A stretch of 52,098 bases of DNA from the IMG/VR virus record IMGVR_UViG_3300025487_000013, positions 1-52,098 of that record; one strand, written 5' to 3'. This DNA comes from a virus. Numbering within the stretch: the stretch's first letter is position 1; every line of letters begins with the position of its first letter. The notes under the pieces were generated by a model. That model was not told the DNA's origin, ran no database searches, and saw only the letters and a list, made by a program, of their open reading frames with translations. Made by a program: the position numbers and the translations under genes. Shown here one piece after another: positions 1 to 52,098 of this stretch.

Positions 1-11
1 AGATGATTGCG

Positions 12-38
12 AAAAAGCCAGCACACGCTGGCTTTTTT
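12..38 (+). terminator. Rho-independent terminator of an upstream operon
   Basis: An 11-bp stem (AAAAAGCCAGC with GCTGGCTTTTT) closes a 4-base ACAC loop and runs into a T tract. It would end a + strand transcript whose genes lie left of the window, and it insulates the HNH gene that starts 17 bases later. I do not call a gene in bases 1-11. Confidence 0.85.
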
Positions 39-54
39 GTTATATAATATCATT

Positions 55-513
55 ATGGCTAGAGATAAAGAAAATATAAAAAGATTACAAAAAGAATGGT
101 ACCAAAAAAATAAAGATTTGGTAAAAGAACGTGCTCGTCTATGGCAATTAAATAATCCAGAACAAAAAGCAAAAATACGGACAAAATATAGACACGCTAA
201 TTTAATACAACATAATGAATATAATAAATTATGGTGGTCTAGCAATAAAGATAAAAGAGCATCATATCAAGCAAAAAGAAAAGCATCACAACTCCAACGC
301 ACACCAAAATGGCTCACAAAAGATGATTTATGGATTATTGAAGAAGCATATTCATTGGCTCAATTAAGAACAAACTTATTTGGTATTGATTGGCATGTCG
401 ACCACATTATCCCCTTGCAAGGCAAACTTGTTTCTGGTTTGCATGTGCCTTCCAATATACAAGTCATCCCCGCTACCGAAAACGTAAAAAAATCAAACAA
501 GCATCTATTTTAG
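55..513 (+). CDS. HNH endonuclease, homing type
   Basis: A 152-residue basic protein with a long Lys/Arg-rich helical N-terminus (about 1-85) and a C-terminal HNH fold: HVDHIIPL from about residue 114 (catalytic Asp-His pair), then SGLHV and Asn/Lys-rich NVKKSNK. It is expected to cut or nick double-stranded DNA; free-standing phage HNH genes of this kind usually act as homing endonucleases. The reading frame is open upstream to a TTG inside the terminator, so I take the ATG at 55. No clear ribosome binding site is visible. Its stop codon overlaps the first base of the phage promoter at 513. Its C-terminal core (DHIIP, GKLVSGLHV) closely matches the HNH gene at 10495, so the two probably share recent ancestry. 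Confidence 0.8.
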   Translation: MARDKENIKRLQKEWYQKNKDLVKERARLWQLNNPEQKAKIRTKYRHANLIQHNEYNKLWWSSNKDKRASYQAKRKASQLQRTPKWLTKDDLWIIEEAYSLAQLRTNLFGIDWHVDHIIPLQGKLVSGLHVPSNIQVIPATENVKKSNKHLF

Positions 514-543
514 GGCGAAACAGCATAATAATATGCATTAGTA
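513..543 (+). promoter_or_regulatory. Phage-type bipartite promoter copy 1
   Basis: GGGCGAAA at 513-520, 14 bases, then GCATTAGTA at 535-543. The same pair with exactly the same spacing recurs at 17606, 24187 and, on the - strand, at 40035. It points at the structural gene at 640. The leader between them contains a small hairpin (CTATCG/CGATAG, 571-590). No E. coli-type -10 is seen. Promoter function is inferred from recurrence and orientation. Confidence 0.65.
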
Positions 544-639
544 GGCATAGGAAGAATAATCTCACTCTGACTATCGACACTTCCCGATAGGCGACTTAGA
601 GACAGTTTGGGATACCCACTAAGATTAAGGAAAACTAAC

Positions 640-1170
640 ATGTCATCAACATTTACCGGCCCAATTCGTATATTTAAACGAAATAACCCAACAAACAATG
701 GCGTAATCGCTCCAGATAACACAGGTGCAGCATCATGCTCACAACAAGTATCATTCTCTGGCGTTAACGCAGCAGGTGCAATCACTACTTACGGTATTGG
801 TTCACAATCAACAACAGCAGATTCAATCGTTTTACCAGCTGGTGCATTAATTTCAAACGTAAGATTATTTGAAACAACAGCACCATCAGCATTTACTGGT
901 ATGGTAATTACTGTAGCTATCGGTGCTACAACAATTGGTACAATCACACCATTAACAACAGGCGGTAGTATTTCTTATGTTCCTGCAACAACAACTGCAG
1001 CTGCAGCTTTATTAGCTAACGTTGGTGTTAACGATGTAACATTAACATTTACTGTAGGTACAACTTCTGGCGTAACTGGTACACTAGCAGGTGTATTTGA
1101 TGTATCTTATGTTGCTCGTAACATTGATGGTTCTATCATACCATACGGTTCTGGTTACACAAACAACTAA
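640..1170 (+). CDS. Virion structural protein, probably abundant
   Basis: A 176-residue protein, rich in Thr, Ala, Gly, Ser and Val, without Lys-rich or catalytic motifs; alternating beta-type sequence suggests a beta-sandwich decoration or capsid-associated protein. I chose the ATG at 640 because TAAGGA lies about 8 bases upstream; a longer in-frame start at 607 has no binding site. It sits directly behind the phage promoter at 513-543 and before a strong terminator at 1179, an arrangement typical of highly expressed late structural genes. It is short for a major capsid protein. Function is not established from sequence; decoration/head fibre or minor coat protein are alternatives. Confidence 0.6.
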   Translation: MSSTFTGPIRIFKRNNPTNNGVIAPDNTGAASCSQQVSFSGVNAAGAITTYGIGSQSTTADSIVLPAGALISNVRLFETTAPSAFTGMVITVAIGATTIGTITPLTTGGSISYVPATTTAAAALLANVGVNDVTLTFTVGTTSGVTGTLAGVFDVSYVARNIDGSIIPYGSGYTNN

Positions 1171-1178
1171 TTAATTGC

Positions 1179-1203
1179 GGGGGAAGCAATTCCCCCTCTT
1201 TTT
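1179..1203 (+). terminator. Rho-independent terminator inside the structural block
   Basis: GGGGGAA / TTCCCCC stem (7 bp) with GCAA tetraloop followed by TCTTTTT. It lies in the short gap between two co-oriented structural genes and would partly end transcription, making the 640-1170 gene the most highly expressed of the group. Confidence 0.9.
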
Positions 1204-1225
1204 AACTTATAAAGGACAATTAATT

Positions 1226-1999
1226 ATGGCAACAAACTTACAACAAGTAGCTCCTCCGCACTCAGTGACGGTTCAGGGTGCTTTTGAGCCATTTGATCTT
1301 CAAGTAGCACGTGGTCAAATTATGGGCCATTCGTTACAAAATATCTTTGGCTATCAAGCAGCTCTAACAACAACTATGTATCCAATTTGGGAAAACCTTT
1401 CTGCGTATACATACCCAGTATCTGCAACAACTATGTTGCTTTATAGTTCATCAGCCTCTGACACAAACGTTTCAGTTTTAATCAATGGCCTTGATGCAAA
1501 TTTTAATCCAATTTCAGAAACAATAGTTCTTACTAATGGTACTACTGGTGTAACTACAGTAAATAGTTATTTAAGAATTAATGGTATGATTTTAGCATCA
1601 GGTGTTGCTAACGTTGGCAAATTATCATTAAGTAACGCAGGCAAAACTGTAACTTACGCAGCAATGAGCATAGGTCTTGGAAAATCACAAGCAGCTATCT
1701 ATACAGTTCCAGCTGGATATACATTCTACTTAACACGTGTAGACATTAATGCAGCTGTTGCAGCAGGTGGTGTTGCATCAGTCAATTATCAAGTTTATTC
1801 TAAAAACAATGTATCTGGTGTTGCATTAACAGTATTAGAAACATCATTTACACAAAACTTTAGTATTAGACGTGTTGTTCCATTTGCATATACTGAAAAA
1901 ACAGACTTACAGTGGCAAGCAAGTGCAGATACAGGCACAATACAAATTGGTGTAAACGTAGAAGGCTACTTAATTAAAAATAATAGCCAAACGGCTTAA
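1226..1999 (+). CDS. Virion structural protein
   Basis: A 257-residue soluble protein with a mostly beta, Ala/Thr/Val-rich composition and no signal peptide. I place the start at ATG 1226, preceded by AAAGGA at 1211-1216; the frame is open upstream through the terminator, which cannot be coding. The N-terminal segment with VARGQIMGH and the general make-up match small virion proteins found next to tail-fibre genes in podovirus-like phages, but I cannot name a family. It forms a run with the 640 and 2010 genes and probably belongs to the particle surface or the neck. Confidence 0.6.
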   Translation: MATNLQQVAPPHSVTVQGAFEPFDLQVARGQIMGHSLQNIFGYQAALTTTMYPIWENLSAYTYPVSATTMLLYSSSASDTNVSVLINGLDANFNPISETIVLTNGTTGVTTVNSYLRINGMILASGVANVGKLSLSNAGKTVTYAAMSIGLGKSQAAIYTVPAGYTFYLTRVDINAAVAAGGVASVNYQVYSKNNVSGVALTVLETSFTQNFSIRRVVPFAYTEKTDLQWQASADTGTIQIGVNVEGYLIKNNSQTA

Positions 2000-2009
2000 A
2001 GGCACTTAA

Positions 2010-2648
2010 ATGCCAGTCTACATCGACACAAGAGGTAACTCAGTCCTATCCGTAGGCATATGTGATCGCTGTAGCCGCAAGTTCCCTTATGTAGATCTCA
2101 TGCCAGATCCAAATTTTCCTGGTATGAGAGTCTGCAAAGACGACTTAGATAATTTTGATCCTTGGAGATTACCAGCAAGGCAAACAGAAAATATCAGTTT
2201 ACGTTTTCCACGTCCTGATACAAATGTTGCGGTAGATAAACTCCAAATTCAAACACAAGATGAAAACTCAATATTTATTGAAGGTGTTCCAACCTACTCT
2301 GGACAACAAGGTGATTTAACAGTGGGCCCTATTGCCGAATATGGCAATACATACACACCACCCGTTCCACCACCACCTCCATCAGTAGGCAATCCACCAA
2401 GCGTACTTGGAACAAATCCAAGTTCAGCAACACATTTAGGTGGTACGATTATTACAGTACAGGGTTTGTATTTTACCTATGCAACAACTGTATCAATTGG
2501 AGGAATAGCATGCTCTAGTATGATTATACTAGACGACAGAAACATAGTAGTAACAACACCACCAGGTACAGCAGGCGCTTACGCCGATGTCGTTGTAATC
2601 AATCCGTATGGTATTGGTACAGGTGTTGGAATATTTAAATACACTTAA
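2010..2648 (+). CDS. Virion protein with zinc-ribbon-like N-terminus and IPT/TIG domain
   Basis: 212 residues in two parts. Residues about 15-45 contain C18, C21 and C42 (CDRC and VCKDD), a partial zinc-ribbon pattern. A proline-rich linker (PPVPPPPPS, about 115-125) leads to an immunoglobulin-like IPT/TIG domain (about 131-212) with the typical GGTIITVQG strand. IPT/TIG domains are common on phage surfaces and are thought to give weak carbohydrate contacts. The gene lies between small structural genes and the giant fibre gene, so a collar or fibre-base protein is likely. Only three of the four expected zinc ligands are evident. Confidence 0.65.
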   Translation: MPVYIDTRGNSVLSVGICDRCSRKFPYVDLMPDPNFPGMRVCKDDLDNFDPWRLPARQTENISLRFPRPDTNVAVDKLQIQTQDENSIFIEGVPTYSGQQGDLTVGPIAEYGNTYTPPVPPPPPSVGNPPSVLGTNPSSATHLGGTIITVQGLYFTYATTVSIGGIACSSMIILDDRNIVVTTPPGTAGAYADVVVINPYGIGTGVGIFKYT

Positions 2649-2661
2649 TTGAAGAGATAAG

Positions 2662-5600
2662 ATGGATCAACCGATATCGCAACTGCCAGTCGCGTCTGCC
2701 TTAACGGGTTCAGAATTAACGGTTGTCGTACAAAGAGGTGTAACAAAGCAAACTTCTGTATCTCAGGTTGCTAATGCGGTATCTCCCGGTAAACTGATCA
2801 CAAGTGCTCAATTATCAGGTAGCAATATTGTATTTAATTATAGTGATGGCACAACATCCACAGTAGGACCAGTTGTAGCATCAGTCACAGTTGGTACAAC
2901 AACTACATTACCAGCCGGCTCAAGTGCTACGGTTACTAATGTAGGTAGTTCGCAGAATGCGATATTTAATTTTGGTATCCCACAAGGCCCACAGGGCGCT
3001 ACGGGAGCCACAGGACCTCAGGGACCACAGGGGCCGGCGGGACCTGCAGGAAGTGCGGGAACAGCAGCAACCATTGCTGTAGGTGTGACAGATACAGGTG
3101 CTCCAGGAACATATGCATCTGTAAATAATTCTGGAACATCAAGTGCGGCAGTATTTAATTTTACCATACCACAAGGCGCTACAGGCGCTACGGGCGCGAC
3201 AGGAGCCACAGGACCCGCAGGGCCAGGCGTTCCTACAGGCGGTAATACAAACCAAGTACTAGCTAAAATAAATGGTTTAGATTACCAAACACAGTGGGTT
3301 ACTGTTGCAGGTACGGGAACAGTTACTAGTGTAGATGTATCAGGTGGCACAACAGGACTTACTACATCAGGTGGTCCAGTTACCACAACTGGTACAATTA
3401 CTTTAGGTGGCACATTAGGTGTTGCTAATGGTGGTACAGGTGCGACCACATTAACAGGATACCTAATTGGTAATGGTACAAGTGCATTTACTGCATCAAC
3501 AACCATACCAACCACAGCATTAAGTGGTACAATTACAAATGCACAATTAGCCAATAGCGCAATTACTATTAATGGCAACAGTGTTAGTTTAGGTGGCAGC
3601 ACAACAGTGACTGCATCGACAACAAGCACATTGACCATTGGCACAGGATTAAGTGGTACAAGTTTTAATGGATCAACACCGGTTACGATTGCAATTGATT
3701 CTACAGTTGCAACATTAACCGGAACACAAACATTAACCAATAAAACAATTAGTGGTGCGAACAACACGCTCACTAATATTGGTAATAGCTCTTTAACAAA
3801 TAGTTCAGTTACCTATAATGGTGTCGCTGTTTCTTTAGGCGGTAGTGGCACCATTACAGCAGCTAATCCAAATGCTTTAACCATTGGCACAGGATTGTCT
3901 GGTACAAGTTACACAGGTGCATCAGCAGTGACGATTGCAATTGATTCAACAGTTGCAACACTCACAGGTACTCAAACATTGACTAATAAGTCAATCAGTG
4001 GATCAACCAATACATTAACTAATATTCCTAATAGTGCATTGACAAATAGTTCAGTAACTATCAACGGAAACAGTGTCAGTTTAGGTGGATCAACCACTGT
4101 GACTGCAACAGCAACTAATGCGCTTACATTAGGCACAGGATTATTAGGTACAAGTTACAACGGATCATCTGCGGTTACAACATCGATTGACACAACGGTT
4201 GTGGCTACATTAACCGGATCACAAACACTTACTAATAAAACACTTACAAGTCCTGTTATTTCTACAATCAATAATACAGGCACATTGACACTACCTACAT
4301 CAACGGATACGTTGGTAGGAAGAGCCACAACAGATACGCTCACAAATAAATCAATAAGTGGAAGTACAAATACTTTCACTAACATACCAAATAATGCGCT
4401 CACAAATAGTTCAGTGACTATTGGTACAACAGCAATTAGTTTAGGTGGCACATCACTTACTTTAGGTGGATTAACAACTGTTACATTGACACAAGATCCA
4501 ACACAAGCATTACAAGCAGCCACAAAACAATACGTAGACGCTGCAATTTCTAATGTTAACTATCACGCAGCTTGTAATTATGCAACAACTGTAGACTTAG
4601 GCGCTGTTACATACAACAATGGAACTTCTGGTGTTGGTGCTACAATTACTAAAACAACGCCATTTGCCACACTTTCAATTGATGGAGCAAATCCAACAGT
4701 CGGTCAAAGAATTTTAGTTAAGAATGAAACAAGTGGGCAATATAACGGTATTTATACTGTCACAAGTGTAGGTTCAGGTTCAGTAGGTTGGGTACTAACA
4801 AGAGCAACAGATTATGACCAAACTGGTACGGGTCAAAATGAAGTTGCACCTGGTGACACCACATTTATTATTAGTGGTACAGTAAATGCAAGCACGCAAT
4901 GGGTTCAAACAACAGACGTACCTATTACGATTGGTACAACACCACTATTATTTACCCAAATTGCAGGTCCTGGAGCATACACAGCAGGAACTGGATTAAC
5001 ACTCACTGGCACTCAATTTAGTATTACAAATACTGCAGTGACTGCAGGATCTTATGGATCAGCTACCCAAGTAGGTACATTTACGGTCAATGCTCAAGGT
5101 CAATTAACCTTAGCTGGCAATACAACAGTCACTCCAGCGGTAGGATCTATCACTGGCTTAGGTTCTGGTGTAGCAACTGCGTTAGGTGTGAACATTGGCA
5201 GTGCGGGTGCGGTTGTGGTGAACGGTGGTGCTTTAGGCACACCATCATCAGGAACGTTGACTAATGCAACTGGATTACCATTAACATCCGGCGTGACAGG
5301 GGTATTACCTACAGCAAACGGTGGTACTAATTTATCATCATTTACAGCAAACGGGGCAGTTTATGCGACATCAACTTCTGTTCTTACTACTGGTACTCTT
5401 CCTGTGGCTTCTGGCGGTACAGGCAGTACTACCTCTACAGGATCAGGCAGCGTTGTTCTTGCAACATCTCCATCGCTAGTAACTCCTGCGCTAGGTACAC
5501 CAACAAGCGGTAACTTTAGTACAGGTACATTTACCTGGCCTACATTTAACCAAAATACGACAGGTACTGCAAGTAATGTAACAGGTACAGTGGCTATCGC

Positions 5601-7344
5601 TAACGGCGGTACAGGTCAAATAACTGCATCAGCTGCGTTTAATGCTTTATCACCAGTAACAACGTTAGGCGATTTAATTTATGGATCTGGCACAAATACT
5701 AATGCCAGATTAGCTGGAAATACAACATCTACTAAGAATTTCTTGGTACAAACAGGTACAGGCTCTGTGTCTGCTGCGCCTACATGGGGTACTATTTCAG
5801 CTGCAGATGTTCCAACGTTAAACCAAAATACAACAGGTACTGCAGCAAATATTACGGCATCATCTAACTCAACACTTACTACATTGAGTGCGTTAAGTTT
5901 GCCAGGATCACAAGTTAGTGGTAATATTAGTGGAAATGCAGCAAACGTAACAGGAACTGTTGCTGTAGCAAACGGAGGTACTGGATTAACAACAGCACCT
6001 ACAAATGGTCAAATTGATATAGGTAGCACAGGTGTAGGTTTTGTTAGAACAACACTAACAGGCACAACGAACCAAGTTACTGTAACAAATGGTGCTGGAT
6101 CAATTACATTAAGTTTACCTTCATCAATTAATGTAAATACCACAGGTACTGCAGCTAACGTTACAGGCACAGTGGCTATTGCAAATGGTGGTACAGGACA
6201 AACAACAGCAAGCGCTGCGTTTAATGCCCTATCACCAATTACTGCAACTGGTGATTTAATTATTGGTAATGGTGTTAATAGTGCAACAAGATTAGCAATA
6301 GGTACAAGTGGTTATGTATTAACCTCTAATGGTACAACAGCATCATGGCAAGCATCTACTGGTGGTGTAACATCATTCCAAACAAGTTTAAGTGGATTGA
6401 CACCATCAACAGCAACCACAGGTGCAGTAACACTTGCTGGTACATTAGGTGCAACAAGCGGCGGTACAGGATTTAGTACATACGCTACGGGTGATTTAAT
6501 TTATGCATCCGCTGTAAATACATTAAGTAAATTAGCCGCAGGTACAAACGGATATGTGTTAACATTAGCTAGTGGTGTGCCAACATGGGCAGCATCAACA
6601 GGCGGTGTTACAAGTTTTAGTGCAGGCACAACAGGATTAACACCAAGTAGTGCAACGACAGGTGCTATTACATTAGCAGGCACGTTAGCAGTTGGTAATG
6701 GTGGCACAGGATTAACAAGTTTAACAGCTAACTATATACCTTATGGTAATGGCACATCAGCATTTAGTTCAAGCACTAATTTTACGTACAATGGTACAGT
6801 ATTAACACTTACAGGTACTGCAGCACGATTCCAAGGTGATTTTAGTAATGCAACGTTTAATAGTAGAACAGCATTCCAAACATCAACGACTAATGCAACC
6901 ACTGGTATCTATGCATTGCCAAATGGAACTTCAACTGCAGCTTCATGGCAAGCAACAAATGCAGCTGATCCTACAAATGCAAGTAAGATTTTAATTGCTA
7001 CAAACGGATCCACAGACGTTCAATTAGTTTCGGGCATCAATGGTACAGGTACATATTTACCAATGGGCTTTTGGAATAATGGTGCAGAAAAAGCTAGATT
7101 ATCCGTGTCAGGTGGATTTTCTGTAGGCACTACGACAGATGCTGGATCTACAAATATTTTAGCTGCTGGTAATGTAACAGGCGCACAAGTTGTAGCATCA
7201 AATGGTATAGTTGTAAATAGTAAAACAGTATCAGCAAGTTATGCAATTCCATCAGGATCAAGTGCTATGAGTGCGGGTCCGATGACTATCGCTTCAGGTG
7301 TTACCGTTACAGTTCCATCGGGTTCTCGTTGGGTAGTACTTTAA
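2662..7344 (+). CDS. Giant tail fibre with collagen-like segments
   Basis: 1560 residues, the longest gene here. The N-terminus (DQPISQLPVASAL) resembles virion-attachment ends of fibres. Two collagen-like Gly-X-Y stretches follow (about 107-132 and 169-190), then hundreds of residues of Thr/Gly/Asn-rich repeats such as VAIANGGTG, TLTNKTISG and LGTGLSGTS, typical of trimeric phage fibres. A KQYVDA motif lies near residue 621. The last 30 residues end in VTVPSGSRWVVL, a module shared with the next gene. It should form a long trimeric host-binding fibre. Repeats inside the gene offer many sites for recombination. Start ATG 2662 follows GAAGAG. Confidence 0.88.
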   Translation: MDQPISQLPVASALTGSELTVVVQRGVTKQTSVSQVANAVSPGKLITSAQLSGSNIVFNYSDGTTSTVGPVVASVTVGTTTTLPAGSSATVTNVGSSQNAIFNFGIPQGPQGATGATGPQGPQGPAGPAGSAGTAATIAVGVTDTGAPGTYASVNNSGTSSAAVFNFTIPQGATGATGATGATGPAGPGVPTGGNTNQVLAKINGLDYQTQWVTVAGTGTVTSVDVSGGTTGLTTSGGPVTTTGTITLGGTLGVANGGTGATTLTGYLIGNGTSAFTASTTIPTTALSGTITNAQLANSAITINGNSVSLGGSTTVTASTTSTLTIGTGLSGTSFNGSTPVTIAIDSTVATLTGTQTLTNKTISGANNTLTNIGNSSLTNSSVTYNGVAVSLGGSGTITAANPNALTIGTGLSGTSYTGASAVTIAIDSTVATLTGTQTLTNKSISGSTNTLTNIPNSALTNSSVTINGNSVSLGGSTTVTATATNALTLGTGLLGTSYNGSSAVTTSIDTTVVATLTGSQTLTNKTLTSPVISTINNTGTLTLPTSTDTLVGRATTDTLTNKSISGSTNTFTNIPNNALTNSSVTIGTTAISLGGTSLTLGGLTTVTLTQDPTQALQAATKQYVDAAISNVNYHAACNYATTVDLGAVTYNNGTSGVGATITKTTPFATLSIDGANPTVGQRILVKNETSGQYNGIYTVTSVGSGSVGWVLTRATDYDQTGTGQNEVAPGDTTFIISGTVNASTQWVQTTDVPITIGTTPLLFTQIAGPGAYTAGTGLTLTGTQFSITNTAVTAGSYGSATQVGTFTVNAQGQLTLAGNTTVTPAVGSITGLGSGVATALGVNIGSAGAVVVNGGALGTPSSGTLTNATGLPLTSGVTGVLPTANGGTNLSSFTANGAVYATSTSVLTTGTLPVASGGTGSTTSTGSGSVVLATSPSLVTPALGTPTSGNFSTGTFTWPTFNQNTTGTASNVTGTVAIANGGTGQITASAAFNALSPVTTLGDLIYGSGTNTNARLAGNTTSTKNFLVQTGTGSVSAAPTWGTISAADVPTLNQNTTGTAANITASSNSTLTTLSALSLPGSQVSGNISGNAANVTGTVAVANGGTGLTTAPTNGQIDIGSTGVGFVRTTLTGTTNQVTVTNGAGSITLSLPSSINVNTTGTAANVTGTVAIANGGTGQTTASAAFNALSPITATGDLIIGNGVNSATRLAIGTSGYVLTSNGTTASWQASTGGVTSFQTSLSGLTPSTATTGAVTLAGTLGATSGGTGFSTYATGDLIYASAVNTLSKLAAGTNGYVLTLASGVPTWAASTGGVTSFSAGTTGLTPSSATTGAITLAGTLAVGNGGTGLTSLTANYIPYGNGTSAFSSSTNFTYNGTVLTLTGTAARFQGDFSNATFNSRTAFQTSTTNATTGIYALPNGTSTAASWQATNAADPTNASKILIATNGSTDVQLVSGINGTGTYLPMGFWNNGAEKARLSVSGGFSVGTTTDAGSTNILAAGNVTGAQVVASNGIVVNSKTVSASYAIPSGSSAMSAGPMTIASGVTVTVPSGSRWVVL

Positions 7345-7361
7345 AATAAAAAGGAAAAATT

Positions 7362-7961
7362 ATGGCAGCATCAGGATTTACGCCAGTATCATTATATTAT
7401 AGCGTCACAACAACTAATACGCCCTTAGCGGCAAATTTAGTTAATGGTGAATTGGCTATTAATATTGCAGATGGTAAATTATTTTATAAAGATAATAGTG
7501 GCGTAGTGCAAGTTATCGCGACCAAAGGTGCGGGTACCATTGGCGGATCAAATACTCAAGTACAATTTAATAATAGTGGTGCATTAGGTGGATCAGCAAA
7601 CTTTACTTGGGATGGATCTACAGTAGCTATTACAGGTGCACTAACTGCTACAACAGACTCAGCATTCACCTCTACTGGTGCATTACAGTTACCTTCTGGC
7701 ACACTAGCACAACGTCCTACTGGCGTAGCTGGTAAAATAAGATTCAACACTTCAACACCTGGCTTTGAAGGATACAACGGCACTAACTGGGGTTCAATCG
7801 GTGGAGCGCAAGCATCAGGGGCAGTCTATGAGAATAAACAAGTGATTGCAAGTAACTACACTATGACAACAGGATATAGTGGGGAATCAGTAGGCCCAAT
7901 AACAATTAACAGCGGTGTAACAGTCACCATTCCTAGCGGATCACGCTGGGTTGTATTATAG
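7362..7961 (+). CDS. Short tail fibre protein sharing a C-terminal module with its neighbour
   Basis: 199 residues. The N-terminal part carries the phage-fibre signature GELAINIADGKLFYKD, and the C-terminus ends in VTVTIPSGSRWVVL, nearly the same last 30 residues as the giant fibre upstream. Such shared ends usually act as trimerisation or tip modules that can be exchanged by recombination. Start ATG 7362 follows AAAAAGGAAA. It could be a second, shorter fibre or a tip subunit that assembles on the giant fibre. Confidence 0.75.
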   Translation: MAASGFTPVSLYYSVTTTNTPLAANLVNGELAINIADGKLFYKDNSGVVQVIATKGAGTIGGSNTQVQFNNSGALGGSANFTWDGSTVAITGALTATTDSAFTSTGALQLPSGTLAQRPTGVAGKIRFNTSTPGFEGYNGTNWGSIGGAQASGAVYENKQVIASNYTMTTGYSGESVGPITINSGVTVTIPSGSRWVVL

Positions 7962-7970
7962 GAGAATTAA

Positions 7971-9155
7971 ATGGCATCAACGATAAATGCGAGTACGAGT
8001 TCTGGGCTAGTCCAAACAGCGGACACTTCTGGCGTTCTACAATTCCAAACCAACAGCGGCCAAACAGCAGTCACTATAGATACATCACAGAATGTAGGGA
8101 TTGGTACTACAAGTCCTGCAGTAAAATTAGATATAAATGGTCAAACAATTAGTAGAAACCAATTAAATATTTTTAATGGCAATGCATTGGCTTTAAATGA
8201 TTCTACAAACGTAAATATTTATTATTTAGAAAACGCATCAAGCAATTTACAGTTTATTTATAATTCTACAGAACGTATGCGTATAGACTCTAGTGGTAAT
8301 GTAGGGGTTGGTGTAGCACCCAGTCCTTGGAATAGCCCAATAAAAGCAATACAATCACTTTATTCTGGATCATGGAGTAATACTTCAGCATCAACTTGTT
8401 TTTATAGTAATGTATATAGAGGAGCATCATATAGCGCATTCTATATTACGACAGCAACTGCTGGAGAACTAGGATTTAATTTTAATGGTGTAGGAGAGTG
8501 GGCATTCTCTACTGCTCCATCAGGATCTTCTGGAACGGCTTGTACTATGACAGAACGTATGCGTATAGAAAATACTGGTAATGTGTTGGTAGGAGCTACA
8601 TCACAATTTTCTGGATTTGTGGCTAATGCAAAATTATATACAGAATCATCAACTTCAGATTACGCAGTAAGTTTTAGAAGCACAGCAACAACAGCTTATG
8701 GTTTAGCTATTTCATATTCAACAGCACCAAATGCAGCATCACAAAACTTTATTGATGCAAGAGATTCAAGTGCACAAAGATTTGCAGTAATGTCTAATGG
8801 AGGCATACGTAATTTTTCAGCTAATAACGTAAACTTATCTGATGGGCGTGAAAAAAAAGACATTCAATTAGCTGGTTCTTATTTAGATAAAATCTGTGCT
8901 ATTCCTGTTAAAACTTTCTTATTTAATGACCAAACAGATACAGACCTTAATCTTGGTGTAATTGCTCAAGATGTTCAAGCAGTAGCACCAGAATTAGTTA
9001 CAGAGTCAAACTGGGGAACACAAGAAGAACCTAAAGAAAGACTTTCTATCTATCAAACAGACCTACAATATGCTCTTATGAAATGTATCCAAGAACAACA
9101 AACCATCATCAACGACCTAAAAGCAAGAATAGAAACACTAGAAGGAGCTAAATAA
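7971..9155 (+). CDS. Tail fibre/spike with self-cleaving S74 chaperone domain
   Basis: 394 residues. The N-terminal half holds fibre repeats (ERMRIDSSGNVGVG and variants). From about residue 289 the intramolecular chaperone of endosialidase type (peptidase S74) begins with SDGREKKDI, continues with LGVIAQDVQAVAPELV and ends in a coiled coil (about 365-392). In this family the chaperone drives trimer folding of the fibre and then cuts itself off at the conserved Ser; the Ser-Asp and Lys residues needed are present. It is preceded by TAGGAG and overlaps the next gene by one base (TAATG), showing translational coupling. Confidence 0.88.
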   Translation: MASTINASTSSGLVQTADTSGVLQFQTNSGQTAVTIDTSQNVGIGTTSPAVKLDINGQTISRNQLNIFNGNALALNDSTNVNIYYLENASSNLQFIYNSTERMRIDSSGNVGVGVAPSPWNSPIKAIQSLYSGSWSNTSASTCFYSNVYRGASYSAFYITTATAGELGFNFNGVGEWAFSTAPSGSSGTACTMTERMRIENTGNVLVGATSQFSGFVANAKLYTESSTSDYAVSFRSTATTAYGLAISYSTAPNAASQNFIDARDSSAQRFAVMSNGGIRNFSANNVNLSDGREKKDIQLAGSYLDKICAIPVKTFLFNDQTDTDLNLGVIAQDVQAVAPELVTESNWGTQEEPKERLSIYQTDLQYALMKCIQEQQTIINDLKARIETLEGAK

Positions 9156-10306
9156 TGTCAAGCGTAATAATTTCTGGAGATACGAGCGGAAGTGTCTCAT
9201 TAGTAGCACCAGCCATAGCGGGGTCAACGACACTCACTCTGCCAGCCACATCAGGTAACGTTCTTACAAGTAGCACTAATGTAACATTTAGTGATGGCAC
9301 AGTTCAAACAAGCGCAGCGTCACCTTATGTGCTAAAGAACAGACTAATTAATGGTGGGTTCAATGTTAGCCAGTATAACGGAACCTCAAGTGTCACCCCT
9401 ACTACAAATGGATATTACATTGATAGATGGTATATTGATACATTTGGTAGTAGTTCATTTAATTCACTCACTATGCAACAATTATCCGCATCTCCACCAA
9501 CAGGATATAGCAATTATTTACAAATAGCATCTGGTTCTACAACATCCACAAATATAAACTTATCTCAATCTATAGAATATCAAAATTGTTATGATTTAGC
9601 AGGGCAAACAGTTACATTATCTTTTTGGTATAAAGTTCCCGTTAATTGGACAAATCAATGGCAAGCTTTTATAAGCTCAAATACAAGTGCAAATACAAAA
9701 ATATCTGGCGGGTCTTCAGGAACAACATCTTCTACCGCTTTAACTTTAACTAATACTACAACTTGGACAAAAGCAACATTAACTTATACTATTCCTAGCA
9801 ATGCTCAAACTGTTGGGGTGTTATTTAATAATGGTAATAACAATATAATTAATGGCGCTCAATTTCAAATCACAGGTGTCCAACTAGAAATAGGCTCATC
9901 AGCAACACCGTTTGAACGCAGACTTTATAATCAAGAATTGGCTAATTGTCAGAGGTATTATTGGAGATGGACTTGCACAAATCAAACTAATATTTATTTT
10001 TCAACAGCTGGTAGAGTATATTCTAATACTGGAGCAACAATAACTTATCCACATCCTGTTCCAATGAGAACCGCTCCAACTACAAATAATTCTAATAATT
10101 TTAGTGCTGGAATTTGGGATTATAGTGTTACAGCAATTACTACAAATAATAGTGGATATGCTGGTTCACCTTATTTAAGTGCTAATTTAAATGTTACTGG
10201 AACTTTTGCTACCCCTCCATCTAATGTAGGATATTCTATGGCATTAGGTTCTGGAAGTGCTGGTGGATCAAATACAATTTGGATTGACTTTTCTTCGGAG
10301 TTATAA
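9155..10306 (+). CDS. Receptor-binding tail fibre protein
   Basis: 383 residues. The N-terminus (SGDTSGSVSLVAP) is a typical fibre attachment segment also seen in outline at the start of the 11109 gene. The middle carries the phage-fibre pattern NGGFNVSQ, YIDRWYID, VTLSFWYK, and GVQLEIGSSATPFERR followed by ELANCQRYYW. This arrangement resembles carbohydrate-binding beta-sandwich domains in fibre tips. No S74 domain is present, so folding may depend on the small protein encoded next. One of several fibre alleles in this cluster, so probably part of a receptor-binding repertoire. Confidence 0.8.
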   Translation: MSSVIISGDTSGSVSLVAPAIAGSTTLTLPATSGNVLTSSTNVTFSDGTVQTSAASPYVLKNRLINGGFNVSQYNGTSSVTPTTNGYYIDRWYIDTFGSSSFNSLTMQQLSASPPTGYSNYLQIASGSTTSTNINLSQSIEYQNCYDLAGQTVTLSFWYKVPVNWTNQWQAFISSNTSANTKISGGSSGTTSSTALTLTNTTTWTKATLTYTIPSNAQTVGVLFNNGNNNIINGAQFQITGVQLEIGSSATPFERRLYNQELANCQRYYWRWTCTNQTNIYFSTAGRVYSNTGATITYPHPVPMRTAPTTNNSNNFSAGIWDYSVTAITTNNSGYAGSPYLSANLNVTGTFATPPSNVGYSMALGSGSAGGSNTIWIDFSSEL

Positions 10307-10309
10307 GAT

Positions 10310-10492
10310 ATGGAAATACAATATAAATTACAAAATGATAGATATGGTAAACCTTGTGCAGTAACTATTGTAGGAACAGCATTATCTATTCCTATGGTTG
10401 AATCTAACACAGACTACCAAGCCTACCTAAAATGGCTTGAAAAAGGTAACACACCAGAACCAGCAGACGAAACAACACAAGGAGCAGCATAA
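10310..10492 (+). CDS. Small fibre-associated protein
   Basis: 60 residues with the C-terminal pattern YQAYLKWLEKGNTPEPAD, which is common at the C-terminus of small proteins encoded just after phage tail-fibre genes. Role not established; an assembly or capping factor for the fibre at 9155 fits the position. It starts 4 bases after the upstream stop codon and ends 3 bases before the HNH gene, whose ribosome binding site (AAGGAG) lies in its last codons. Confidence 0.7.
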   Translation: MEIQYKLQNDRYGKPCAVTIVGTALSIPMVESNTDYQAYLKWLEKGNTPEPADETTQGAA

Positions 10493-10494
10493 TA

Positions 10495-11112
10495 GTGTCT
10501 GTAGAGGTTAAAAGATGCACTCATTGCAAGAATGAAAAGCCATTTAGTGAGTTTCATAAACAACCTCACGGCAAGTTTGGTTTACGTGGCAGATGTAGTG
10601 TATGTGCTACAATGTTTAGAAAACCTATAGATCCTGCTAAAACAAAGTATTATTATGAAAAGAACAAAGAAAAGATTGCAGCTAGAGCTAAGGCAAAATA
10701 TTGGTCTGACCCAAAGAAACATAACTTAGCTGTCAAGCAGTCTAGACTAAAATATTATGATAAGCACTTAGCTTACTCAAGACAATATGAACTAGAACAC
10801 AAAGAAGAACGTAAGTTAAAAGATAAGGTATACGCACAAAATAATCCGCATAAAAAGGCGGCAATTGTATTAAAAAGAAAAGTTAAACAAAAACAATCAA
10901 TACCTAAATGGAGCAACATTGAAATGACTAAAAAGATTTATAAGCTTAGAGATAGGCTTAATGAACATTCTGGATATATTAAATATCATGTAGACCACAT
11001 TATTCCTATTAGTGGAAAATTGGTATCTGGTTTGCATGTAATAGAAAATCTAAAGATTGTTTTAGCTTCTTACAACTTAAGTAAAAATAATAAATATGAG
11101 GTGTCATTATGA
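10495..11112 (+). CDS. HNH homing endonuclease inserted in the fibre cluster
   Basis: 205 residues starting with GTG at 10495, 9 bases after AAGGAG. N-terminal zinc finger (C8, C11, C34, C37), Lys-rich middle, and C-terminal HNH with HVDHIIP near residue 165 followed by GKLVSGLHV and NLSKNNK. Its core matches that of the HNH at 55. It interrupts a run of fibre genes and overlaps the next fibre gene by ATGA, so it is co-translated. Likely function: cutting fibre loci of competing phages, which promotes gene conversion of this variable region. It could alternatively be a passive selfish gene. Confidence 0.82.
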   Translation: MSVEVKRCTHCKNEKPFSEFHKQPHGKFGLRGRCSVCATMFRKPIDPAKTKYYYEKNKEKIAARAKAKYWSDPKKHNLAVKQSRLKYYDKHLAYSRQYELEHKEERKLKDKVYAQNNPHKKAAIVLKRKVKQKQSIPKWSNIEMTKKIYKLRDRLNEHSGYIKYHVDHIIPISGKLVSGLHVIENLKIVLASYNLSKNNKYEVSL

Positions 11113-12515
11113 GTTTAGTTCTCAGTGGGGATCAACAGATAACAGGACCGCTTACCGTAGGGTTTGGTTCAGGGCAAATTACAAGTAATGTGGCTGTAGG
11201 GTTAAGTGCTTTAAATGCAAATACTACAGGAATAGGTAACATTGCTATAGGCATTAGCTCTTTAACACTTAATACTACAGGACAACAAAATGTAGCAATA
11301 GGATTAAGTGCTATGGCAAGTAACACCACAGGCTATAATAATGTGGCTATTGGCTCATATGCTTTAAATACAAATGTATCAGGCGCTGGAAATACAGTAG
11401 TTGGAGGAGCGGCACTTGCTTACAATACAGCATCAAATAATTCAGCTTTTGGTAATGGAGCTTTAGGAAACAACACCTCAGGCACTCCCAACGATGCTTT
11501 CGGCTACCAAGCTCTTTATAGTAATACAACTGGTACAGGTAATACTGCTTTGGGTTTTGCTTCTTTACAATCAAATACAACAGGTGTAAGCAATGTAGCA
11601 ATAGGTCAACAAGCATTACAATCCAATACAATAGGACAAAACAATGTTGCTATAGGACCATTTTCATTAATTACTAATGTATCATCTTCTTTTAATACAG
11701 CAGTAGGATTTGCTGCATTAAACTTAAATACAGCAAGTAATAACACAGCAGTTGGATTTGACGCACTAAGTAAAAACACCACAGGGACACCCAACGATGC
11801 CTTCGGATACCAAGCCCTCTATAGTAATACGACTGGTGCTACTAATGTAGCAGTTGGTTATCAGGCTCTTTACAGTCAAACTATTGGAACATCAAATGTA
11901 GCTGTAGGACAAACTGCATTATATGGATTAACTACAGGAGTTAATAATATTGCTATAGGAGCAGCAGCAGGCTATGCAGGAACTGCACTTACTATAGGAA
12001 CTCAATGTATTTATTTTGGCACAAATGCAAAAGCATCTGCAAATAATGTCAATTATGAAATTGTAATAGGTAACAACAACTCTGGTGGTGTTGTAGGTAA
12101 GGGTTCAAATACAGTATTTATTAATGCAAATAGCGGTGGTAATTACAACGGTGCAAATAGTACAGCTTGGTCTACAACTTCTGATCAAAGAATTAAGAAA
12201 AACATTGTAGACAATACAGATGGACTAGATAAAATAACATCTATTCGTGTACGTAACTTTGAATATCGCTTACCAGAAGAAGTGGATGAAACATTACAGC
12301 CCTCTGATGCAGTTATAAAAGAAGGAGTTCAATTAGGAGTTATTGCACAAGAACTTCAACAAACACTTCCAGATTGCGTTAGAGAAGAGTCAACTGGTGT
12401 TTTATCTGTGCAAACCGACAATCTTACTTGGTATCTTGTAAACTCTATCAAAGAATTAGCAGCTAAGGTAGAAGCATTAGAAGCACAACTTGCAAAAGCA
12501 ACACCAACAGTATAA
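11109..12515 (+). CDS. Tail fibre with adhesin-like repeats and S74 chaperone
   Basis: 468 residues. About residues 20-290 are repeats of the type NTTGxxNVAIGxxAL, as in trimeric autotransporter adhesin heads, with GTPNDAFGYQALYSNTTG present twice almost unchanged. From about residue 356 a peptidase S74 chaperone begins (TTSDQRIKKNI), with GVIAQELQQTLPD and a C-terminal coiled coil. The product should form a trimeric beta-roll fibre released from its chaperone by self-cleavage. It is coupled to the HNH gene by ATGA overlap. Two 63-bp DNA segments (11472-11534 and 11775-11837) differ at about eight positions only. Confidence 0.88.
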   Translation: MSLVLSGDQQITGPLTVGFGSGQITSNVAVGLSALNANTTGIGNIAIGISSLTLNTTGQQNVAIGLSAMASNTTGYNNVAIGSYALNTNVSGAGNTVVGGAALAYNTASNNSAFGNGALGNNTSGTPNDAFGYQALYSNTTGTGNTALGFASLQSNTTGVSNVAIGQQALQSNTIGQNNVAIGPFSLITNVSSSFNTAVGFAALNLNTASNNTAVGFDALSKNTTGTPNDAFGYQALYSNTTGATNVAVGYQALYSQTIGTSNVAVGQTALYGLTTGVNNIAIGAAAGYAGTALTIGTQCIYFGTNAKASANNVNYEIVIGNNNSGGVVGKGSNTVFINANSGGNYNGANSTAWSTTSDQRIKKNIVDNTDGLDKITSIRVRNFEYRLPEEVDETLQPSDAVIKEGVQLGVIAQELQQTLPDCVREESTGVLSVQTDNLTWYLVNSIKELAAKVEALEAQLAKATPTV

Positions 12516-12543
12516 AATAATTTCTCCAAGATAAAGAGAACGC

Positions 12544-13203
12544 ATGATGCGCAAAGTAATGATAGGTACTCCAGCATTTGATGGTAGGATAGACGTTTGG
12601 TTTGCTAATAGCTTAGTCAACACAGTTAAATTAGCAGTACAAAGACAAGTAGATTTAAGACCGATTTATATGTCGTATGATAGCTTAGTCCAACGGGCAA
12701 GAAACGATATAGTTAGGTTAGCAGTAGAAGAAGACTTTGATGATCTTATTTTTATTGATAGTGACGAAGAGTGGAACCCTGAATGGATTTTTAAGTTACT
12801 AGCGTTTAAAGAAGAAGTCATAGGTTTACCAGTCGTTAAAAAGTCAGACCAGATGATGTTTAATATTAAAGCATTGCCTGATGGCCTAAAGATGCAACAA
12901 AATGGTTTGATGGAAGTAGAAGCTGTCGGTACTGGGTTTATGAAGATATCTCGTTCAGCTTTGAAAAAGGTTTGGGATGCAAGTCCTGAATACCAAAACG
13001 AAGGTAGATCGTGCAGAATGGTGTTTGATGTTAAAATTATTGATGGGCAATTAGTCAGTGAAGACAACATATTCTGTAGTAAATGGCGAAACCTAGGTGG
13101 TAAAGTATTTATAGAGCCATCAATGACTTGTAACCACATAGGTGTTAAAAAGTACCAAGGAAATTTTTTAGAGTATTTAAAATTTTTACAACAAACTAAA
13201 TGA
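12544..13203 (+). CDS. Glycosyltransferase-like protein (GT-A type)
   Basis: 219 residues. It begins MIGTPAFDG like GT-A nucleotide-sugar transferases and has the metal-binding DxD type motif in IFIDSDEEW (72-77), followed by VIGLPVVKK and GTGFMKISR. These features suggest transfer of a sugar from a nucleotide sugar, to host lipopolysaccharide, phage DNA or virion protein; the substrate cannot be told. Two adjacent Met codons start the frame. It overlaps the following gene by ATGA. Its position after the fibre cluster favours a role in surface modification or superinfection exclusion. Confidence 0.65.
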   Translation: MMRKVMIGTPAFDGRIDVWFANSLVNTVKLAVQRQVDLRPIYMSYDSLVQRARNDIVRLAVEEDFDDLIFIDSDEEWNPEWIFKLLAFKEEVIGLPVVKKSDQMMFNIKALPDGLKMQQNGLMEVEAVGTGFMKISRSALKKVWDASPEYQNEGRSCRMVFDVKIIDGQLVSEDNIFCSKWRNLGGKVFIEPSMTCNHIGVKKYQGNFLEYLKFLQQTK

Positions 13204-13658
13204 TAAATAGCACAAAAGCAGGTCTACTATTACTAGGATTACTCCATCTATCTAATGGCGTACCTGCTGAATTGCCCAACCCAAAAATAACACCAGGGCA
13301 AACAAGAAGTGTAACACTAAAAGAACTCTGTACGACCTCTACCTCATTGGTACGTAACGTGCCAGACGCATTGAAAAAAGATGTATTTAGTAATTATGGC
13401 ATGAATGGTAATGATAAGTCTAAATGTGCTGAAGGTTATGAAATAGATCACCTTATTAGTTTAGAGTTAGGTGGAAGCAATAGTGGTGATAACCTATGGC
13501 CACAAAGCTATTGCGGTGAAAATAGTGCCCATAAAAAAGATAAGCTAGAAAATGAATTGCATAGACAAGTTTGTTTAGGTAAAATAGGACTAGAAGAAGC
13601 CCAATTGTGCATTAGTAAAGATTGGGAACAGTGTTACATTAAAGTTTACCACAAATAG
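13200..13658 (+). CDS. Exported HNH nuclease
   Basis: 152 residues. The first about 23 residues (Lys at 6, then LLLLGLLHL and VPA) form a signal peptide. The mature part contains an HNH fold of a secreted type: YEIDHLISLELGG (H84), SGDNLWPQ (N98) and AHKKDKLENELH, with six Cys residues in the mature part that could form disulphides outside the cytoplasm. Predicted to degrade DNA in the periplasm or outside the cell. It is translationally coupled (ATGA) to the glycosyltransferase-like gene. It could block entry of rival phage DNA, or salvage host DNA at lysis; neither is shown by sequence. Confidence 0.72.
   Translation: MINSTKAGLLLLGLLHLSNGVPAELPNPKITPGQTRSVTLKELCTTSTSLVRNVPDALKKDVFSNYGMNGNDKSKCAEGYEIDHLISLELGGSNSGDNLWPQSYCGENSAHKKDKLENELHRQVCLGKIGLEEAQLCISKDWEQCYIKVYHK
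13609..13617 (+). promoter_or_regulatory. Possible core-only promoter ahead of the oxygenase gene
   Basis: GCATTAGTA in the context CCAATTGTGCATTAGTA, closely like the copy at 24209. It lies inside the 3' end of the exported HNH gene, 74 bases before the ATG at 13691. The upstream element at the standard distance is degenerate (5 of 8 matches), and the stretch also encodes protein, so this may be chance. Confidence 0.3.
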
Positions 13659-13690
13659 ACTAACTCATTACAGAAAGGCTTAATAATCGC

Positions 13691-14230
13691 ATGATTATTG
13701 AAAAGCTACTACCTCAAGAACTTGAGGACGAAATATTTAAAATTATGACAGCCAACGGATTTCCTTGGTACTGGAATGCAGAGAATATAGTCCCAGCAAC
13801 ACCGGACTCTCATATATTTCAATTTACACACGTATTTTACATATACCAAAAAGTATACTCATCCTACTTTAACATAGCCAACATGATTGTGGGCTACTTT
13901 GCCGAAAAGACAAAACTTAAAATAAAACGTGTAGTTAGAGTAAAAGGTAATTTAATACCAGACATTACACACACGCCCGAGTCACTTAATAATTTAATAC
14001 ACGGTGATATTGAGGATGAAAGAGATGGTAAGTACGTATCCTTTGTGTATTATGTGATGGATTCAGATGGTGATACCATTATTTATGATGATAACAATAA
14101 CATCGTAGAAACATCACCACCAATAAAAGGTAATTGTATTTGGTTTGACTCTAAAACAAAGCACAGATCTTCTGTGCCACTTCACCACAAAAGAAGAGTA
14201 GTGATTAACTTTATTTTGGAGGTTGAATGA
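13691..14230 (+). CDS. 2-oxoglutarate/Fe(II) oxygenase-like protein
   Basis: 179 residues. The iron-binding triad is visible as HGD (H104, D106) and H158 in KTKHRSS, with R168/R169 in RRVVINF as the 2-oxoglutarate anchor; the surrounding YVSFVYYVMDSDGD and KGNCIWFDS strands fit the prolyl-4-hydroxylase-like double-stranded beta-helix. Such phage enzymes hydroxylate protein side chains or small molecules; the target is unknown. Overlaps the next gene by ATGA, so the two are co-translated and may work together. Confidence 0.72.
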   Translation: MIIEKLLPQELEDEIFKIMTANGFPWYWNAENIVPATPDSHIFQFTHVFYIYQKVYSSYFNIANMIVGYFAEKTKLKIKRVVRVKGNLIPDITHTPESLNNLIHGDIEDERDGKYVSFVYYVMDSDGDTIIYDDNNNIVETSPPIKGNCIWFDSKTKHRSSVPLHHKRRVVINFILEVE

Positions 14231-15096
14231 GTCAATTACTTATTACCACAGACGAACACGACTTTATTGTATTTGATTTAAATACTAATACAGTAACGCA
14301 CAAACAAGACAAAACAGAAGAGCTACACGCGCACAATTTAGCAAACAGAGGTCGTCCAGTATTTAGACCCTTTGGTGTGGACTATGATGACAAATTTATT
14401 TATATTGCGTCAAATGATAAATTAGGAAAATTTAATCGTTCTGATTATACATTTAATTCACTGATTGATATTCCTTTATATATCAACACGCATCAAATTG
14501 TAAAAGATAAAGATACATTATTTGTATGTAACACGGCAGTTGACTGTATTGGCATTTATGATTTAAAAAACAATACGAATAAACAATTCAATGTCAATTT
14601 ATTAAATGTACATCATACACAACATGTGCCAAATAACGCGGATCAACTAGACTCAAGACACTTAAATTCATTACTGAGTGTTAATGATAAATTATTATTT
14701 TGTCGACACAATCGAGGCATACCTAATTCAGACTTTGGTATTTTAGATAAAAATACACTTGAAGCTGAGATTATTGTGAGGGCGGGTAAAAGCTGTCATG
14801 GTATCAGATTGATTGAGAACTATATGTATAGTTTGTCATCTAATACAGGTGAGATTTTAGAGATTAACTTGGAAACTAAAGAAGTATCTTCTTATCCAAT
14901 CGTGGATCCTAAAGTGACATTCTTACGTGGATTAGAAATTATGGGTAACAAGATTATTATAGGGTGCTCAGTTAATTTTAAATCTAACACAGACCAATCA
15001 AGCCATTTAATGATCTTAGATTTAGATAGCAACACATTGGATAAATTCCAATTAGATGGTATTAAATTTATTAACGACTTAAGGAGATTAGTATGA
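14227..15096 (+). CDS. Beta-propeller-like protein
   Basis: 289 residues made of repeated short beta segments (LLITTDEHDFIVFDL, KFIYIASNDKLGKF, TLFVCNTAVDCIGIYDL, KLLFCRHNRG, NYMYSLSSNTGEILEI, KIIIGCSVNF), consistent with a six- or seven-bladed propeller. Histidine-rich loops (THQ, HHTQH, CHGI) could bind metal or ligand. No signal peptide. The gene is coupled on both sides (ATGA overlaps) to the oxygenase-like gene and to a short ORF. The function is not recognised; a partner or substrate-binding factor for the oxygenase, or a small-molecule enzyme, are possible. Confidence 0.55.
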   Translation: MSQLLITTDEHDFIVFDLNTNTVTHKQDKTEELHAHNLANRGRPVFRPFGVDYDDKFIYIASNDKLGKFNRSDYTFNSLIDIPLYINTHQIVKDKDTLFVCNTAVDCIGIYDLKNNTNKQFNVNLLNVHHTQHVPNNADQLDSRHLNSLLSVNDKLLFCRHNRGIPNSDFGILDKNTLEAEIIVRAGKSCHGIRLIENYMYSLSSNTGEILEINLETKEVSSYPIVDPKVTFLRGLEIMGNKIIIGCSVNFKSNTDQSSHLMILDLDSNTLDKFQLDGIKFINDLRRLV

Positions 15097-15320
15097 AACA
15101 AAAATTATTAGAATTAAAAGATTTTATTGTTGAGGTATTACTTTTTGGTTTCAGAGTGTTTGTTCGCTGCGTTGAAGCATTTTTAGATGAAGCACAAATC
15201 TTAGCACTAGCATTAGACACACTAATCAATAACGAAATTGTAAAAGAAGAAGCTGTGGCTAAAGCTGATGCCGAACCAGAGGTTGGTACTGGCACAACAC
15301 CAACACCCCCAGCTGCCTGA
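15093..15320 (+). CDS. Hypothetical protein with amphipathic N-terminal helix
   Basis: 75 residues: an N-terminal helix (KDFIVEVLLFGFRVFVRCVEAFLDEA) that is hydrophobic on one side, an acidic middle and a Pro/Thr/Ala-rich tail (GTGTTPTPPAA). SD sequence AAGGAG precedes the ATG, and it overlaps the propeller gene by ATGA. It stands immediately before the lysis cassette; a membrane-associated accessory role is possible but not shown. Confidence 0.5.
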   Translation: MKQKLLELKDFIVEVLLFGFRVFVRCVEAFLDEAQILALALDTLINNEIVKEEAVAKADAEPEVGTGTTPTPPAA

Positions 15321-15338
15321 ATCGCTGTAGCTATTGTT

Positions 15339-15776
15339 ATGAGTTTATTAAGTATATTCTCAGTTCACTGGTCATCATTTAACTGGCTCTTAGGTATCCT
15401 ACCCACATGGTTGCCTACGGCCATTATGGTAACAGGTATTGGATTACTTCTTATTGAGATTATACTAGAGGCGATCGATAGGGTACCTAGTATTTATAGA
15501 TTGCCTATGAGGCTCTTGGCATTAGCGATCTTCGCGTACGGGGCCTATATAAAAGGCCGTCAGGATGTTTTGGTAGAGTACAAACAAGAAATAGATATAA
15601 TTAAAAAACAACAAGTGACCGTAACTACCAAGATTAAAAATAACTATGTCAAACAAATTAAAGATATCAAACTTGCAAATGAAAAACTTAAAAAGACAAT
15701 TAGTGATAAAGACAATGCTGATTGCAGGTTGCCTAAGTCTTTTATCGAGTTGCACAACAACGCAGCTAAAGACTGA
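15339..15776 (+). CDS. i-spanin (Rz-like inner-membrane subunit)
   Basis: 145 residues: two hydrophobic segments (about 24-44 and 54-72), then a long charged coiled coil (about 78-125) rich in Lys, Ile and Asp, and a C-terminal Cys-containing segment (CRLP, C129). The o-spanin gene starts inside its coiled-coil region in the +1 frame, the classic embedded Rz/Rz1 layout. The pair spans the periplasm and fuses inner and outer membranes in the last step of lysis. Two membrane segments rather than one is less usual for Rz. Confidence 0.75.
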   Translation: MSLLSIFSVHWSSFNWLLGILPTWLPTAIMVTGIGLLLIEIILEAIDRVPSIYRLPMRLLALAIFAYGAYIKGRQDVLVEYKQEIDIIKKQQVTVTTKIKNNYVKQIKDIKLANEKLKKTISDKDNADCRLPKSFIELHNNAAKD

Positions 15777-15957
15777 TTTTCCAACACCGCCTGGGGAGTT
15801 GATGCTTGTTCCACCTAATTTACATACTCTGCCTGATAGTGCTTCTTTATCTACTACTGAGGGTGTAATTGTAGATAACTACACTGCGTATCATACCGTT
15901 GCCGAGCAATTAAAAGAATTGCAAAACTGGGTTAAAGAACAAACTAAAGTAAAATGA
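15679..15957 (+). CDS. o-spanin lipoprotein (Rz1-like), embedded in i-spanin gene
   Basis: 92 residues from ATG 15679 (a start at 15646 is also possible; neither has a strong binding site). A signal peptide ends in the lipobox LLSSC (lipidated C25), followed by a mature part with Pro-rich PTPPGE and VPPN segments and a C-terminal amphipathic helix. It would be anchored in the outer membrane and bind the i-spanin C-terminus. About 98 bases overlap the i-spanin frame. It overlaps the holin-like gene by ATGA. Confidence 0.78.
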   Translation: MKNLKRQLVIKTMLIAGCLSLLSSCTTTQLKTDFPTPPGELMLVPPNLHTLPDSASLSTTEGVIVDNYTAYHTVAEQLKELQNWVKEQTKVK

Positions 15958-16202
15958 AAGACCTTTTAAACCAATTACTTACAGGAAGAGATAACAAGAC
16001 TCACGATATTGCAAGATGGTCTTGGTTTATCACAACCGTTGTAATTATAGTAGGCGCGATATGGAATACCTACTATGGCCACGTGTTTAGCATGCAAGAC
16101 TTTGCTAAATCCATTGGCATTATCGCCGGCGCACACGGAGCCTCGGTATTTATGAAAAAAGATTCAGAGCCGTCTGAGTCGCCAACCAATGAAGAGAAAT
16201 AA
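15954..16202 (+). CDS. Holin-like membrane protein
   Basis: 82 residues: N-terminal polar part (GRDNKTHDIARWSW), two membrane segments (about 23-43 and 50-67, the second with GIIAGAHGASVFM) and a charged tail (KKDSEPSESPTNEEK). Size, topology and place between spanins and endolysins fit a holin that permeabilises the inner membrane at a set time. Overlaps the next gene by TAATG. Identity as the holin is inferred from context; the next gene is the other candidate. Confidence 0.62.
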   Translation: MKDLLNQLLTGRDNKTHDIARWSWFITTVVIIVGAIWNTYYGHVFSMQDFAKSIGIIAGAHGASVFMKKDSEPSESPTNEEK

Positions 16203-16435
16203 TGGAAATGCAATCACTCATTAATACGATCTTACCGCTCATTTGCGTATGTATTGGCTGGTTCTGTAAAGAACTGTGGACTGCCGTTCAAGAACTCAAA
16301 GAAGACCTATCTGAACTAAAAGCATCAATTCCCGCTGTTTATATGAGACGAGATGAGTTTCATGACCGTTGGGACGAGATTATCAATTTACTTCACAGAA
16401 TTGAAGATAAGCTTGACCAAAAGGTAGATAAGTAG
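16202..16435 (+). CDS. Small membrane protein with coiled coil, lysis cassette
   Basis: 77 residues: one N-terminal membrane segment (about 5-21, LINTILPLICVCIGWF), then a coiled coil (KELWTAVQELKEDLSELK) and the phage-common pattern VYMRRDEFHDRW followed by LLHRIEDKLDQK. It could be an antiholin, a second holin or a spanin-like accessory factor. Translation is coupled to the holin-like gene. Function not settled. Confidence 0.55.
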   Translation: MEMQSLINTILPLICVCIGWFCKELWTAVQELKEDLSELKASIPAVYMRRDEFHDRWDEIINLLHRIEDKLDQKVDK

Positions 16436-16448
16436 TAATATATCCCTT

Positions 16449-17042
16449 ATGGATATAAATAAAATAAAAGCATTAAAAATCGAAGAAGTTTGGTTAAACC
16501 CAATCAACAAAGTATTCGATAAGTATGAAATCAACACACCACTCAGGCAGGCAGCCTTTATAGGCCAGTGCCAGCACGAAAGTGTCAATTTTAAAAGACT
16601 TGAGGAAGACCTTAACTATAGCAGTGAGCGTCTTTGTCAAGTCTTTCCAAATCGTTTCAAATCCATTGAAGAGGCCTCTCCATATAACTACAACCCAATT
16701 AAAATTGGTAACAAGATATATGCTGATCGCTTAGGTAATGGTGATGAAGCAAGCGGTGACGGCTATCGCTTTCGGGGCCGTGGTATTATCCAAATTACCG
16801 GAAAAAATCTCTACAGTGTGGCATCTAATGACCTAGGTGCTGATTTTGTAAAAAATCCAGAACTTGTAGCCACACCACTTTACGCGGTACTCACCGCCGG
16901 GTGGTACTGGAATAGAAACAGCCTAAACCTATTGGCTGATCATAAGGAGTATACAACGATGACAAAACGTATCAATGGCGGACTCAATGGACTTGACAGC
17001 CGCATCTCAAAAATAGAAGAAGCTTTCCGCATTCTTTCCTAA
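16449..17042 (+). CDS. Endolysin, GH19 chitinase/lysozyme family
   Basis: 197 residues, one catalytic domain. The GH19 hallmarks are clear: FIGQCQHESVNF with catalytic Glu44, LEEDLNYSSERL (Glu52/53), the ASPYNYN region, and GDGYRFRGRGIIQITGK. Hydrolyses the peptidoglycan sugar backbone. No signal peptide, so release would depend on the holin. Followed after 62 bases by a second endolysin gene of another family. Confidence 0.88.
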   Translation: MDINKIKALKIEEVWLNPINKVFDKYEINTPLRQAAFIGQCQHESVNFKRLEEDLNYSSERLCQVFPNRFKSIEEASPYNYNPIKIGNKIYADRLGNGDEASGDGYRFRGRGIIQITGKNLYSVASNDLGADFVKNPELVATPLYAVLTAGWYWNRNSLNLLADHKEYTTMTKRINGGLNGLDSRISKIEEAFRILS

Positions 17043-17104
17043 ATAAATCCCATCATTTTAATCTACTAAATTTACGGTAATAAAGCGTAAAGGAAGGAGC
17101 CACA

Positions 17105-17620
17105 ATGAAACATTTACATATGATTGTTTGCGTAATTGGATTGCTTATCTCTAGTGTATGTAACACAGGGCAATCATTCACATTTGACAATTTTAAACCA
17201 CACCATCTTGTTTTTATCAAACGTTTGGAAGGGTACAGCAACACGGCGTACCGTGACGCTAAAGGACTATATACGATTGGCATAGGTCACCTTATTAAGC
17301 CATCTGAAAAGCATCTTAAGACAGCTTTTTTAACTGATAAAGAAGTCACTCAATTATTTGAGTCGGACTTAAGTATTTGTAAAGCCGCGGTAGAGGAATC
17401 TATTGATGTGCCATTGGGTGAGTTTCAGTACGATGCGCTCTATAGCCTGTGCTTTAACATTGGTGCAGATAACTTTAAACGTTCTTTGGTTGTCAAAAGA
17501 CTTAACCAAAATGACATAAAAGGGGCCGCTAATGCCATACTTTTATGGAACAAACCCGCCAATTTGGAGTACAGACGTAGAGTCGAAAGAGAATTATTTC
17601 TGGCGGGGCGTAAAGTATAG
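17105..17620 (+). CDS. Exported lysozyme, GH24 (T4/P21 type)
   Basis: 171 residues. Catalytic triad in normal spacing: E42 (RLEGYSN), D51 (AYRDAKG), T57 (LYTIGIGH). The first about 23 residues are hydrophobic (IVCVIGLLISSVC), either a cleavable signal peptide or a weak signal-anchor-release segment, so this enzyme can reach the periplasm by Sec without a holin hole. Start ATG 17105 has AAGGAAGGAG upstream; a small hairpin (TTTACG/CGTAAA) lies just before it. Its last codons overlap the -35-like element of the next phage promoter. Confidence 0.87.
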   Translation: MKHLHMIVCVIGLLISSVCNTGQSFTFDNFKPHHLVFIKRLEGYSNTAYRDAKGLYTIGIGHLIKPSEKHLKTAFLTDKEVTQLFESDLSICKAAVEESIDVPLGEFQYDALYSLCFNIGADNFKRSLVVKRLNQNDIKGAANAILLWNKPANLEYRRRVERELFLAGRKV

Positions 17621-17636
17621 TAAATATGCATTAGTA
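17606..17636 (+). promoter_or_regulatory. Phage-type bipartite promoter copy 2
   Basis: GGGCGTAA at 17606-17613, 14 bases, GCATTAGTA at 17628-17636, followed by TGGATAAGGG. It begins inside the end of the lysozyme gene and points into the connector/internal-virion operon starting at 17692. Spacing is the same as in copies at 513, 24187 and 40035. Confidence 0.65.
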
Positions 17637-17691
17637 TGGATAAGGGCTGATCTCCCTATTCTATTCAATTTAACCTCGAGGAAATACCATA

Positions 17692-18666
17692 ATGGACGGA
17701 TTCAAAAAACTACCTAAGATGAAAACAGGCGGCAGCGTATGTGAGGCTGTTAAAAAATGCTATGGCGGCTCAATGAAAAAAGGCGGCAAGTACAAAGAAG
17801 GCGGCGACATTAAACAAGACAAAGCCCTCATTAAAAAAGCATTCAAGCAACATGATGAAGCAGAGCACGACAAAGAGCCAACAGAAATCAAATTAAAACA
17901 TGGTGGCCGTTCTAAAAAAGAAGCTGGTACAGTTAAAAAATACAAAGCGGGTGGCGCAATCGAGATGAAAAAATCTTCAGGCGATTTAGACACTATTAAG
18001 AAGATTAAAGCTACTAAAAACAAAAAAGCTGATGCTCCAAACAAAGCAACATTAAGACCTAACTTAAAAGGTTCTGACGTAGAAAAAGAAAAATCAAAAC
18101 CAGCTGGCGAAAAAGATACTATCAAAAAAGTACCACCAACAGGTGACAAAAAAGCGGACGCACCAAACAAGGCCGCAGTTAAAAAAGCACCTAAGGGTGA
18201 AGATGCCGTTGATGATATTGATGGTATGAAAAAAGGTCACGCTGTAAAAAAGCATAAAGCTGGCGGTCATATTAAGCACATGGCTGACGGCGCATTAACT
18301 GCTCCTATTCTTCCTCCAAATATTCAACAACAATTAGCAATAGCACAAGCATTGCAATCTGCTGGTCAACAAGCACAACAAGGAATGCAATCTGGTCAAC
18401 AAGTTAATCCTAATGCAATGAATACAACATTAAATTCACCATATGGACCTAATCGTTTGTCAAGCACGCAAATGCAAATGGCTAATCGTGCAGCAGCCAC
18501 AGGCGCAAATGTTCCATCTAGTGCTAATCAACCTCCTGCGTATCCATACACAGCGAATGATGTGATGAATAATCAATTCTCAAGAAGTGGATTAAATAAC
18601 AAAGCTGTAGATGCATTATTAGGATCAATGGCTAAACGTGGTATGTTTTCTCACACTGGGGACTAA
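17692..18666 (+). CDS. Lys/Gly-rich virion protein with KxGG repeats
   Basis: 324 residues. The first about 200 are extremely basic with repeated GG-containing boxes (MKTGGS, MKKGGKYKEGGD, KHGGRSK, YKAGGAI, HKAGGHI) and two copies of a KADAPNKA segment; the rest is Gln/Asn/Ala-rich. No known fold is visible. The charge suggests contact with DNA, for example an internal head protein packaged with the genome. First gene of the operon behind promoter copy 2, with CGAGGAAAT as binding site. A similar basic Gly-rich flavour appears in the small proteins at 18669, 29873 and 39671. Confidence 0.6.
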   Translation: MDGFKKLPKMKTGGSVCEAVKKCYGGSMKKGGKYKEGGDIKQDKALIKKAFKQHDEAEHDKEPTEIKLKHGGRSKKEAGTVKKYKAGGAIEMKKSSGDLDTIKKIKATKNKKADAPNKATLRPNLKGSDVEKEKSKPAGEKDTIKKVPPTGDKKADAPNKAAVKKAPKGEDAVDDIDGMKKGHAVKKHKAGGHIKHMADGALTAPILPPNIQQQLAIAQALQSAGQQAQQGMQSGQQVNPNAMNTTLNSPYGPNRLSSTQMQMANRAAATGANVPSSANQPPAYPYTANDVMNNQFSRSGLNNKAVDALLGSMAKRGMFSHTGD

Positions 18667-18668
18667 GA

Positions 18669-18842
18669 ATGCCAAGTAAATCTAAAGCACAACATAATCT
18701 CATGGAGGGTGTAGCCCACTCTCCATCTTTTGCAAAAAAAGTAGGGATTCCACAAAAAGTAGGTAAGGAGTTTGCCAAGGCTGATAAAGGTCGATCCTTT
18801 AGCTCTAAGCCTATGCGTAAAGCTGCTGGTCGCGGGAGATAA
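18669..18842 (+). CDS. Small basic phage protein
   Basis: 57 residues beginning MPSKSKAQHNLMEGV, continuing with SFAKKVGIPQKVGKEF and ending RKAAGRGR. This SKxQHxxM...AKKVGIPQxVGKEF pattern recurs in small proteins of many phages, usually beside virion genes; the function is unknown. It starts 3 bases after the upstream stop, and its end carries GGGAG, the ribosome binding site of the next gene. Confidence 0.75.
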   Translation: MPSKSKAQHNLMEGVAHSPSFAKKVGIPQKVGKEFAKADKGRSFSSKPMRKAAGRGR

Positions 18843-18844
18843 TC

Positions 18845-19915
18845 TTGGCGTACTCAGGTACTACTAACCAAACTAAGATCAATGTAGATCAACTTATATC
18901 TTATGCCTACCGTGACGCAGGTAAAACTGCGGAAGAATTAACCCCAGAATATGTACAAGCAGGTAAACAAGCACTTTTTTACATCCTACAAAATCTTTCT
19001 AACCGAGGTGTTAATCTTTGGTTACTTGAAGATTATGTGACTGGCGCCCAAACAAATCAACAATACATTAATATGCCCGATGGCACGATTGATGTGCGTG
19101 AGGCTAACTGGGTTTATATTGTTAATCCAACGATTGCTGAAGCGCTTCCTGCAGACAATTTAAACTCACCCAACCTATTTGATCAATCACTTAATTTAAA
19201 CACTTACGCAACATCTACCGTGGGTGAAAATTGGTTTGGTGCTCAGTACCAACAACAAACACGTATTTTTTACGTAGGCTACAATGCTTACGCACCAAGT
19301 GGCTCCGCTACTTATAACTTAGCGTTTGAAGTAAGTAATGACGGCGTGAACTGGGAGCTATGGGAACAATTCCCAGAAACAACACTAGCAGATCGTGAGT
19401 GGGCTTACTTTACAATCAATGCTACCCAAGCATTTTACTATTTTAGAATTCGTGAGACCGTAGCATCCACATTCTCACTCCGTGGTATCCAGTTTGCACA
19501 ATCACAACAAGTCATTCCATTGGCTCGTTTAAATCGTGATGATTACTGGAACTTACCTAACAAACAATTCCCAAGCCAAAGATCATTACAGTACTGGTTT
19601 GATCGTACCATTGACCCTTCTATGTATCTATGGCCAGTACCAAACAATAACTTCCAAGTATTCCAGCTCATTATAGAAAAACAAATGATGGACGTTGGTA
19701 ACTTAACTAACGAGCTTTATGTGCCTGATCGTTGGATTGGTTCTATCCAAGCAACACTCTCACATAAACTTGCACTACAATTACCTGGTGTTGATTTAAA
19801 TCGTATTGCTTTATTAAAAGCTGAAGCAGTATCTCTTGAGGCTGATGCGGCCGCAGAAGAACGCGATAAATCTCCAATCTACTATCAACCAAATATTTCG
19901 TACTATACTAGATAA
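18845..19915 (+). CDS. Tail/neck structural protein
   Basis: 356 residues, starting with TTG at 18845 nine bases after GGGAG. Helical N-terminus (LISYAYRDAGKTAEELTPEYVQAGKQAL, resembling adaptor proteins that bind the portal ring), a central beta domain (about 110-220, with YNLAFEVSNDGVNWELW), and a helical C-terminus. It is followed by overlap (TAATG) by a second adaptor-like protein. Together they fit the neck/adaptor position of short-tailed phages. Family assignment is by pattern only. Confidence 0.65.
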   Translation: MAYSGTTNQTKINVDQLISYAYRDAGKTAEELTPEYVQAGKQALFYILQNLSNRGVNLWLLEDYVTGAQTNQQYINMPDGTIDVREANWVYIVNPTIAEALPADNLNSPNLFDQSLNLNTYATSTVGENWFGAQYQQQTRIFYVGYNAYAPSGSATYNLAFEVSNDGVNWELWEQFPETTLADREWAYFTINATQAFYYFRIRETVASTFSLRGIQFAQSQQVIPLARLNRDDYWNLPNKQFPSQRSLQYWFDRTIDPSMYLWPVPNNNFQVFQLIIEKQMMDVGNLTNELYVPDRWIGSIQATLSHKLALQLPGVDLNRIALLKAEAVSLEADAAAEERDKSPIYYQPNISYYTR

Positions 19916-20535
19916 TGACTAACGCATATCAACAAACTTATGATAATTTAGTTCAGGATGTTATCAATTACATGGAAAGAACTGATGCTGATTTTGTGGC
20001 ACAGATTCCATCTTTAATTGGTTTAGCAGAGGCCGCTATTGCCGCAGAGTTAAAGTCATTCCTACAACTAACTGTTGTGGAAACTACTTTGGCTGATGCT
20101 CAAACTATTTTACAAAAACCAGCAAGATGGCGTAAAACAGTATCCATGAAAATTAATGGAGAGCCTTTATTATTAAGATCACAAGATTATGTAGCTCAAT
20201 ATTTAGCTGAATCCACTGAGACTCAACCACTTTATTACTCAGAATACGATTACAATAATTGGTTAATTGCACCAATACCAGATCAATCCTATCCTGTTGA
20301 AATTATTTATTATAGTTTGATTCAACCATTGGATTCATCAAATCAACAAAATCTATTTACGAGAGAGTGTCCACAAGCGATGTTATTTGGCACATTACTT
20401 CAAGCGCAGGGATATTTAAAAGCACTTGACAAGCTTCCTGTTTGGAAACAATACTACACGGAATCTTTGGAGGCTCTCAAAAAAGAAGACAATACCCGTC
20501 GGGTGGATCGCAACACTACTGTTCAGGAACCTTAA
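19915..20535 (+). CDS. Head-tail adaptor-like protein
   Basis: 206 residues, mostly helical, with IPSLIGLAEAAIAAELK near the N-terminus and YYSEYDYNNWLIAPIPDQSYPVEIIYY in the middle, then a helical end. This pattern is common in phage adaptor proteins of the P22 gp4 / T7 gp11 functional class that join portal and tail. It overlaps the upstream gene by one base and is followed by tail and hub genes, which supports the role. No enzymatic motif. Confidence 0.68.
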   Translation: MTNAYQQTYDNLVQDVINYMERTDADFVAQIPSLIGLAEAAIAAELKSFLQLTVVETTLADAQTILQKPARWRKTVSMKINGEPLLLRSQDYVAQYLAESTETQPLYYSEYDYNNWLIAPIPDQSYPVEIIYYSLIQPLDSSNQQNLFTRECPQAMLFGTLLQAQGYLKALDKLPVWKQYYTESLEALKKEDNTRRVDRNTTVQEP

Positions 20536-20538
20536 TCT

Positions 20539-21801
20539 ATGTCAACATTTGTATCCCCATTTACAGGCACCATCGTTCAACCGACCGATGTTTCATACTA
20601 CGCCTTAACATTCTCAACCAACCAAACACTCTATTGGCCAACTGTTGTTAATCAAACAGAAGTACCATTGGCTCGTGTCATGGATTGCTCTGCATCTACC
20701 ACTGGCTTATCTATTACATTCCCAGCGGGTAATCAAGGTACCCTTGGCGCTGATGTACTTATTAGAAACCAAGGTGCCAATACATTTACAGTCAAAGATA
20801 ATACCGGTTCTGCTATTGTTTCTATTGCACCTGGCGTATGTTTATATTTCTATCTTGTTGACAATACAACCGTTGCGGGTGTGTGGCACAACATTACATT
20901 TGGTGCAGCAACCTCGACAGCAAACGCTGCAAGTTTAGCAAGCTACGGATTAACCACAACCATTGCGGGTCAATTAGCGACATCTGATAATGTAGTGACC
21001 GTATCAACATCACCAACATTTTCTGAAACAAGCCGCGCATCTACATACGTATGGACATCAGGTGCGGGATCATTTAATTTACCTATCCCATCCACTTTAA
21101 ACTCTGGTTGGTACGTGGGATTCAGAAATGGTGGGACGGGTGCGTTAACTATTACCCCACCAAGCCCAGCAACCATCAATGGTCAATCAAGTATTATTAC
21201 TAATCCAGGTGACTCCGGTATTATCCTTTACAATTCATCGGGTGGTAATTATTTTACTGTGGGTTGGAACGTACCCGCTAACGTAACATTCTCTGCGGCA
21301 ACATATGATGTAGATAGCATTGTAGGTAATGCATTTAGCTTAGTATCTTACGCTCCAATTATTCAAACTTATGTAGCATTATCCGGTACTAGAACATCAA
21401 CACTTACCGTAACACTACCTAATATTACTCAATTATACGTATTAGTTAATAGCACGACATCAAGCGCATATAATATTACATTTGCAATTTCTGGATCATC
21501 TTCTACTTTTGTATTACCTGCAAGTACAGTGGCCACAATTGTAGTGGACGCTGGAATTATCTATCCAATTACTCAATCCACAACATCAACATACTTTGCA
21601 AGTAATGGATCACAAACTAATCCATCATTTTCTTTTACAAGTGATATTCATACGGGTATGTATTTACAAGGTACAAGTAAACTAGGATTAACAGCTAATA
21701 GTGTATTAATGTTAAATATTGATAATACCAATACTGGAAGCCCTCAAATATCAACACCAGCAACATTAAACGCTGGATTAATACCAGGTGGAACATTCTA
21801 A
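20539..21801 (+). CDS. Tail structural protein, beta-rich
   Basis: 420 residues, Thr/Ser/Ala/Asn-rich beta sequence without signal peptide. The N-terminal region (FPAGNQGTLGADVLIRNQGANTF) and the later segment (SFTSDIHTGMYLQGTSKLGL) look like fibre or tail-spike building blocks; the latter, with S-D-x-x-T-G-M-Y, recurs in fibre shafts. It lies between the adaptor and hub genes with 3-base gaps, so it should be a virion component, possibly the attachment site of the fibres. Confidence 0.6.
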   Translation: MSTFVSPFTGTIVQPTDVSYYALTFSTNQTLYWPTVVNQTEVPLARVMDCSASTTGLSITFPAGNQGTLGADVLIRNQGANTFTVKDNTGSAIVSIAPGVCLYFYLVDNTTVAGVWHNITFGAATSTANAASLASYGLTTTIAGQLATSDNVVTVSTSPTFSETSRASTYVWTSGAGSFNLPIPSTLNSGWYVGFRNGGTGALTITPPSPATINGQSSIITNPGDSGIILYNSSGGNYFTVGWNVPANVTFSAATYDVDSIVGNAFSLVSYAPIIQTYVALSGTRTSTLTVTLPNITQLYVLVNSTTSSAYNITFAISGSSSTFVLPASTVATIVVDAGIIYPITQSTTSTYFASNGSQTNPSFSFTSDIHTGMYLQGTSKLGLTANSVLMLNIDNTNTGSPQISTPATLNAGLIPGGTF

Positions 21802-23925
21802 ATGGCGGATCAACAACAAGTTGAACCACAGTACAATGAAGTTTATACTCTAGGTGTCCAGCCCGGTATAAAACGAGATGGTACCACATTTGAATCACGT
21901 GAATATAGTGATGGTGTTTGGTGCAGATTTCAACGCGGTGTGCCCAAAAAAATTGGTGGATATACTGAACTAGCAACCACATTCAATGGCATCCCACGTG
22001 GCATGGTTATGAATGGGTACAATGGTGTTAACTATGTATTCTCAGGTAACCAAAATGGTTTAGATGTATTTACCACAGGCCAATCTTTTGGTATTGGTAG
22101 TGGTCCATCAGTAGCTCAGTTTGAAGTAGGGTACTCTCCATTTACTGTTACTAAAGTAACGAACTCATCATTTACTATTTCTGGTGCGGATCGTACTGCT
22201 CAGTTTTATACAGGATCTAATTTTGTATTTAGTCAATCCACAAATCCTACATTTTATTCTGTAACATCATCATCCTATAATTCTGGTACTACAACGACAA
22301 CCGTTAATTTTTCCCCAAATAACAGTGCGTCATTTACACAAGTTTATTTAGCAAATACTTATTTTAAAGCGGATCCTAGATTACTGTGGCAGTTTGATTA
22401 TCAGTATAATCCCCAAGGTGGCGCACTTAATTTAATTACACACCCCGGACTTAACTTAAATTCTATTGATAACGGTGTGGCAACACAGGTTTACATTGGA
22501 AGCACACTACCTAATTCAAGTAATCAGTGGGTATTTACAGGATTAGCAGATACGACAGGTGTAGCCCCAACCTATAAACCTATTGTGGTTGATGGTGGCG
22601 TTTGTGTGCTTCACCCATTTATATTTGTGTACGGATCTAATGGATTTATTGCAAATAACAATGTATCCACAACCTACACTAATCAAACACTAACCGACTG
22701 GAATGGTACATTTGCCAACCAAGTTAACGTTGCTACAGGTAAAATTGTAAAAGGTATGCCTGTGCGTGGTGGTACAGCGTCGCCATCAGGTTTATTCTGG
22801 GCTACAGATAGTTTGATTCGTGTCTCATTTGTAAACAATCCTCCAGTCTATTGGCAATACGATATCATATCAAGTGAGATATCAATCATGTCATCAAGCG
22901 CTGTGGTTGAAATGGATGGCGTTTATTTCTGGATGGGTGTTGATAGATTCTATGTTTACAATGGTCAAGTGAATGTATTACCTAATGATAAAAATGTAAA
23001 CTGGTTATTTGATAATATTAATTATACTCAACGTCAAAAAGTGTGGGCCACAAAAGTTCCTAGGTATAATGAGATTTGGTTCTTCTACCCACGTGGTGGC
23101 GCTACGGAATGCACTGATGCAATTATTTATAATGTAAAAGATAAGATCTGGTATGACGCTGGGCAGGCAGAGGGTGCTCAAAGATCGAGTGGGTTTACAA
23201 CAGAGGTTTTTCCTTCCCCCATTTTTGGTGGTTGGAATTTTAATGTATCCTACAGCTCCCCTAAAAATGTCATTGCGACACCTACAGGGCAGTCTGCAGC
23301 AACAGCATTTCAATTTTATTTATTGGGGGATCAGTCAACACAATTTTCCCCTGGTCAGTACGTAACATTATCTAATACATCCCCAACAGCACCTAAATAC
23401 TTAATTACATCAAGTCAATTTATTATTAATACAACCATAGGTATGCCAGGTGCTACATTAGTCACTGTGGCTACTACTTTTGGATCATCACCATCTGTAG
23501 GTACACCCATGTACATTATTAGTGGAGGGTATGGTATTTGGCAACATGAGACAGGATTAAACAAAGTATCCATTAATAGTGAGGATGCTATTTATTCTTC
23601 TTTTGCAACTTGTGATATTAGTTGGGTAGGTGGAACACCCTCAGAAGATACATCCACAGGTATTAATCGTCGTATGCACTTACGTCGTGTTGAGCCAGAT
23701 TTTGTACAAAGTGGTCCAATGACTATGACAATTTATGGTCGTAAGTTTGCGCGTGGTCCTGAAGAAGATTCTGGTCCTTATGTATTTACAGCAGATACAG
23801 AAAAAATTGATTTAAGAGTAGAGCACCGAGAAGTTAGATTAGAGTTTGAGTCTAATACGATTGATGGTAATTATGAAATGGGTCGATTATTAATCACCGC
23901 AGAGTACGGTGACGAAAGGCCATAG
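21802..23925 (+). CDS. Tail hub / packaged-DNA stabilisation protein (P22 gp10-like)
   Basis: 707 residues. The N-terminus has the family pattern GIKRDGTTFESREYSDGVWCRFQRGVPKK...GGY, found in tail hub proteins of P22-like short tails; the remainder is beta-propeller-like (repeated VYFWMGVDRFYVYNGQV and YNEIWFFYPR type strands). It should close the portal channel after packaging and hold the fibres or spikes. It directly follows a beta tail protein and shares its stop with the start of the small next gene. The assignment rests on the N-terminal pattern and gene order. Confidence 0.75.
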   Translation: MADQQQVEPQYNEVYTLGVQPGIKRDGTTFESREYSDGVWCRFQRGVPKKIGGYTELATTFNGIPRGMVMNGYNGVNYVFSGNQNGLDVFTTGQSFGIGSGPSVAQFEVGYSPFTVTKVTNSSFTISGADRTAQFYTGSNFVFSQSTNPTFYSVTSSSYNSGTTTTTVNFSPNNSASFTQVYLANTYFKADPRLLWQFDYQYNPQGGALNLITHPGLNLNSIDNGVATQVYIGSTLPNSSNQWVFTGLADTTGVAPTYKPIVVDGGVCVLHPFIFVYGSNGFIANNNVSTTYTNQTLTDWNGTFANQVNVATGKIVKGMPVRGGTASPSGLFWATDSLIRVSFVNNPPVYWQYDIISSEISIMSSSAVVEMDGVYFWMGVDRFYVYNGQVNVLPNDKNVNWLFDNINYTQRQKVWATKVPRYNEIWFFYPRGGATECTDAIIYNVKDKIWYDAGQAEGAQRSSGFTTEVFPSPIFGGWNFNVSYSSPKNVIATPTGQSAATAFQFYLLGDQSTQFSPGQYVTLSNTSPTAPKYLITSSQFIINTTIGMPGATLVTVATTFGSSPSVGTPMYIISGGYGIWQHETGLNKVSINSEDAIYSSFATCDISWVGGTPSEDTSTGINRRMHLRRVEPDFVQSGPMTMTIYGRKFARGPEEDSGPYVFTADTEKIDLRVEHREVRLEFESNTIDGNYEMGRLLITAEYGDERP

Positions 23926-24185
23926 TGGCTAATTTAGTTCAGCCCGTATTTCCTTTTGTACCACAGTACACAACATGGGAAAACTTTAACGGTAATATTG
24001 TTATGTTCTACGGCCATGAGCCTATTCCATATAGTAAGGAAGAGGACTGGCAGTCAACGGCTAGGAACATCACTCAACTTCCAACATTTTCAAGTTATAC
24101 CGTGCCAGATCCAAGTCTATATGACAAATGGGAGGATTGGGCTAATCAATTTGTGCTAATTATCAACGGTAAACCCCCACAATAA
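23925..24185 (+). CDS. Small virion-associated protein
   Basis: 86 residues, starting with GTG that shares its G with the hub gene stop codon (TAGTG). Trp/Pro-rich (YTTWENFNGN, YSKEEDWQST, YDKWEDWANQF) and probably globular. I do not recognise a family. The overlap with the hub gene suggests that it is made with it, perhaps as a tail accessory subunit. It is followed within 2 bases by promoter copy 3. Confidence 0.6.
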   Translation: MANLVQPVFPFVPQYTTWENFNGNIVMFYGHEPIPYSKEEDWQSTARNITQLPTFSSYTVPDPSLYDKWEDWANQFVLIINGKPPQ

Positions 24186-24186
24186 T

Positions 24187-24217
24187 GGGCGTAAAAATGC
24201 CAATTTGTGCATTAGTA
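24187..24217 (+). promoter_or_regulatory. Phage-type bipartite promoter copy 3
   Basis: GGGCGTAA at 24187-24194, 14 bases, GCATTAGTA at 24209-24217, then TACCTAG and the ATG of the acetyltransferase gene at 24225. With a start site about 7 bases after the core, the message would begin at or next to the ATG. Confidence 0.65.
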
Positions 24218-24224
24218 TACCTAG

Positions 24225-24677
24225 ATGATAACCTTTCAAAAAGAGCCCGGAAGTGTCTTTTTACCTGACGCTAAAGACCTATTTAAACTGCATGCTAATG
24301 AAGCATCAGAGCACTTAGATAAGATACCACTCGATCCTAATTTTGAGCAATATTTTAAATTAGAAGAACTCAATAAAATAGAAGTTCACACTGCCCGAGA
24401 TGATGGCAAATTAATTGGTTATAGTTTGTGGCTACTTGGTAGGCACATACATTACAAAAAAAGTTTAACAGCAACATCCACACTTATATACTTATTACCA
24501 CAGTACCGAAATGGCACTACCGGTTTTACTTTTATTAGGTGGACGATAGAAGAAATTAAAAAGAGGAAACCACAAAGAATCTTAATGTCGGTCAAACCAA
24601 GCAATGATTTTGGTAGACTATTAGAAAGATTGGGTGGCAATTATTTTGAAAAAGTGTATTCATTTGTATTGGAGTAA
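24225..24677 (+). CDS. GNAT-family N-acetyltransferase
   Basis: 150 residues with the GNAT layout: beta strands around LIGYSLWLLG, the acetyl-CoA region LIYLLPQYRNGTTGFTFIRW and the end strand NYFEKVYSFVLE. Transfers an acetyl group from acetyl-CoA to an amine; the substrate is unknown. GNAT genes of this size are common among internal virion genes of podoviruses. The ATG lies only 8 bases from the promoter core and has no Shine-Dalgarno sequence, so it may be translated from a leaderless message. Confidence 0.78.
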   Translation: MITFQKEPGSVFLPDAKDLFKLHANEASEHLDKIPLDPNFEQYFKLEELNKIEVHTARDDGKLIGYSLWLLGRHIHYKKSLTATSTLIYLLPQYRNGTTGFTFIRWTIEEIKKRKPQRILMSVKPSNDFGRLLERLGGNYFEKVYSFVLE

Positions 24678-24680
24678 GTA

Positions 24681-25628
24681 ATGGGTGATTTTGTACCAGG
24701 CAGCGATTTTGTACCAGGGAATGATATTGTACCGGGTGTATCTGATGTATTGGGTATTGATCCTAGTGCGGGTGTTGATCCATCTCAAGGCAATGTAGGT
24801 CAAACAGGAACTGCAGATACTACAACAACCCCAACTGATACAACAGGCAGCCCTTATGGTAGCGGTACAACTACTGATACTACTGGTGGGCCTACAGATA
24901 TTGGAGCACCATCTACTGGCACTCCTACAGAAACTGGCGGCGGTGGTTGGACTCCTCCTACAGGTATAGATCCAGTTAGTGTTGCAGCTAACCAAATTGC
25001 TAAAACCGCTGGAAATTCTGCAGCTCAAAGTTTTATTAATAGTATGTTAGGTAATGCTGCTAGTACTATAGGTCATGCTATTACAGGAGCTACGGGTACA
25101 ACAGGTAAAGTTGCTAATACTACAGGTGTTGGTGCTCAATCTCAAACACCTAATAATTCATCAAATAATCGAATCAATTTAACTCCAGGTTTAACACAAG
25201 CAACTTCAATTCCAGCAAGTGAATTAGGTGGTGTATTTAGCGCAATTCCTACTATTATGGGATCAGCTCCAGTTAGTTTTGGTGCATATGCTGAAGGTCA
25301 TCGCGTTGAAGAACCTGTTCAACCTACAGAAGAACATGTGCCTGAATTCTATAGCGAAGGTGGTTTAAAACATACATACGTTCAGGGAGATGGTGATGGT
25401 ACTTCTGATAGCGTGCCAGCTATGTTGGCTAATGGTGAGTTTGTTATTCCTGCTGATGTGGTCTCATCTTTAGGTAACGGTAGTAATGATAGTGGTTCAA
25501 AAGTATTAGATGAATTTTTAAAAACAATTCGCGAACATAAAACTAAACATGAATCTGATAAATTACCGCCTGACAGTAAAGGCCCGCTTGCTTATTTAGA
25601 AATATCAAAAACTAAGGTAGAAAAATAA
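24681..25628 (+). CDS. Virion protein with conserved GEFVIPADVV motif
   Basis: 315 residues. N-terminal repeats FVPGSDFVPGNDIVPG, a long Thr/Gly/Pro-rich low-complexity part (about 35-105), then a conserved C-terminal part: GDGTSDSVPAMLANGEF then VIPADVVSSLGNGS, and KVLDEF. That motif recurs in structural genes of many phages, usually near internal or tail proteins. Function is unknown; structural or scaffolding role inferred. Overlaps the next gene by TAATG. Confidence 0.68.
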   Translation: MGDFVPGSDFVPGNDIVPGVSDVLGIDPSAGVDPSQGNVGQTGTADTTTTPTDTTGSPYGSGTTTDTTGGPTDIGAPSTGTPTETGGGGWTPPTGIDPVSVAANQIAKTAGNSAAQSFINSMLGNAASTIGHAITGATGTTGKVANTTGVGAQSQTPNNSSNNRINLTPGLTQATSIPASELGGVFSAIPTIMGSAPVSFGAYAEGHRVEEPVQPTEEHVPEFYSEGGLKHTYVQGDGDGTSDSVPAMLANGEFVIPADVVSSLGNGSNDSGSKVLDEFLKTIREHKTKHESDKLPPDSKGPLAYLEISKTKVEK

Positions 25629-26707
25629 TGTCTGGAATTAATAGCTTAATCTCTGATACCACCTCACAATCCACCACAATGCCAGCTTGGTTTGACCAAG
25701 CTCAACAAAATACTGTTAATCAAGCATTAGCTGGTGCAAGTCAAGTTCCTCAATTTCAAAATACAGCAGGTGGTGTAGCTGTTAATAATTTAACAGGTGC
25801 ATCTAATCCATTTACACAAGCCCAAGGTACTTTAAGTTCAATTGCGCAAACAGCTGCAACAAATCCTTGGATTACTAATCCATCAACAGGTGCAGTATCT
25901 CCTAATACTGCAACTCCATTAGGCGGATTATTTCAAGCTAATGAACAACAACTTCAACAACTTATTCCTCAAACAGTGGCTCCATCTAATGCAGAATCTA
26001 TTTCAAGTGGCCAATTTGGTAGTCTTCGTAATCAAACAGCTGCAGATACAGCAATTGCTAATGCTCAAGCTCAAATGTTGCCTGGCGAATATCAAGCTTT
26101 TTTAGCTAATCAACAAACTGGTATTAATGCAGCTACAGGATTAAGTGGTGCTGGTGCTCAAGGAACTGCAGCAGAAACTACTTTAGGTCAAGCACAACAA
26201 AATGCTCCATTAGCAGGAGTTAAAAACTTAGCTCAAATTTTAGGTGCTACACAAGTTCCTACAACAACAACGCAATCAGCTTCATTATCACCTTTATCAC
26301 AACTTCAATCATTAGGTAATTATCTTGGTATGACTCCAGGTCAAATGGTAGGTGCGGCAGGTAATGCTGTTACTGGCCTTTTGGGATCTTTATTTGGAAC
26401 TAACACTTCAAATAGTGCAGTATCTACTATTCCAAATACTGCAACTGAAGGTCAACCAGGATATGGTTGGCAATATTTCTCAGATGGTACATCTATTTCA
26501 CCAACGGGTCAATATTACCAAGGTGGTTCACTTATTTATGATCCAAGTAATCCATCTGGTGCAGCTTCTACTAATCCGGATATGAGTCAAATTAATACAA
26601 CAGGTCAAACAGATTCATCTGGAGGCGGATATGATTCAAATGCTATCCCAACAACGGACTCAACACAAACGTTTGATCCAAATGCACCAGGAATAATAGT
26701 TAATTAG
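25628..26707 (+). CDS. Internal/ejected virion protein candidate
   Basis: 359 residues, very rich in Gln, Ala, Thr and Asn, with a helical first part (WFDQAQQNTVNQALAG, QANEQQLQQLIPQ, GQFGSLRNQTAADTAIANAQAQ) and a low-complexity tail. Such composition is typical of podovirus internal core proteins that leave the head with DNA. It precedes a transglycosylase-containing internal protein and overlaps the gene before. No enzymatic motif is seen. Confidence 0.6.
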   Translation: MSGINSLISDTTSQSTTMPAWFDQAQQNTVNQALAGASQVPQFQNTAGGVAVNNLTGASNPFTQAQGTLSSIAQTAATNPWITNPSTGAVSPNTATPLGGLFQANEQQLQQLIPQTVAPSNAESISSGQFGSLRNQTAADTAIANAQAQMLPGEYQAFLANQQTGINAATGLSGAGAQGTAAETTLGQAQQNAPLAGVKNLAQILGATQVPTTTTQSASLSPLSQLQSLGNYLGMTPGQMVGAAGNAVTGLLGSLFGTNTSNSAVSTIPNTATEGQPGYGWQYFSDGTSISPTGQYYQGGSLIYDPSNPSGAASTNPDMSQINTTGQTDSSGGGYDSNAIPTTDSTQTFDPNAPGIIVN

Positions 26708-26718
26708 GAAAATATATT

Positions 26719-28923
26719 ATGGGATTAGATTTTTTATCAGGACTATCGGGTATCAGTACTTTAATGGGTTTAGAAAACTTAGCAAAGAAACCTACTGAAT
26801 CTGCTACTCCAACTTCTGATTCACCTACATCGTCGTCCTCAACTCCATCTGGAGGCCTTACTACAATCACAGGCCCTGGTGGTAAAAAAATTGTAGTGGA
26901 TCAATCATCATCAGATCAAATTTATAAAAATTTACAAGACCAATATAATTTACGTAATAGTGAATTTGCTGATTGGCAAAATAGAATGCAAGCAGCACGT
27001 GCTGCAGCTATTCCTAATTTACATGGTGAATCCTCTGATGCCCAACTTGCATTAAGACAACAACAAGAAACAGAACGCAAAGATCGTCTTGCTATGCTAA
27101 TGGATATGGCAGCTATGAAAGGTTCTCAAGCACAACAAAATCTATTAAGAAATTCACTTTCTGGTGGGCCTAATATTTCACAAGGTGTAGGTACTATAGG
27201 AGATCAAACTCAAAATGTAGTATCTGGTGGTGCGGCTTCCGTTATACCTCCGTATGCACAAAAACAAATTAATGATATGGTGAATGCAGGGGATATTGAT
27301 GCCGCTTTAAAATTAAAAAATGAAATTATTCAAAAAGCTGCTGAAAAACGTCAAGATTTTGAAAATAATGCTGAAAGCCTTAAACAACAAACTTATTGGA
27401 TTGTTGATCCTATTACTCATGAAGGTCATGAAGAAACACTCACACCTAAAGAATATAGAGCATTAACTGAAAATTCAAAAAATCCTTTATATAATCCAGT
27501 TGCTCCCCCAGTTCCAGTTTCAGCACCTACAAATAAACCTGAATTAAAAAATGATGATGTTTTACAAACTGTTAAAAAAGGTATTTTTGGACAAGAAAGC
27601 TCATCAGGATTAAATCCCAAACCTAGCGTAAATGGAGCATTAGGTCCAATGCAAATTACTCCAGCTACATGGGAAACTTATGTTAATCGAGGCATTATTC
27701 CTAAAGAATGGGATATTAATAGCCCAAATCAAAACAAACAAGCTGGTGAAAAAATTGTTGACTATCTTTACAATCAATATAATGGTGATGTTGATAAAAC
27801 ATTAGCTGCTTATCATGGTGGTGAAGGTGCTGTTGATAAAACAGGAGCTATTAAATTAAATACTCCCGATGGATTAGGTGTTACTAACGCTCAATATATT
27901 TCTGATGTTCGTAATAAAGCTGGTTTAAATAAAACTGAAATTGTTACAGATGATGTGCTTAAAAATTTACCTAAAGATGTTCAAGATAAATTAGATAATG
28001 TAAAAACAGAAGATGAACATAATGCTATTTTAAATAATTATAAAGCATCACTTGTTCCTACAACTCAATTTACAGGTCAAAATGTTAAAGTAGCATCTGC
28101 TGATAACAAACCTATGACATATTCTGAATATAAGAATCAATTAGAAGTAGAAAAACAAAAAAAATTAGCTAATATTCAAGTTAAGAAAACAAGTGATATT
28201 AAAAATGTAGAAAATGCTGCTACAGATTTAAAGAAAATAAATGATATTGCATTAAAAGCTGATGATACGGCAGAAGCTGCAAATTCTATTATTAATTTAG
28301 CATCTAATCCGCAAAAACAAAGATTATTTGCCCCTCAAAATCAAGACACAAAAGCAGCTTCAATACTTAATGCCACATCTGGTGTCCGTGGGGTTGGTAA
28401 AATTGCTGAAAATTTAATTACCAAAAATCCACAAACAGGAATTTACAGTCCTCAAGATATTGCTGAAAGAAATATTATTCAATCTAATGCTACTAAATTA
28501 GGTATTGATTATGCAAACCAAGCTTTTTCTGGTACTCGTATGACCAACGGATTTACTAAATTGGCTCAAGAAGCTAAAGGTGTAGGTGCAGATATTCCTT
28601 GGCAAACAAATTATATTAATGCTGTTGCTATTAGAGAAAAAGCTCAATTTAATAAAGCTGCTGCAAAAGATTATTACAATTATCAAAAAGAAAATTTAGA
28701 TAAAAATAATTTTGTTACATTTACTGATTATGTCAATACAGATCGTTTTAAAAAATTAGAAGATGCAACACATGAAAGATTAGTAAAACAATTTCCTTCT
28801 TATTTTAAACCTTCTGATGAACGTCCAGATATTGGAGTTCATTTATTAAATACTCCTGCAGGAGAAAATAATGTTTCAAATAAATCTGAATCGAGTTGGG
28901 ATAAATATAAGGTTAAAAGATAA
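26719..28923 (+). CDS. Internal virion protein with lytic transglycosylase domain
   Basis: 734 residues. Low-complexity N-terminus, helical region (about 70-260), then a SLT-type lytic transglycosylase domain from about 285: catalytic Glu in GQESSSG (about 292), followed by GALGPMQITPATW and the LAAYHGGEGAV loop. The remaining 300 residues are Lys/Asn-rich helices. The enzyme cuts glycan strands and, as in T7 gp16-type ejection proteins, should open the cell wall during DNA entry. Start ATG follows AGGAAA. Overlaps the next gene by TAATG. Confidence 0.85.
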   Translation: MGLDFLSGLSGISTLMGLENLAKKPTESATPTSDSPTSSSSTPSGGLTTITGPGGKKIVVDQSSSDQIYKNLQDQYNLRNSEFADWQNRMQAARAAAIPNLHGESSDAQLALRQQQETERKDRLAMLMDMAAMKGSQAQQNLLRNSLSGGPNISQGVGTIGDQTQNVVSGGAASVIPPYAQKQINDMVNAGDIDAALKLKNEIIQKAAEKRQDFENNAESLKQQTYWIVDPITHEGHEETLTPKEYRALTENSKNPLYNPVAPPVPVSAPTNKPELKNDDVLQTVKKGIFGQESSSGLNPKPSVNGALGPMQITPATWETYVNRGIIPKEWDINSPNQNKQAGEKIVDYLYNQYNGDVDKTLAAYHGGEGAVDKTGAIKLNTPDGLGVTNAQYISDVRNKAGLNKTEIVTDDVLKNLPKDVQDKLDNVKTEDEHNAILNNYKASLVPTTQFTGQNVKVASADNKPMTYSEYKNQLEVEKQKKLANIQVKKTSDIKNVENAATDLKKINDIALKADDTAEAANSIINLASNPQKQRLFAPQNQDTKAASILNATSGVRGVGKIAENLITKNPQTGIYSPQDIAERNIIQSNATKLGIDYANQAFSGTRMTNGFTKLAQEAKGVGADIPWQTNYINAVAIREKAQFNKAAAKDYYNYQKENLDKNNFVTFTDYVNTDRFKKLEDATHERLVKQFPSYFKPSDERPDIGVHLLNTPAGENNVSNKSESSWDKYKVKR

Positions 28924-29870
28924 TGGCTGAAGATTATTTTAATACACAAGAAGCTTTAAAAGAACATCCTGAATCTGATATAGCTAAACATCTTGCAGAA
29001 ATTCATGACATTGATCGTGAAGCTTATTTAAAAGATGGTAAATCAGATAAAGACTTTATTCAAGAATTTGATAAAAGACCTATTCCTAAAAAAGTAGAAG
29101 AGTGGAATGGTATTCCTGTATCAGCTCCAGAGGAAACTCCTCCATCTGTAGGCGCTGTTGCCGGATCTGTACTCGGAGGTTCCGGAGCATTAGGTAAATT
29201 TGGAATTAATTCTATTAAGAATCTATTTACGCCCACAGCTCCTCCTGCTCAACCAGGTCCAACAAATGCAGCTGCAGAAAGTCAAATTTTATCTGAACAT
29301 GGTTTCCACCCTGGTGCTACAAGCAATGCTGTTTTTAATGAAGAACAAGCGGCTGCCAATAAATTACATCAGGGATTTAGAAATGTGCCTGGGTATGATG
29401 TAAAAGGCAATATGAGAATAGCTACTCCATCATCATTAAATGTTGATGAATATGCTGCCGAACAAGCTGCTAAAAAATTAGCAGAAGATAAAGCTAAACA
29501 AACATTGTGGCAAAAAGCAGGGCCAGTATTAAGAGATATTAAGTCCGGTATTCCAGTTTATGCTAAAAATTTATTTACTGGAATATCTAGTCCTTTATCA
29601 TTAGCTGCCACTGGATATAATGCTGTTGATGCATCAAATCAATTTAATAAAGGTAATTATGGTAGAGGTGCATTGGCTACATTAGGTGCTGCAGGAGCAT
29701 TGGCTTCTGAATTACCTCCATCTGCTTATATTCCTGAAGATATTGTAAAATATGGTGGTTTAGGTATTTCTATGTTAGCACCCTATCTTAATAGAAAAAT
29801 AGATGAATATTATGAAAAGCATCCCGAACATAAACGTGATGGTGGTTTGATTCACTTATACGGAGAATAA
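28923..29870 (+). CDS. Internal virion protein candidate with hydrophobic segments
   Basis: 315 residues. Charged N-terminus, then Gly/Ala-rich hydrophobic stretch (VGAVAGSVLGGSGALGKFG, about 75-95), helical middle and a second hydrophobic Ala/Gly-rich region (GALATLGAAGALASEL, about 250-265), ending in KRDGGLIHLYGE, which resembles tails of other genes here (SEGGLKHTY). The hydrophobic helices fit an ejection protein that enters the host envelope. It is encoded directly after the transglycosylase protein by overlap. Confidence 0.58.
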   Translation: MAEDYFNTQEALKEHPESDIAKHLAEIHDIDREAYLKDGKSDKDFIQEFDKRPIPKKVEEWNGIPVSAPEETPPSVGAVAGSVLGGSGALGKFGINSIKNLFTPTAPPAQPGPTNAAAESQILSEHGFHPGATSNAVFNEEQAAANKLHQGFRNVPGYDVKGNMRIATPSSLNVDEYAAEQAAKKLAEDKAKQTLWQKAGPVLRDIKSGIPVYAKNLFTGISSPLSLAATGYNAVDASNQFNKGNYGRGALATLGAAGALASELPPSAYIPEDIVKYGGLGISMLAPYLNRKIDEYYEKHPEHKRDGGLIHLYGE

Positions 29871-29872
29871 TT

Positions 29873-30274
29873 ATGGCAACAAAACCTGGACTTTATGCAA
29901 ATATTCACGCAAAACAAAAACGCATAGCCGCCGGTAGCGGTGAGCGTATGCGTAAGCCTGGATCTAAAGGCGCACCTACCGCGCAAGCATTTAAAGAATC
30001 AGCAAAGACTGCTAAACCAATGAAAAAGGGTGGCCCATCTTTAGCTGTAGGTCGTGGTGAAAAGTTACCTGTATCTAAAGGTGCAGGACTTACTGCCAAA
30101 GGTCGTGAAAAATATAATAGAGCTACAGGTAGTCATTTAAAAGCACCACAACCAGAAGGTGGCGCTCGTAAAAGATCTTTCTGTGCAAGAATGTCTGGCA
30201 TGCCAGGACCCATGAAAGACGAGAACGGCAAACCCACAAGAAAAGCAGCGTCACTAAGACGCTGGAAGTGCTAA
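29873..30274 (+). CDS. Basic phage protein ending in a conserved Cys-containing motif
   Basis: 133 residues, strongly basic. The C-terminal half contains GLTAKGREKYNRATGSHLK, RKRSFCARMSGMPGP and KDENGKPTRKAASLRRWKC, a set that recurs in many phage proteins of unknown function (a DUF family, possibly DUF6321). GGAG precedes the ATG. It is the last + gene; its stop codon is one base from the stop of the converging DNA polymerase gene, with no terminator between them. Confidence 0.75.
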   Translation: MATKPGLYANIHAKQKRIAAGSGERMRKPGSKGAPTAQAFKESAKTAKPMKKGGPSLAVGRGEKLPVSKGAGLTAKGREKYNRATGSHLKAPQPEGGARKRSFCARMSGMPGPMKDENGKPTRKAASLRRWKC

Positions 30275-30275
30275 C

Positions 30276-32201
30276 TTACTTACGGTAACGTTTACCAACC
30301 CACCCTTCGGCAGCGAGAGGAAAATCGGGCGCCCATTGTGGCGGAGTGGTCATGATCTTAATGACCTCATCGAGTGCAACATCTTGTTTAGCTTCATCAA
30401 CTAATATTAGGACCTCATCGTGGATACTGTTACACACACTATATCCTTTATCTTCAAGACTGAGCATAGCCATGGCAAGGAAATCCCTAGCGGTTCCTTG
30501 GACGGCACTCTGAAATATGGAGCTTCCGATAAGAACGTTCCTCGTCCACTTACGGGTAAATGTATTAAGTCCATGCACAGTAACAGCAAGCTTCTCAGCT
30601 CCCCAAGGCGTCATAACAGTTTCTAGTTCTGGCCTTTGCCAACATATTAATCTACCGCTCGGTAGACGCATCCACAAAGCCCCCTTGTCGTACTTCATCA
30701 CCACCTTATTATTAGCCGCAATAGGTGTCGCCGGTGTCTGCACGGCCTCAATCGCCGCGTTCTCGCAAGCGTACCATAGTTCTTTTACTTTTGGATAGGA
30801 CGCGCGATAATTATCTACGGCGCTCTTGGACTGTACCGGATTGAGTGACACACCCATACCCTTGGCGTACTCAACCAATCCCTTGGCGCCCTGTCCGAAC
30901 ATGCAACCAAGTACGGCGGATTTAGAGACTTGCCTTTGATCCTTAGTTACCTCTTCGTAAGGTACTCGGTACAATGACTGAGAGGCAAATACCTTGTACT
31001 CATCTAATCCTTGTCGGAAGAGCTCAACTTTGTCGTTTTGATTGGCGATCCATGACGCCACTCTATTTTCGATCGAGCTAAAATCGACGTCCACGAAGGT
31101 CTTAGCCATAGGAGCATGTATTGCACTTCGTACAAGCGAGGACAATTCTCGCATTGTACCAACTCGTTCCCTAAAGACGCTTGGAATCGCGACTGCAATC
31201 TCTTCATCGCTAAGTACGGGACGCGCAATATTTTGCAAATTAAGTCCACCGCGAGAAGCCCAACGGCCAGTACTCGCGCCATGATAGACCAATGTATTTC
31301 GTATTCTTCCTTCATTTTGTATCTCCAACATTTTAGCGTACTTAGCCACGCTAGTTTGGCTTCCTTCTTGTCTTAATTCTAAAACCCTATTAATAGTAGG
31401 GATTTTGTAAACATCTTTCAAGGCCTCAGAAACTGTTTCGGCAGTCAAGTCTTTTAAGTTAGCCCCATGCTCATTTAGCCATTTTAATAATTTGGCTCGT
31501 TCTGATGGTTTGCACCCAGTGAGCGCTAGTGTTTCTTGATCAATTTGGGCTTGAGCGTTTTCTACGGCCTTAACCGCATTTTCCAACTCACAAGGATCGA
31601 CGGGAACACCCCTAATATTAATACGCTGGGTCAACTCCCATATCTTTTGTTCTGATGCGTCCAGGGGTCTTAGCAAACGCCCTATGGCCATCTCTGTCTT
31701 AACGTCCTGGCGACAGTACTCAAACAGCTGATTTATAAGTTCGGGGTCTTTATTAAATCCGTCTTTGTATGGTTTGCATAGTTTCTGAATAAGACGCTTA
31801 CCAATAGGATCTTTTTTATATTCGGCATCTATAAATGTGCCAGCGTCATCTAAGCTTTGTGGAATATTATTGGCCGCAGCTATGGCCATGGTGTCAATAC
31901 ATTGTTCTAATTTTAGTGGTGGCCAGCCGTACTTAGGCACACAGACGCAGTTCCAGATGGCATACTCGAACATGGCGTTCCATGCTTGGATTTTGCCACC
32001 GTTGTTTACGTGGTCTAATAGTTTGGATAAGAAATGCCCGTAGTGTGGGTTATTAACTTGGTCAGTTACTAACACATCGTTAGGTTCGGTGCCGAACGCA
32101 ATACACAACACTTCTGTTGAGGGATCGTTGGCGTATACATCCAGCCCTCTATCTTTCAGATCAATCGCTGATCTAGTTTCAAAGTCAATACTATAGATCA
32201 T
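30276..32201 (-). CDS. DNA polymerase, family A with 3'-5' exonuclease
   Basis: 641 residues. Exonuclease domain: D6 and E8 in SIDFETRS, YCRQDV (Y162, D166). Polymerase domain: motif A VDVDFSSIENR (370-380), motif B KSAVLGCMFGQG (427-438), motif C SIHDEVLI (D595, E596). All catalytic acids are present, so it should be an active proofreading replicative polymerase like T7 gp5. It is the last gene of the - strand operon, one base downstream of the nuclease-like gene, and converges on the last virion gene. Ser at the position after the motif A aspartate-Phe is unusual compared with Tyr/Ser variation in the family but not disabling. Confidence 0.93.
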   Translation of the reverse strand: MIYSIDFETRSAIDLKDRGLDVYANDPSTEVLCIAFGTEPNDVLVTDQVNNPHYGHFLSKLLDHVNNGGKIQAWNAMFEYAIWNCVCVPKYGWPPLKLEQCIDTMAIAAANNIPQSLDDAGTFIDAEYKKDPIGKRLIQKLCKPYKDGFNKDPELINQLFEYCRQDVKTEMAIGRLLRPLDASEQKIWELTQRINIRGVPVDPCELENAVKAVENAQAQIDQETLALTGCKPSERAKLLKWLNEHGANLKDLTAETVSEALKDVYKIPTINRVLELRQEGSQTSVAKYAKMLEIQNEGRIRNTLVYHGASTGRWASRGGLNLQNIARPVLSDEEIAVAIPSVFRERVGTMRELSSLVRSAIHAPMAKTFVDVDFSSIENRVASWIANQNDKVELFRQGLDEYKVFASQSLYRVPYEEVTKDQRQVSKSAVLGCMFGQGAKGLVEYAKGMGVSLNPVQSKSAVDNYRASYPKVKELWYACENAAIEAVQTPATPIAANNKVVMKYDKGALWMRLPSGRLICWQRPELETVMTPWGAEKLAVTVHGLNTFTRKWTRNVLIGSSIFQSAVQGTARDFLAMAMLSLEDKGYSVCNSIHDEVLILVDEAKQDVALDEVIKIMTTPPQWAPDFPLAAEGWVGKRYRK

Positions 32202-32774
32202 TTATCCTTGTCTTCCATGTTCAAATCTTGCAGATTTAGCTTTATTACAAGCATGTTCAATAATTTGAGCATATTGTTCACAATTATGTGTAAAAAAATT
32301 ATCGTATTCATCCCACCAAAGTCTGTCTTTATAACAATTTAATGCGTATCCACTTCTATCAAAAGAATCATTTATTTTTATTTTTTCATTATTTTTAATT
32401 TTTTCTAAAAGTACTTGATAGTAATCTTCTTCTTCATAATCTATATAAAATGCTTCTTTCCAAGTATTATACATTTTAGGTTCTGGAACTCCATCTAATA
32501 TAATAAGATCAGAACCACATTCGTCTTGAAATTTTATTATTTTTAAAAGTTCTTCTTTAGTTATATCTTTTAAACTAGATTTAACTTCAAACCATTCATA
32601 ATAATTGCCATAATCTACTTTAAAATCTGGTAAGTATTTTGTACCATCTTTTAATTCAAATCCTTCTGGTTCATATTCCCATTTTAATCCCATAGTATCA
32701 AAAAATACGGCCCATCTAGCCTCAAGACGAGATCTAAAATGATATCCTTTGTATTTAGTTTGTATTACTTTCAT
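32202..32774 (-). CDS. PD-(D/E)XK nuclease-like protein
   Basis: 190 residues. The first part has the phage-common pattern FRSRLEARWAVFF, WEYEPEGFELKDG, YLPDFKV and WFEVKSS, which contains the restriction-endonuclease-like core (E15 region, D-F, E-V-K). The C-terminus is acidic and unique. It would cut or process DNA, though in this family activity is rarely shown. I start at ATG 32774, behind GGAAAG; the longer frame begins with TTG at 32789 inside the upstream gene. Confidence 0.68.
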   Translation of the reverse strand: MKVIQTKYKGYHFRSRLEARWAVFFDTMGLKWEYEPEGFELKDGTKYLPDFKVDYGNYYEWFEVKSSLKDITKEELLKIIKFQDECGSDLIILDGVPEPKMYNTWKEAFYIDYEEEDYYQVLLEKIKNNEKIKINDSFDRSGYALNCYKDRLWWDEYDNFFTHNCEQYAQIIEHACNKAKSARFEHGRQG

Positions 32775-32776
32775 TA

Positions 32777-32995
32777 TTAATCTTTCCAATATTTAGAATC
32801 ATATTCATCTCGCAATACTGCTGACCATCGATCAACAGCATCATCAGAGTCATAGTGTAATCCCTCGTTGCCATTTTGTCCAATAATATCGATACGAGAC
32901 TTTTTAGGTTTACCAAAAATGCGTTCAAAATTGGCTTCGAATTTTTCTAAATCTGTGGGTCTTTGTTTATCACCTTTGCCTGCTTCACTTACCAT
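32777..32995 (-). CDS. Small conserved phage protein (GKGDKQRPT)
   Basis: 72 residues, with N-terminal GKGDKQRPTDLEKFEANFE and IFGKPKK. This GKGDxxRP pattern is common in small replication-region proteins of phages; the role is unknown. It overlaps the gene upstream by 11 bases and is followed 2 bases later by the nuclease-like gene. Confidence 0.65.
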   Translation of the reverse strand: MVSEAGKGDKQRPTDLEKFEANFERIFGKPKKSRIDIIGQNGNEGLHYDSDDAVDRWSAVLRDEYDSKYWKD

Positions 32996-33203
32996 TTTGA
33001 TTCTCCATTTTTGTTATTTTCTTTTTAAGCCAAAGATAATCAGCCATTGCATCACCTTTACCTTTATCATACCAGTTCAATGCTTGTTTGCTAAATAATT
33101 TTCTAACAATCCAAGGTAAACTCATATGGAATTCTAACATACTTAATTCAAGCTTTCCTTCTATCAGATTCATTTTTTGTTTTTTAGTGAGTTTCATTTC
33201 CAA
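32985..33203 (-). CDS. Hypothetical small protein
   Basis: 72 residues: MEMKLTKKQKMNLIEGKLELSMLEF..., basic helical ends around a hydrophobic helix (LPWIVRKLFSKQALNWYDKG). No family recognised. It overlaps both neighbours (20 bases upstream, 11 downstream), typical of the compact operon. A start at the second Met is also possible. Confidence 0.5.
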   Translation of the reverse strand: MEMKLTKKQKMNLIEGKLELSMLEFHMSLPWIVRKLFSKQALNWYDKGKGDAMADYLWLKKKITKMENQNGK

Positions 33204-33420
33204 AATCCTCTTCTGTTAATATGGGTTGATCTTTTTTAGCATCTTTTAACATCATTTCTAATACTCTAATAATTTCTTCAGGATTATCGCCTATCACTTC
33301 ATCTCTTTCACTAAAAGCCATTAATTCGCCTGTTTCTCTATAAAAGACTTCATTTAATCCATAATATATTTCTTTTGTTTTAGGGCAAATTCGTTTAATG
33401 ATCCTATAGTTCCAAGTCAT
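33184..33420 (-). CDS. Small conserved phage protein (MTWNYRIIKR)
   Basis: 78 residues, beginning MTWNYRIIKR and containing YYGLNEVFYRETGEL and EEIIRVLEMMLKDAKKDQPIL. The same layout (N-Y-R-I, then E-V-Y/F-Y, then a helix and PIL) is frequent in small phage proteins of unknown function. It overlaps the previous gene by 4 bases. Confidence 0.68.
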   Translation of the reverse strand: MTWNYRIIKRICPKTKEIYYGLNEVFYRETGELMAFSERDEVIGDNPEEIIRVLEMMLKDAKKDQPILTEEDFGNETH

Positions 33421-33653
33421 TTTGTATATTCCCTTACCTTTTTAAATACTTCTCGTCTATCACTAAATTTAATCTTACCTTGTATTTCTACAGGATAAAA
33501 AAATGCAGTCCAGCCGTGATTAGCATGAAATGTTCCTGTTACTTTTTTACCGTTAATGGTATCAAAATAAATCCAGGGATAATTGGCCGCAAAGGTTACA
33601 TTTATACCTATCTTTTCAAGTCTGGTTTTAAATGTTGATAATCTATCAGTCAT
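33417..33653 (-). CDS. Hypothetical protein
   Basis: 78 residues, predicted alpha/beta (FKTRLEKIGINVTFAANYPWIYFDTINGKKVTGTF, then HGWTAFFYPVE and a basic end). It overlaps both neighbours by 4 bases (ATGA). I recognise no family; the aromatic, compact make-up suggests a folded small domain. Confidence 0.55.
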   Translation of the reverse strand: MTDRLSTFKTRLEKIGINVTFAANYPWIYFDTINGKKVTGTFHANHGWTAFFYPVEIQGKIKFSDRREVFKKVREYTK

Positions 33654-34051
33654 TCCTTATCCTTATCCTTATCTTTATTCATAGTATGGATATGTTTTTC
33701 TTTTGGTATGGTAAAAATTTCAATAGGGATATCTTTTCTTTTATAAGCATTGTCACGACCTAATTTATATCCAGCTATCCATGCCTGCCACATCTTTTCA
33801 TCGTCATATTTTAATTCACACATACTAGGACTTTGTAAAAATACTCTTTCATACCACCATGTAAACTCTTCGTTTAATTCAGGTTTCATTTCTTTAGGTT
33901 GTGGTTTAATGCGGTATTCCCAATGAGTTGCATCCCAAATTGGAGTTTCAACATATTGCCATTCTTCATTTTCATCAGATACCCATTTAGCTTCAATCTT
34001 TTTACCTTCAGCCCATGCTTTTATTTCTTTATGCCATTTATGTTGTTTCAT
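33650..34051 (-). CDS. Phage protein with WYRIKP-type domain
   Basis: 133 residues. The N-terminal part KWHKEIKAWAEGKKIEAKW, ETPIWDATHWEYRIKPQP is a phage-common module (H-x-x-x-I-x-A-W-A-x-G then Y-R-I-K-P). The rest carries YDDEKMWQAWIAGYKLGRD and a short charged repeat KDKDKDKE at the end. Function is not known; it is a replication-region protein. AGGAG lies before the ATG. Confidence 0.65.
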   Translation of the reverse strand: MKQHKWHKEIKAWAEGKKIEAKWVSDENEEWQYVETPIWDATHWEYRIKPQPKEMKPELNEEFTWWYERVFLQSPSMCELKYDDEKMWQAWIAGYKLGRDNAYKRKDIPIEIFTIPKEKHIHTMNKDKDKDKE

Positions 34052-34064
34052 TTTAATCTCCTAA

Positions 34065-34265
34065 TCATTTTTTATATATCCAATTAGGATCCCACATATC
34101 GCGATAGGGATCATCTTTATAAAAGTCTTGCTTCATCATCTCTTCAAATTTCTTTTGCTTTTCCGGCGATAAGGCAGAAGAATATTTAGTAACATTTACT
34201 TTTTTATATAAGTATTCTACTGCATTAGCTGTTATTGTAATAGGGCTAATATCTGCTGCATCCAT
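34065..34265 (-). CDS. Hypothetical small protein
   Basis: 66 residues from ATG 34265 (GGAG six bases upstream; a TTG start four codons earlier would include the binding site). DAADISPITITANAVEYLYKKVNVTKYS, then a charged helix and an aromatic end DPYRDMWDPNWIYKK. No family recognised. First gene after the terminator behind the ribonucleotide reductase. Confidence 0.5.
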   Translation of the reverse strand: MDAADISPITITANAVEYLYKKVNVTKYSSALSPEKQKKFEEMMKQDFYKDDPYRDMWDPNWIYKK

Positions 34266-34279
34266 ATTAATCTCCAAAT

Positions 34280-34306
34280 AAAAAGAGGCTCCAAACTACA
34301 GAGCCC
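34280..34306 (-). terminator. Terminator after the ribonucleotide reductase gene
   Basis: On the - strand GGCTC / GAGCC (5 bp, 9-base loop) is followed by TCTTTTT. The stem is short, so partial read-through into the small-gene/polymerase operon is likely. Confidence 0.55.
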
Positions 34307-34349
34307 CCCACTTCACCACCACGATGAAATTGTTTAGCTGTAAATTCCA

Positions 34350-36224
34350 TTATATTTCACAAACGCCGCTCACGCAAGCTAACATTTGTGCACCCTCTAC
34401 ATTGTCAGTTAATTCTTGGAATTTAGTCCAATCAATCACAGGCATAGAGGTTTTTAATGTATTGTAATCTTCTTCTGAGCATTCTTCATAAGGCGCTTGT
34501 TTATAAGTGTGTTCAGAATATGGTAAGAATGATACACCACTCATTTGATCAAAATGTTTCCACACCCATGCTCCTACACTCGGCCAGTCTTTTTCTTCGA
34601 CCGATATGGTAACAGAAGGTTTGTGTTCACACCACTCCCTTTGATAGGTCAACCATAATTCTAGGTGATCTATGGGTGTAACATCTGCCCTTGTTAATCC
34701 GTCTGGCGCTTTTTGAGGGAAGCTGAATACTGTCGTTTGCGTCGGTTTATATACGCAGTCTTCGCTAGGAATGCCCTGTTCCACAAGGAAGGTTGTAAGT
34801 GGATCTTTTTTGTCGCCACGTACTCTTCTGATATAGAATTTAGAATGTCTTGGATGGATTCCTGACGCAGAGTCAACAAGTTGAGAGACTGTTCCACTTG
34901 GCTTGACGCAAGTGATTGCGGCGCTTGGTTCAATGCCAAGTTTTTCAGCCCATTCTTTGTTTGTATCTCTCGCCACATCTCTGAGCTCGTTAAGAATTCC
35001 ATTTAATTTCTCCCCTTGTGTAGTTAATAATGTATTGTCAAATATACCAGTTAATGACACACCAAGCAAGCGTTCTGCTTCGGTGTTATTTTGCCACACT
35101 TTTCTTAAATACGGGAATTTTGTGAACGTCGATTGAATTGTACCCAAAATGGTAGCCAATTTGACTTTGTACATAAGAGTTTCTTTGGTGTCGTCGTGAC
35201 GTACAACAGCCTCCGTGAGGTTACAAAATTGATACGGACGAAGAATGATCTCTGAGCACGGGTTAGTACCGAACTCGAAATTTGGATCGCGGTGCCCGAA
35301 TTTGGAAACCGTCTTCTTAGCTGCCTCGCGATTGAAAATGCCTCGTTCACCCGAGTGCGAATTGTAGAGGGAGAGCCATTCCTCCATGAATTTGCCAACT
35401 GTAGGCGTCTCGTTGTACACTGCGGAATTATTCGCCAGTGCACGGTGCGGTGCTGTGTCCCACCAAGGTCCCGCTTTTGCATGTCTAATCCTTTCATCGT
35501 CTAGGTCTGATAGTGAGATCATAGCAGAACGACGTACGCCACCCACTACAACCACTTCACCAATTTTACACATAATGTCGTGGCACTCTAATGAATTGAG
35601 TTTACGGCCATGCGCATGTTTAAATACTGCGACCACAAAATTAAATAGATCAATCAGTGGTTGTGGACCGGACGCCCTACCACCAAATGTTTTTAATCGA
35701 GCACCGGCGGGGCGAATTTTTGATACATCCCATTGTGGTACTTCGCCTGCCCATAAATGAGCCAATATTAATCTTAATGCTTTTGCCCAACCTTCTTTCG
35801 AGTCATGGACTGCAATCGTGTGATTGGATTCATATAGAGTGTCTGGCACTTCGGGCAGCTTGTTAATATTACTTGCTTCGACTGAAAAACCAACTCCTGT
35901 TCCGCACAATAAAATAAACATGGCTTCATCAAATGATTTAGGATCATCGACGGGTAAGTAAGAACAGTTGTAAACGCATGTGTTATCACGATCAGCACTC
36001 TTTCCTGCCGTCATCATGGCACGCATGGAAGGCATCAGTTGATGGTTAAAAATAGCGTCAAAGATTTCTTTCTTTAACTCTTCGTTGTCTTTAATAGGTT
36101 CAGTGTGACTAAATATGTAGTCTACAAATCTTTGCGTGGTTTCGCCCCATGTCTCACGACGGGCTTTTTCATCGATAAATCTAGCGTATCGACTCGCTGC
36201 AATGTACTCTCTATATTGATCCAT
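34350..36224 (-). CDS. nrdJ: Adenosylcobalamin-dependent ribonucleotide reductase (class II)
   Basis: 624 residues. Catalytic signature NPCSEI (about 321-326) with the active-site Cys; radical-chemistry partner region TNPC and NLTEAV; C-terminal shuttle cysteines C617 and C622 (ACVSGVCEI). Single-chain form like the Lactobacillus leichmannii triphosphate reductase; no small subunit gene nearby. It makes deoxynucleotides from ribonucleotides using vitamin B12 and works with or without oxygen. It overlaps the kinase-like gene by 14 bases. The host must make or import cobalamin for this enzyme to work. Confidence 0.92.
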   Translation of the reverse strand: MDQYREYIAASRYARFIDEKARRETWGETTQRFVDYIFSHTEPIKDNEELKKEIFDAIFNHQLMPSMRAMMTAGKSADRDNTCVYNCSYLPVDDPKSFDEAMFILLCGTGVGFSVEASNINKLPEVPDTLYESNHTIAVHDSKEGWAKALRLILAHLWAGEVPQWDVSKIRPAGARLKTFGGRASGPQPLIDLFNFVVAVFKHAHGRKLNSLECHDIMCKIGEVVVVGGVRRSAMISLSDLDDERIRHAKAGPWWDTAPHRALANNSAVYNETPTVGKFMEEWLSLYNSHSGERGIFNREAAKKTVSKFGHRDPNFEFGTNPCSEIILRPYQFCNLTEAVVRHDDTKETLMYKVKLATILGTIQSTFTKFPYLRKVWQNNTEAERLLGVSLTGIFDNTLLTTQGEKLNGILNELRDVARDTNKEWAEKLGIEPSAAITCVKPSGTVSQLVDSASGIHPRHSKFYIRRVRGDKKDPLTTFLVEQGIPSEDCVYKPTQTTVFSFPQKAPDGLTRADVTPIDHLELWLTYQREWCEHKPSVTISVEEKDWPSVGAWVWKHFDQMSGVSFLPYSEHTYKQAPYEECSEEDYNTLKTSMPVIDWTKFQELTDNVEGAQMLACVSGVCEI

Positions 36225-36639
36225 TTATTATCTTTCTTGCAATAGACTCAGCGTACTTGTTCGCGTCCTTTTCTTGAATACGAAATTGATACTGAGTGGG
36301 TGGTGTAAAAATTTTGTTTGTATCTTCAAAACGACCTTCTTTTATGGTATCCATCCATATCGTTACCTGTGGTTCAAACAGTGCTCTCATAAGTAGTGTA
36401 GGGCAAACAAAGTCACATATCACAAAGTCCGTATTTTCATCACGTGCTAAGTAATACATGCGCGCTGCTTGCCTTAACCTACCCTTGTCAGTGAAATCCC
36501 AATCATTAAAGTCTTCACGAATCTTATCGGCATTAAACCATTTCACAGATTGTTTGTGATTAATTAACTGCTTCAAGAGGGCACGAGCAAGTGTCGTCTT
36601 ACCCGCACCCGGAAGCCCCATAATTAGGATCTTTTTCAT
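36211..36639 (-). CDS. P-loop kinase (adenylylsulfate kinase-like)
   Basis: 142 residues. Walker A GLPGAGKTT (8-16), NADKIREDFNDWDFTDKGR and ARMYYLA segments match the APS kinase / small nucleotide-kinase superfamily, followed by the FVICDFVCPT strand. In phages such proteins phosphorylate nucleotides, sugars or RNA ends; its substrate cannot be inferred. Starts by TAATG overlap on the ssDNA-binding protein stop codon, so both are co-translated. Confidence 0.75.
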   Translation of the reverse strand: MKKILIMGLPGAGKTTLARALLKQLINHKQSVKWFNADKIREDFNDWDFTDKGRLRQAARMYYLARDENTDFVICDFVCPTLLMRALFEPQVTIWMDTIKEGRFEDTNKIFTPPTQYQFRIQEKDANKYAESIARKIINGSI

Positions 36640-37157
36640 TAAACTGCGAAGTCTGCAGCGGCGGATGTACCACCACCAAGTTTTTCACCGTCTTCTGTTT
36701 TTTGAACATTGTTTAATCCAACCGCAATACCTTTAGAACCTGAGGCATTGTATGGATAGAGTGTTACAGATGCACGACCATAGCAACCGCTATAGAATTC
36801 TGATGGATCAATGATCGCATTCATATCTGCATCTACAACACCTGGTTTATTAGCTGAGTTAGCATTTACAAAGTATGAATTAGCATAAGCCGGATCATCC
36901 TTCTCTGCGTCACCATCACGTAAACCACCTTTTAAACCTTTTGGTACTGCGCCACCAAAGAAAGCTGCGTTTGTATTTGCCGCATCTTCGAAAGCTTTTT
37001 GAAACTTAGCAACTGTTTCAGTATCAGATTTTGGAATGATAATTGATACTGAATACTTTGGTGTACCGCCTTCAACAGCAGCTTGTGGTTGAAACACATG
37101 CGCATATGAGAAACGTACTTTACCAGTTACAATTTTAATTTTATTAGTTGCTGCCAT
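36639..37157 (-). CDS. ssDNA-binding protein, Enc34/DUF2815 family
   Basis: 172 residues. KVRFSYAHVFQPQ, KYSVSIIIPKSD, the GLRDGD segment, FVNANSANKPGVVD and FYSGCYGRASVTLYPYN are family hallmarks of the OB-fold phage ssDNA-binding protein first described for phage Enc34. It protects single-stranded DNA during replication and recombination. Strong GGAG before the ATG and its own sigma-70-like promoter (37221-37249) indicate high, early expression. Confidence 0.87.
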   Translation of the reverse strand: MAATNKIKIVTGKVRFSYAHVFQPQAAVEGGTPKYSVSIIIPKSDTETVAKFQKAFEDAANTNAAFFGGAVPKGLKGGLRDGDAEKDDPAYANSYFVNANSANKPGVVDADMNAIIDPSEFYSGCYGRASVTLYPYNASGSKGIAVGLNNVQKTEDGEKLGGGTSAAADFAV

Positions 37158-37220
37158 ATATTACTCCTTAACGTTAGAATCAAACTTCAATCGGGGCTGA
37201 TTCGTCTACCCGTAAAAAAC

Positions 37221-37249
37221 ATATTACACTACTTTTAATCATCATGCAA
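37221..37249 (-). promoter_or_regulatory. Sigma-70-like promoter of the ssDNA-binding protein gene
   Basis: On the - strand TTGCAT (37249-37244), 17 bases, TAATAT (37226-37221). The start codon is 64 bases beyond the -10. It overlaps the 3' end of the 37235-37501 gene. Confidence 0.6.
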
Positions 37250-37501
37250 GATTTTATTATTTTGCATAGCTTTTTTAATAGCTAATGCATTAATAAAGTC
37301 TTTTTTATATGATTCTTCTTCAAGCATTTCGGGATCTACAGATACCAATAATAAAATCTGATACACTGAGTCGCGGAGCAAATTGATCTCATCACGTAAT
37401 CCACTATTAGTCAACGGTTCAAACTCTTTTGTATATTTTCCAATCAAACTATCTGGTACAGAATACACTTTTTCATAGCATTTAACAAGCATATTATTCA
37501 T
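37235..37501 (-). CDS. Hypothetical protein
   Basis: 88 residues, helical and acidic (GLRDEINLLRDSVYQILLLVSVDPEMLEEES, then basic KKDFINALAIKKAMQ). No family recognised. Starts by 8-base overlap with the sulfotransferase-like gene, suggesting coupling. The ssDNA-binding protein promoter lies in its 3' end. Confidence 0.55.
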   Translation of the reverse strand: MNNMLVKCYEKVYSVPDSLIGKYTKEFEPLTNSGLRDEINLLRDSVYQILLLVSVDPEMLEEESYKKDFINALAIKKAMQNNKILHDD

Positions 37502-38057
37502 ATCTTAAGTAAGACGGAAGCTTTATTTTTTCTTTAAAGTTCTCTATCTGATTGGTAAATTGTTCGTAGCGTTCTCTGTAAACTTTTGAATCGGTGAACT
37601 TGAGATCTGGAATAACTAGCTGAACATTGTACACGTAACAGTACTCATAAAAGAATTGAGCGTGCACCAACTCTCTTTGAAGTATTTGTCTTATCATACT
37701 GTCCAGGGCGTCTCCCTTTAATTTTGGATTCTCAACAGCGAAGTAGCGTTTTGTGATTTCTACAAAAGACCAAAAAGAATCCTGAACATTTTCTCTTGTT
37801 AGGAATATGTTTGTTTTTTGTAAATTAAAAAAGTTAATTGAGTGATTGTTTATAACTGCTCTATCAAAATCAATCGTTCTTAAAAATGCAGGGTTCTTTG
37901 GATTATGCTCCGGCACTTTTATTTCATGGATTAAATGCTTGAGTGGCTTTTTAATATCCATGTTAAGTATCTCATCGTAAAGAGGTACCTTTAATTGTTT
38001 GGCTAAATCATAACAAAACTTTGTTGACCCACAACGTCCTATTGAGGAGACAATCAT
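37494..38057 (-). CDS. Sulfotransferase-like P-loop protein
   Basis: 187 residues. The N-terminus SSIGRCGSTKF (4-14) resembles the PAPS 5'-phosphosulfate loop of sulfotransferases, followed by HxHxIKVPEHN and the strand NIFLTRENVQDSFWSF, which fits the second PAPS-binding region (R-E/D-N-V). It is short for the family. If active it would move sulfate from PAPS onto a host or phage molecule; a nucleotide-binding protein of other function is possible. Overlaps both neighbours by 4-8 bases. Confidence 0.55.
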   Translation of the reverse strand: MIVSSIGRCGSTKFCYDLAKQLKVPLYDEILNMDIKKPLKHLIHEIKVPEHNPKNPAFLRTIDFDRAVINNHSINFFNLQKTNIFLTRENVQDSFWSFVEITKRYFAVENPKLKGDALDSMIRQILQRELVHAQFFYEYCYVYNVQLVIPDLKFTDSKVYRERYEQFTNQIENFKEKIKLPSYLRYE

Positions 38058-39190
38058 TTGAAATCATCCGCAGCGTTGGCTGAAGTATCTCTTACCAATT
38101 TAGGTGACCCCTCTGGGCGTTGTACTAAATCACCTAACCAAGCTACCACTTGACCTTTGGCCGCTAACTTTTCTAGCGTTGCGATAGATTTTAGTTTGAC
38201 AGGTTCATAAATGGTATCTTTAGGAAGACCCTTTTCAAGTAGCACTTTGGCAGCAAGTTCAGTATCAGTGATCTTGCGATGTGTTGTTGTCGTTGTTAAT
38301 TTAAAACCGATCGGGATCTTATGTTCATTGACAGCTCGATCAAGTGCGTGAGTTTCTACATCATTTACCCATGTGCGTAAGTCTTGCGCTTTTGATAATA
38401 CAATATTAAGCTCATCTTCTGTTAATAAAGGAGGTTCTTTAAAATCGAGTTTAGCTAGCTCATTATTATAATCAGCTCGCGCACGACACAAAGCTTTTGC
38501 CTTACAGAATTGGCAATGATTTCCAGGTACATAGTTACCCGATCCTGTCCAAGCTTTTGCTGCTTTGGGTTTTACAAAATACTCTGCCCAATCCACAAGT
38601 TTATGAAGGGTTGTGCTATCTGTTGTAATGCTATCCAATCGAGGTTGGATGATTGTATATTTAACTTCTTTGATATTTGGGTACTTGACTTTAAATTTAT
38701 TCCATGCGCCTAAACTATACAATCTTAATTGTGGATTATCTATAGCTGATACAGGAATGCCTGCACCATATTTTAAATCCATGACATGAATTGAATTTTC
38801 TGATAATACTACAACGTCTGCAGTTCCGAAGCCGTCATTTACCCATTCTGAAAAGTCTACCTTTTGTTCAAACATAGGCTCATCGTTGGCACCAATCTGC
38901 GATCTTACATAGACAACATAGTTATCTGTATAAACTTCCATCTCTTCATTATAGTATTGAGTGAGTTTAATAATCTCAAGCTCTCGTTTATATTCCTCAC
39001 TACTAATCTGCCCATAATGGAGACGCAGTTTGATTTCAGATAAAGTGTGGGCTGTTGTGCCTTCTGCTGAATAATCAAATGCATTTGGGTTTCTTGGAGT
39101 ATCGGGGAGTGTACTTTCGAGTCTTGCGGAAGGAGTACATGTTAGCCATCTTTTGGATCCGGAGGCTGAGAGAAATGCGTGTGCAGTCAT
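38054..39190 (-). CDS. RecB/Cas4-like nuclease, DUF2800 family
   Basis: 378 residues. Starts AHAFLSASGSKRWLTCTPS as in DUF2800; the nuclease core shows GTADVVVL and HVMDLKYG (D, D-x-K) and QLRLYSLGAW; a Cys cluster (GNHCQFCKAKALC, about 222-235) fits an iron-sulfur cluster. Predicted exonuclease for recombination or processing of replicating DNA, probably with the ssDNA-binding protein. It is the first gene behind the promoter core at 39223-39231. Confidence 0.82.
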   Translation of the reverse strand: MTAHAFLSASGSKRWLTCTPSARLESTLPDTPRNPNAFDYSAEGTTAHTLSEIKLRLHYGQISSEEYKRELEIIKLTQYYNEEMEVYTDNYVVYVRSQIGANDEPMFEQKVDFSEWVNDGFGTADVVVLSENSIHVMDLKYGAGIPVSAIDNPQLRLYSLGAWNKFKVKYPNIKEVKYTIIQPRLDSITTDSTTLHKLVDWAEYFVKPKAAKAWTGSGNYVPGNHCQFCKAKALCRARADYNNELAKLDFKEPPLLTEDELNIVLSKAQDLRTWVNDVETHALDRAVNEHKIPIGFKLTTTTTHRKITDTELAAKVLLEKGLPKDTIYEPVKLKSIATLEKLAAKGQVVAWLGDLVQRPEGSPKLVRDTSANAADDFK

Positions 39191-39222
39191 TTTAGTCTTT
39201 CAATTCGTTAAAAAGTTACTTA

Positions 39223-39231
39223 TACTAATGC
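39223..39231 (-). promoter_or_regulatory. Phage-type promoter core (degenerate upstream element)
   Basis: TTTTGCATTAGTATAAG on the - strand, immediately after a terminator and 33 bases before the DUF2800 gene. The upstream element at the standard distance is only partly matched (CCCCGAAA, shifted by one base, inside the terminator stem). Confidence 0.5.
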
Positions 39232-39253
39232 AAAAAAATACCCCTTTCGGGGC
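39231..39253 (-). terminator. Terminator with GAAA tetraloop between terminase and nuclease genes
   Basis: On the - strand CCCC-GAAA-GGGG followed by TATTTTTTT. GNRA loop and T tract make it efficient in spite of the 4-bp stem. On the + strand the same hairpin is followed by CATTATTTTTT, so it may act in both directions. Confidence 0.7.
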
Positions 39254-39282
39254 ATTATTTTTTAACTAAATTGAAAATATTT

Positions 39283-39666
39283 TTATTGCTTTAAGGCGGA
39301 AATTAGGTTAGCTATTTCTTTATTAAAGTCGACTACAACCTCTGCTTTGAGATCAATCTTTTGTTCTCTTGAGTCTTTGTAATCATCGGGGTATTGGCCT
39401 CGTAATGCAATCTCTGCAACACGGGAATTGAATGCTTTGTTTTCGATATTGGCTAACATCAAATTTTCCCAATATGCTTGACCATAGGTTGTTGCTAAAT
39501 CCATAGCTTCTGCAAATACAGGATCTTCTTTTTTAAGTTTAAGCGCAGTTGTTTTACTTATGCCAATTGCGGCGTACATCGCTTTTTGTGATGCACCTTG
39601 CTGCCCAAGAAGTAAAATCTTCTTAGCATCTTCTTCATTAAACTTATATTTTTTGTTTGTTGCCAT
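39283..39666 (-). CDS. Terminase small subunit-like DNA-binding protein
   Basis: 127 residues. N-terminal helix-turn-helix (NEEDAKKILLLGQQGASQKAMYAAIGISKTTALKLKKEDP), then AMDLATTYGQAYWENLMLANIENKAFNSRVAEIALRGQYPDDYKDSRE and a helical end, the typical layout of small terminases. It would recognise the packaging site and bring in the large subunit, which is not in this window. Located away from virion genes, which is unusual for a terminase small subunit; a regulator with the same fold is possible. Confidence 0.72.
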   Translation of the reverse strand: MATNKKYKFNEEDAKKILLLGQQGASQKAMYAAIGISKTTALKLKKEDPVFAEAMDLATTYGQAYWENLMLANIENKAFNSRVAEIALRGQYPDDYKDSREQKIDLKAEVVVDFNKEIANLISALKQ

Positions 39667-39670
39667 TATG

Positions 39671-39847
39671 TTATTTCTTTAAACCTTTTAATGTTTCTGC
39701 AAGTCTTGCGCGTTTACCTGTCACACCAGGTTTCTTTGCTGCAGCTGCAAGTTTGCCAGCGGGAATCTTTTCACCTTTTTTAACACCAAGAGATTGTTTT
39801 AATGCACCTGGTTTTTTAATTGCTTTCTGAATCCACTTTTCTGCCAT
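39671..39847 (-). CDS. Small basic protein
   Basis: 58 residues, MAEKWIQKAIKKPGALKQ..., with GVKKGEKIPAGKLAAAAKKPG and RARLAETLKGLKK. Lysine-rich small proteins of this kind occur widely in phages without known function. It overlaps the DUF1289 gene by 32 bases in another frame and ends 4 bases before the terminase-like gene. Weak binding site (AGGAGA in the upstream gene). Confidence 0.65.
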   Translation of the reverse strand: MAEKWIQKAIKKPGALKQSLGVKKGEKIPAGKLAAAAKKPGVTGKRARLAETLKGLKK

Positions 39848-39989
39848 CTTGTATTCTCCTAATGACTTCTTCTTTTTGTTTATTGGTGTAGTTATACCAG
39901 TCTACTATTTCGGATACATGTCGTTTACATCCACGACAATACTCATTGTCTAATCGACAAACACCGATGCAAGGGCTATTAGTAGGCAT
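39816..39989 (-). CDS. DUF1289 small Cys-rich protein
   Basis: 57 residues. SPCIGVCRLDNEYCRGCKR (C7, C11, C18, C21) is the DUF1289 signature, a family of small putative iron-sulfur or zinc proteins known in bacteria, followed by the helical DWYNYTNKQKEEVIRRI. The role is unknown in bacteria and phage. The promoter core at 40005-40013 precedes it by 16 bases; its start codon sits in a hairpin with that promoter sequence. Confidence 0.8.
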   Translation of the reverse strand: MPTNSPCIGVCRLDNEYCRGCKRHVSEIVDWYNYTNKQKEEVIRRIQDGRKVDSESN

Positions 39990-40004
39990 AGGTTTCCCTA
40001 TTCC

Positions 40005-40035
40005 TACTAATGCACAAACTAGTCTTTTTTCGCCC
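40005..40035 (-). promoter_or_regulatory. Phage-type bipartite promoter copy 4 (- strand)
   Basis: GGGCGAAA (40035-40028), 14 bases, GCATTAGTA (40013-40005). Same spacing as the three + copies. It overlaps the 3' end of the gene at 40019-40216 and drives the DUF1289, basic and terminase-like genes. The core with the next 20 bases forms an imperfect inverted repeat reaching over the start codon. Confidence 0.68.
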
Positions 40036-40216
40036 CATCGTCGGTCTTAACTGACATGCGCTCAATCTCAGCTTTGCGAGCCCTCATCTCAGCCATGGCC
40101 TCATTAATAACGACTCGGGTCACTGCTGCAGCAAGTTCTTGGCGCTTTTTCTCAATAGCATCTGAGTTTGAAAATCCGCCCCTATCCATCATCTTATTTA
40201 AAAGATCGGATGCCAT
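40019..40216 (-). CDS. Hypothetical helical protein
   Basis: 65 residues, nearly all helical (ASDLLNKMMDRGGFSNSDAIEKKRQELAAAVTR..., MAEMRARKAEIERMS), acidic/basic alternation. No family recognised. One-base overlap with the preceding gene. Confidence 0.5.
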   Translation of the reverse strand: MASDLLNKMMDRGGFSNSDAIEKKRQELAAAVTRVVINEAMAEMRARKAEIERMSVKTDDGAKKD

Positions 40217-40428
40217 TATGCGTCTGCCGTAGCATCAGGTGCTGGTTGTGTATCAGCAGGTTCACATGCAGCTTGTAATGCAGCTACTTGTGGGCCACCT
40301 TGAGTTTGAATCTCATTAATTAAATTTGCAGAAGCCACAAATGGTGCATTACCTAATACATTAAGCAATCCGTTCACTTGATCCACTGTTAAAGTTAATG
40401 TTATTTTTTCTTTGCTAATATCGGTCAT
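40216..40428 (-). CDS. Small conserved phage protein
   Basis: 70 residues. KITLTLTVDQVNGLLNVLGNAPFVASANLINEIQTQGGPQ is a pattern (T-V-x-Q-V-N-x-L-L-x-x-L...P-Y/F) found in many phage proteins of unknown function; the Pro/Ala/Asp tail looks unstructured. It shares a base with the next gene and overlaps the DUF3310 gene by 4. Confidence 0.68.
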   Translation of the reverse strand: MTDISKEKITLTLTVDQVNGLLNVLGNAPFVASANLINEIQTQGGPQVAALQAACEPADTQPAPDATADA

Positions 40429-40691
40429 ACTTTTCTCCTTTTATCTAGTTCTCGTTGAATGTACCATATCGCCTTTTCTAAGTCTTCTATGGCATCGTGT
40501 TTTAAATCTGCACGCCAGATGTACTTCACGGCATTCCCAAGACAGAAGTTCATATGTTCTGTAATTTGAATGCACTCTATATTTTCACCACAAATACATT
40601 TAGCTGGGTTACTCGTATAATGCTTTGGATGATTAACTGGATCATTTTGATCCTCAACCATTCCAAGCCAATTTTTTTCGCTTATAGCCAT
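40425..40691 (-). CDS. DUF3310 protein
   Basis: 88 residues. DPVNHPKHYTSNPAK, ECIQITEHMNF, LGNAVKYIWRADLK and IEDLEKAIWYIQRELD are the DUF3310 marks. Often annotated as phage nucleotide-kinase-like, but biochemistry is lacking. CxC near the centre (C32, C34) is a variation. Coupled to the sigma-region-4-like gene by a shared stop/start (TAATG). Confidence 0.82.
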   Translation of the reverse strand: MAISEKNWLGMVEDQNDPVNHPKHYTSNPAKCICGENIECIQITEHMNFCLGNAVKYIWRADLKHDAIEDLEKAIWYIQRELDKRRKV

Positions 40692-41011
40692 TATAAATTT
40701 AGCTCCTTTTTAATAATCTCTAATCCCTTACCAAAATGATATCTCCAGTATTTTTCTGTCACGGATATATCATTGTAAGTTAAACCATCAAGGTAAGCCT
40801 CAAAAATAAATTGTTGTTTTGGGTCAAGCTTAGCGTCAATGATTTTTCTAATGTCTATTAAGTCTTCCTCGGTCCAGGGTAACCAACCATCAATCAGTGT
40901 GGCTGAGAAGTTACCTTCCTTAGAGTCATCGCGCTCCATGGGATCAGGGTCCTCGTCGGATAGTCTGGGCATCATAGCGTTAACTTTATGTTTTAGTTTG
41001 TTATTTTCCAT
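40691..41011 (-). CDS. Helix-turn-helix protein resembling sigma region 4
   Basis: 106 residues. Acidic N-terminal half (MPRLSDEDPDPMERDDS), then PWTEEDLIDIRKIIDAKL and LDPKQQFIFEAYLDGLTYNDISVTEKY, WRYHFGKGLEIIKKEL, which has the arrangement of sigma-70 region 4 (L-x-P-x-Q-R, G-x-S/T-Y-x-E-I, last basic helix). It has no regions 1-3. It could provide the -35 contact for the separate sigma homologue at 47630, or be an independent regulator. The start codon is 9 bases after the promoter core at 41020-41028, with no Shine-Dalgarno sequence. Confidence 0.6.
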   Translation of the reverse strand: MENNKLKHKVNAMMPRLSDEDPDPMERDDSKEGNFSATLIDGWLPWTEEDLIDIRKIIDAKLDPKQQFIFEAYLDGLTYNDISVTEKYWRYHFGKGLEIIKKELNL

Positions 41012-41016
41012 ACGTA

Positions 41017-42366
41017 CTATACTAATGCAAAATCTAGGGCATTTAAGACAGCATTTTGGATATTTATTTTACCTTCCAAAACTTGTATCACTTGGTTATC
41101 AATACTGCGACTTAAGACTAAATGATGGATAATCACAGGCTTGGTTTGACCTTGGCGATGTACCCTGGCATTTGCTTGGATATAGTTTTCACTTGACCAT
41201 GGTAAATCATACCAAACCATCTGTGCCGTATCGGCTACATTACATTGTAAGTTAATTCCTATGCCGCCCGATTGTGGATGCGCCAACAACATCTTAATCT
41301 TACCTTGTCGCCAATCTTCTATCGTTTGTGGATTGCTATCTAATAATCTTGCATGGGAAAATTTTGCCTGTAATCCTGCAAGTGATGATTTATAATGGTA
41401 AAAGACTAATGTAGGTATGTTTTCATCTACAAGATCTTCCAAATAATCTAACTTAGCATCATGTTGTTTTAGCCATGTGCCGTCTTCTTTATAAAGTGAC
41501 CCTGAGGTAAACTGTAATAGCTTGTTTGTTAGAGCCGCGGCGGTGACTGCCGTAATGGTTTCTGCTTCAACTTCTAGCACCATGTCTTTACGTAATCGAT
41601 CATAAGCACTTCTTGTAGCTTGACCAATCTCGACCGTATGATATACCTTGGTGACTTCTGGGAGTGTAAGGTAATCCTCCGCCTTGAGTGAGAAGCATAT
41701 GTCTTTGATCTTGTCATTAATTACCTCATCCGCCTTGGGTATGATGCCCCACTTATAGATCACGCCCGTGTGCCTGTTACGTTCGATCGGCATCATGTAC
41801 TTGTCACGGAACTTAGTGAGTGATGTTTCTAATCTTTGGCCGAGATCTAATATGGCAACTTGTGACCATAGGTCTTGGTAACCTTGAGGTGTGGGTGTAC
41901 CTGTTAGAATGATACGGCGTTTGAATGTTTTAAGAAAAGGTTTAATCGCTTTGAATCTTTTTGTTGATGAGTCCTTGAAACGTGATGACTCATCGATGAC
42001 AAGATTATCAAACTTTGTCATGGGTATTTTTAACTCAGTTAACCACACTACATTTTCTAAATTGATGATGTATATATCGGCATCTTTTTGTACTGCCTCA
42101 ACACGTTCTTTTGGATTGCCTAATATCTTAGAGACGCGGAGGTGTTTGGTATGTTCCCATTTTGTTACTTCTTCTGACCATACTGATTCAGCAACTTTTT
42201 TAGGTGCTATGATGAGTGTGCGGCCTTTACATTGCTCTGCAATAATTGTGAGCGTTGTTGCGGTTTTACCAAGTCCCGGATTTAATAGTAATCCAATACA
42301 TGGAATGGATGATGCTTTATCTACAATATCTTTTTGATACTGATGTAAGTTATTTCTGTTCAGCAT
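41017..42366 (-). CDS. SNF2-type DEAD-like helicase
   Basis: 449 residues. Motif I NPGLGKTAT (29-37), motif II DESSRFK (125-131, DEAH variant), motif III LTGTPTPQG (154-162), motif VI QANARVHRQGQTKP near the C-terminus, as in SWI/SNF helicases. It would remodel DNA or replication intermediates. Overlaps the HNH-like gene by 17 bases. Its last codons GCA TTA GTA TAG are also the promoter core pointing to the next gene. Confidence 0.88.
   Translation of the reverse strand: MLNRNNLHQYQKDIVDKASSIPCIGLLLNPGLGKTATTLTIIAEQCKGRTLIIAPKKVAESVWSEEVTKWEHTKHLRVSKILGNPKERVEAVQKDADIYIINLENVVWLTELKIPMTKFDNLVIDESSRFKDSSTKRFKAIKPFLKTFKRRIILTGTPTPQGYQDLWSQVAILDLGQRLETSLTKFRDKYMMPIERNRHTGVIYKWGIIPKADEVINDKIKDICFSLKAEDYLTLPEVTKVYHTVEIGQATRSAYDRLRKDMVLEVEAETITAVTAAALTNKLLQFTSGSLYKEDGTWLKQHDAKLDYLEDLVDENIPTLVFYHYKSSLAGLQAKFSHARLLDSNPQTIEDWRQGKIKMLLAHPQSGGIGINLQCNVADTAQMVWYDLPWSSENYIQANARVHRQGQTKPVIIHHLVLSRSIDNQVIQVLEGKINIQNAVLNALDFALV
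41020..41028 (-). promoter_or_regulatory. Promoter core overlapping helicase stop
   Basis: TTTTGCATTAGTATAG on the - strand, 9 bases before the ATG of the region-4-like gene. The upstream element is poor (TGTCTTAA). Because these bases encode Ala-Leu-Val-stop of the helicase, protein and promoter constraints coincide. Confidence 0.45.
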
Positions 42367-42718
42367 GTAAGTGTTCCCATATCCAATCTGCTATTTTATA
42401 CATTTCTTCCATTGATGCATTATCTTTAATACGATTGGCTCTATATGATAAGAATGCCACATTACCTTTAACGTATCCTTTGTGTGGTAGTATGCGATCG
42501 AGTGTGGGTGCGTTTTCTTTCGTATTACCTTTACCTAAACCTGATTGTCCCCATTCAAATGGAATTTTAAATATTGGACATTCATTAGTTGCAATAGATT
42601 CCAAGTATTCCACGGTTAAATTAAACGGAAGATTATTTTTACGAGCGCGTGATTTTGCATTGTAATAAAATCTTTGTCTAATCTGTTTTTGCTTGGGTGA
42701 TAAATCTGATAAACGCAT
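42350..42718 (-). CDS. HNH-like small endonuclease
   Basis: 122 residues from ATG 42718 (GAGGAAGAGG upstream; a GTG start at 42733 is also possible). Contains CPIFKIPFEWG, APTLDRILPHKGYVKGN, VAFLSYRANRIKDNAS, the layout of a widespread small phage HNH family in which the first His is replaced (L-D-R-I). Activity is uncertain. Helicase and VRR-NUC genes are adjacent, consistent with a DNA-processing role. Confidence 0.68.
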   Translation of the reverse strand: MRLSDLSPKQKQIRQRFYYNAKSRARKNNLPFNLTVEYLESIATNECPIFKIPFEWGQSGLGKGNTKENAPTLDRILPHKGYVKGNVAFLSYRANRIKDNASMEEMYKIADWIWEHLHAEQK

Positions 42719-42962
42719 CGACCTCTTCCTCACTAAATATCACTGTTACGATGAACCCTTGTTTTTCCAGTAGTCGGAATACGACTAATTGTCTTGGAGA
42801 TAGTCGGCCGGACTTTGCCTTTAGTTCCACTAAGTATACTTTCCCCTTTAGGAATACGATTCTGTCTGGCACGCCGGTCACTGTGCTTATCCATTTGAAG
42901 CTTAAGCCCCCTGATTTTTCCACCGAGGTTTTCAAGTACTGTTCCAAGTGTTTTTCCAACAT
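42678..42962 (-). CDS. VRR-NUC domain nuclease
   Basis: 94 residues forming one VRR-NUC domain: GVPDRIVFLKGKVYLVELKAKSGRLSPRQ with D33, E47 and K49, then a helix and strand GFIVTVIFSEEEVDAF. This family acts as a Holliday junction or structure-specific nuclease, as in other phages. It is translated from a frame overlapping 230 bases with the 3' part of the metallopeptidase-like gene. Weak SD sequence. Confidence 0.85.
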   Translation of the reverse strand: MLEKHLEQYLKTSVEKSGGLSFKWISTVTGVPDRIVFLKGKVYLVELKAKSGRLSPRQLVVFRLLEKQGFIVTVIFSEEEVDAFIRFITQAKTD

Positions 42963-43356
42963 GTTTTTCCTTTTCTATAACGCAAGCTTTAAATATTTGA
43001 CGAACGATTGATTCGGTAAGGTACGCTCGAGTCTCTTCTGTGAGTATCTCTTCTTCTTCAATGTACTCACTAAGACGTTCAATGATGTGCACTGTCTCAT
43101 GTGCAATTGTTGCCACCATTTCTTCTACACTATCTTTCATATCATCTAAATTAAATACTGCGATGATGACACCTTTTTTACCTTCGCCAATGTAATGAAC
43201 CTCGGCTACACCTAACTGAAGTGCCTTAATATCTACGTTGGTCATCTTTTGATCAATGAGTATCTCTTGGAATTGTTCGTCGTTAAAACATAACTTTACG
43301 CAACGAGGAAAAAATCCCAGATCAACATTGTAATAACTATACTTTTTTGTTTTCAT
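42733..43356 (-). CDS. HExxH zinc metallopeptidase-like protein
   Basis: 207 residues from ATG 43356, with perfect AGGAGG upstream. ATIAHETVHIIERL (H86, E87, H90) is a zincin-type active site; a downstream Glu-rich helix (SEYIEEEEILTEETRAYLTE) may give the third ligand. The residues after about 131 are read out of frame through the VRR-NUC gene and are very basic. The true C-terminus may be less meaningful than the catalytic part. Target unknown. Confidence 0.65.
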   Translation of the reverse strand: MKTKKYSYYNVDLGFFPRCVKLCFNDEQFQEILIDQKMTNVDIKALQLGVAEVHYIGEGKKGVIIAVFNLDDMKDSVEEMVATIAHETVHIIERLSEYIEEEEILTEETRAYLTESIVRQIFKACVIEKEKHVGKTLGTVLENLGGKIRGLKLQMDKHSDRRARQNRIPKGESILSGTKGKVRPTISKTISRIPTTGKTRVHRNSDI

Positions 43357-43840
43357 CCAGTAACCTCCTGTGTCCTTCGTCAATGGGTTCACCCACCCAA
43401 TCAATGAGTGCGGTCGTCATCTCTACATCATTCAACCATTTCTCAAATACTAAGAACGCGCCACCACCATCTTTGGATTGTAGACTGTGGGGCTCTCCCA
43501 TATAACCCGCTGATGTTGATGTGCCGAATAATGCGTGCATGCCCGTTGTTGGATTTTCTTTTTGCAGTGTGTTCCAGTACTCCGTCTTCTTAAAATCATC
43601 ATGCTCTAAACCTAACTGCAAATAGCCTGTGACATACGTCGCACAACTCTCAACGTTTGGATGTGAGTGTTTAGGCACATTTACATTTGGTTTAACTGTG
43701 ATCAATAATACTTGATAGCGTTTATCTCTAAATATGCAGAGTGAGTGCGTGGTGTCTGTAAAATATACCGCATTCTTAAATGGTGGCTTAAAGGGTCGTT
43801 TGTTTTCAAACCACCATTTCCTGAATTGATCAACCTGCAT
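43337..43840 (-). CDS. Cupin-like protein (tentative)
   Basis: 167 residues. KPNVNVPKHSHPNVESCATYVTG has the H-x-H...E layout of cupin motif 1, and GEPHSLQSKDGGGAFLVFEKWL could be motif 2. If so, a metal-binding beta-barrel with unknown small-molecule ligand. Overlaps the next gene by 20 bases and starts in the last codons of the previous gene (ATGCAGG...). Without a search this stays tentative. Confidence 0.5.
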   Translation of the reverse strand: MQVDQFRKWWFENKRPFKPPFKNAVYFTDTTHSLCIFRDKRYQVLLITVKPNVNVPKHSHPNVESCATYVTGYLQLGLEHDDFKKTEYWNTLQKENPTTGMHALFGTSTSAGYMGEPHSLQSKDGGGAFLVFEKWLNDVEMTTALIDWVGEPIDEGHRRLLDENKKV

Positions 43841-44090
43841 GTTTTAGTATCTCCTTTAAATCTCGTTGTGCTGTTTCATCAATAAATGATGATGGTAATG
43901 TGGGTGAAAGAAACCGTTGTATCGCGGCGTGAAATGGGTAATTATAAGTATCCCATTCGCGATCGATCTCGGTATTAAGTATTTTTTCACGGTGCGTGGG
44001 TGTCCACCCTGTCACAATGATTGTCCACTTATCTTTCCTCGATATCTCGATCGCAATGTTCCTGTGTGCATTCATCAGTACTCTCGCCAT
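43830..44090 (-). CDS. Hypothetical protein
   Basis: 86 residues from ATG 44090, AAGGAG upstream. Predicted alpha/beta: NAHRNIAIEISRKDKWTIIVTGWTPTHRE, YNYPFHAAIQRFL, QRDLKEILKHA. No family recognised. Start region overlaps with the small membrane protein gene in another frame. Confidence 0.5.
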   Translation of the reverse strand: MARVLMNAHRNIAIEISRKDKWTIIVTGWTPTHREKILNTEIDREWDTYNYPFHAAIQRFLSPTLPSSFIDETAQRDLKEILKHAG

Positions 44091-44187
44091 CTCCAAACTC
44101 CTTATGTAAAATCCATCCTGCTACAAACCCAATAAATGCAAACATCAACATGACCAGTGGATAAAATATGCTAAATAAATTAATCAT
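44029..44187 (-). CDS. Small single-pass membrane protein
   Basis: 52 residues. Hydrophobic helix (SIFYPLVMLMFAFIGFVAGWIL), then an acidic soluble tail with two Cys (DECTQEHC). Starts in the end of the acidic gene upstream (GATGATTAA) and overlaps the 44090 gene by 62 bases. Size and topology are typical of phage membrane micro-proteins. Confidence 0.55.
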   Translation of the reverse strand: MINLFSIFYPLVMLMFAFIGFVAGWILHKEFGDGESTDECTQEHCDRDIEER

Positions 44188-44488
44188 CAAACTCTTCGTC
44201 GTTTTCCTCTTCGTCTAATTCAGCAATCTCATTTGTCTTTTTAAAATGACGCTGCAGATTATTCATCGTAATGAAACGCCACAACATAGACGGCTCGGTC
44301 GCGGAGTTTAGCGCCACCATGACCAATTTAAAAATGAGTGTGGTTTCGTATGCAGTAATATCGCGTTCTGGATCAAGTTCATAGTAATAACCACTATCAT
44401 CAATTTCTATTTTAAGTTTTAAAATGGTAGAAGGTTTCATTTTGATATCTTCTAACAAATTATTTATCATCTCTTCTTTAGTTGCCAT
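44180..44488 (-). CDS. Hypothetical acidic protein
   Basis: 102 residues from ATG 44488 (GGAG upstream; an earlier ATG four codons before lies within the binding site). Helical, with Trp-containing centre (PSMLWRFITMNNLQRHF) and very acidic C-terminus (ELDEEENDEEFDD). No family recognised; acidic tails occur in DNA-mimic or SSB-interaction proteins, but that is speculation. Confidence 0.55.
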   Translation of the reverse strand: MATKEEMINNLLEDIKMKPSTILKLKIEIDDSGYYYELDPERDITAYETTLIFKLVMVALNSATEPSMLWRFITMNNLQRHFKKTNEIAELDEEENDEEFDD

Positions 44489-44615
44489 TGTCATCTCCAT
44501 ATTTATAATTTATATCTTGTATTGTTTCAATAAGGACGACAACAATAAAACCAATCCACCATTTATAGTTAGCGTCAAAATGATATAGCAAAAAAGCGGT
44601 TAAAAAATCTAGCAT
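44478..44615 (-). CDS. Small membrane protein coupled to the primase gene
   Basis: 45 residues: DFLTAFLLYHFDAN, then a membrane segment KWWIGFIVVVLIETI and a charged end. Its start overlaps the primase-helicase stop (TAATG), so translation is coupled. AAGGAGC lies upstream. No family recognised. Confidence 0.5.
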   Translation of the reverse strand: MLDFLTAFLLYHFDANYKWWIGFIVVVLIETIQDINYKYGDDNGN

Positions 44616-46939
44616 TAAAATGCTCCTTCTTCAAATGTAATAACACTATTAATATATTTCTGTGCCTCGTCATTAAGTCTAATGCCCATGTAAACATGGT
44701 CTCGTTTTCCATCTTGGCGTAGTAGTCCGACTTCAATACGATGTTCTTGCGTTGCTGCCAAGAATCGACGCTTGAATGAAAACTCAGTACCTGGTGGCAA
44801 TTTCTTTTTAATCGCCCAACGTGAGTAGCATGTAAACACATCATCTTTGGATACCGATGCCGTTGGATCAAATACTAATGCATCTTCTACAAATAAACCA
44901 ATAGGGTTACCCAATTCAGTCATCAAATCTAAATAAGATGCGCCCGATTTAGGTTGTACAAAATATCCACCACGTGCTAATCGTCTTTGCAATCCTTCCA
45001 TCGCCCAATTAAAGATACCAGAAAGCTCTGATTCTAATTTGTGAGCTAACTCTGTGTCCTCTTTATTGTAGAAGGATTTAGTCATTTTTAATACCACCAT
45101 TCGTCCTGTGAGCGCGTTTGAGTTTTCCGTGAGCTGTAAGACTTCATTGGAGTATATGACAATTCGTGTGGGCAAGTAACCATTCCAAGCTTCTTTGTTC
45201 TTCCTATTAACAGTAATGGTATCACCACCAACGATACGAAGGAGTTGAGACACAACAGCATTACGATTCCTCTCGGGTGCCCTGGCATCAGTAAAGCTAG
45301 CAAGAAGCTTGCCAAGCCAAGGCTGTAAACCAAAGCTATCACATAGTTCACCCAACTCGGGAGCCACAGTGTTGTGTTGTCCGAGGAGAGACACGAGCAC
45401 CTTGTTGATCGTTCCCTTGCCTGATCTTCTAGGGCCAATGATGTTAAAAAACTTTTGTTGACGTGTGTCCCCGCTGAGGATGTAGCCGAACATTTCTTGT
45501 AAGGTTTCGATGGATTCATTGTCGTCCTCCCATACTGATTTTAAAAAATTCATCCACGTTGGACATGATGCTGATTCATCATACATAAACGCAAGTGAGT
45601 TCTGTGTAAAGAACCCTAATGAATGTGGGATCATCACATTATCTTCAACGTGGAATATACCATTTTGCAACGAGATTAATTTAGATGCCGGTGGTTTATT
45701 GGCACGATGCTGCATTAACCATATCGGCGGTTTTGTATTTGGGTGATTGGGTAAGTGCGTAATCGATTTGATCGCGTCCAATGCAGCCGAGACACTGGCC
45801 GGTGTTGGATTGAATGGTAAGATGTTTTGTTTACGATCAAGCTTTTTACACTTATCTAAAAACTTATAAAGATCAGCGCGAACAGTTAGTTCTTCTATGA
45901 TCTCGTAATGTGTGCCTACATAAATATAAAAGTCATCGGCATAATGTACTAACTTATATCCTTCTTCCGATGAGTAAAAGTTATCGAGGAATACTCGAGC
46001 GTGCGCCATCACGTTGTTGTCTAAAATCGTGTCCCCGTTGGCGAGCGCTTGCTTTAGTAATTGCTGATTCACTTCAAACACGAGTGAACGCAACGTGGCA
46101 CCGCTGCCTTTAAATGTTTTCCATTTGGATTCGCAAGAGTTAAGCCCTGTCGATTGATACTTATGTGACTGAGATGACCAACGATCCCACAACTCACACC
46201 ATTCAATGTCACCTTGACCTTGATGATGAAGAATCGCACCAATCTTTAACCACTCTGCATAGCCTGTATCGGGTGAGTAGTGCGGTAGGATTTCCGATTC
46301 TACTTTGGCAATATCATATCCTTCTAATGGCGGTGTGTAATCTGAGAATGCGTCACCTGTTTTGGTAAGTTGTCTCGGTGGCACTATGGACGTTACGTCT
46401 TGTTCTTGGGTTGGGATTGTGCCTGAGATGTGATGACCCGTCACGGTAAAGTAACGTGAGTGCGGATATACTTCTAATCCGATCGAGTGATCGACGTGTG
46501 CAGATGGAAGTGTGGCGCGTGTAAATATCTTGACACCAGTGCCAGAGGGTGAGACTTCCATATACCCGTTGAGTCGCGTCGCAATTTGGGCGGATGCGTC
46601 GTTGATGAATTCGTGTGTGGTCGGATCTAAGCAGTCGTCTAAGTCTATGCCAACGAGGTTGTCATCTTTAGAAAAGACGAAACCGATGCCATCAAACTTG
46701 CCTGGGTTGGAGTTGTATGCGTGTTCGACAGTCATGAAGTCTGTCCATTGTTCTACATTGGTTGATGAGGCAGATTGGCCGTTTGGTTGTACGGGCATCT
46801 TTGACCATCGTGGTGCATTTTCATCGCCCATCTGAACCATGCGCCATAATACCCAACGCGGTATCGTTTTGAGTTCGAGTGGAATGTTTGCCATATTAAC
46901 GGGCAAGCATTGTGGTTTATTGTTGGTGGTGTTTTCCAT
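44615..46939 (-). CDS. Primase-polymerase with SF3 helicase
   Basis: 774 residues in three parts. Residues 25-175: primase-polymerase-like domain with VGIDLDDC (metal acids D99, D101, D102), EVSPSGTGVKIF and RYFTVTGHH. Residues about 215-290: PriCT-like helical domain (YAEWLKIGAILHHQG). Residues about 470-700: SF3/D5-type helicase with Walker A GPRRSGKGT (about 500) and TDARAPER, IYSNEVLQL. Similar architecture to the NrS-1 phage enzyme, which can start DNA synthesis de novo. It lies next to the proposed origin, which fits an initiator role. Confidence 0.88.
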   Translation of the reverse strand: MENTTNNKPQCLPVNMANIPLELKTIPRWVLWRMVQMGDENAPRWSKMPVQPNGQSASSTNVEQWTDFMTVEHAYNSNPGKFDGIGFVFSKDDNLVGIDLDDCLDPTTHEFINDASAQIATRLNGYMEVSPSGTGVKIFTRATLPSAHVDHSIGLEVYPHSRYFTVTGHHISGTIPTQEQDVTSIVPPRQLTKTGDAFSDYTPPLEGYDIAKVESEILPHYSPDTGYAEWLKIGAILHHQGQGDIEWCELWDRWSSQSHKYQSTGLNSCESKWKTFKGSGATLRSLVFEVNQQLLKQALANGDTILDNNVMAHARVFLDNFYSSEEGYKLVHYADDFYIYVGTHYEIIEELTVRADLYKFLDKCKKLDRKQNILPFNPTPASVSAALDAIKSITHLPNHPNTKPPIWLMQHRANKPPASKLISLQNGIFHVEDNVMIPHSLGFFTQNSLAFMYDESASCPTWMNFLKSVWEDDNESIETLQEMFGYILSGDTRQQKFFNIIGPRRSGKGTINKVLVSLLGQHNTVAPELGELCDSFGLQPWLGKLLASFTDARAPERNRNAVVSQLLRIVGGDTITVNRKNKEAWNGYLPTRIVIYSNEVLQLTENSNALTGRMVVLKMTKSFYNKEDTELAHKLESELSGIFNWAMEGLQRRLARGGYFVQPKSGASYLDLMTELGNPIGLFVEDALVFDPTASVSKDDVFTCYSRWAIKKKLPPGTEFSFKRRFLAATQEHRIEVGLLRQDGKRDHVYMGIRLNDEAQKYINSVITFEEGAF

Positions 46940-46948
46940 ATTCGTCCT

Positions 46949-46957
46949 AACTAATGC
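46949..46957 (-). promoter_or_regulatory. Promoter core variant before the primase gene
   Basis: AAATTTGCATTAGTTAGGACGAATATG on the - strand: core GCATTAGTT (last base T), then AGGACG as binding site and the primase ATG. No GGGCG element upstream; the position lies in AT-rich DNA. Confidence 0.42.
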
Positions 46958-47025
46958 AAATTTTATACAAAATTATAAATATATTTTTTCTTGTGTGTCA
47001 AATGATGCTGTAAGTCCTTGATTTA

Positions 47026-47261
47026 TAACACATTGTCACACTTCTTTTGAGCTAAGTGCTTGATTATAAAGGATTGTTACAATTTGTAACAATTTTGTGT
47101 CACACTTTGACCCTCTGTAACCCATTGATTTTAAACAAGTTGTCACACTTGTCACACTTCTTTGTCTTATATTCTTTTTTAAAATAAAATAAAATAAAAT
47201 ATAGAGGCAGGGTAATGTGCGTTTTAAGTGTGACAAGTGTGACAAGTGTGACAATGTGTTA
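47026..47261. repeat. TTGTCACACTT iteron array and inverted repeats, candidate replication origin
   Basis: TTGTCACACTT or its close form occurs at 47033, 47098 (TGTCACACTT), 47140 and 47149, and the reverse AAGTGTGACAA at 47226, 47235 and 47244; within the two clusters the spacing is exactly 9 bases. The outer copies extend to a perfect 18-bp inverted repeat (47026-47043 and 47244-47261). Between are a palindrome (47073-47093, 10-bp arms), and an AAAAT-type run at 47181-47200. The arrangement is what plasmid and phage origins with initiator iterons look like. It adjoins the primase-helicase gene. The bases outside these repeats in 46958-47273 hold nothing else that I can name. Confidence 0.65.
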
Positions 47262-47273
47262 ATAATCAATGAG

Positions 47274-47387
47274 TTACAAATAGCAAATGATGTAATCATA
47301 GGCAATTCTGCCAAAAAAGTAAGCAGATAAGATAATTACGTACCATTTTGCAACTTGCCACCATGTCTTTTCATCATTAAAGTTCAA
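47274..47387 (-). CDS. Possible small membrane protein
   Basis: 37 residues with TTG start at 47387, seven bases after AAGGGG: DEKTWWQVAKWYVIILSAYFFGRIAYDYI, one membrane helix with aromatic flanks. It overlaps the upstream gene end and stops before the iteron array. Weak start and small size make it tentative. Confidence 0.35.
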   Translation of the reverse strand: MNFNDEKTWWQVAKWYVIILSAYFFGRIAYDYIICYL

Positions 47388-47637
47388 TTGAGTACCCCTT
47401 ATTTTTCATCATGTGATATGCCCATTTTCTAAAAGCAATACGATTCTCTTCTGTTTGTGCATCGCGATCGTCCCATACTGCTTCTAAGATAAAATTGCCT
47501 GCGCTATTATGAAAGTCTATCTTTTTAAAATTACCCTCTTTGTCAAAGACATCTGTAGGCAGTGCTAATCCTTTTTCCGATGCCAATTCTTTTTCTATGT
47601 CTTTAGTACGACGTTTTAATTCTATGATGTTAGTCAT
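47377..47637 (-). CDS. Hypothetical protein
   Basis: 86 residues from ATG 47637 with GGAGG upstream (an earlier TTG/Met region lies inside the sigma gene). N-terminal coiled coil (IIELKRRTKDIEKELASEKG), then FDKEGNFKKIDFHNSAGNFILEAVWDDRD and a helical end. No family recognised. Overlaps the sigma gene by 8 bases. Confidence 0.58.
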   Translation of the reverse strand: MTNIIELKRRTKDIEKELASEKGLALPTDVFDKEGNFKKIDFHNSAGNFILEAVWDDRDAQTEENRIAFRKWAYHMMKNKGYSIEL

Positions 47638-48211
47638 CTTGTTCCTCCAAAAATCTTTCTTCATTTAAATGTTCGAGTGATACGGGTTCACGTGTGAGAT
47701 AAGATTGAAGCAGTCTCACTCTTTCCTCATCGACACCCATCATTGTGGCTACTTCACTTATTTTTGGTTTGCGACCTAAAACTTGTGATAAAGCACGTTC
47801 ATTATAATTCATTTTCTTGACTGCTTCCATAATATTTACGGGCAGTCGTATGAGGTTAGCCGTATTGTCAAGCTCTCGACGAACACCTTTTTCAATAAAT
47901 GATCTGGCATAGGTTGCAAAGCGTGCGTTGTTTGTAGGTGTCCACCGACGTGCTGCAATAGTGAGTTGTTCATTACCCATGGCAAGTAGATCTTCAAGTG
48001 GCATGCGACTATATTTCCACGCTGTCATTTTGCGTACGATGTAAACGACAAATCTCAAATTGTGCTTAATCAATTTGTCCAGGGCTTTTTGGTCACCCTC
48101 TGCAATACGATAAGCAAGGCGGTGCTCTTCTTCCGTAGGTAAGATGTCTACCCCATAGAGCGATTGTAAGTAGTCGGTGAGTATATCATTGGGTTGATAA
48201 TCTTCTGTCAA
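47630..48211 (-). CDS. Sigma-70-family factor lacking region 4
   Basis: 193 residues. Region 1.2 (about 9-38), regions 2.1-2.4 (about 43-124: KHNLRFVVYIVRKMT, LEDLLAMGNEQL, ARFATYARSFIEKGVRREL), region 3 (LIRLPVNIMEAVKKMN to GRKPKISEVATMMGVDEERVRLL) and the 3.2-like REPVSLEHLNEE; it ends there. Compared with E. coli RpoD, the melting residues W433/W434 are Ser/Phe and the -10 readers Q437/T440 are Lys/Arg, so altered -10 recognition is expected. It probably directs RNA polymerase to the phage promoters with the GCATTAGTA core. Confidence 0.87.
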   Translation of the reverse strand: MTEDYQPNDILTDYLQSLYGVDILPTEEEHRLAYRIAEGDQKALDKLIKHNLRFVVYIVRKMTAWKYSRMPLEDLLAMGNEQLTIAARRWTPTNNARFATYARSFIEKGVRRELDNTANLIRLPVNIMEAVKKMNYNERALSQVLGRKPKISEVATMMGVDEERVRLLQSYLTREPVSLEHLNEERFLEEQDD

Positions 48212-48390
48212 AATGGGGGATCTCCTAAGTTGAGTGAAAGTAATTGCTGAAATGGGTGTGGTGGTTTAGGAAGATTTAATTTGGTGATGGTGTATCCTTG
48301 ACATAAAAACTTTTCTGCAAACTCCATAGAATAAAACCGACGAATTGCTTCGCCGGTTTCATCTCGTAGTTCGTATGCGGGTTGTTTCAT
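48208..48390 (-). CDS. Hypothetical small protein
   Basis: 60 residues: YELRDETGEAIRRFYSMEFAEKFLCQGYTI followed by a Pro-rich end (LNLPKPPHPF). The first half fits a small alpha/beta module. Coupled on both sides (TAATG upstream, ATGA overlap with the sigma gene). No family recognised. Confidence 0.52.
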   Translation of the reverse strand: MKQPAYELRDETGEAIRRFYSMEFAEKFLCQGYTITKLNLPKPPHPFQQLLSLNLGDPPF

Positions 48391-48671
48391 TAAACGTGTA
48401 GTGTTAAAGGTTTAACGACAACGGCATTGACTGTTTTGACTTCGGTCACAGATGATACAAAGTCATCGTCACCTAATTCACGCACAAGCGTTGGACTAAT
48501 TGCCGCGCGATCAAACTGTTGCACATTGACTTGGAATAAGTTGCCATCATACTTACCCACACCTCTGGCAATCAAAGCATCTTTTAATTTACGTGCAGAT
48601 GCTTCAAGGTCTTTGATCTGTTTATCGATCATGCCTAAAGTGTCAATGGTTTTAACTAAATCGTCATTCAT
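48390..48671 (-). CDS. Small conserved phage protein with coiled coil
   Basis: 93 residues. First about 40 residues form a coiled coil (DTLGMIDKQIKDLEASARKLKDALIARG), then GKYDGNLFQVNVQQFDRAAISPTLVRELGDDDF and a beta end. This layout recurs in early-region phage proteins of unknown role. AAGGAG precedes the ATG and a strong sigma-70 promoter lies 35 bases upstream; early expression is likely. Confidence 0.68.
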   Translation of the reverse strand: MNDDLVKTIDTLGMIDKQIKDLEASARKLKDALIARGVGKYDGNLFQVNVQQFDRAAISPTLVRELGDDDFVSSVTEVKTVNAVVVKPLTLHV

Positions 48672-48705
48672 TTTATTCTCCTTGGTGGTTAAAGTTGCAA
48701 GATCT

Positions 48706-48733
48706 ATTATAGACCATTATTAGCATCAGTCAA
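48706..48733 (-). promoter_or_regulatory. Strong sigma-70 promoter
   Basis: On the - strand TTGACT (48733-48728), 16 bases, TATAAT (48711-48706), 35 bases before the ATG at 48671. It reads into the operon with the sigma factor, so host polymerase should make the phage sigma early. Overlaps the end of the upstream gene. Confidence 0.78.
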
Positions 48734-48964
48734 CCTTTTGCTGTCATATTTTTTGGTCTTTTTAATTTTGTCAAGTAAAGATTCAAATTCACTTGGTCTC
48801 ATATAATCATTTAAGACTACACGATAAGCCGTAATGTATTCCATCAATGACTCGTCTTTGGTCTTTTCATATTCTTTATATAAGGTGGTGAAACTATGAC
48901 TCAATGCATCAATGATGATTGAGTCATATTGGTCACGTGTGATTTCTACTGAGATTGTAATCAT
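48707..48964 (-). CDS. Hypothetical early-region protein
   Basis: 85 residues from ATG 48964. ITISVEITRDQYDSIIIDALSHSF, LYKEYEKTKDESL, YITAYRVVLNDYM and a Lys-rich end. Probably helical and soluble. No family recognised. Starts 2 bases after the small membrane protein and has no own binding site, so it depends on coupling. Longer in-frame starts up to 49015 overlap the upstream gene. Confidence 0.55.
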   Translation of the reverse strand: MITISVEITRDQYDSIIIDALSHSFTTLYKEYEKTKDESLMEYITAYRVVLNDYMRPSEFESLLDKIKKTKKYDSKRLTDANNGL

Positions 48965-48966
48965 GA

Positions 48967-49119
48967 TTAGAACGCCACGATAAATACAATGAAGCAGATT
49001 GCAATCACAATCCAAGCTGCAGCATCGATTGGGTCATGATCGATAGGGTCACTATATTCATTATGCCAACCATTATGTCTGGCTAACTGCCTATGTGTTA
49101 CGATTCTTTTCTTGCTCAT
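48967..49119 (-). CDS. Small C-terminally anchored membrane protein
   Basis: 50 residues: basic N-terminus (SKKRIVTHRQLARHNGWHNEYSDPIDHDP) and a C-terminal membrane helix (AAAWIVIAICFIVFIVAF). AAGGAG lies in good position. Early-expressed tail-anchored micro-protein; role unknown. Confidence 0.62.
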   Translation of the reverse strand: MSKKRIVTHRQLARHNGWHNEYSDPIDHDPIDAAAWIVIAICFIVFIVAF

Positions 49120-49129
49120 GCTATTCTCC

Positions 49130-49513
49130 TTAATGTGCTAATGGTGAAAATTCTAATACTGCTTTTAACGTAGTATCATTATCGATAGGTACATTATCCA
49201 ACGCGATTAAAGCTAATACTGATAATACATTATCTTTTGGATTACCTTTTGCAAATCCACCAATGTGCCAGTCGGTATTCTTTTCTGGATCAATGAGAGA
49301 TTTCCAATCGTAGATGGTAGCGATAGTGCCATCATCAAATTCAATATGCCATTCAGCTTTGACTTTTTCATCTCCACTTGTATCAAACATTGGCATACCA
49401 AAAGCTTTTACTAATTGATCAAAGCTACAATCAATCGTGCCTCGTAATGAGGTTCCGGTTACATCGATATTTTTGGTATCGTTGTGTGTTCTATATTGCA
49501 TTGACATTAACAT
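49130..49513 (-). CDS. Conserved phage protein (GTSLRGTI...WHIGG)
   Basis: 127 residues from ATG 49513, with AAGGAG upstream. The in-frame ATG at 49543 would lie before the probable transcription start of the promoter at 49548-49576, so I reject it. Contains GTSLRGTIDCSFDQLVKAFG, AEWHIEFDDGTIATIYDWKS and DWHIGG, a set common in phage early genes of unknown function. First gene behind this promoter. Confidence 0.72.
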   Translation of the reverse strand: MLMSMQYRTHNDTKNIDVTGTSLRGTIDCSFDQLVKAFGMPMFDTSGDEKVKAEWHIEFDDGTIATIYDWKSLIDPEKNTDWHIGGFAKGNPKDNVLSVLALIALDNVPIDNDTTLKAVLEFSPLAH

Positions 49514-49547
49514 TTGTTTCTCCTTAGTGGTTAAGTATTGCATCCTA

Positions 49548-49576
49548 ATTGTCTCAAATTACCAGGGGGGTGTCAA
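49548..49576 (-). promoter_or_regulatory. Sigma-70 promoter of the early operon
   Basis: On the - strand TTGACA (49576-49571), 17 bases, GACAAT (49553-49548). Consensus -35 with a moderate -10; it lies right of the first early gene and directly left of the repeat region. Confidence 0.68.
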
Positions 49577-49631
49577 GCAAAATTTACCCAAATATTATTT
49601 TATTATAGTTGATGTGTAAATTTTGGAATTT

Positions 49632-49818
49632 AAGAATGCTTATGTACACCGTGGTTTCCAGATTTTGCTCTGAAAGAATGCTTATGTACATCGTGGTTTC
49701 CAGATTTTGCTATGAAAGAATGCTTATGTACATCATGGTTTCCAGATTTTGCTCTAAAAGAATGCTTATGTACATCGTGATTTTCCAGATTTCAAAGTAA
49801 AAGAATGCTTATGTACAT
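49632..49818. repeat. 42-bp tandem repeat array, 4.4 copies
   Basis: Units start at 49632, 49674, 49716, 49758 and 49801 (periods 42, 42, 42, 43), each beginning AAGAATGCTTATGTACA and containing the palindrome ATGTACAT in most copies. The first three also share GTGGTTTCCAGATTTTGCT; copy 4 has drifted in its second half. No reading frame here is convincing. Possible roles: protein-binding iterons, a repeat-rich RNA, or a packaging/partition site. Confidence 0.85.
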
Positions 49819-49850
49819 GAGGGTTTTTAATTAAATAACCTTGTTAAGAT

Positions 49851-49902
49851 TATGGGTAATAAATACCCATACTCTCATTATGGTTATTAAATAACCATAA
49901 TG
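49851..49902. repeat. Two adjacent strong palindromes
   Basis: TATGGGTA / TACCCATA (8-bp arms, 5-base spacer, 49851-49871) and a 27-base near-perfect palindrome with 13-bp arms CATTATGGTTATT / AATAACCATAATG around one base (49876-49902). Their symmetry suits dimeric protein binding or cruciform extrusion. They come directly after the tandem repeats. Confidence 0.75.
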
Positions 49903-49984
49903 GTAAAAGGGTTATTCTAAAAAATCCCTTAATCTCGCATCAAATCAATGCTTGAGCTCTGAAATAGTGTGCAATTCATCGCAC

Positions 49985-50009
49985 AATCGCTCTATACGCG
50001 ATTCTTTTT
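49985..50009 (+). terminator. + strand terminator, first of a repeated pair
   Basis: AATCGC / GCGATT with a 7-base loop and CTTTTT. Nearly the same hairpin recurs at 50093. No + strand gene lies upstream for several kb, so it may end a non-coding transcript or antisense transcription. The bases up to the next hairpin include another GGCTTT/AAAGCC-T tract element near 50056-50076; I see no gene in 49577-50302. Confidence 0.6.
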
Positions 50010-50092
50010 ATCTATCCTATACTTACCCCCTTTCAAAAAATGATCGTGATTCAATGGCTTTAAAAAGCCCCTTTTTAATATATGGCTCTCAC

Positions 50093-50118
50093 AATCGCTC
50101 TATAAGCGATTATTTTTT
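50093..50118 (+). terminator. + strand terminator, second of a repeated pair
   Basis: AATCGC-TCTATAA-GCGATT then ATTTTTT, matching the hairpin at 49985 in stem and loop start. The duplication suggests that this control stretch arose by local copying. Confidence 0.6.
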
Positions 50119-50248
50119 GGTGCTTGATGTAATATCATTACCCCGAGAATCGCCTCGCTCAATGAATATAAAAAGCCCCTTAAAATCGATTTAATTCGAT
50201 CGAATCGATCGCTGATTTAATACTTATTTAATCGCTCGAATAGCACTC

Positions 50249-50276
50249 AAAAAAAAGCCCCGAATAGATCGGGGCT
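50249..50276 (-). terminator. Terminator of the peptidase operon
   Basis: On the - strand AGCCCCGA / TCGGGGCT (8 bp, 5-base loop) followed by eight T residues; 27 bases beyond the stop codon of the M20-like gene. It ends the right-hand operon before the repeat region. Confidence 0.88.
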
Positions 50277-50302
50277 CGAATGATTAAATAAAAATTAAAT
50301 CT

Positions 50303-51403
50303 TCACCCCGAATAATCGGTTTCGAGATCGCGCTCGAGAGTATTTTCGATTGGTGCTTTCAATAGTGACGCGCGCTCATCGATGCGCGAATCATTAAAAG
50401 AATAATAATCGGCGTAATCGTCGCGCGCGTATTGTGAATTGCCTTGCGCAATATAATCGTCGAGCTCGAATACATGATTAATAAGATCGCTCATAATATC
50501 GGCGATTTTTTCGGGCTTGCTTTTCTTAATGAATCGAGCGAGCTCGCGTTTATCCATGTATAGCACCTCATCTAAATCGGGATTGTCATAGATCGAATAA
50601 TATGCGCCCGAATAATAGCTAGAATACTTGTCATCGTAATCGGCATATTTTGGCTCGCGATCGATCGGCAATTCAAGCGCGCCCCATTCGATCGATGTAA
50701 TGCGATCGCGTAATCGCATCAAATAATCGACGTCGAGTATTTCACGCGATGAATGCTCGTGATCGTACCCGATCGAGAAATTAAAACATTCGGGAATAAG
50801 CCCGAAATATTCGCGCGTGTCAGTATAAGTGCCCGTATCATCGAGCACGTGATTCATGCCGATCGTGTCAATGATGAATTGCGCGCACGTATCCGATGCG
50901 CCTCGACACGTGCCTTGATGCGTAATGATTGATTGCGTGCCTCGACGATCGAAAGCTATCGCATGGGTGAAAGTAGATAACCAATCGGAATGATACTCAA
51001 CCATGGCACGCGAGCCGATGCCCCCTTTCTCCTCGCCTCGATGAAATATAAAGGCACCATGCACGCCTCGATCGATCATCTCGAGCAATAAAAAGACGCC
51101 TGCGCCATCATCGGCACCGAGGCAATCATCGCTTGAATCAATGAATACTTGATTCGAGAATGAATCGAGATACACCTCTTGAAATGCGCGATCGGGATTC
51201 GATCGGTGCATCGTGTCGATGTGGCACGAAAAGAGCACGCGCGATTTATCCTCGGGGTGCGTATTATCGAATCGATACGCGATGACATCGCCGTCGAGAT
51301 TGTGCATCGGCTCGAATTGGCTCAAGTATTTTAAAGCGAATGACAACTCGCCGATCGAATTGTGCTCGCGCCTGTATGACAAAATGTTTAATAATCTATC
51401 CAT
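50303..51403 (-). CDS. M20/M28-type zinc peptidase-like protein
   Basis: 366 residues. All metal ligands of di-zinc amidohydrolases are visible: CHIDTMH (H61, D63), LGADDGAGV (D98/D99), HRGEEKGG (E124, E125), AFDRRG (D152) and YDHEHSS (H215/H217). The C-terminal 100 residues are Tyr/Asp-rich and unique. Likely hydrolyses a peptide or amide; known relatives are tripeptidase T-like enzymes. The start codon follows AGCGAGGCA. Codon choice (GAG, TCG, ATC, CGC) is clearly unlike the AT-rich codons of the neighbours to the left. Confidence 0.75.
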   Translation of the reverse strand: MDRLLNILSYRREHNSIGELSFALKYLSQFEPMHNLDGDVIAYRFDNTHPEDKSRVLFSCHIDTMHRSNPDRAFQEVYLDSFSNQVFIDSSDDCLGADDGAGVFLLLEMIDRGVHGAFIFHRGEEKGGIGSRAMVEYHSDWLSTFTHAIAFDRRGTQSIITHQGTCRGASDTCAQFIIDTIGMNHVLDDTGTYTDTREYFGLIPECFNFSIGYDHEHSSREILDVDYLMRLRDRITSIEWGALELPIDREPKYADYDDKYSSYYSGAYYSIYDNPDLDEVLYMDKRELARFIKKSKPEKIADIMSDLINHVFELDDYIAQGNSQYARDDYADYYSFNDSRIDERASLLKAPIENTLERDLETDYSG

Positions 51404-51695
51404 TTACTGCCTCGCTTTCTTTTCTAAAAATTGGATTTAAAATAAATCCGAGATACTCATTATCCATGCACGAATACTCGCTTTCATCGATCTTAATTGC
51501 GTATTGCTCGGCAATCAATCCGAAACTTGTAAGAATCATATATGCGCGTGGATAATAGAGCCCGTCATAATTGCATTTTCTTAAATCGAGATGCTCGATC
51601 AATTTCATAATCTCGCCCGATTTAATATCGCTCTCGAGAGGCTTATTAAAATGATTTTGATAGGGCAATAAAACACCGATCGGATATTTACGCAT
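51396..51695 (-). CDS. Hypothetical protein
   Basis: 99 residues from ATG 51695, 5 bases after GCGAGGCA. IGVLLPYQNHF, LDLRKCNYDGLYYPRAYMIL and DNEYLGFILNPIF suggest a folded alpha/beta domain. No family recognised. It overlaps both neighbours by 8 bases, and its end ESEAVNG carries the binding site for the peptidase gene. Confidence 0.58.
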   Translation of the reverse strand: MRKYPIGVLLPYQNHFNKPLESDIKSGEIMKLIEHLDLRKCNYDGLYYPRAYMILTSFGLIAEQYAIKIDESEYSCMDNEYLGFILNPIFRKESEAVNG

Positions 51696-52098
51696 CGATT
51701 GCCTCGCTTTCAATTTTATAAGAATTTAGCACGCCGATCATGTCATCATATTGGGTGAAATGAATCGCCTCGCCATTCGGCAAGAATCGCGCCTCGCTCA
51801 CATCGATATAATTTTGAAAATGGGTTTCGGTGACGCCCGATTTATACGTGGTATGAGATCGCACATATTCGATAATCGGGGTTATTGCATTTTCTCGATG
51901 AATCCACACGCCCTCGATCGACGTTTCGATCATTTCATCGGCGAGAAAATATTGACACGAAACATCATCACAAATGATGACATTCTCGTCGTGTGCGTCG
52001 CGCGTGTAATACTCGCTATCACTTTCACAGTAAAAGGCGTCATCGAGATGAATAAATTCTTGATCGCCATTTTCATTGATCGCGTGCACACCATCATT
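51688..52098 (-). CDS. Hypothetical protein, cut by the window end
   Basis: At least 136 residues; the frame is open to the right edge, so the N-terminus lies outside. Acidic, Asp/Glu/Tyr-rich, with HLDDAFYCESDSEYYTRDAHD and IICDDVSC, a pattern as in phage proteins with spaced Cys pairs. The last residues ESEAIDA contain the binding site of the next gene. Same base composition as the two following genes, hence the same origin. Function not recognised. Confidence 0.6.
   Translation of the reverse strand, partial: NDGVHAINENGDQEFIHLDDAFYCESDSEYYTRDAHDENVIICDDVSCQYFLADEMIETSIEGVWIHRENAITPIIEYVRSHTTYKSGVTETHFQNYIDVSEARFLPNGEAIHFTQYDDMIGVLNSYKIESEAIDA

Follow-up and report, generated by a model that had tools for sequence, protein, structure and literature searches.

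A sigma factor divided by domain between two phage-encoded polypeptides probably redirects the host RNA polymerase to a distinct family of promoters, with a 106-aa subunit adding the reading of a −35 box, although there are no transcript or binding data. The stretch of DNA analysed (the window) is a linear 52-kb IMG/VR virus fragment, record IMGVR_UViG_3300025487_000013, positions 1 to 52,098, with mostly virion genes on the + strand and replication and early genes on the − strand. It is proposed that host sigma-70 promoters of the early region would give rise to the phage sigma (regions 1.2, 2 and 3, 193 aa), which alone would read an extended −10 sequence, TTTGCATTAGTA, with the hexamer CATTAG at −12 to −7, and so switch on the middle and replication genes, that for the 106-aa protein included. 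The 106-aa protein would then take the place of sigma region 4 and read GGGCG at −35, 17 bp upstream, and late and structural genes carrying both halves would be switched on by the two proteins together, RNA starting around 5-6 bases past the core and several of the mRNAs therefore being leaderless. The 106-aa subunit, itself a middle product, would add −35 reading, so that temporal class would come down to the presence or absence of one five-base box. A two-position switch of this kind, with the −10 subunit acting alone at middle promoters, a detachable region 4 subunit creating the late class and many mRNAs leaderless, seems to us evenly balanced between right and wrong. What computation supports is that the motif exists and falls into two classes, that its spacing is fixed, that the sigma lacks region 4 and that sigma and the −10 covary.

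The four full copies of GGGCGWAA-N14-GCATTAGTA from which the original prediction set out are all exact and are placed and oriented as it had them, and the full pattern with up to three mismatches is met 7 times in the window against 0.14 expected from shuffles. The first late-class promoter (513..543, +) has GGGCG at 513-517 as its −35 and the core at 535-543, a predicted RNA start at 548-549, and would drive the tail/structural genes 607-1170. The second (17606..17636, +; GGGCG 17606-17610, core 17628-17636, predicted start 17641-17642) would drive 17692-18666, in the family of which GGGCG is found in 13/13 sites. At the third (24187..24217, +; GGGCG 24187-24191, core 24209-24217) the predicted start at 24222-24223 is next to the ATG at 24225, giving an almost leaderless transcript for 24225-24677 and the subsequent virion genes, and this ATG keeps an equal offset from the core in 5/5 relatives. 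The fourth (40005..40035, −; GGGCG 40035-40031, core 40013-40005, predicted start 40000-39999) stands as a promoter, its first gene being a small DUF1289 gene at 39816-39989 that had not been listed, followed by a putative terminase small subunit (39283-39666, −). The DUF1289 gene (− strand) is cysteine-rich, matches Pfam with an E of 1e-17 and is kept in close relatives. A noncoding RNA as the product of this promoter was ruled out, the transcript opening with the conserved DUF1289 gene.

Three − strand sites that had been described as carrying the core alone are also present. One (39223..39231), directly 3' of an intrinsic-terminator-like hairpin, would drive the exonuclease gene 38054-39190; another (41020..41028) is in the 3' end of the helicase gene and would drive the sigma-region-4-like gene (ATG 41011); the third (46949..46957, GCATTAGTT) is before the primase gene 44615-46939 and adjoins a consensus host promoter. 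GGGCG is in none of 14 related sites of the exonuclease type and in none of the 7 related sites, or genomes, of the region-4-like gene. The listing of cores had left out four exact ones, at 4113(−), 5697(−), 44873(−) and 13609(+). The first three are within genes and lack promoter context, and the last (13609..13617, +) may be a core-only promoter; it is at the 3' end of gene 13200-13658 and precedes 13691-14230, has a weaker consensus and is kept in one close relative (G010). At 39232-39260 (−) and in relatives many core-only promoters are found directly behind an intrinsic-terminator-like hairpin, the T-run of which supplies the promoter TTT in what is a terminator-promoter fusion. When sites are aligned the core holds, but the conserved stretch is longer than had been supposed, TTTGCATTAGTA-TA-NN-TA, and of the upstream half GGGCGWAA only GGGCG is firm, W varying and AA being merely a tendency.

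The motif was counted in a main set of 15 related contigs and the window, 710 kb in total, where exact cores number 120 against a mean of 6.75 for permuted cores (maximum 21). In 90 of the 120 the core is outside genes or within the final 60 nt of one, and a gene start in the right orientation follows within 150 nt. The promoter reading thus survived the refutation test set for it, in which a motif equally frequent within genes or facing the wrong way would have counted against it. At least 117 loci come from an exact scan of viral contigs. A further set of loci was gathered by means of the 106-aa protein (40691-41011), of which there are 301 relatives, so that the choice of locus was not biased by the motif, and here GCATTAGTA occurs 187 times and the backward string 11 times. 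That the motif is a real promoter sequence is supported, without transcript data. A repeat at gene ends with no role in transcription, such as a signal for packaging, replication or a mobile element, would account for the frequent position of sites at the ends of genes and immediately behind terminators, but not for a strand-specific orientation into the downstream gene, a split by gene function and a fixed distance to the start codon, and we give it next to no credence. The related contigs are fragments with genes called by a simple ORF picker, and the window (W), G016 and G010 are close relatives of each other, as are G007 and G008. Class counts are not independent because of such relatedness, although the split into classes still holds by family.

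That split corrects the idea of one bipartite family. Grouping the downstream genes into families defines two promoter classes, which share one −10 and in which the presence of GGGCG follows gene function. It is present in 30/30 sites before the terminase small subunit, portal, 17692, 607, 24225 and 24681 families and in 0/38 of the core-only sites (TTTGCATTAGTATA) before genes for exonuclease, SSB, primase, DNA polymerase and the 106-aa protein, where it is absent and not degenerate. The small, unnamed families 31, 37, 70, 71, 79 and 139, on the virion side or beside the terminase, always have it. Exceptions are the core-only sites before the 17105 (lysozyme-like) family, in three genomes, and before the 13691 family. 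In two relatives (G008 10855-11847, G015 23050-24021) an ORF of around 330 aa has intein/Hint-like ends and may be an intein within a gene for virion or packaging functions. In relatives a core-only phage promoter is also found directly before a stretch matching the Rfam DUF2815 RNA motif (RF03084), which in the window is at 37155-37212 (−), just upstream of the Gp2.5-like SSB gene.

The fixed gap of 14 bases proved exact. Among boxes 2-44 nt from a core in the 15 related contigs, 63/63 have 17 nt from GGGCG to the first base of the core, which equals N14 once the upstream half is written out as GGGCGWAA, and no other gap is present. It had been said that neither half matches sigma-70, which holds for the sequence; the geometry however is exactly sigma-70-like, with GGGCGW at −35 to −30, a 17-bp spacer and CATTAG at −12 to −7. 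Like host sigma-70 promoters the phage promoters have a 17-bp spacer, A at −11 and a start around 7 bases past −7, and unlike them both hexamers are off consensus and −7 is G (A or T in some clades). As in promoters of the T7 family, the TTTGCATTAGTATANNTA core is nearly contiguous, and one could imagine a single-subunit phage RNA polymerase using a contiguous element of around 20 bp with an accessory box. The fixed 17-nt gap and the covariation with sigma residues point to sigma instead, so that we regard a T7-type enzyme as very improbable. No such polymerase is annotated in the window, and PF00940 is matched in 0/16 related contigs, three of them of 59-68 kb, a weak negative since the control gave no match either.

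The placing of the RNA start rests on start codons. Among sites less than 70% identical, taking the core G as index 0, the first usable ATG has a sharp mode at index 14 (13 late and 12 core sites), in genes as unrelated as those for the terminase small subunit, primase, DNA polymerase and the region-4-like protein, among others. The late class has no ATG at index 9-13, and T13 A14 is found in 90-95% of late sites. The mode together with T13 A14 places the start at index 13-14, that is 5-6 bases past the core, inside the 5-9 bases first foreseen. Many mRNAs are inferred to be leaderless or nearly so, in the absence of transcript data.

The phage sigma (47630..48211, −; 193 aa) has regions 1.2, 2 and 3 and no region 4. 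Pfam Sigma70_r2 and r3 match over cut-off, the PHROG sigma profile at 5e-28 and SigA structures at E 2e-22. In the sigma family region 4 is usually in the same protein, though not in T4 gp55. In all motif-bearing relatives the sigma lacks it, stopping after region 3 at a length of 185-208 aa, and since all end at the same point a local frameshift does not explain the missing region 4. In a distant relative, G011, the sigma is full-length and includes its own region 4, and both the 106-aa protein and the motif are absent. A literature search found no phage sigma lacking region 4 with a −35 partner.

That the 193-aa protein reads the −10 core is proposed without binding data, and it appears so from covariation in 75 sigma loci with flanks, with residues given in E. 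coli sigma-70 numbering by alignment. Where residue 429 is T the seventh core base, at −7, is G in 51/54 loci (3 not-G), and with other residues G is found in 0/9 (nine not-T with not-G). Likewise 440E goes with T at −12 in 6/6, and 455K with C at −14 in 6/6 and in 0/57 otherwise; the clade with E at 440 and K at 455 has GTATTAGTT preceded by C and not T (6/6 for both bases). Residues 429, 440 and 455 correspond to the known sigma-70 contacts with −7, −12 and the extended −10, and because the covarying residues match these contacts the register is set as CATTAG at −12 to −7 and GGGCGW at −35 to −30 with a spacer of 17. A register with TGCATTAGT at −15 to −7 was considered and dropped for the present one, the 428/429 variants tracking the base at −7. 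About two independent evolutionary events underlie the covariation, each trait having changed around once on the tree, which makes the argument one of position and not of statistics, and as an independent-pairs test has one usable pair there is no p-value. Shared ancestry could be the cause, though the positions are the expected sigma-DNA contacts. The same evidence bears on whether these are promoters of a host alternative sigma merely adopted by the phages. The host RNA polymerase is needed if there is no phage polymerase, which is weak support for that origin; the −10 however changes between phage clades along with the phage sigma, and phage relatives without that sigma are also without the motif, and so a host sigma is barely credible.

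The second proposed subunit, the sigma-region-4-like protein (40691..41011, −; 106 aa), is the only region-4-like protein found. Pfam Sigma70_r4_2 is matched by 31/45 relatives with a best E of 2.2e-4, while the window protein itself matches weakly (E 0.026, 14.6 bits, below the cut-off of 25.7). An AlphaFold model is helical and confident over residues 48-106, and most of the best Foldseek matches are to domains of sigma region 4, with prob up to 0.89 and TMt up to 0.70 but E >= 0.76. Poor Foldseek E-values are expected for any tiny domain. A tblastn search against named phages gave no match, and the profile against PDB sequences gave unrelated chance matches only. That the protein reads GGGCG and would, as a region 4 domain, bind the beta flap is inferred without binding data or a direct link, as are the presence of both proteins in one holoenzyme and the temporal order. 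A VTEKYWRYHF-type segment of the protein and GGGCG itself are both constant across clades with differing −10, which, judged from sequence, may count for GGGCG reading, conservation not having been compared with that of other replication proteins.

As a rule a separate activator accepts, or makes use of, other spacings. It remains possible, though we think it unlikely, that the phage sigma reads the core and another late activator, MotA-like or some phage regulator, binds GGGCG, with the region-4-like protein serving for example to disarm host sigma-70. Nothing ties the 106-aa protein to GGGCG directly, which leaves room for this, as does a T4 coactivator at the beta flap that need not read DNA (PMC2988020), and other −35-region elements do exist, a TTTCACANTGTGAAA palindrome being 22 nt from the core at several primase promoters. 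Against it GGGCG is exactly at the region 4 position with a 17-bp spacer and no slack in 63/63, and the sole region-4-like protein found accompanies a sigma without region 4, so that the split sigma is preferred. The palindrome, TTTCACA(A/T)TGTGAAA, is at the −35 position of core-only primase promoters in G003 (40930), G005 (5987), G014 (31527) and G015 (15247), at 22 nt from the core in three contigs and 32 in G005; it looks like an operator for another regulator and is perhaps a third −35-region input.

Gene content suggests an inferred order of host sigma-70 for early, phage sigma alone for middle and sigma with the 106-aa protein for late transcription. A host sigma-70-type promoter (48706..48733, −; TTGACT-16-TATAAT, 11/12) is before the three-gene run that ends in the sigma gene, and in one relative (G015) three 12/12 sigma-70 promoters are upstream of its sigma gene. 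A consensus host promoter (46972..47001, −; TTGACA-18-TATAAT, 12/12) before the primase gene is 15 bp upstream of the phage core promoter, and is also in G009, G010 and G016. The perfect host promoter and the phage promoter are thus within around 50 bp of each other (46949-47001, −), an overlap that may hand control from host to phage sigma. A 760-bp stretch of the early strand at 49544-50302 has several hairpins and no obvious gene.

Among the nearest named phages by portal protein (Caulobacter RW, Roseobacter CRP-901, Pelagibacter HTVC027P, Alcaligenes QDWS535 and two environmental genomes) neither sigma nor region 4 protein was found, apart from one spurious 19-residue region 4 match inside a large ORF, and motif counts were not above those of a reversed control. 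The same profiles do detect their proteins in motif-bearing contigs. Among motif-selected contigs of at least 20 kb the region 4 protein is found in 8/22 and sigma in 5/22, co-occurrence being limited by fragmentation. The phage group bearing the motif is large, uncultured and freshwater, with no isolate found, and window bases 1-25,000 have only tiny near-identity matches among named phages. The 106-aa protein has a single relative in 84,980 reference genomes, L327 (contig CAIPQU010000110.1), in an uncultured betaproteobacterial MAG, a weak hint as to the host or possibly a mis-binned phage contig.

A literature search found no description of this promoter motif, and the known systems resemble the proposed one in part. 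T4 middle genes use sigma-70 with AsiA/MotA and not the late sigma. T4 late transcription by gp55 and gp33 (with the gp45 clamp) has been called a "split sigma", its late promoters being without a −35 element and gp33 not reading DNA sequence (PMC2988020), and gp33 has been described as having no structural relationship to sigma region 4 (PMC7892883). Alike are a small sigma-70-family −10 protein with a second small protein at the region 4 place, acting at late genes with host RNAP, and unlike are the strict −35 box and the resemblance of the second protein to region 4. The 106-aa protein and T4 gp33 gave an hhalign probability of 0.5%, in a single-sequence comparison of low power. SPO1 has late promoters with −35 and −10 and two small proteins of nearly equal sizes, gp33 (101 aa) and gp34 (197 aa). 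Its gp33 however belongs to Pfam Phage_Gene33, a domain found in SPO1 gp33 and not in members of the 106-aa family, and has no similarity to the 106-aa protein (hhalign 0.25%); gp34 shows region 2 and a weak trace of region 4 with no good profile match to the phage sigma, and middle genes use another sigma, gp28 by annotation. SigO-RsoA of B. subtilis is a two-subunit sigma of 22.5 and 9 kDa with domains 2-3 and 4 divided between the two (PMC10141391), termed a "two-part sigma" (PMC7218084). By literature comparison only, it too splits sigma domains over two polypeptides acting together, of sizes like those of the phage pair, but it is a cellular acid-stress system. From these likenesses and differences it follows that the phage system works like a split sigma and is a member of none of the T4, SPO1 and SigO-RsoA systems.

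If true, the arrangement would be a natural experiment separating the jobs of the sigma domains, in which a sigma without region 4 transcribes from the −10 alone and −35 recognition is gained via a separate region 4 protein, a separation that T4 with no −35 and SPO1 with an unrelated accessory do not show. Specificity could be mapped with the naturally occurring pairs of sigma and −10 variants, and the presence of the box would let middle and late genes be annotated by rule across hundreds of contigs from uncultured freshwater phages. For the phages themselves it would provide a simple switch, from replicating DNA to making virions.
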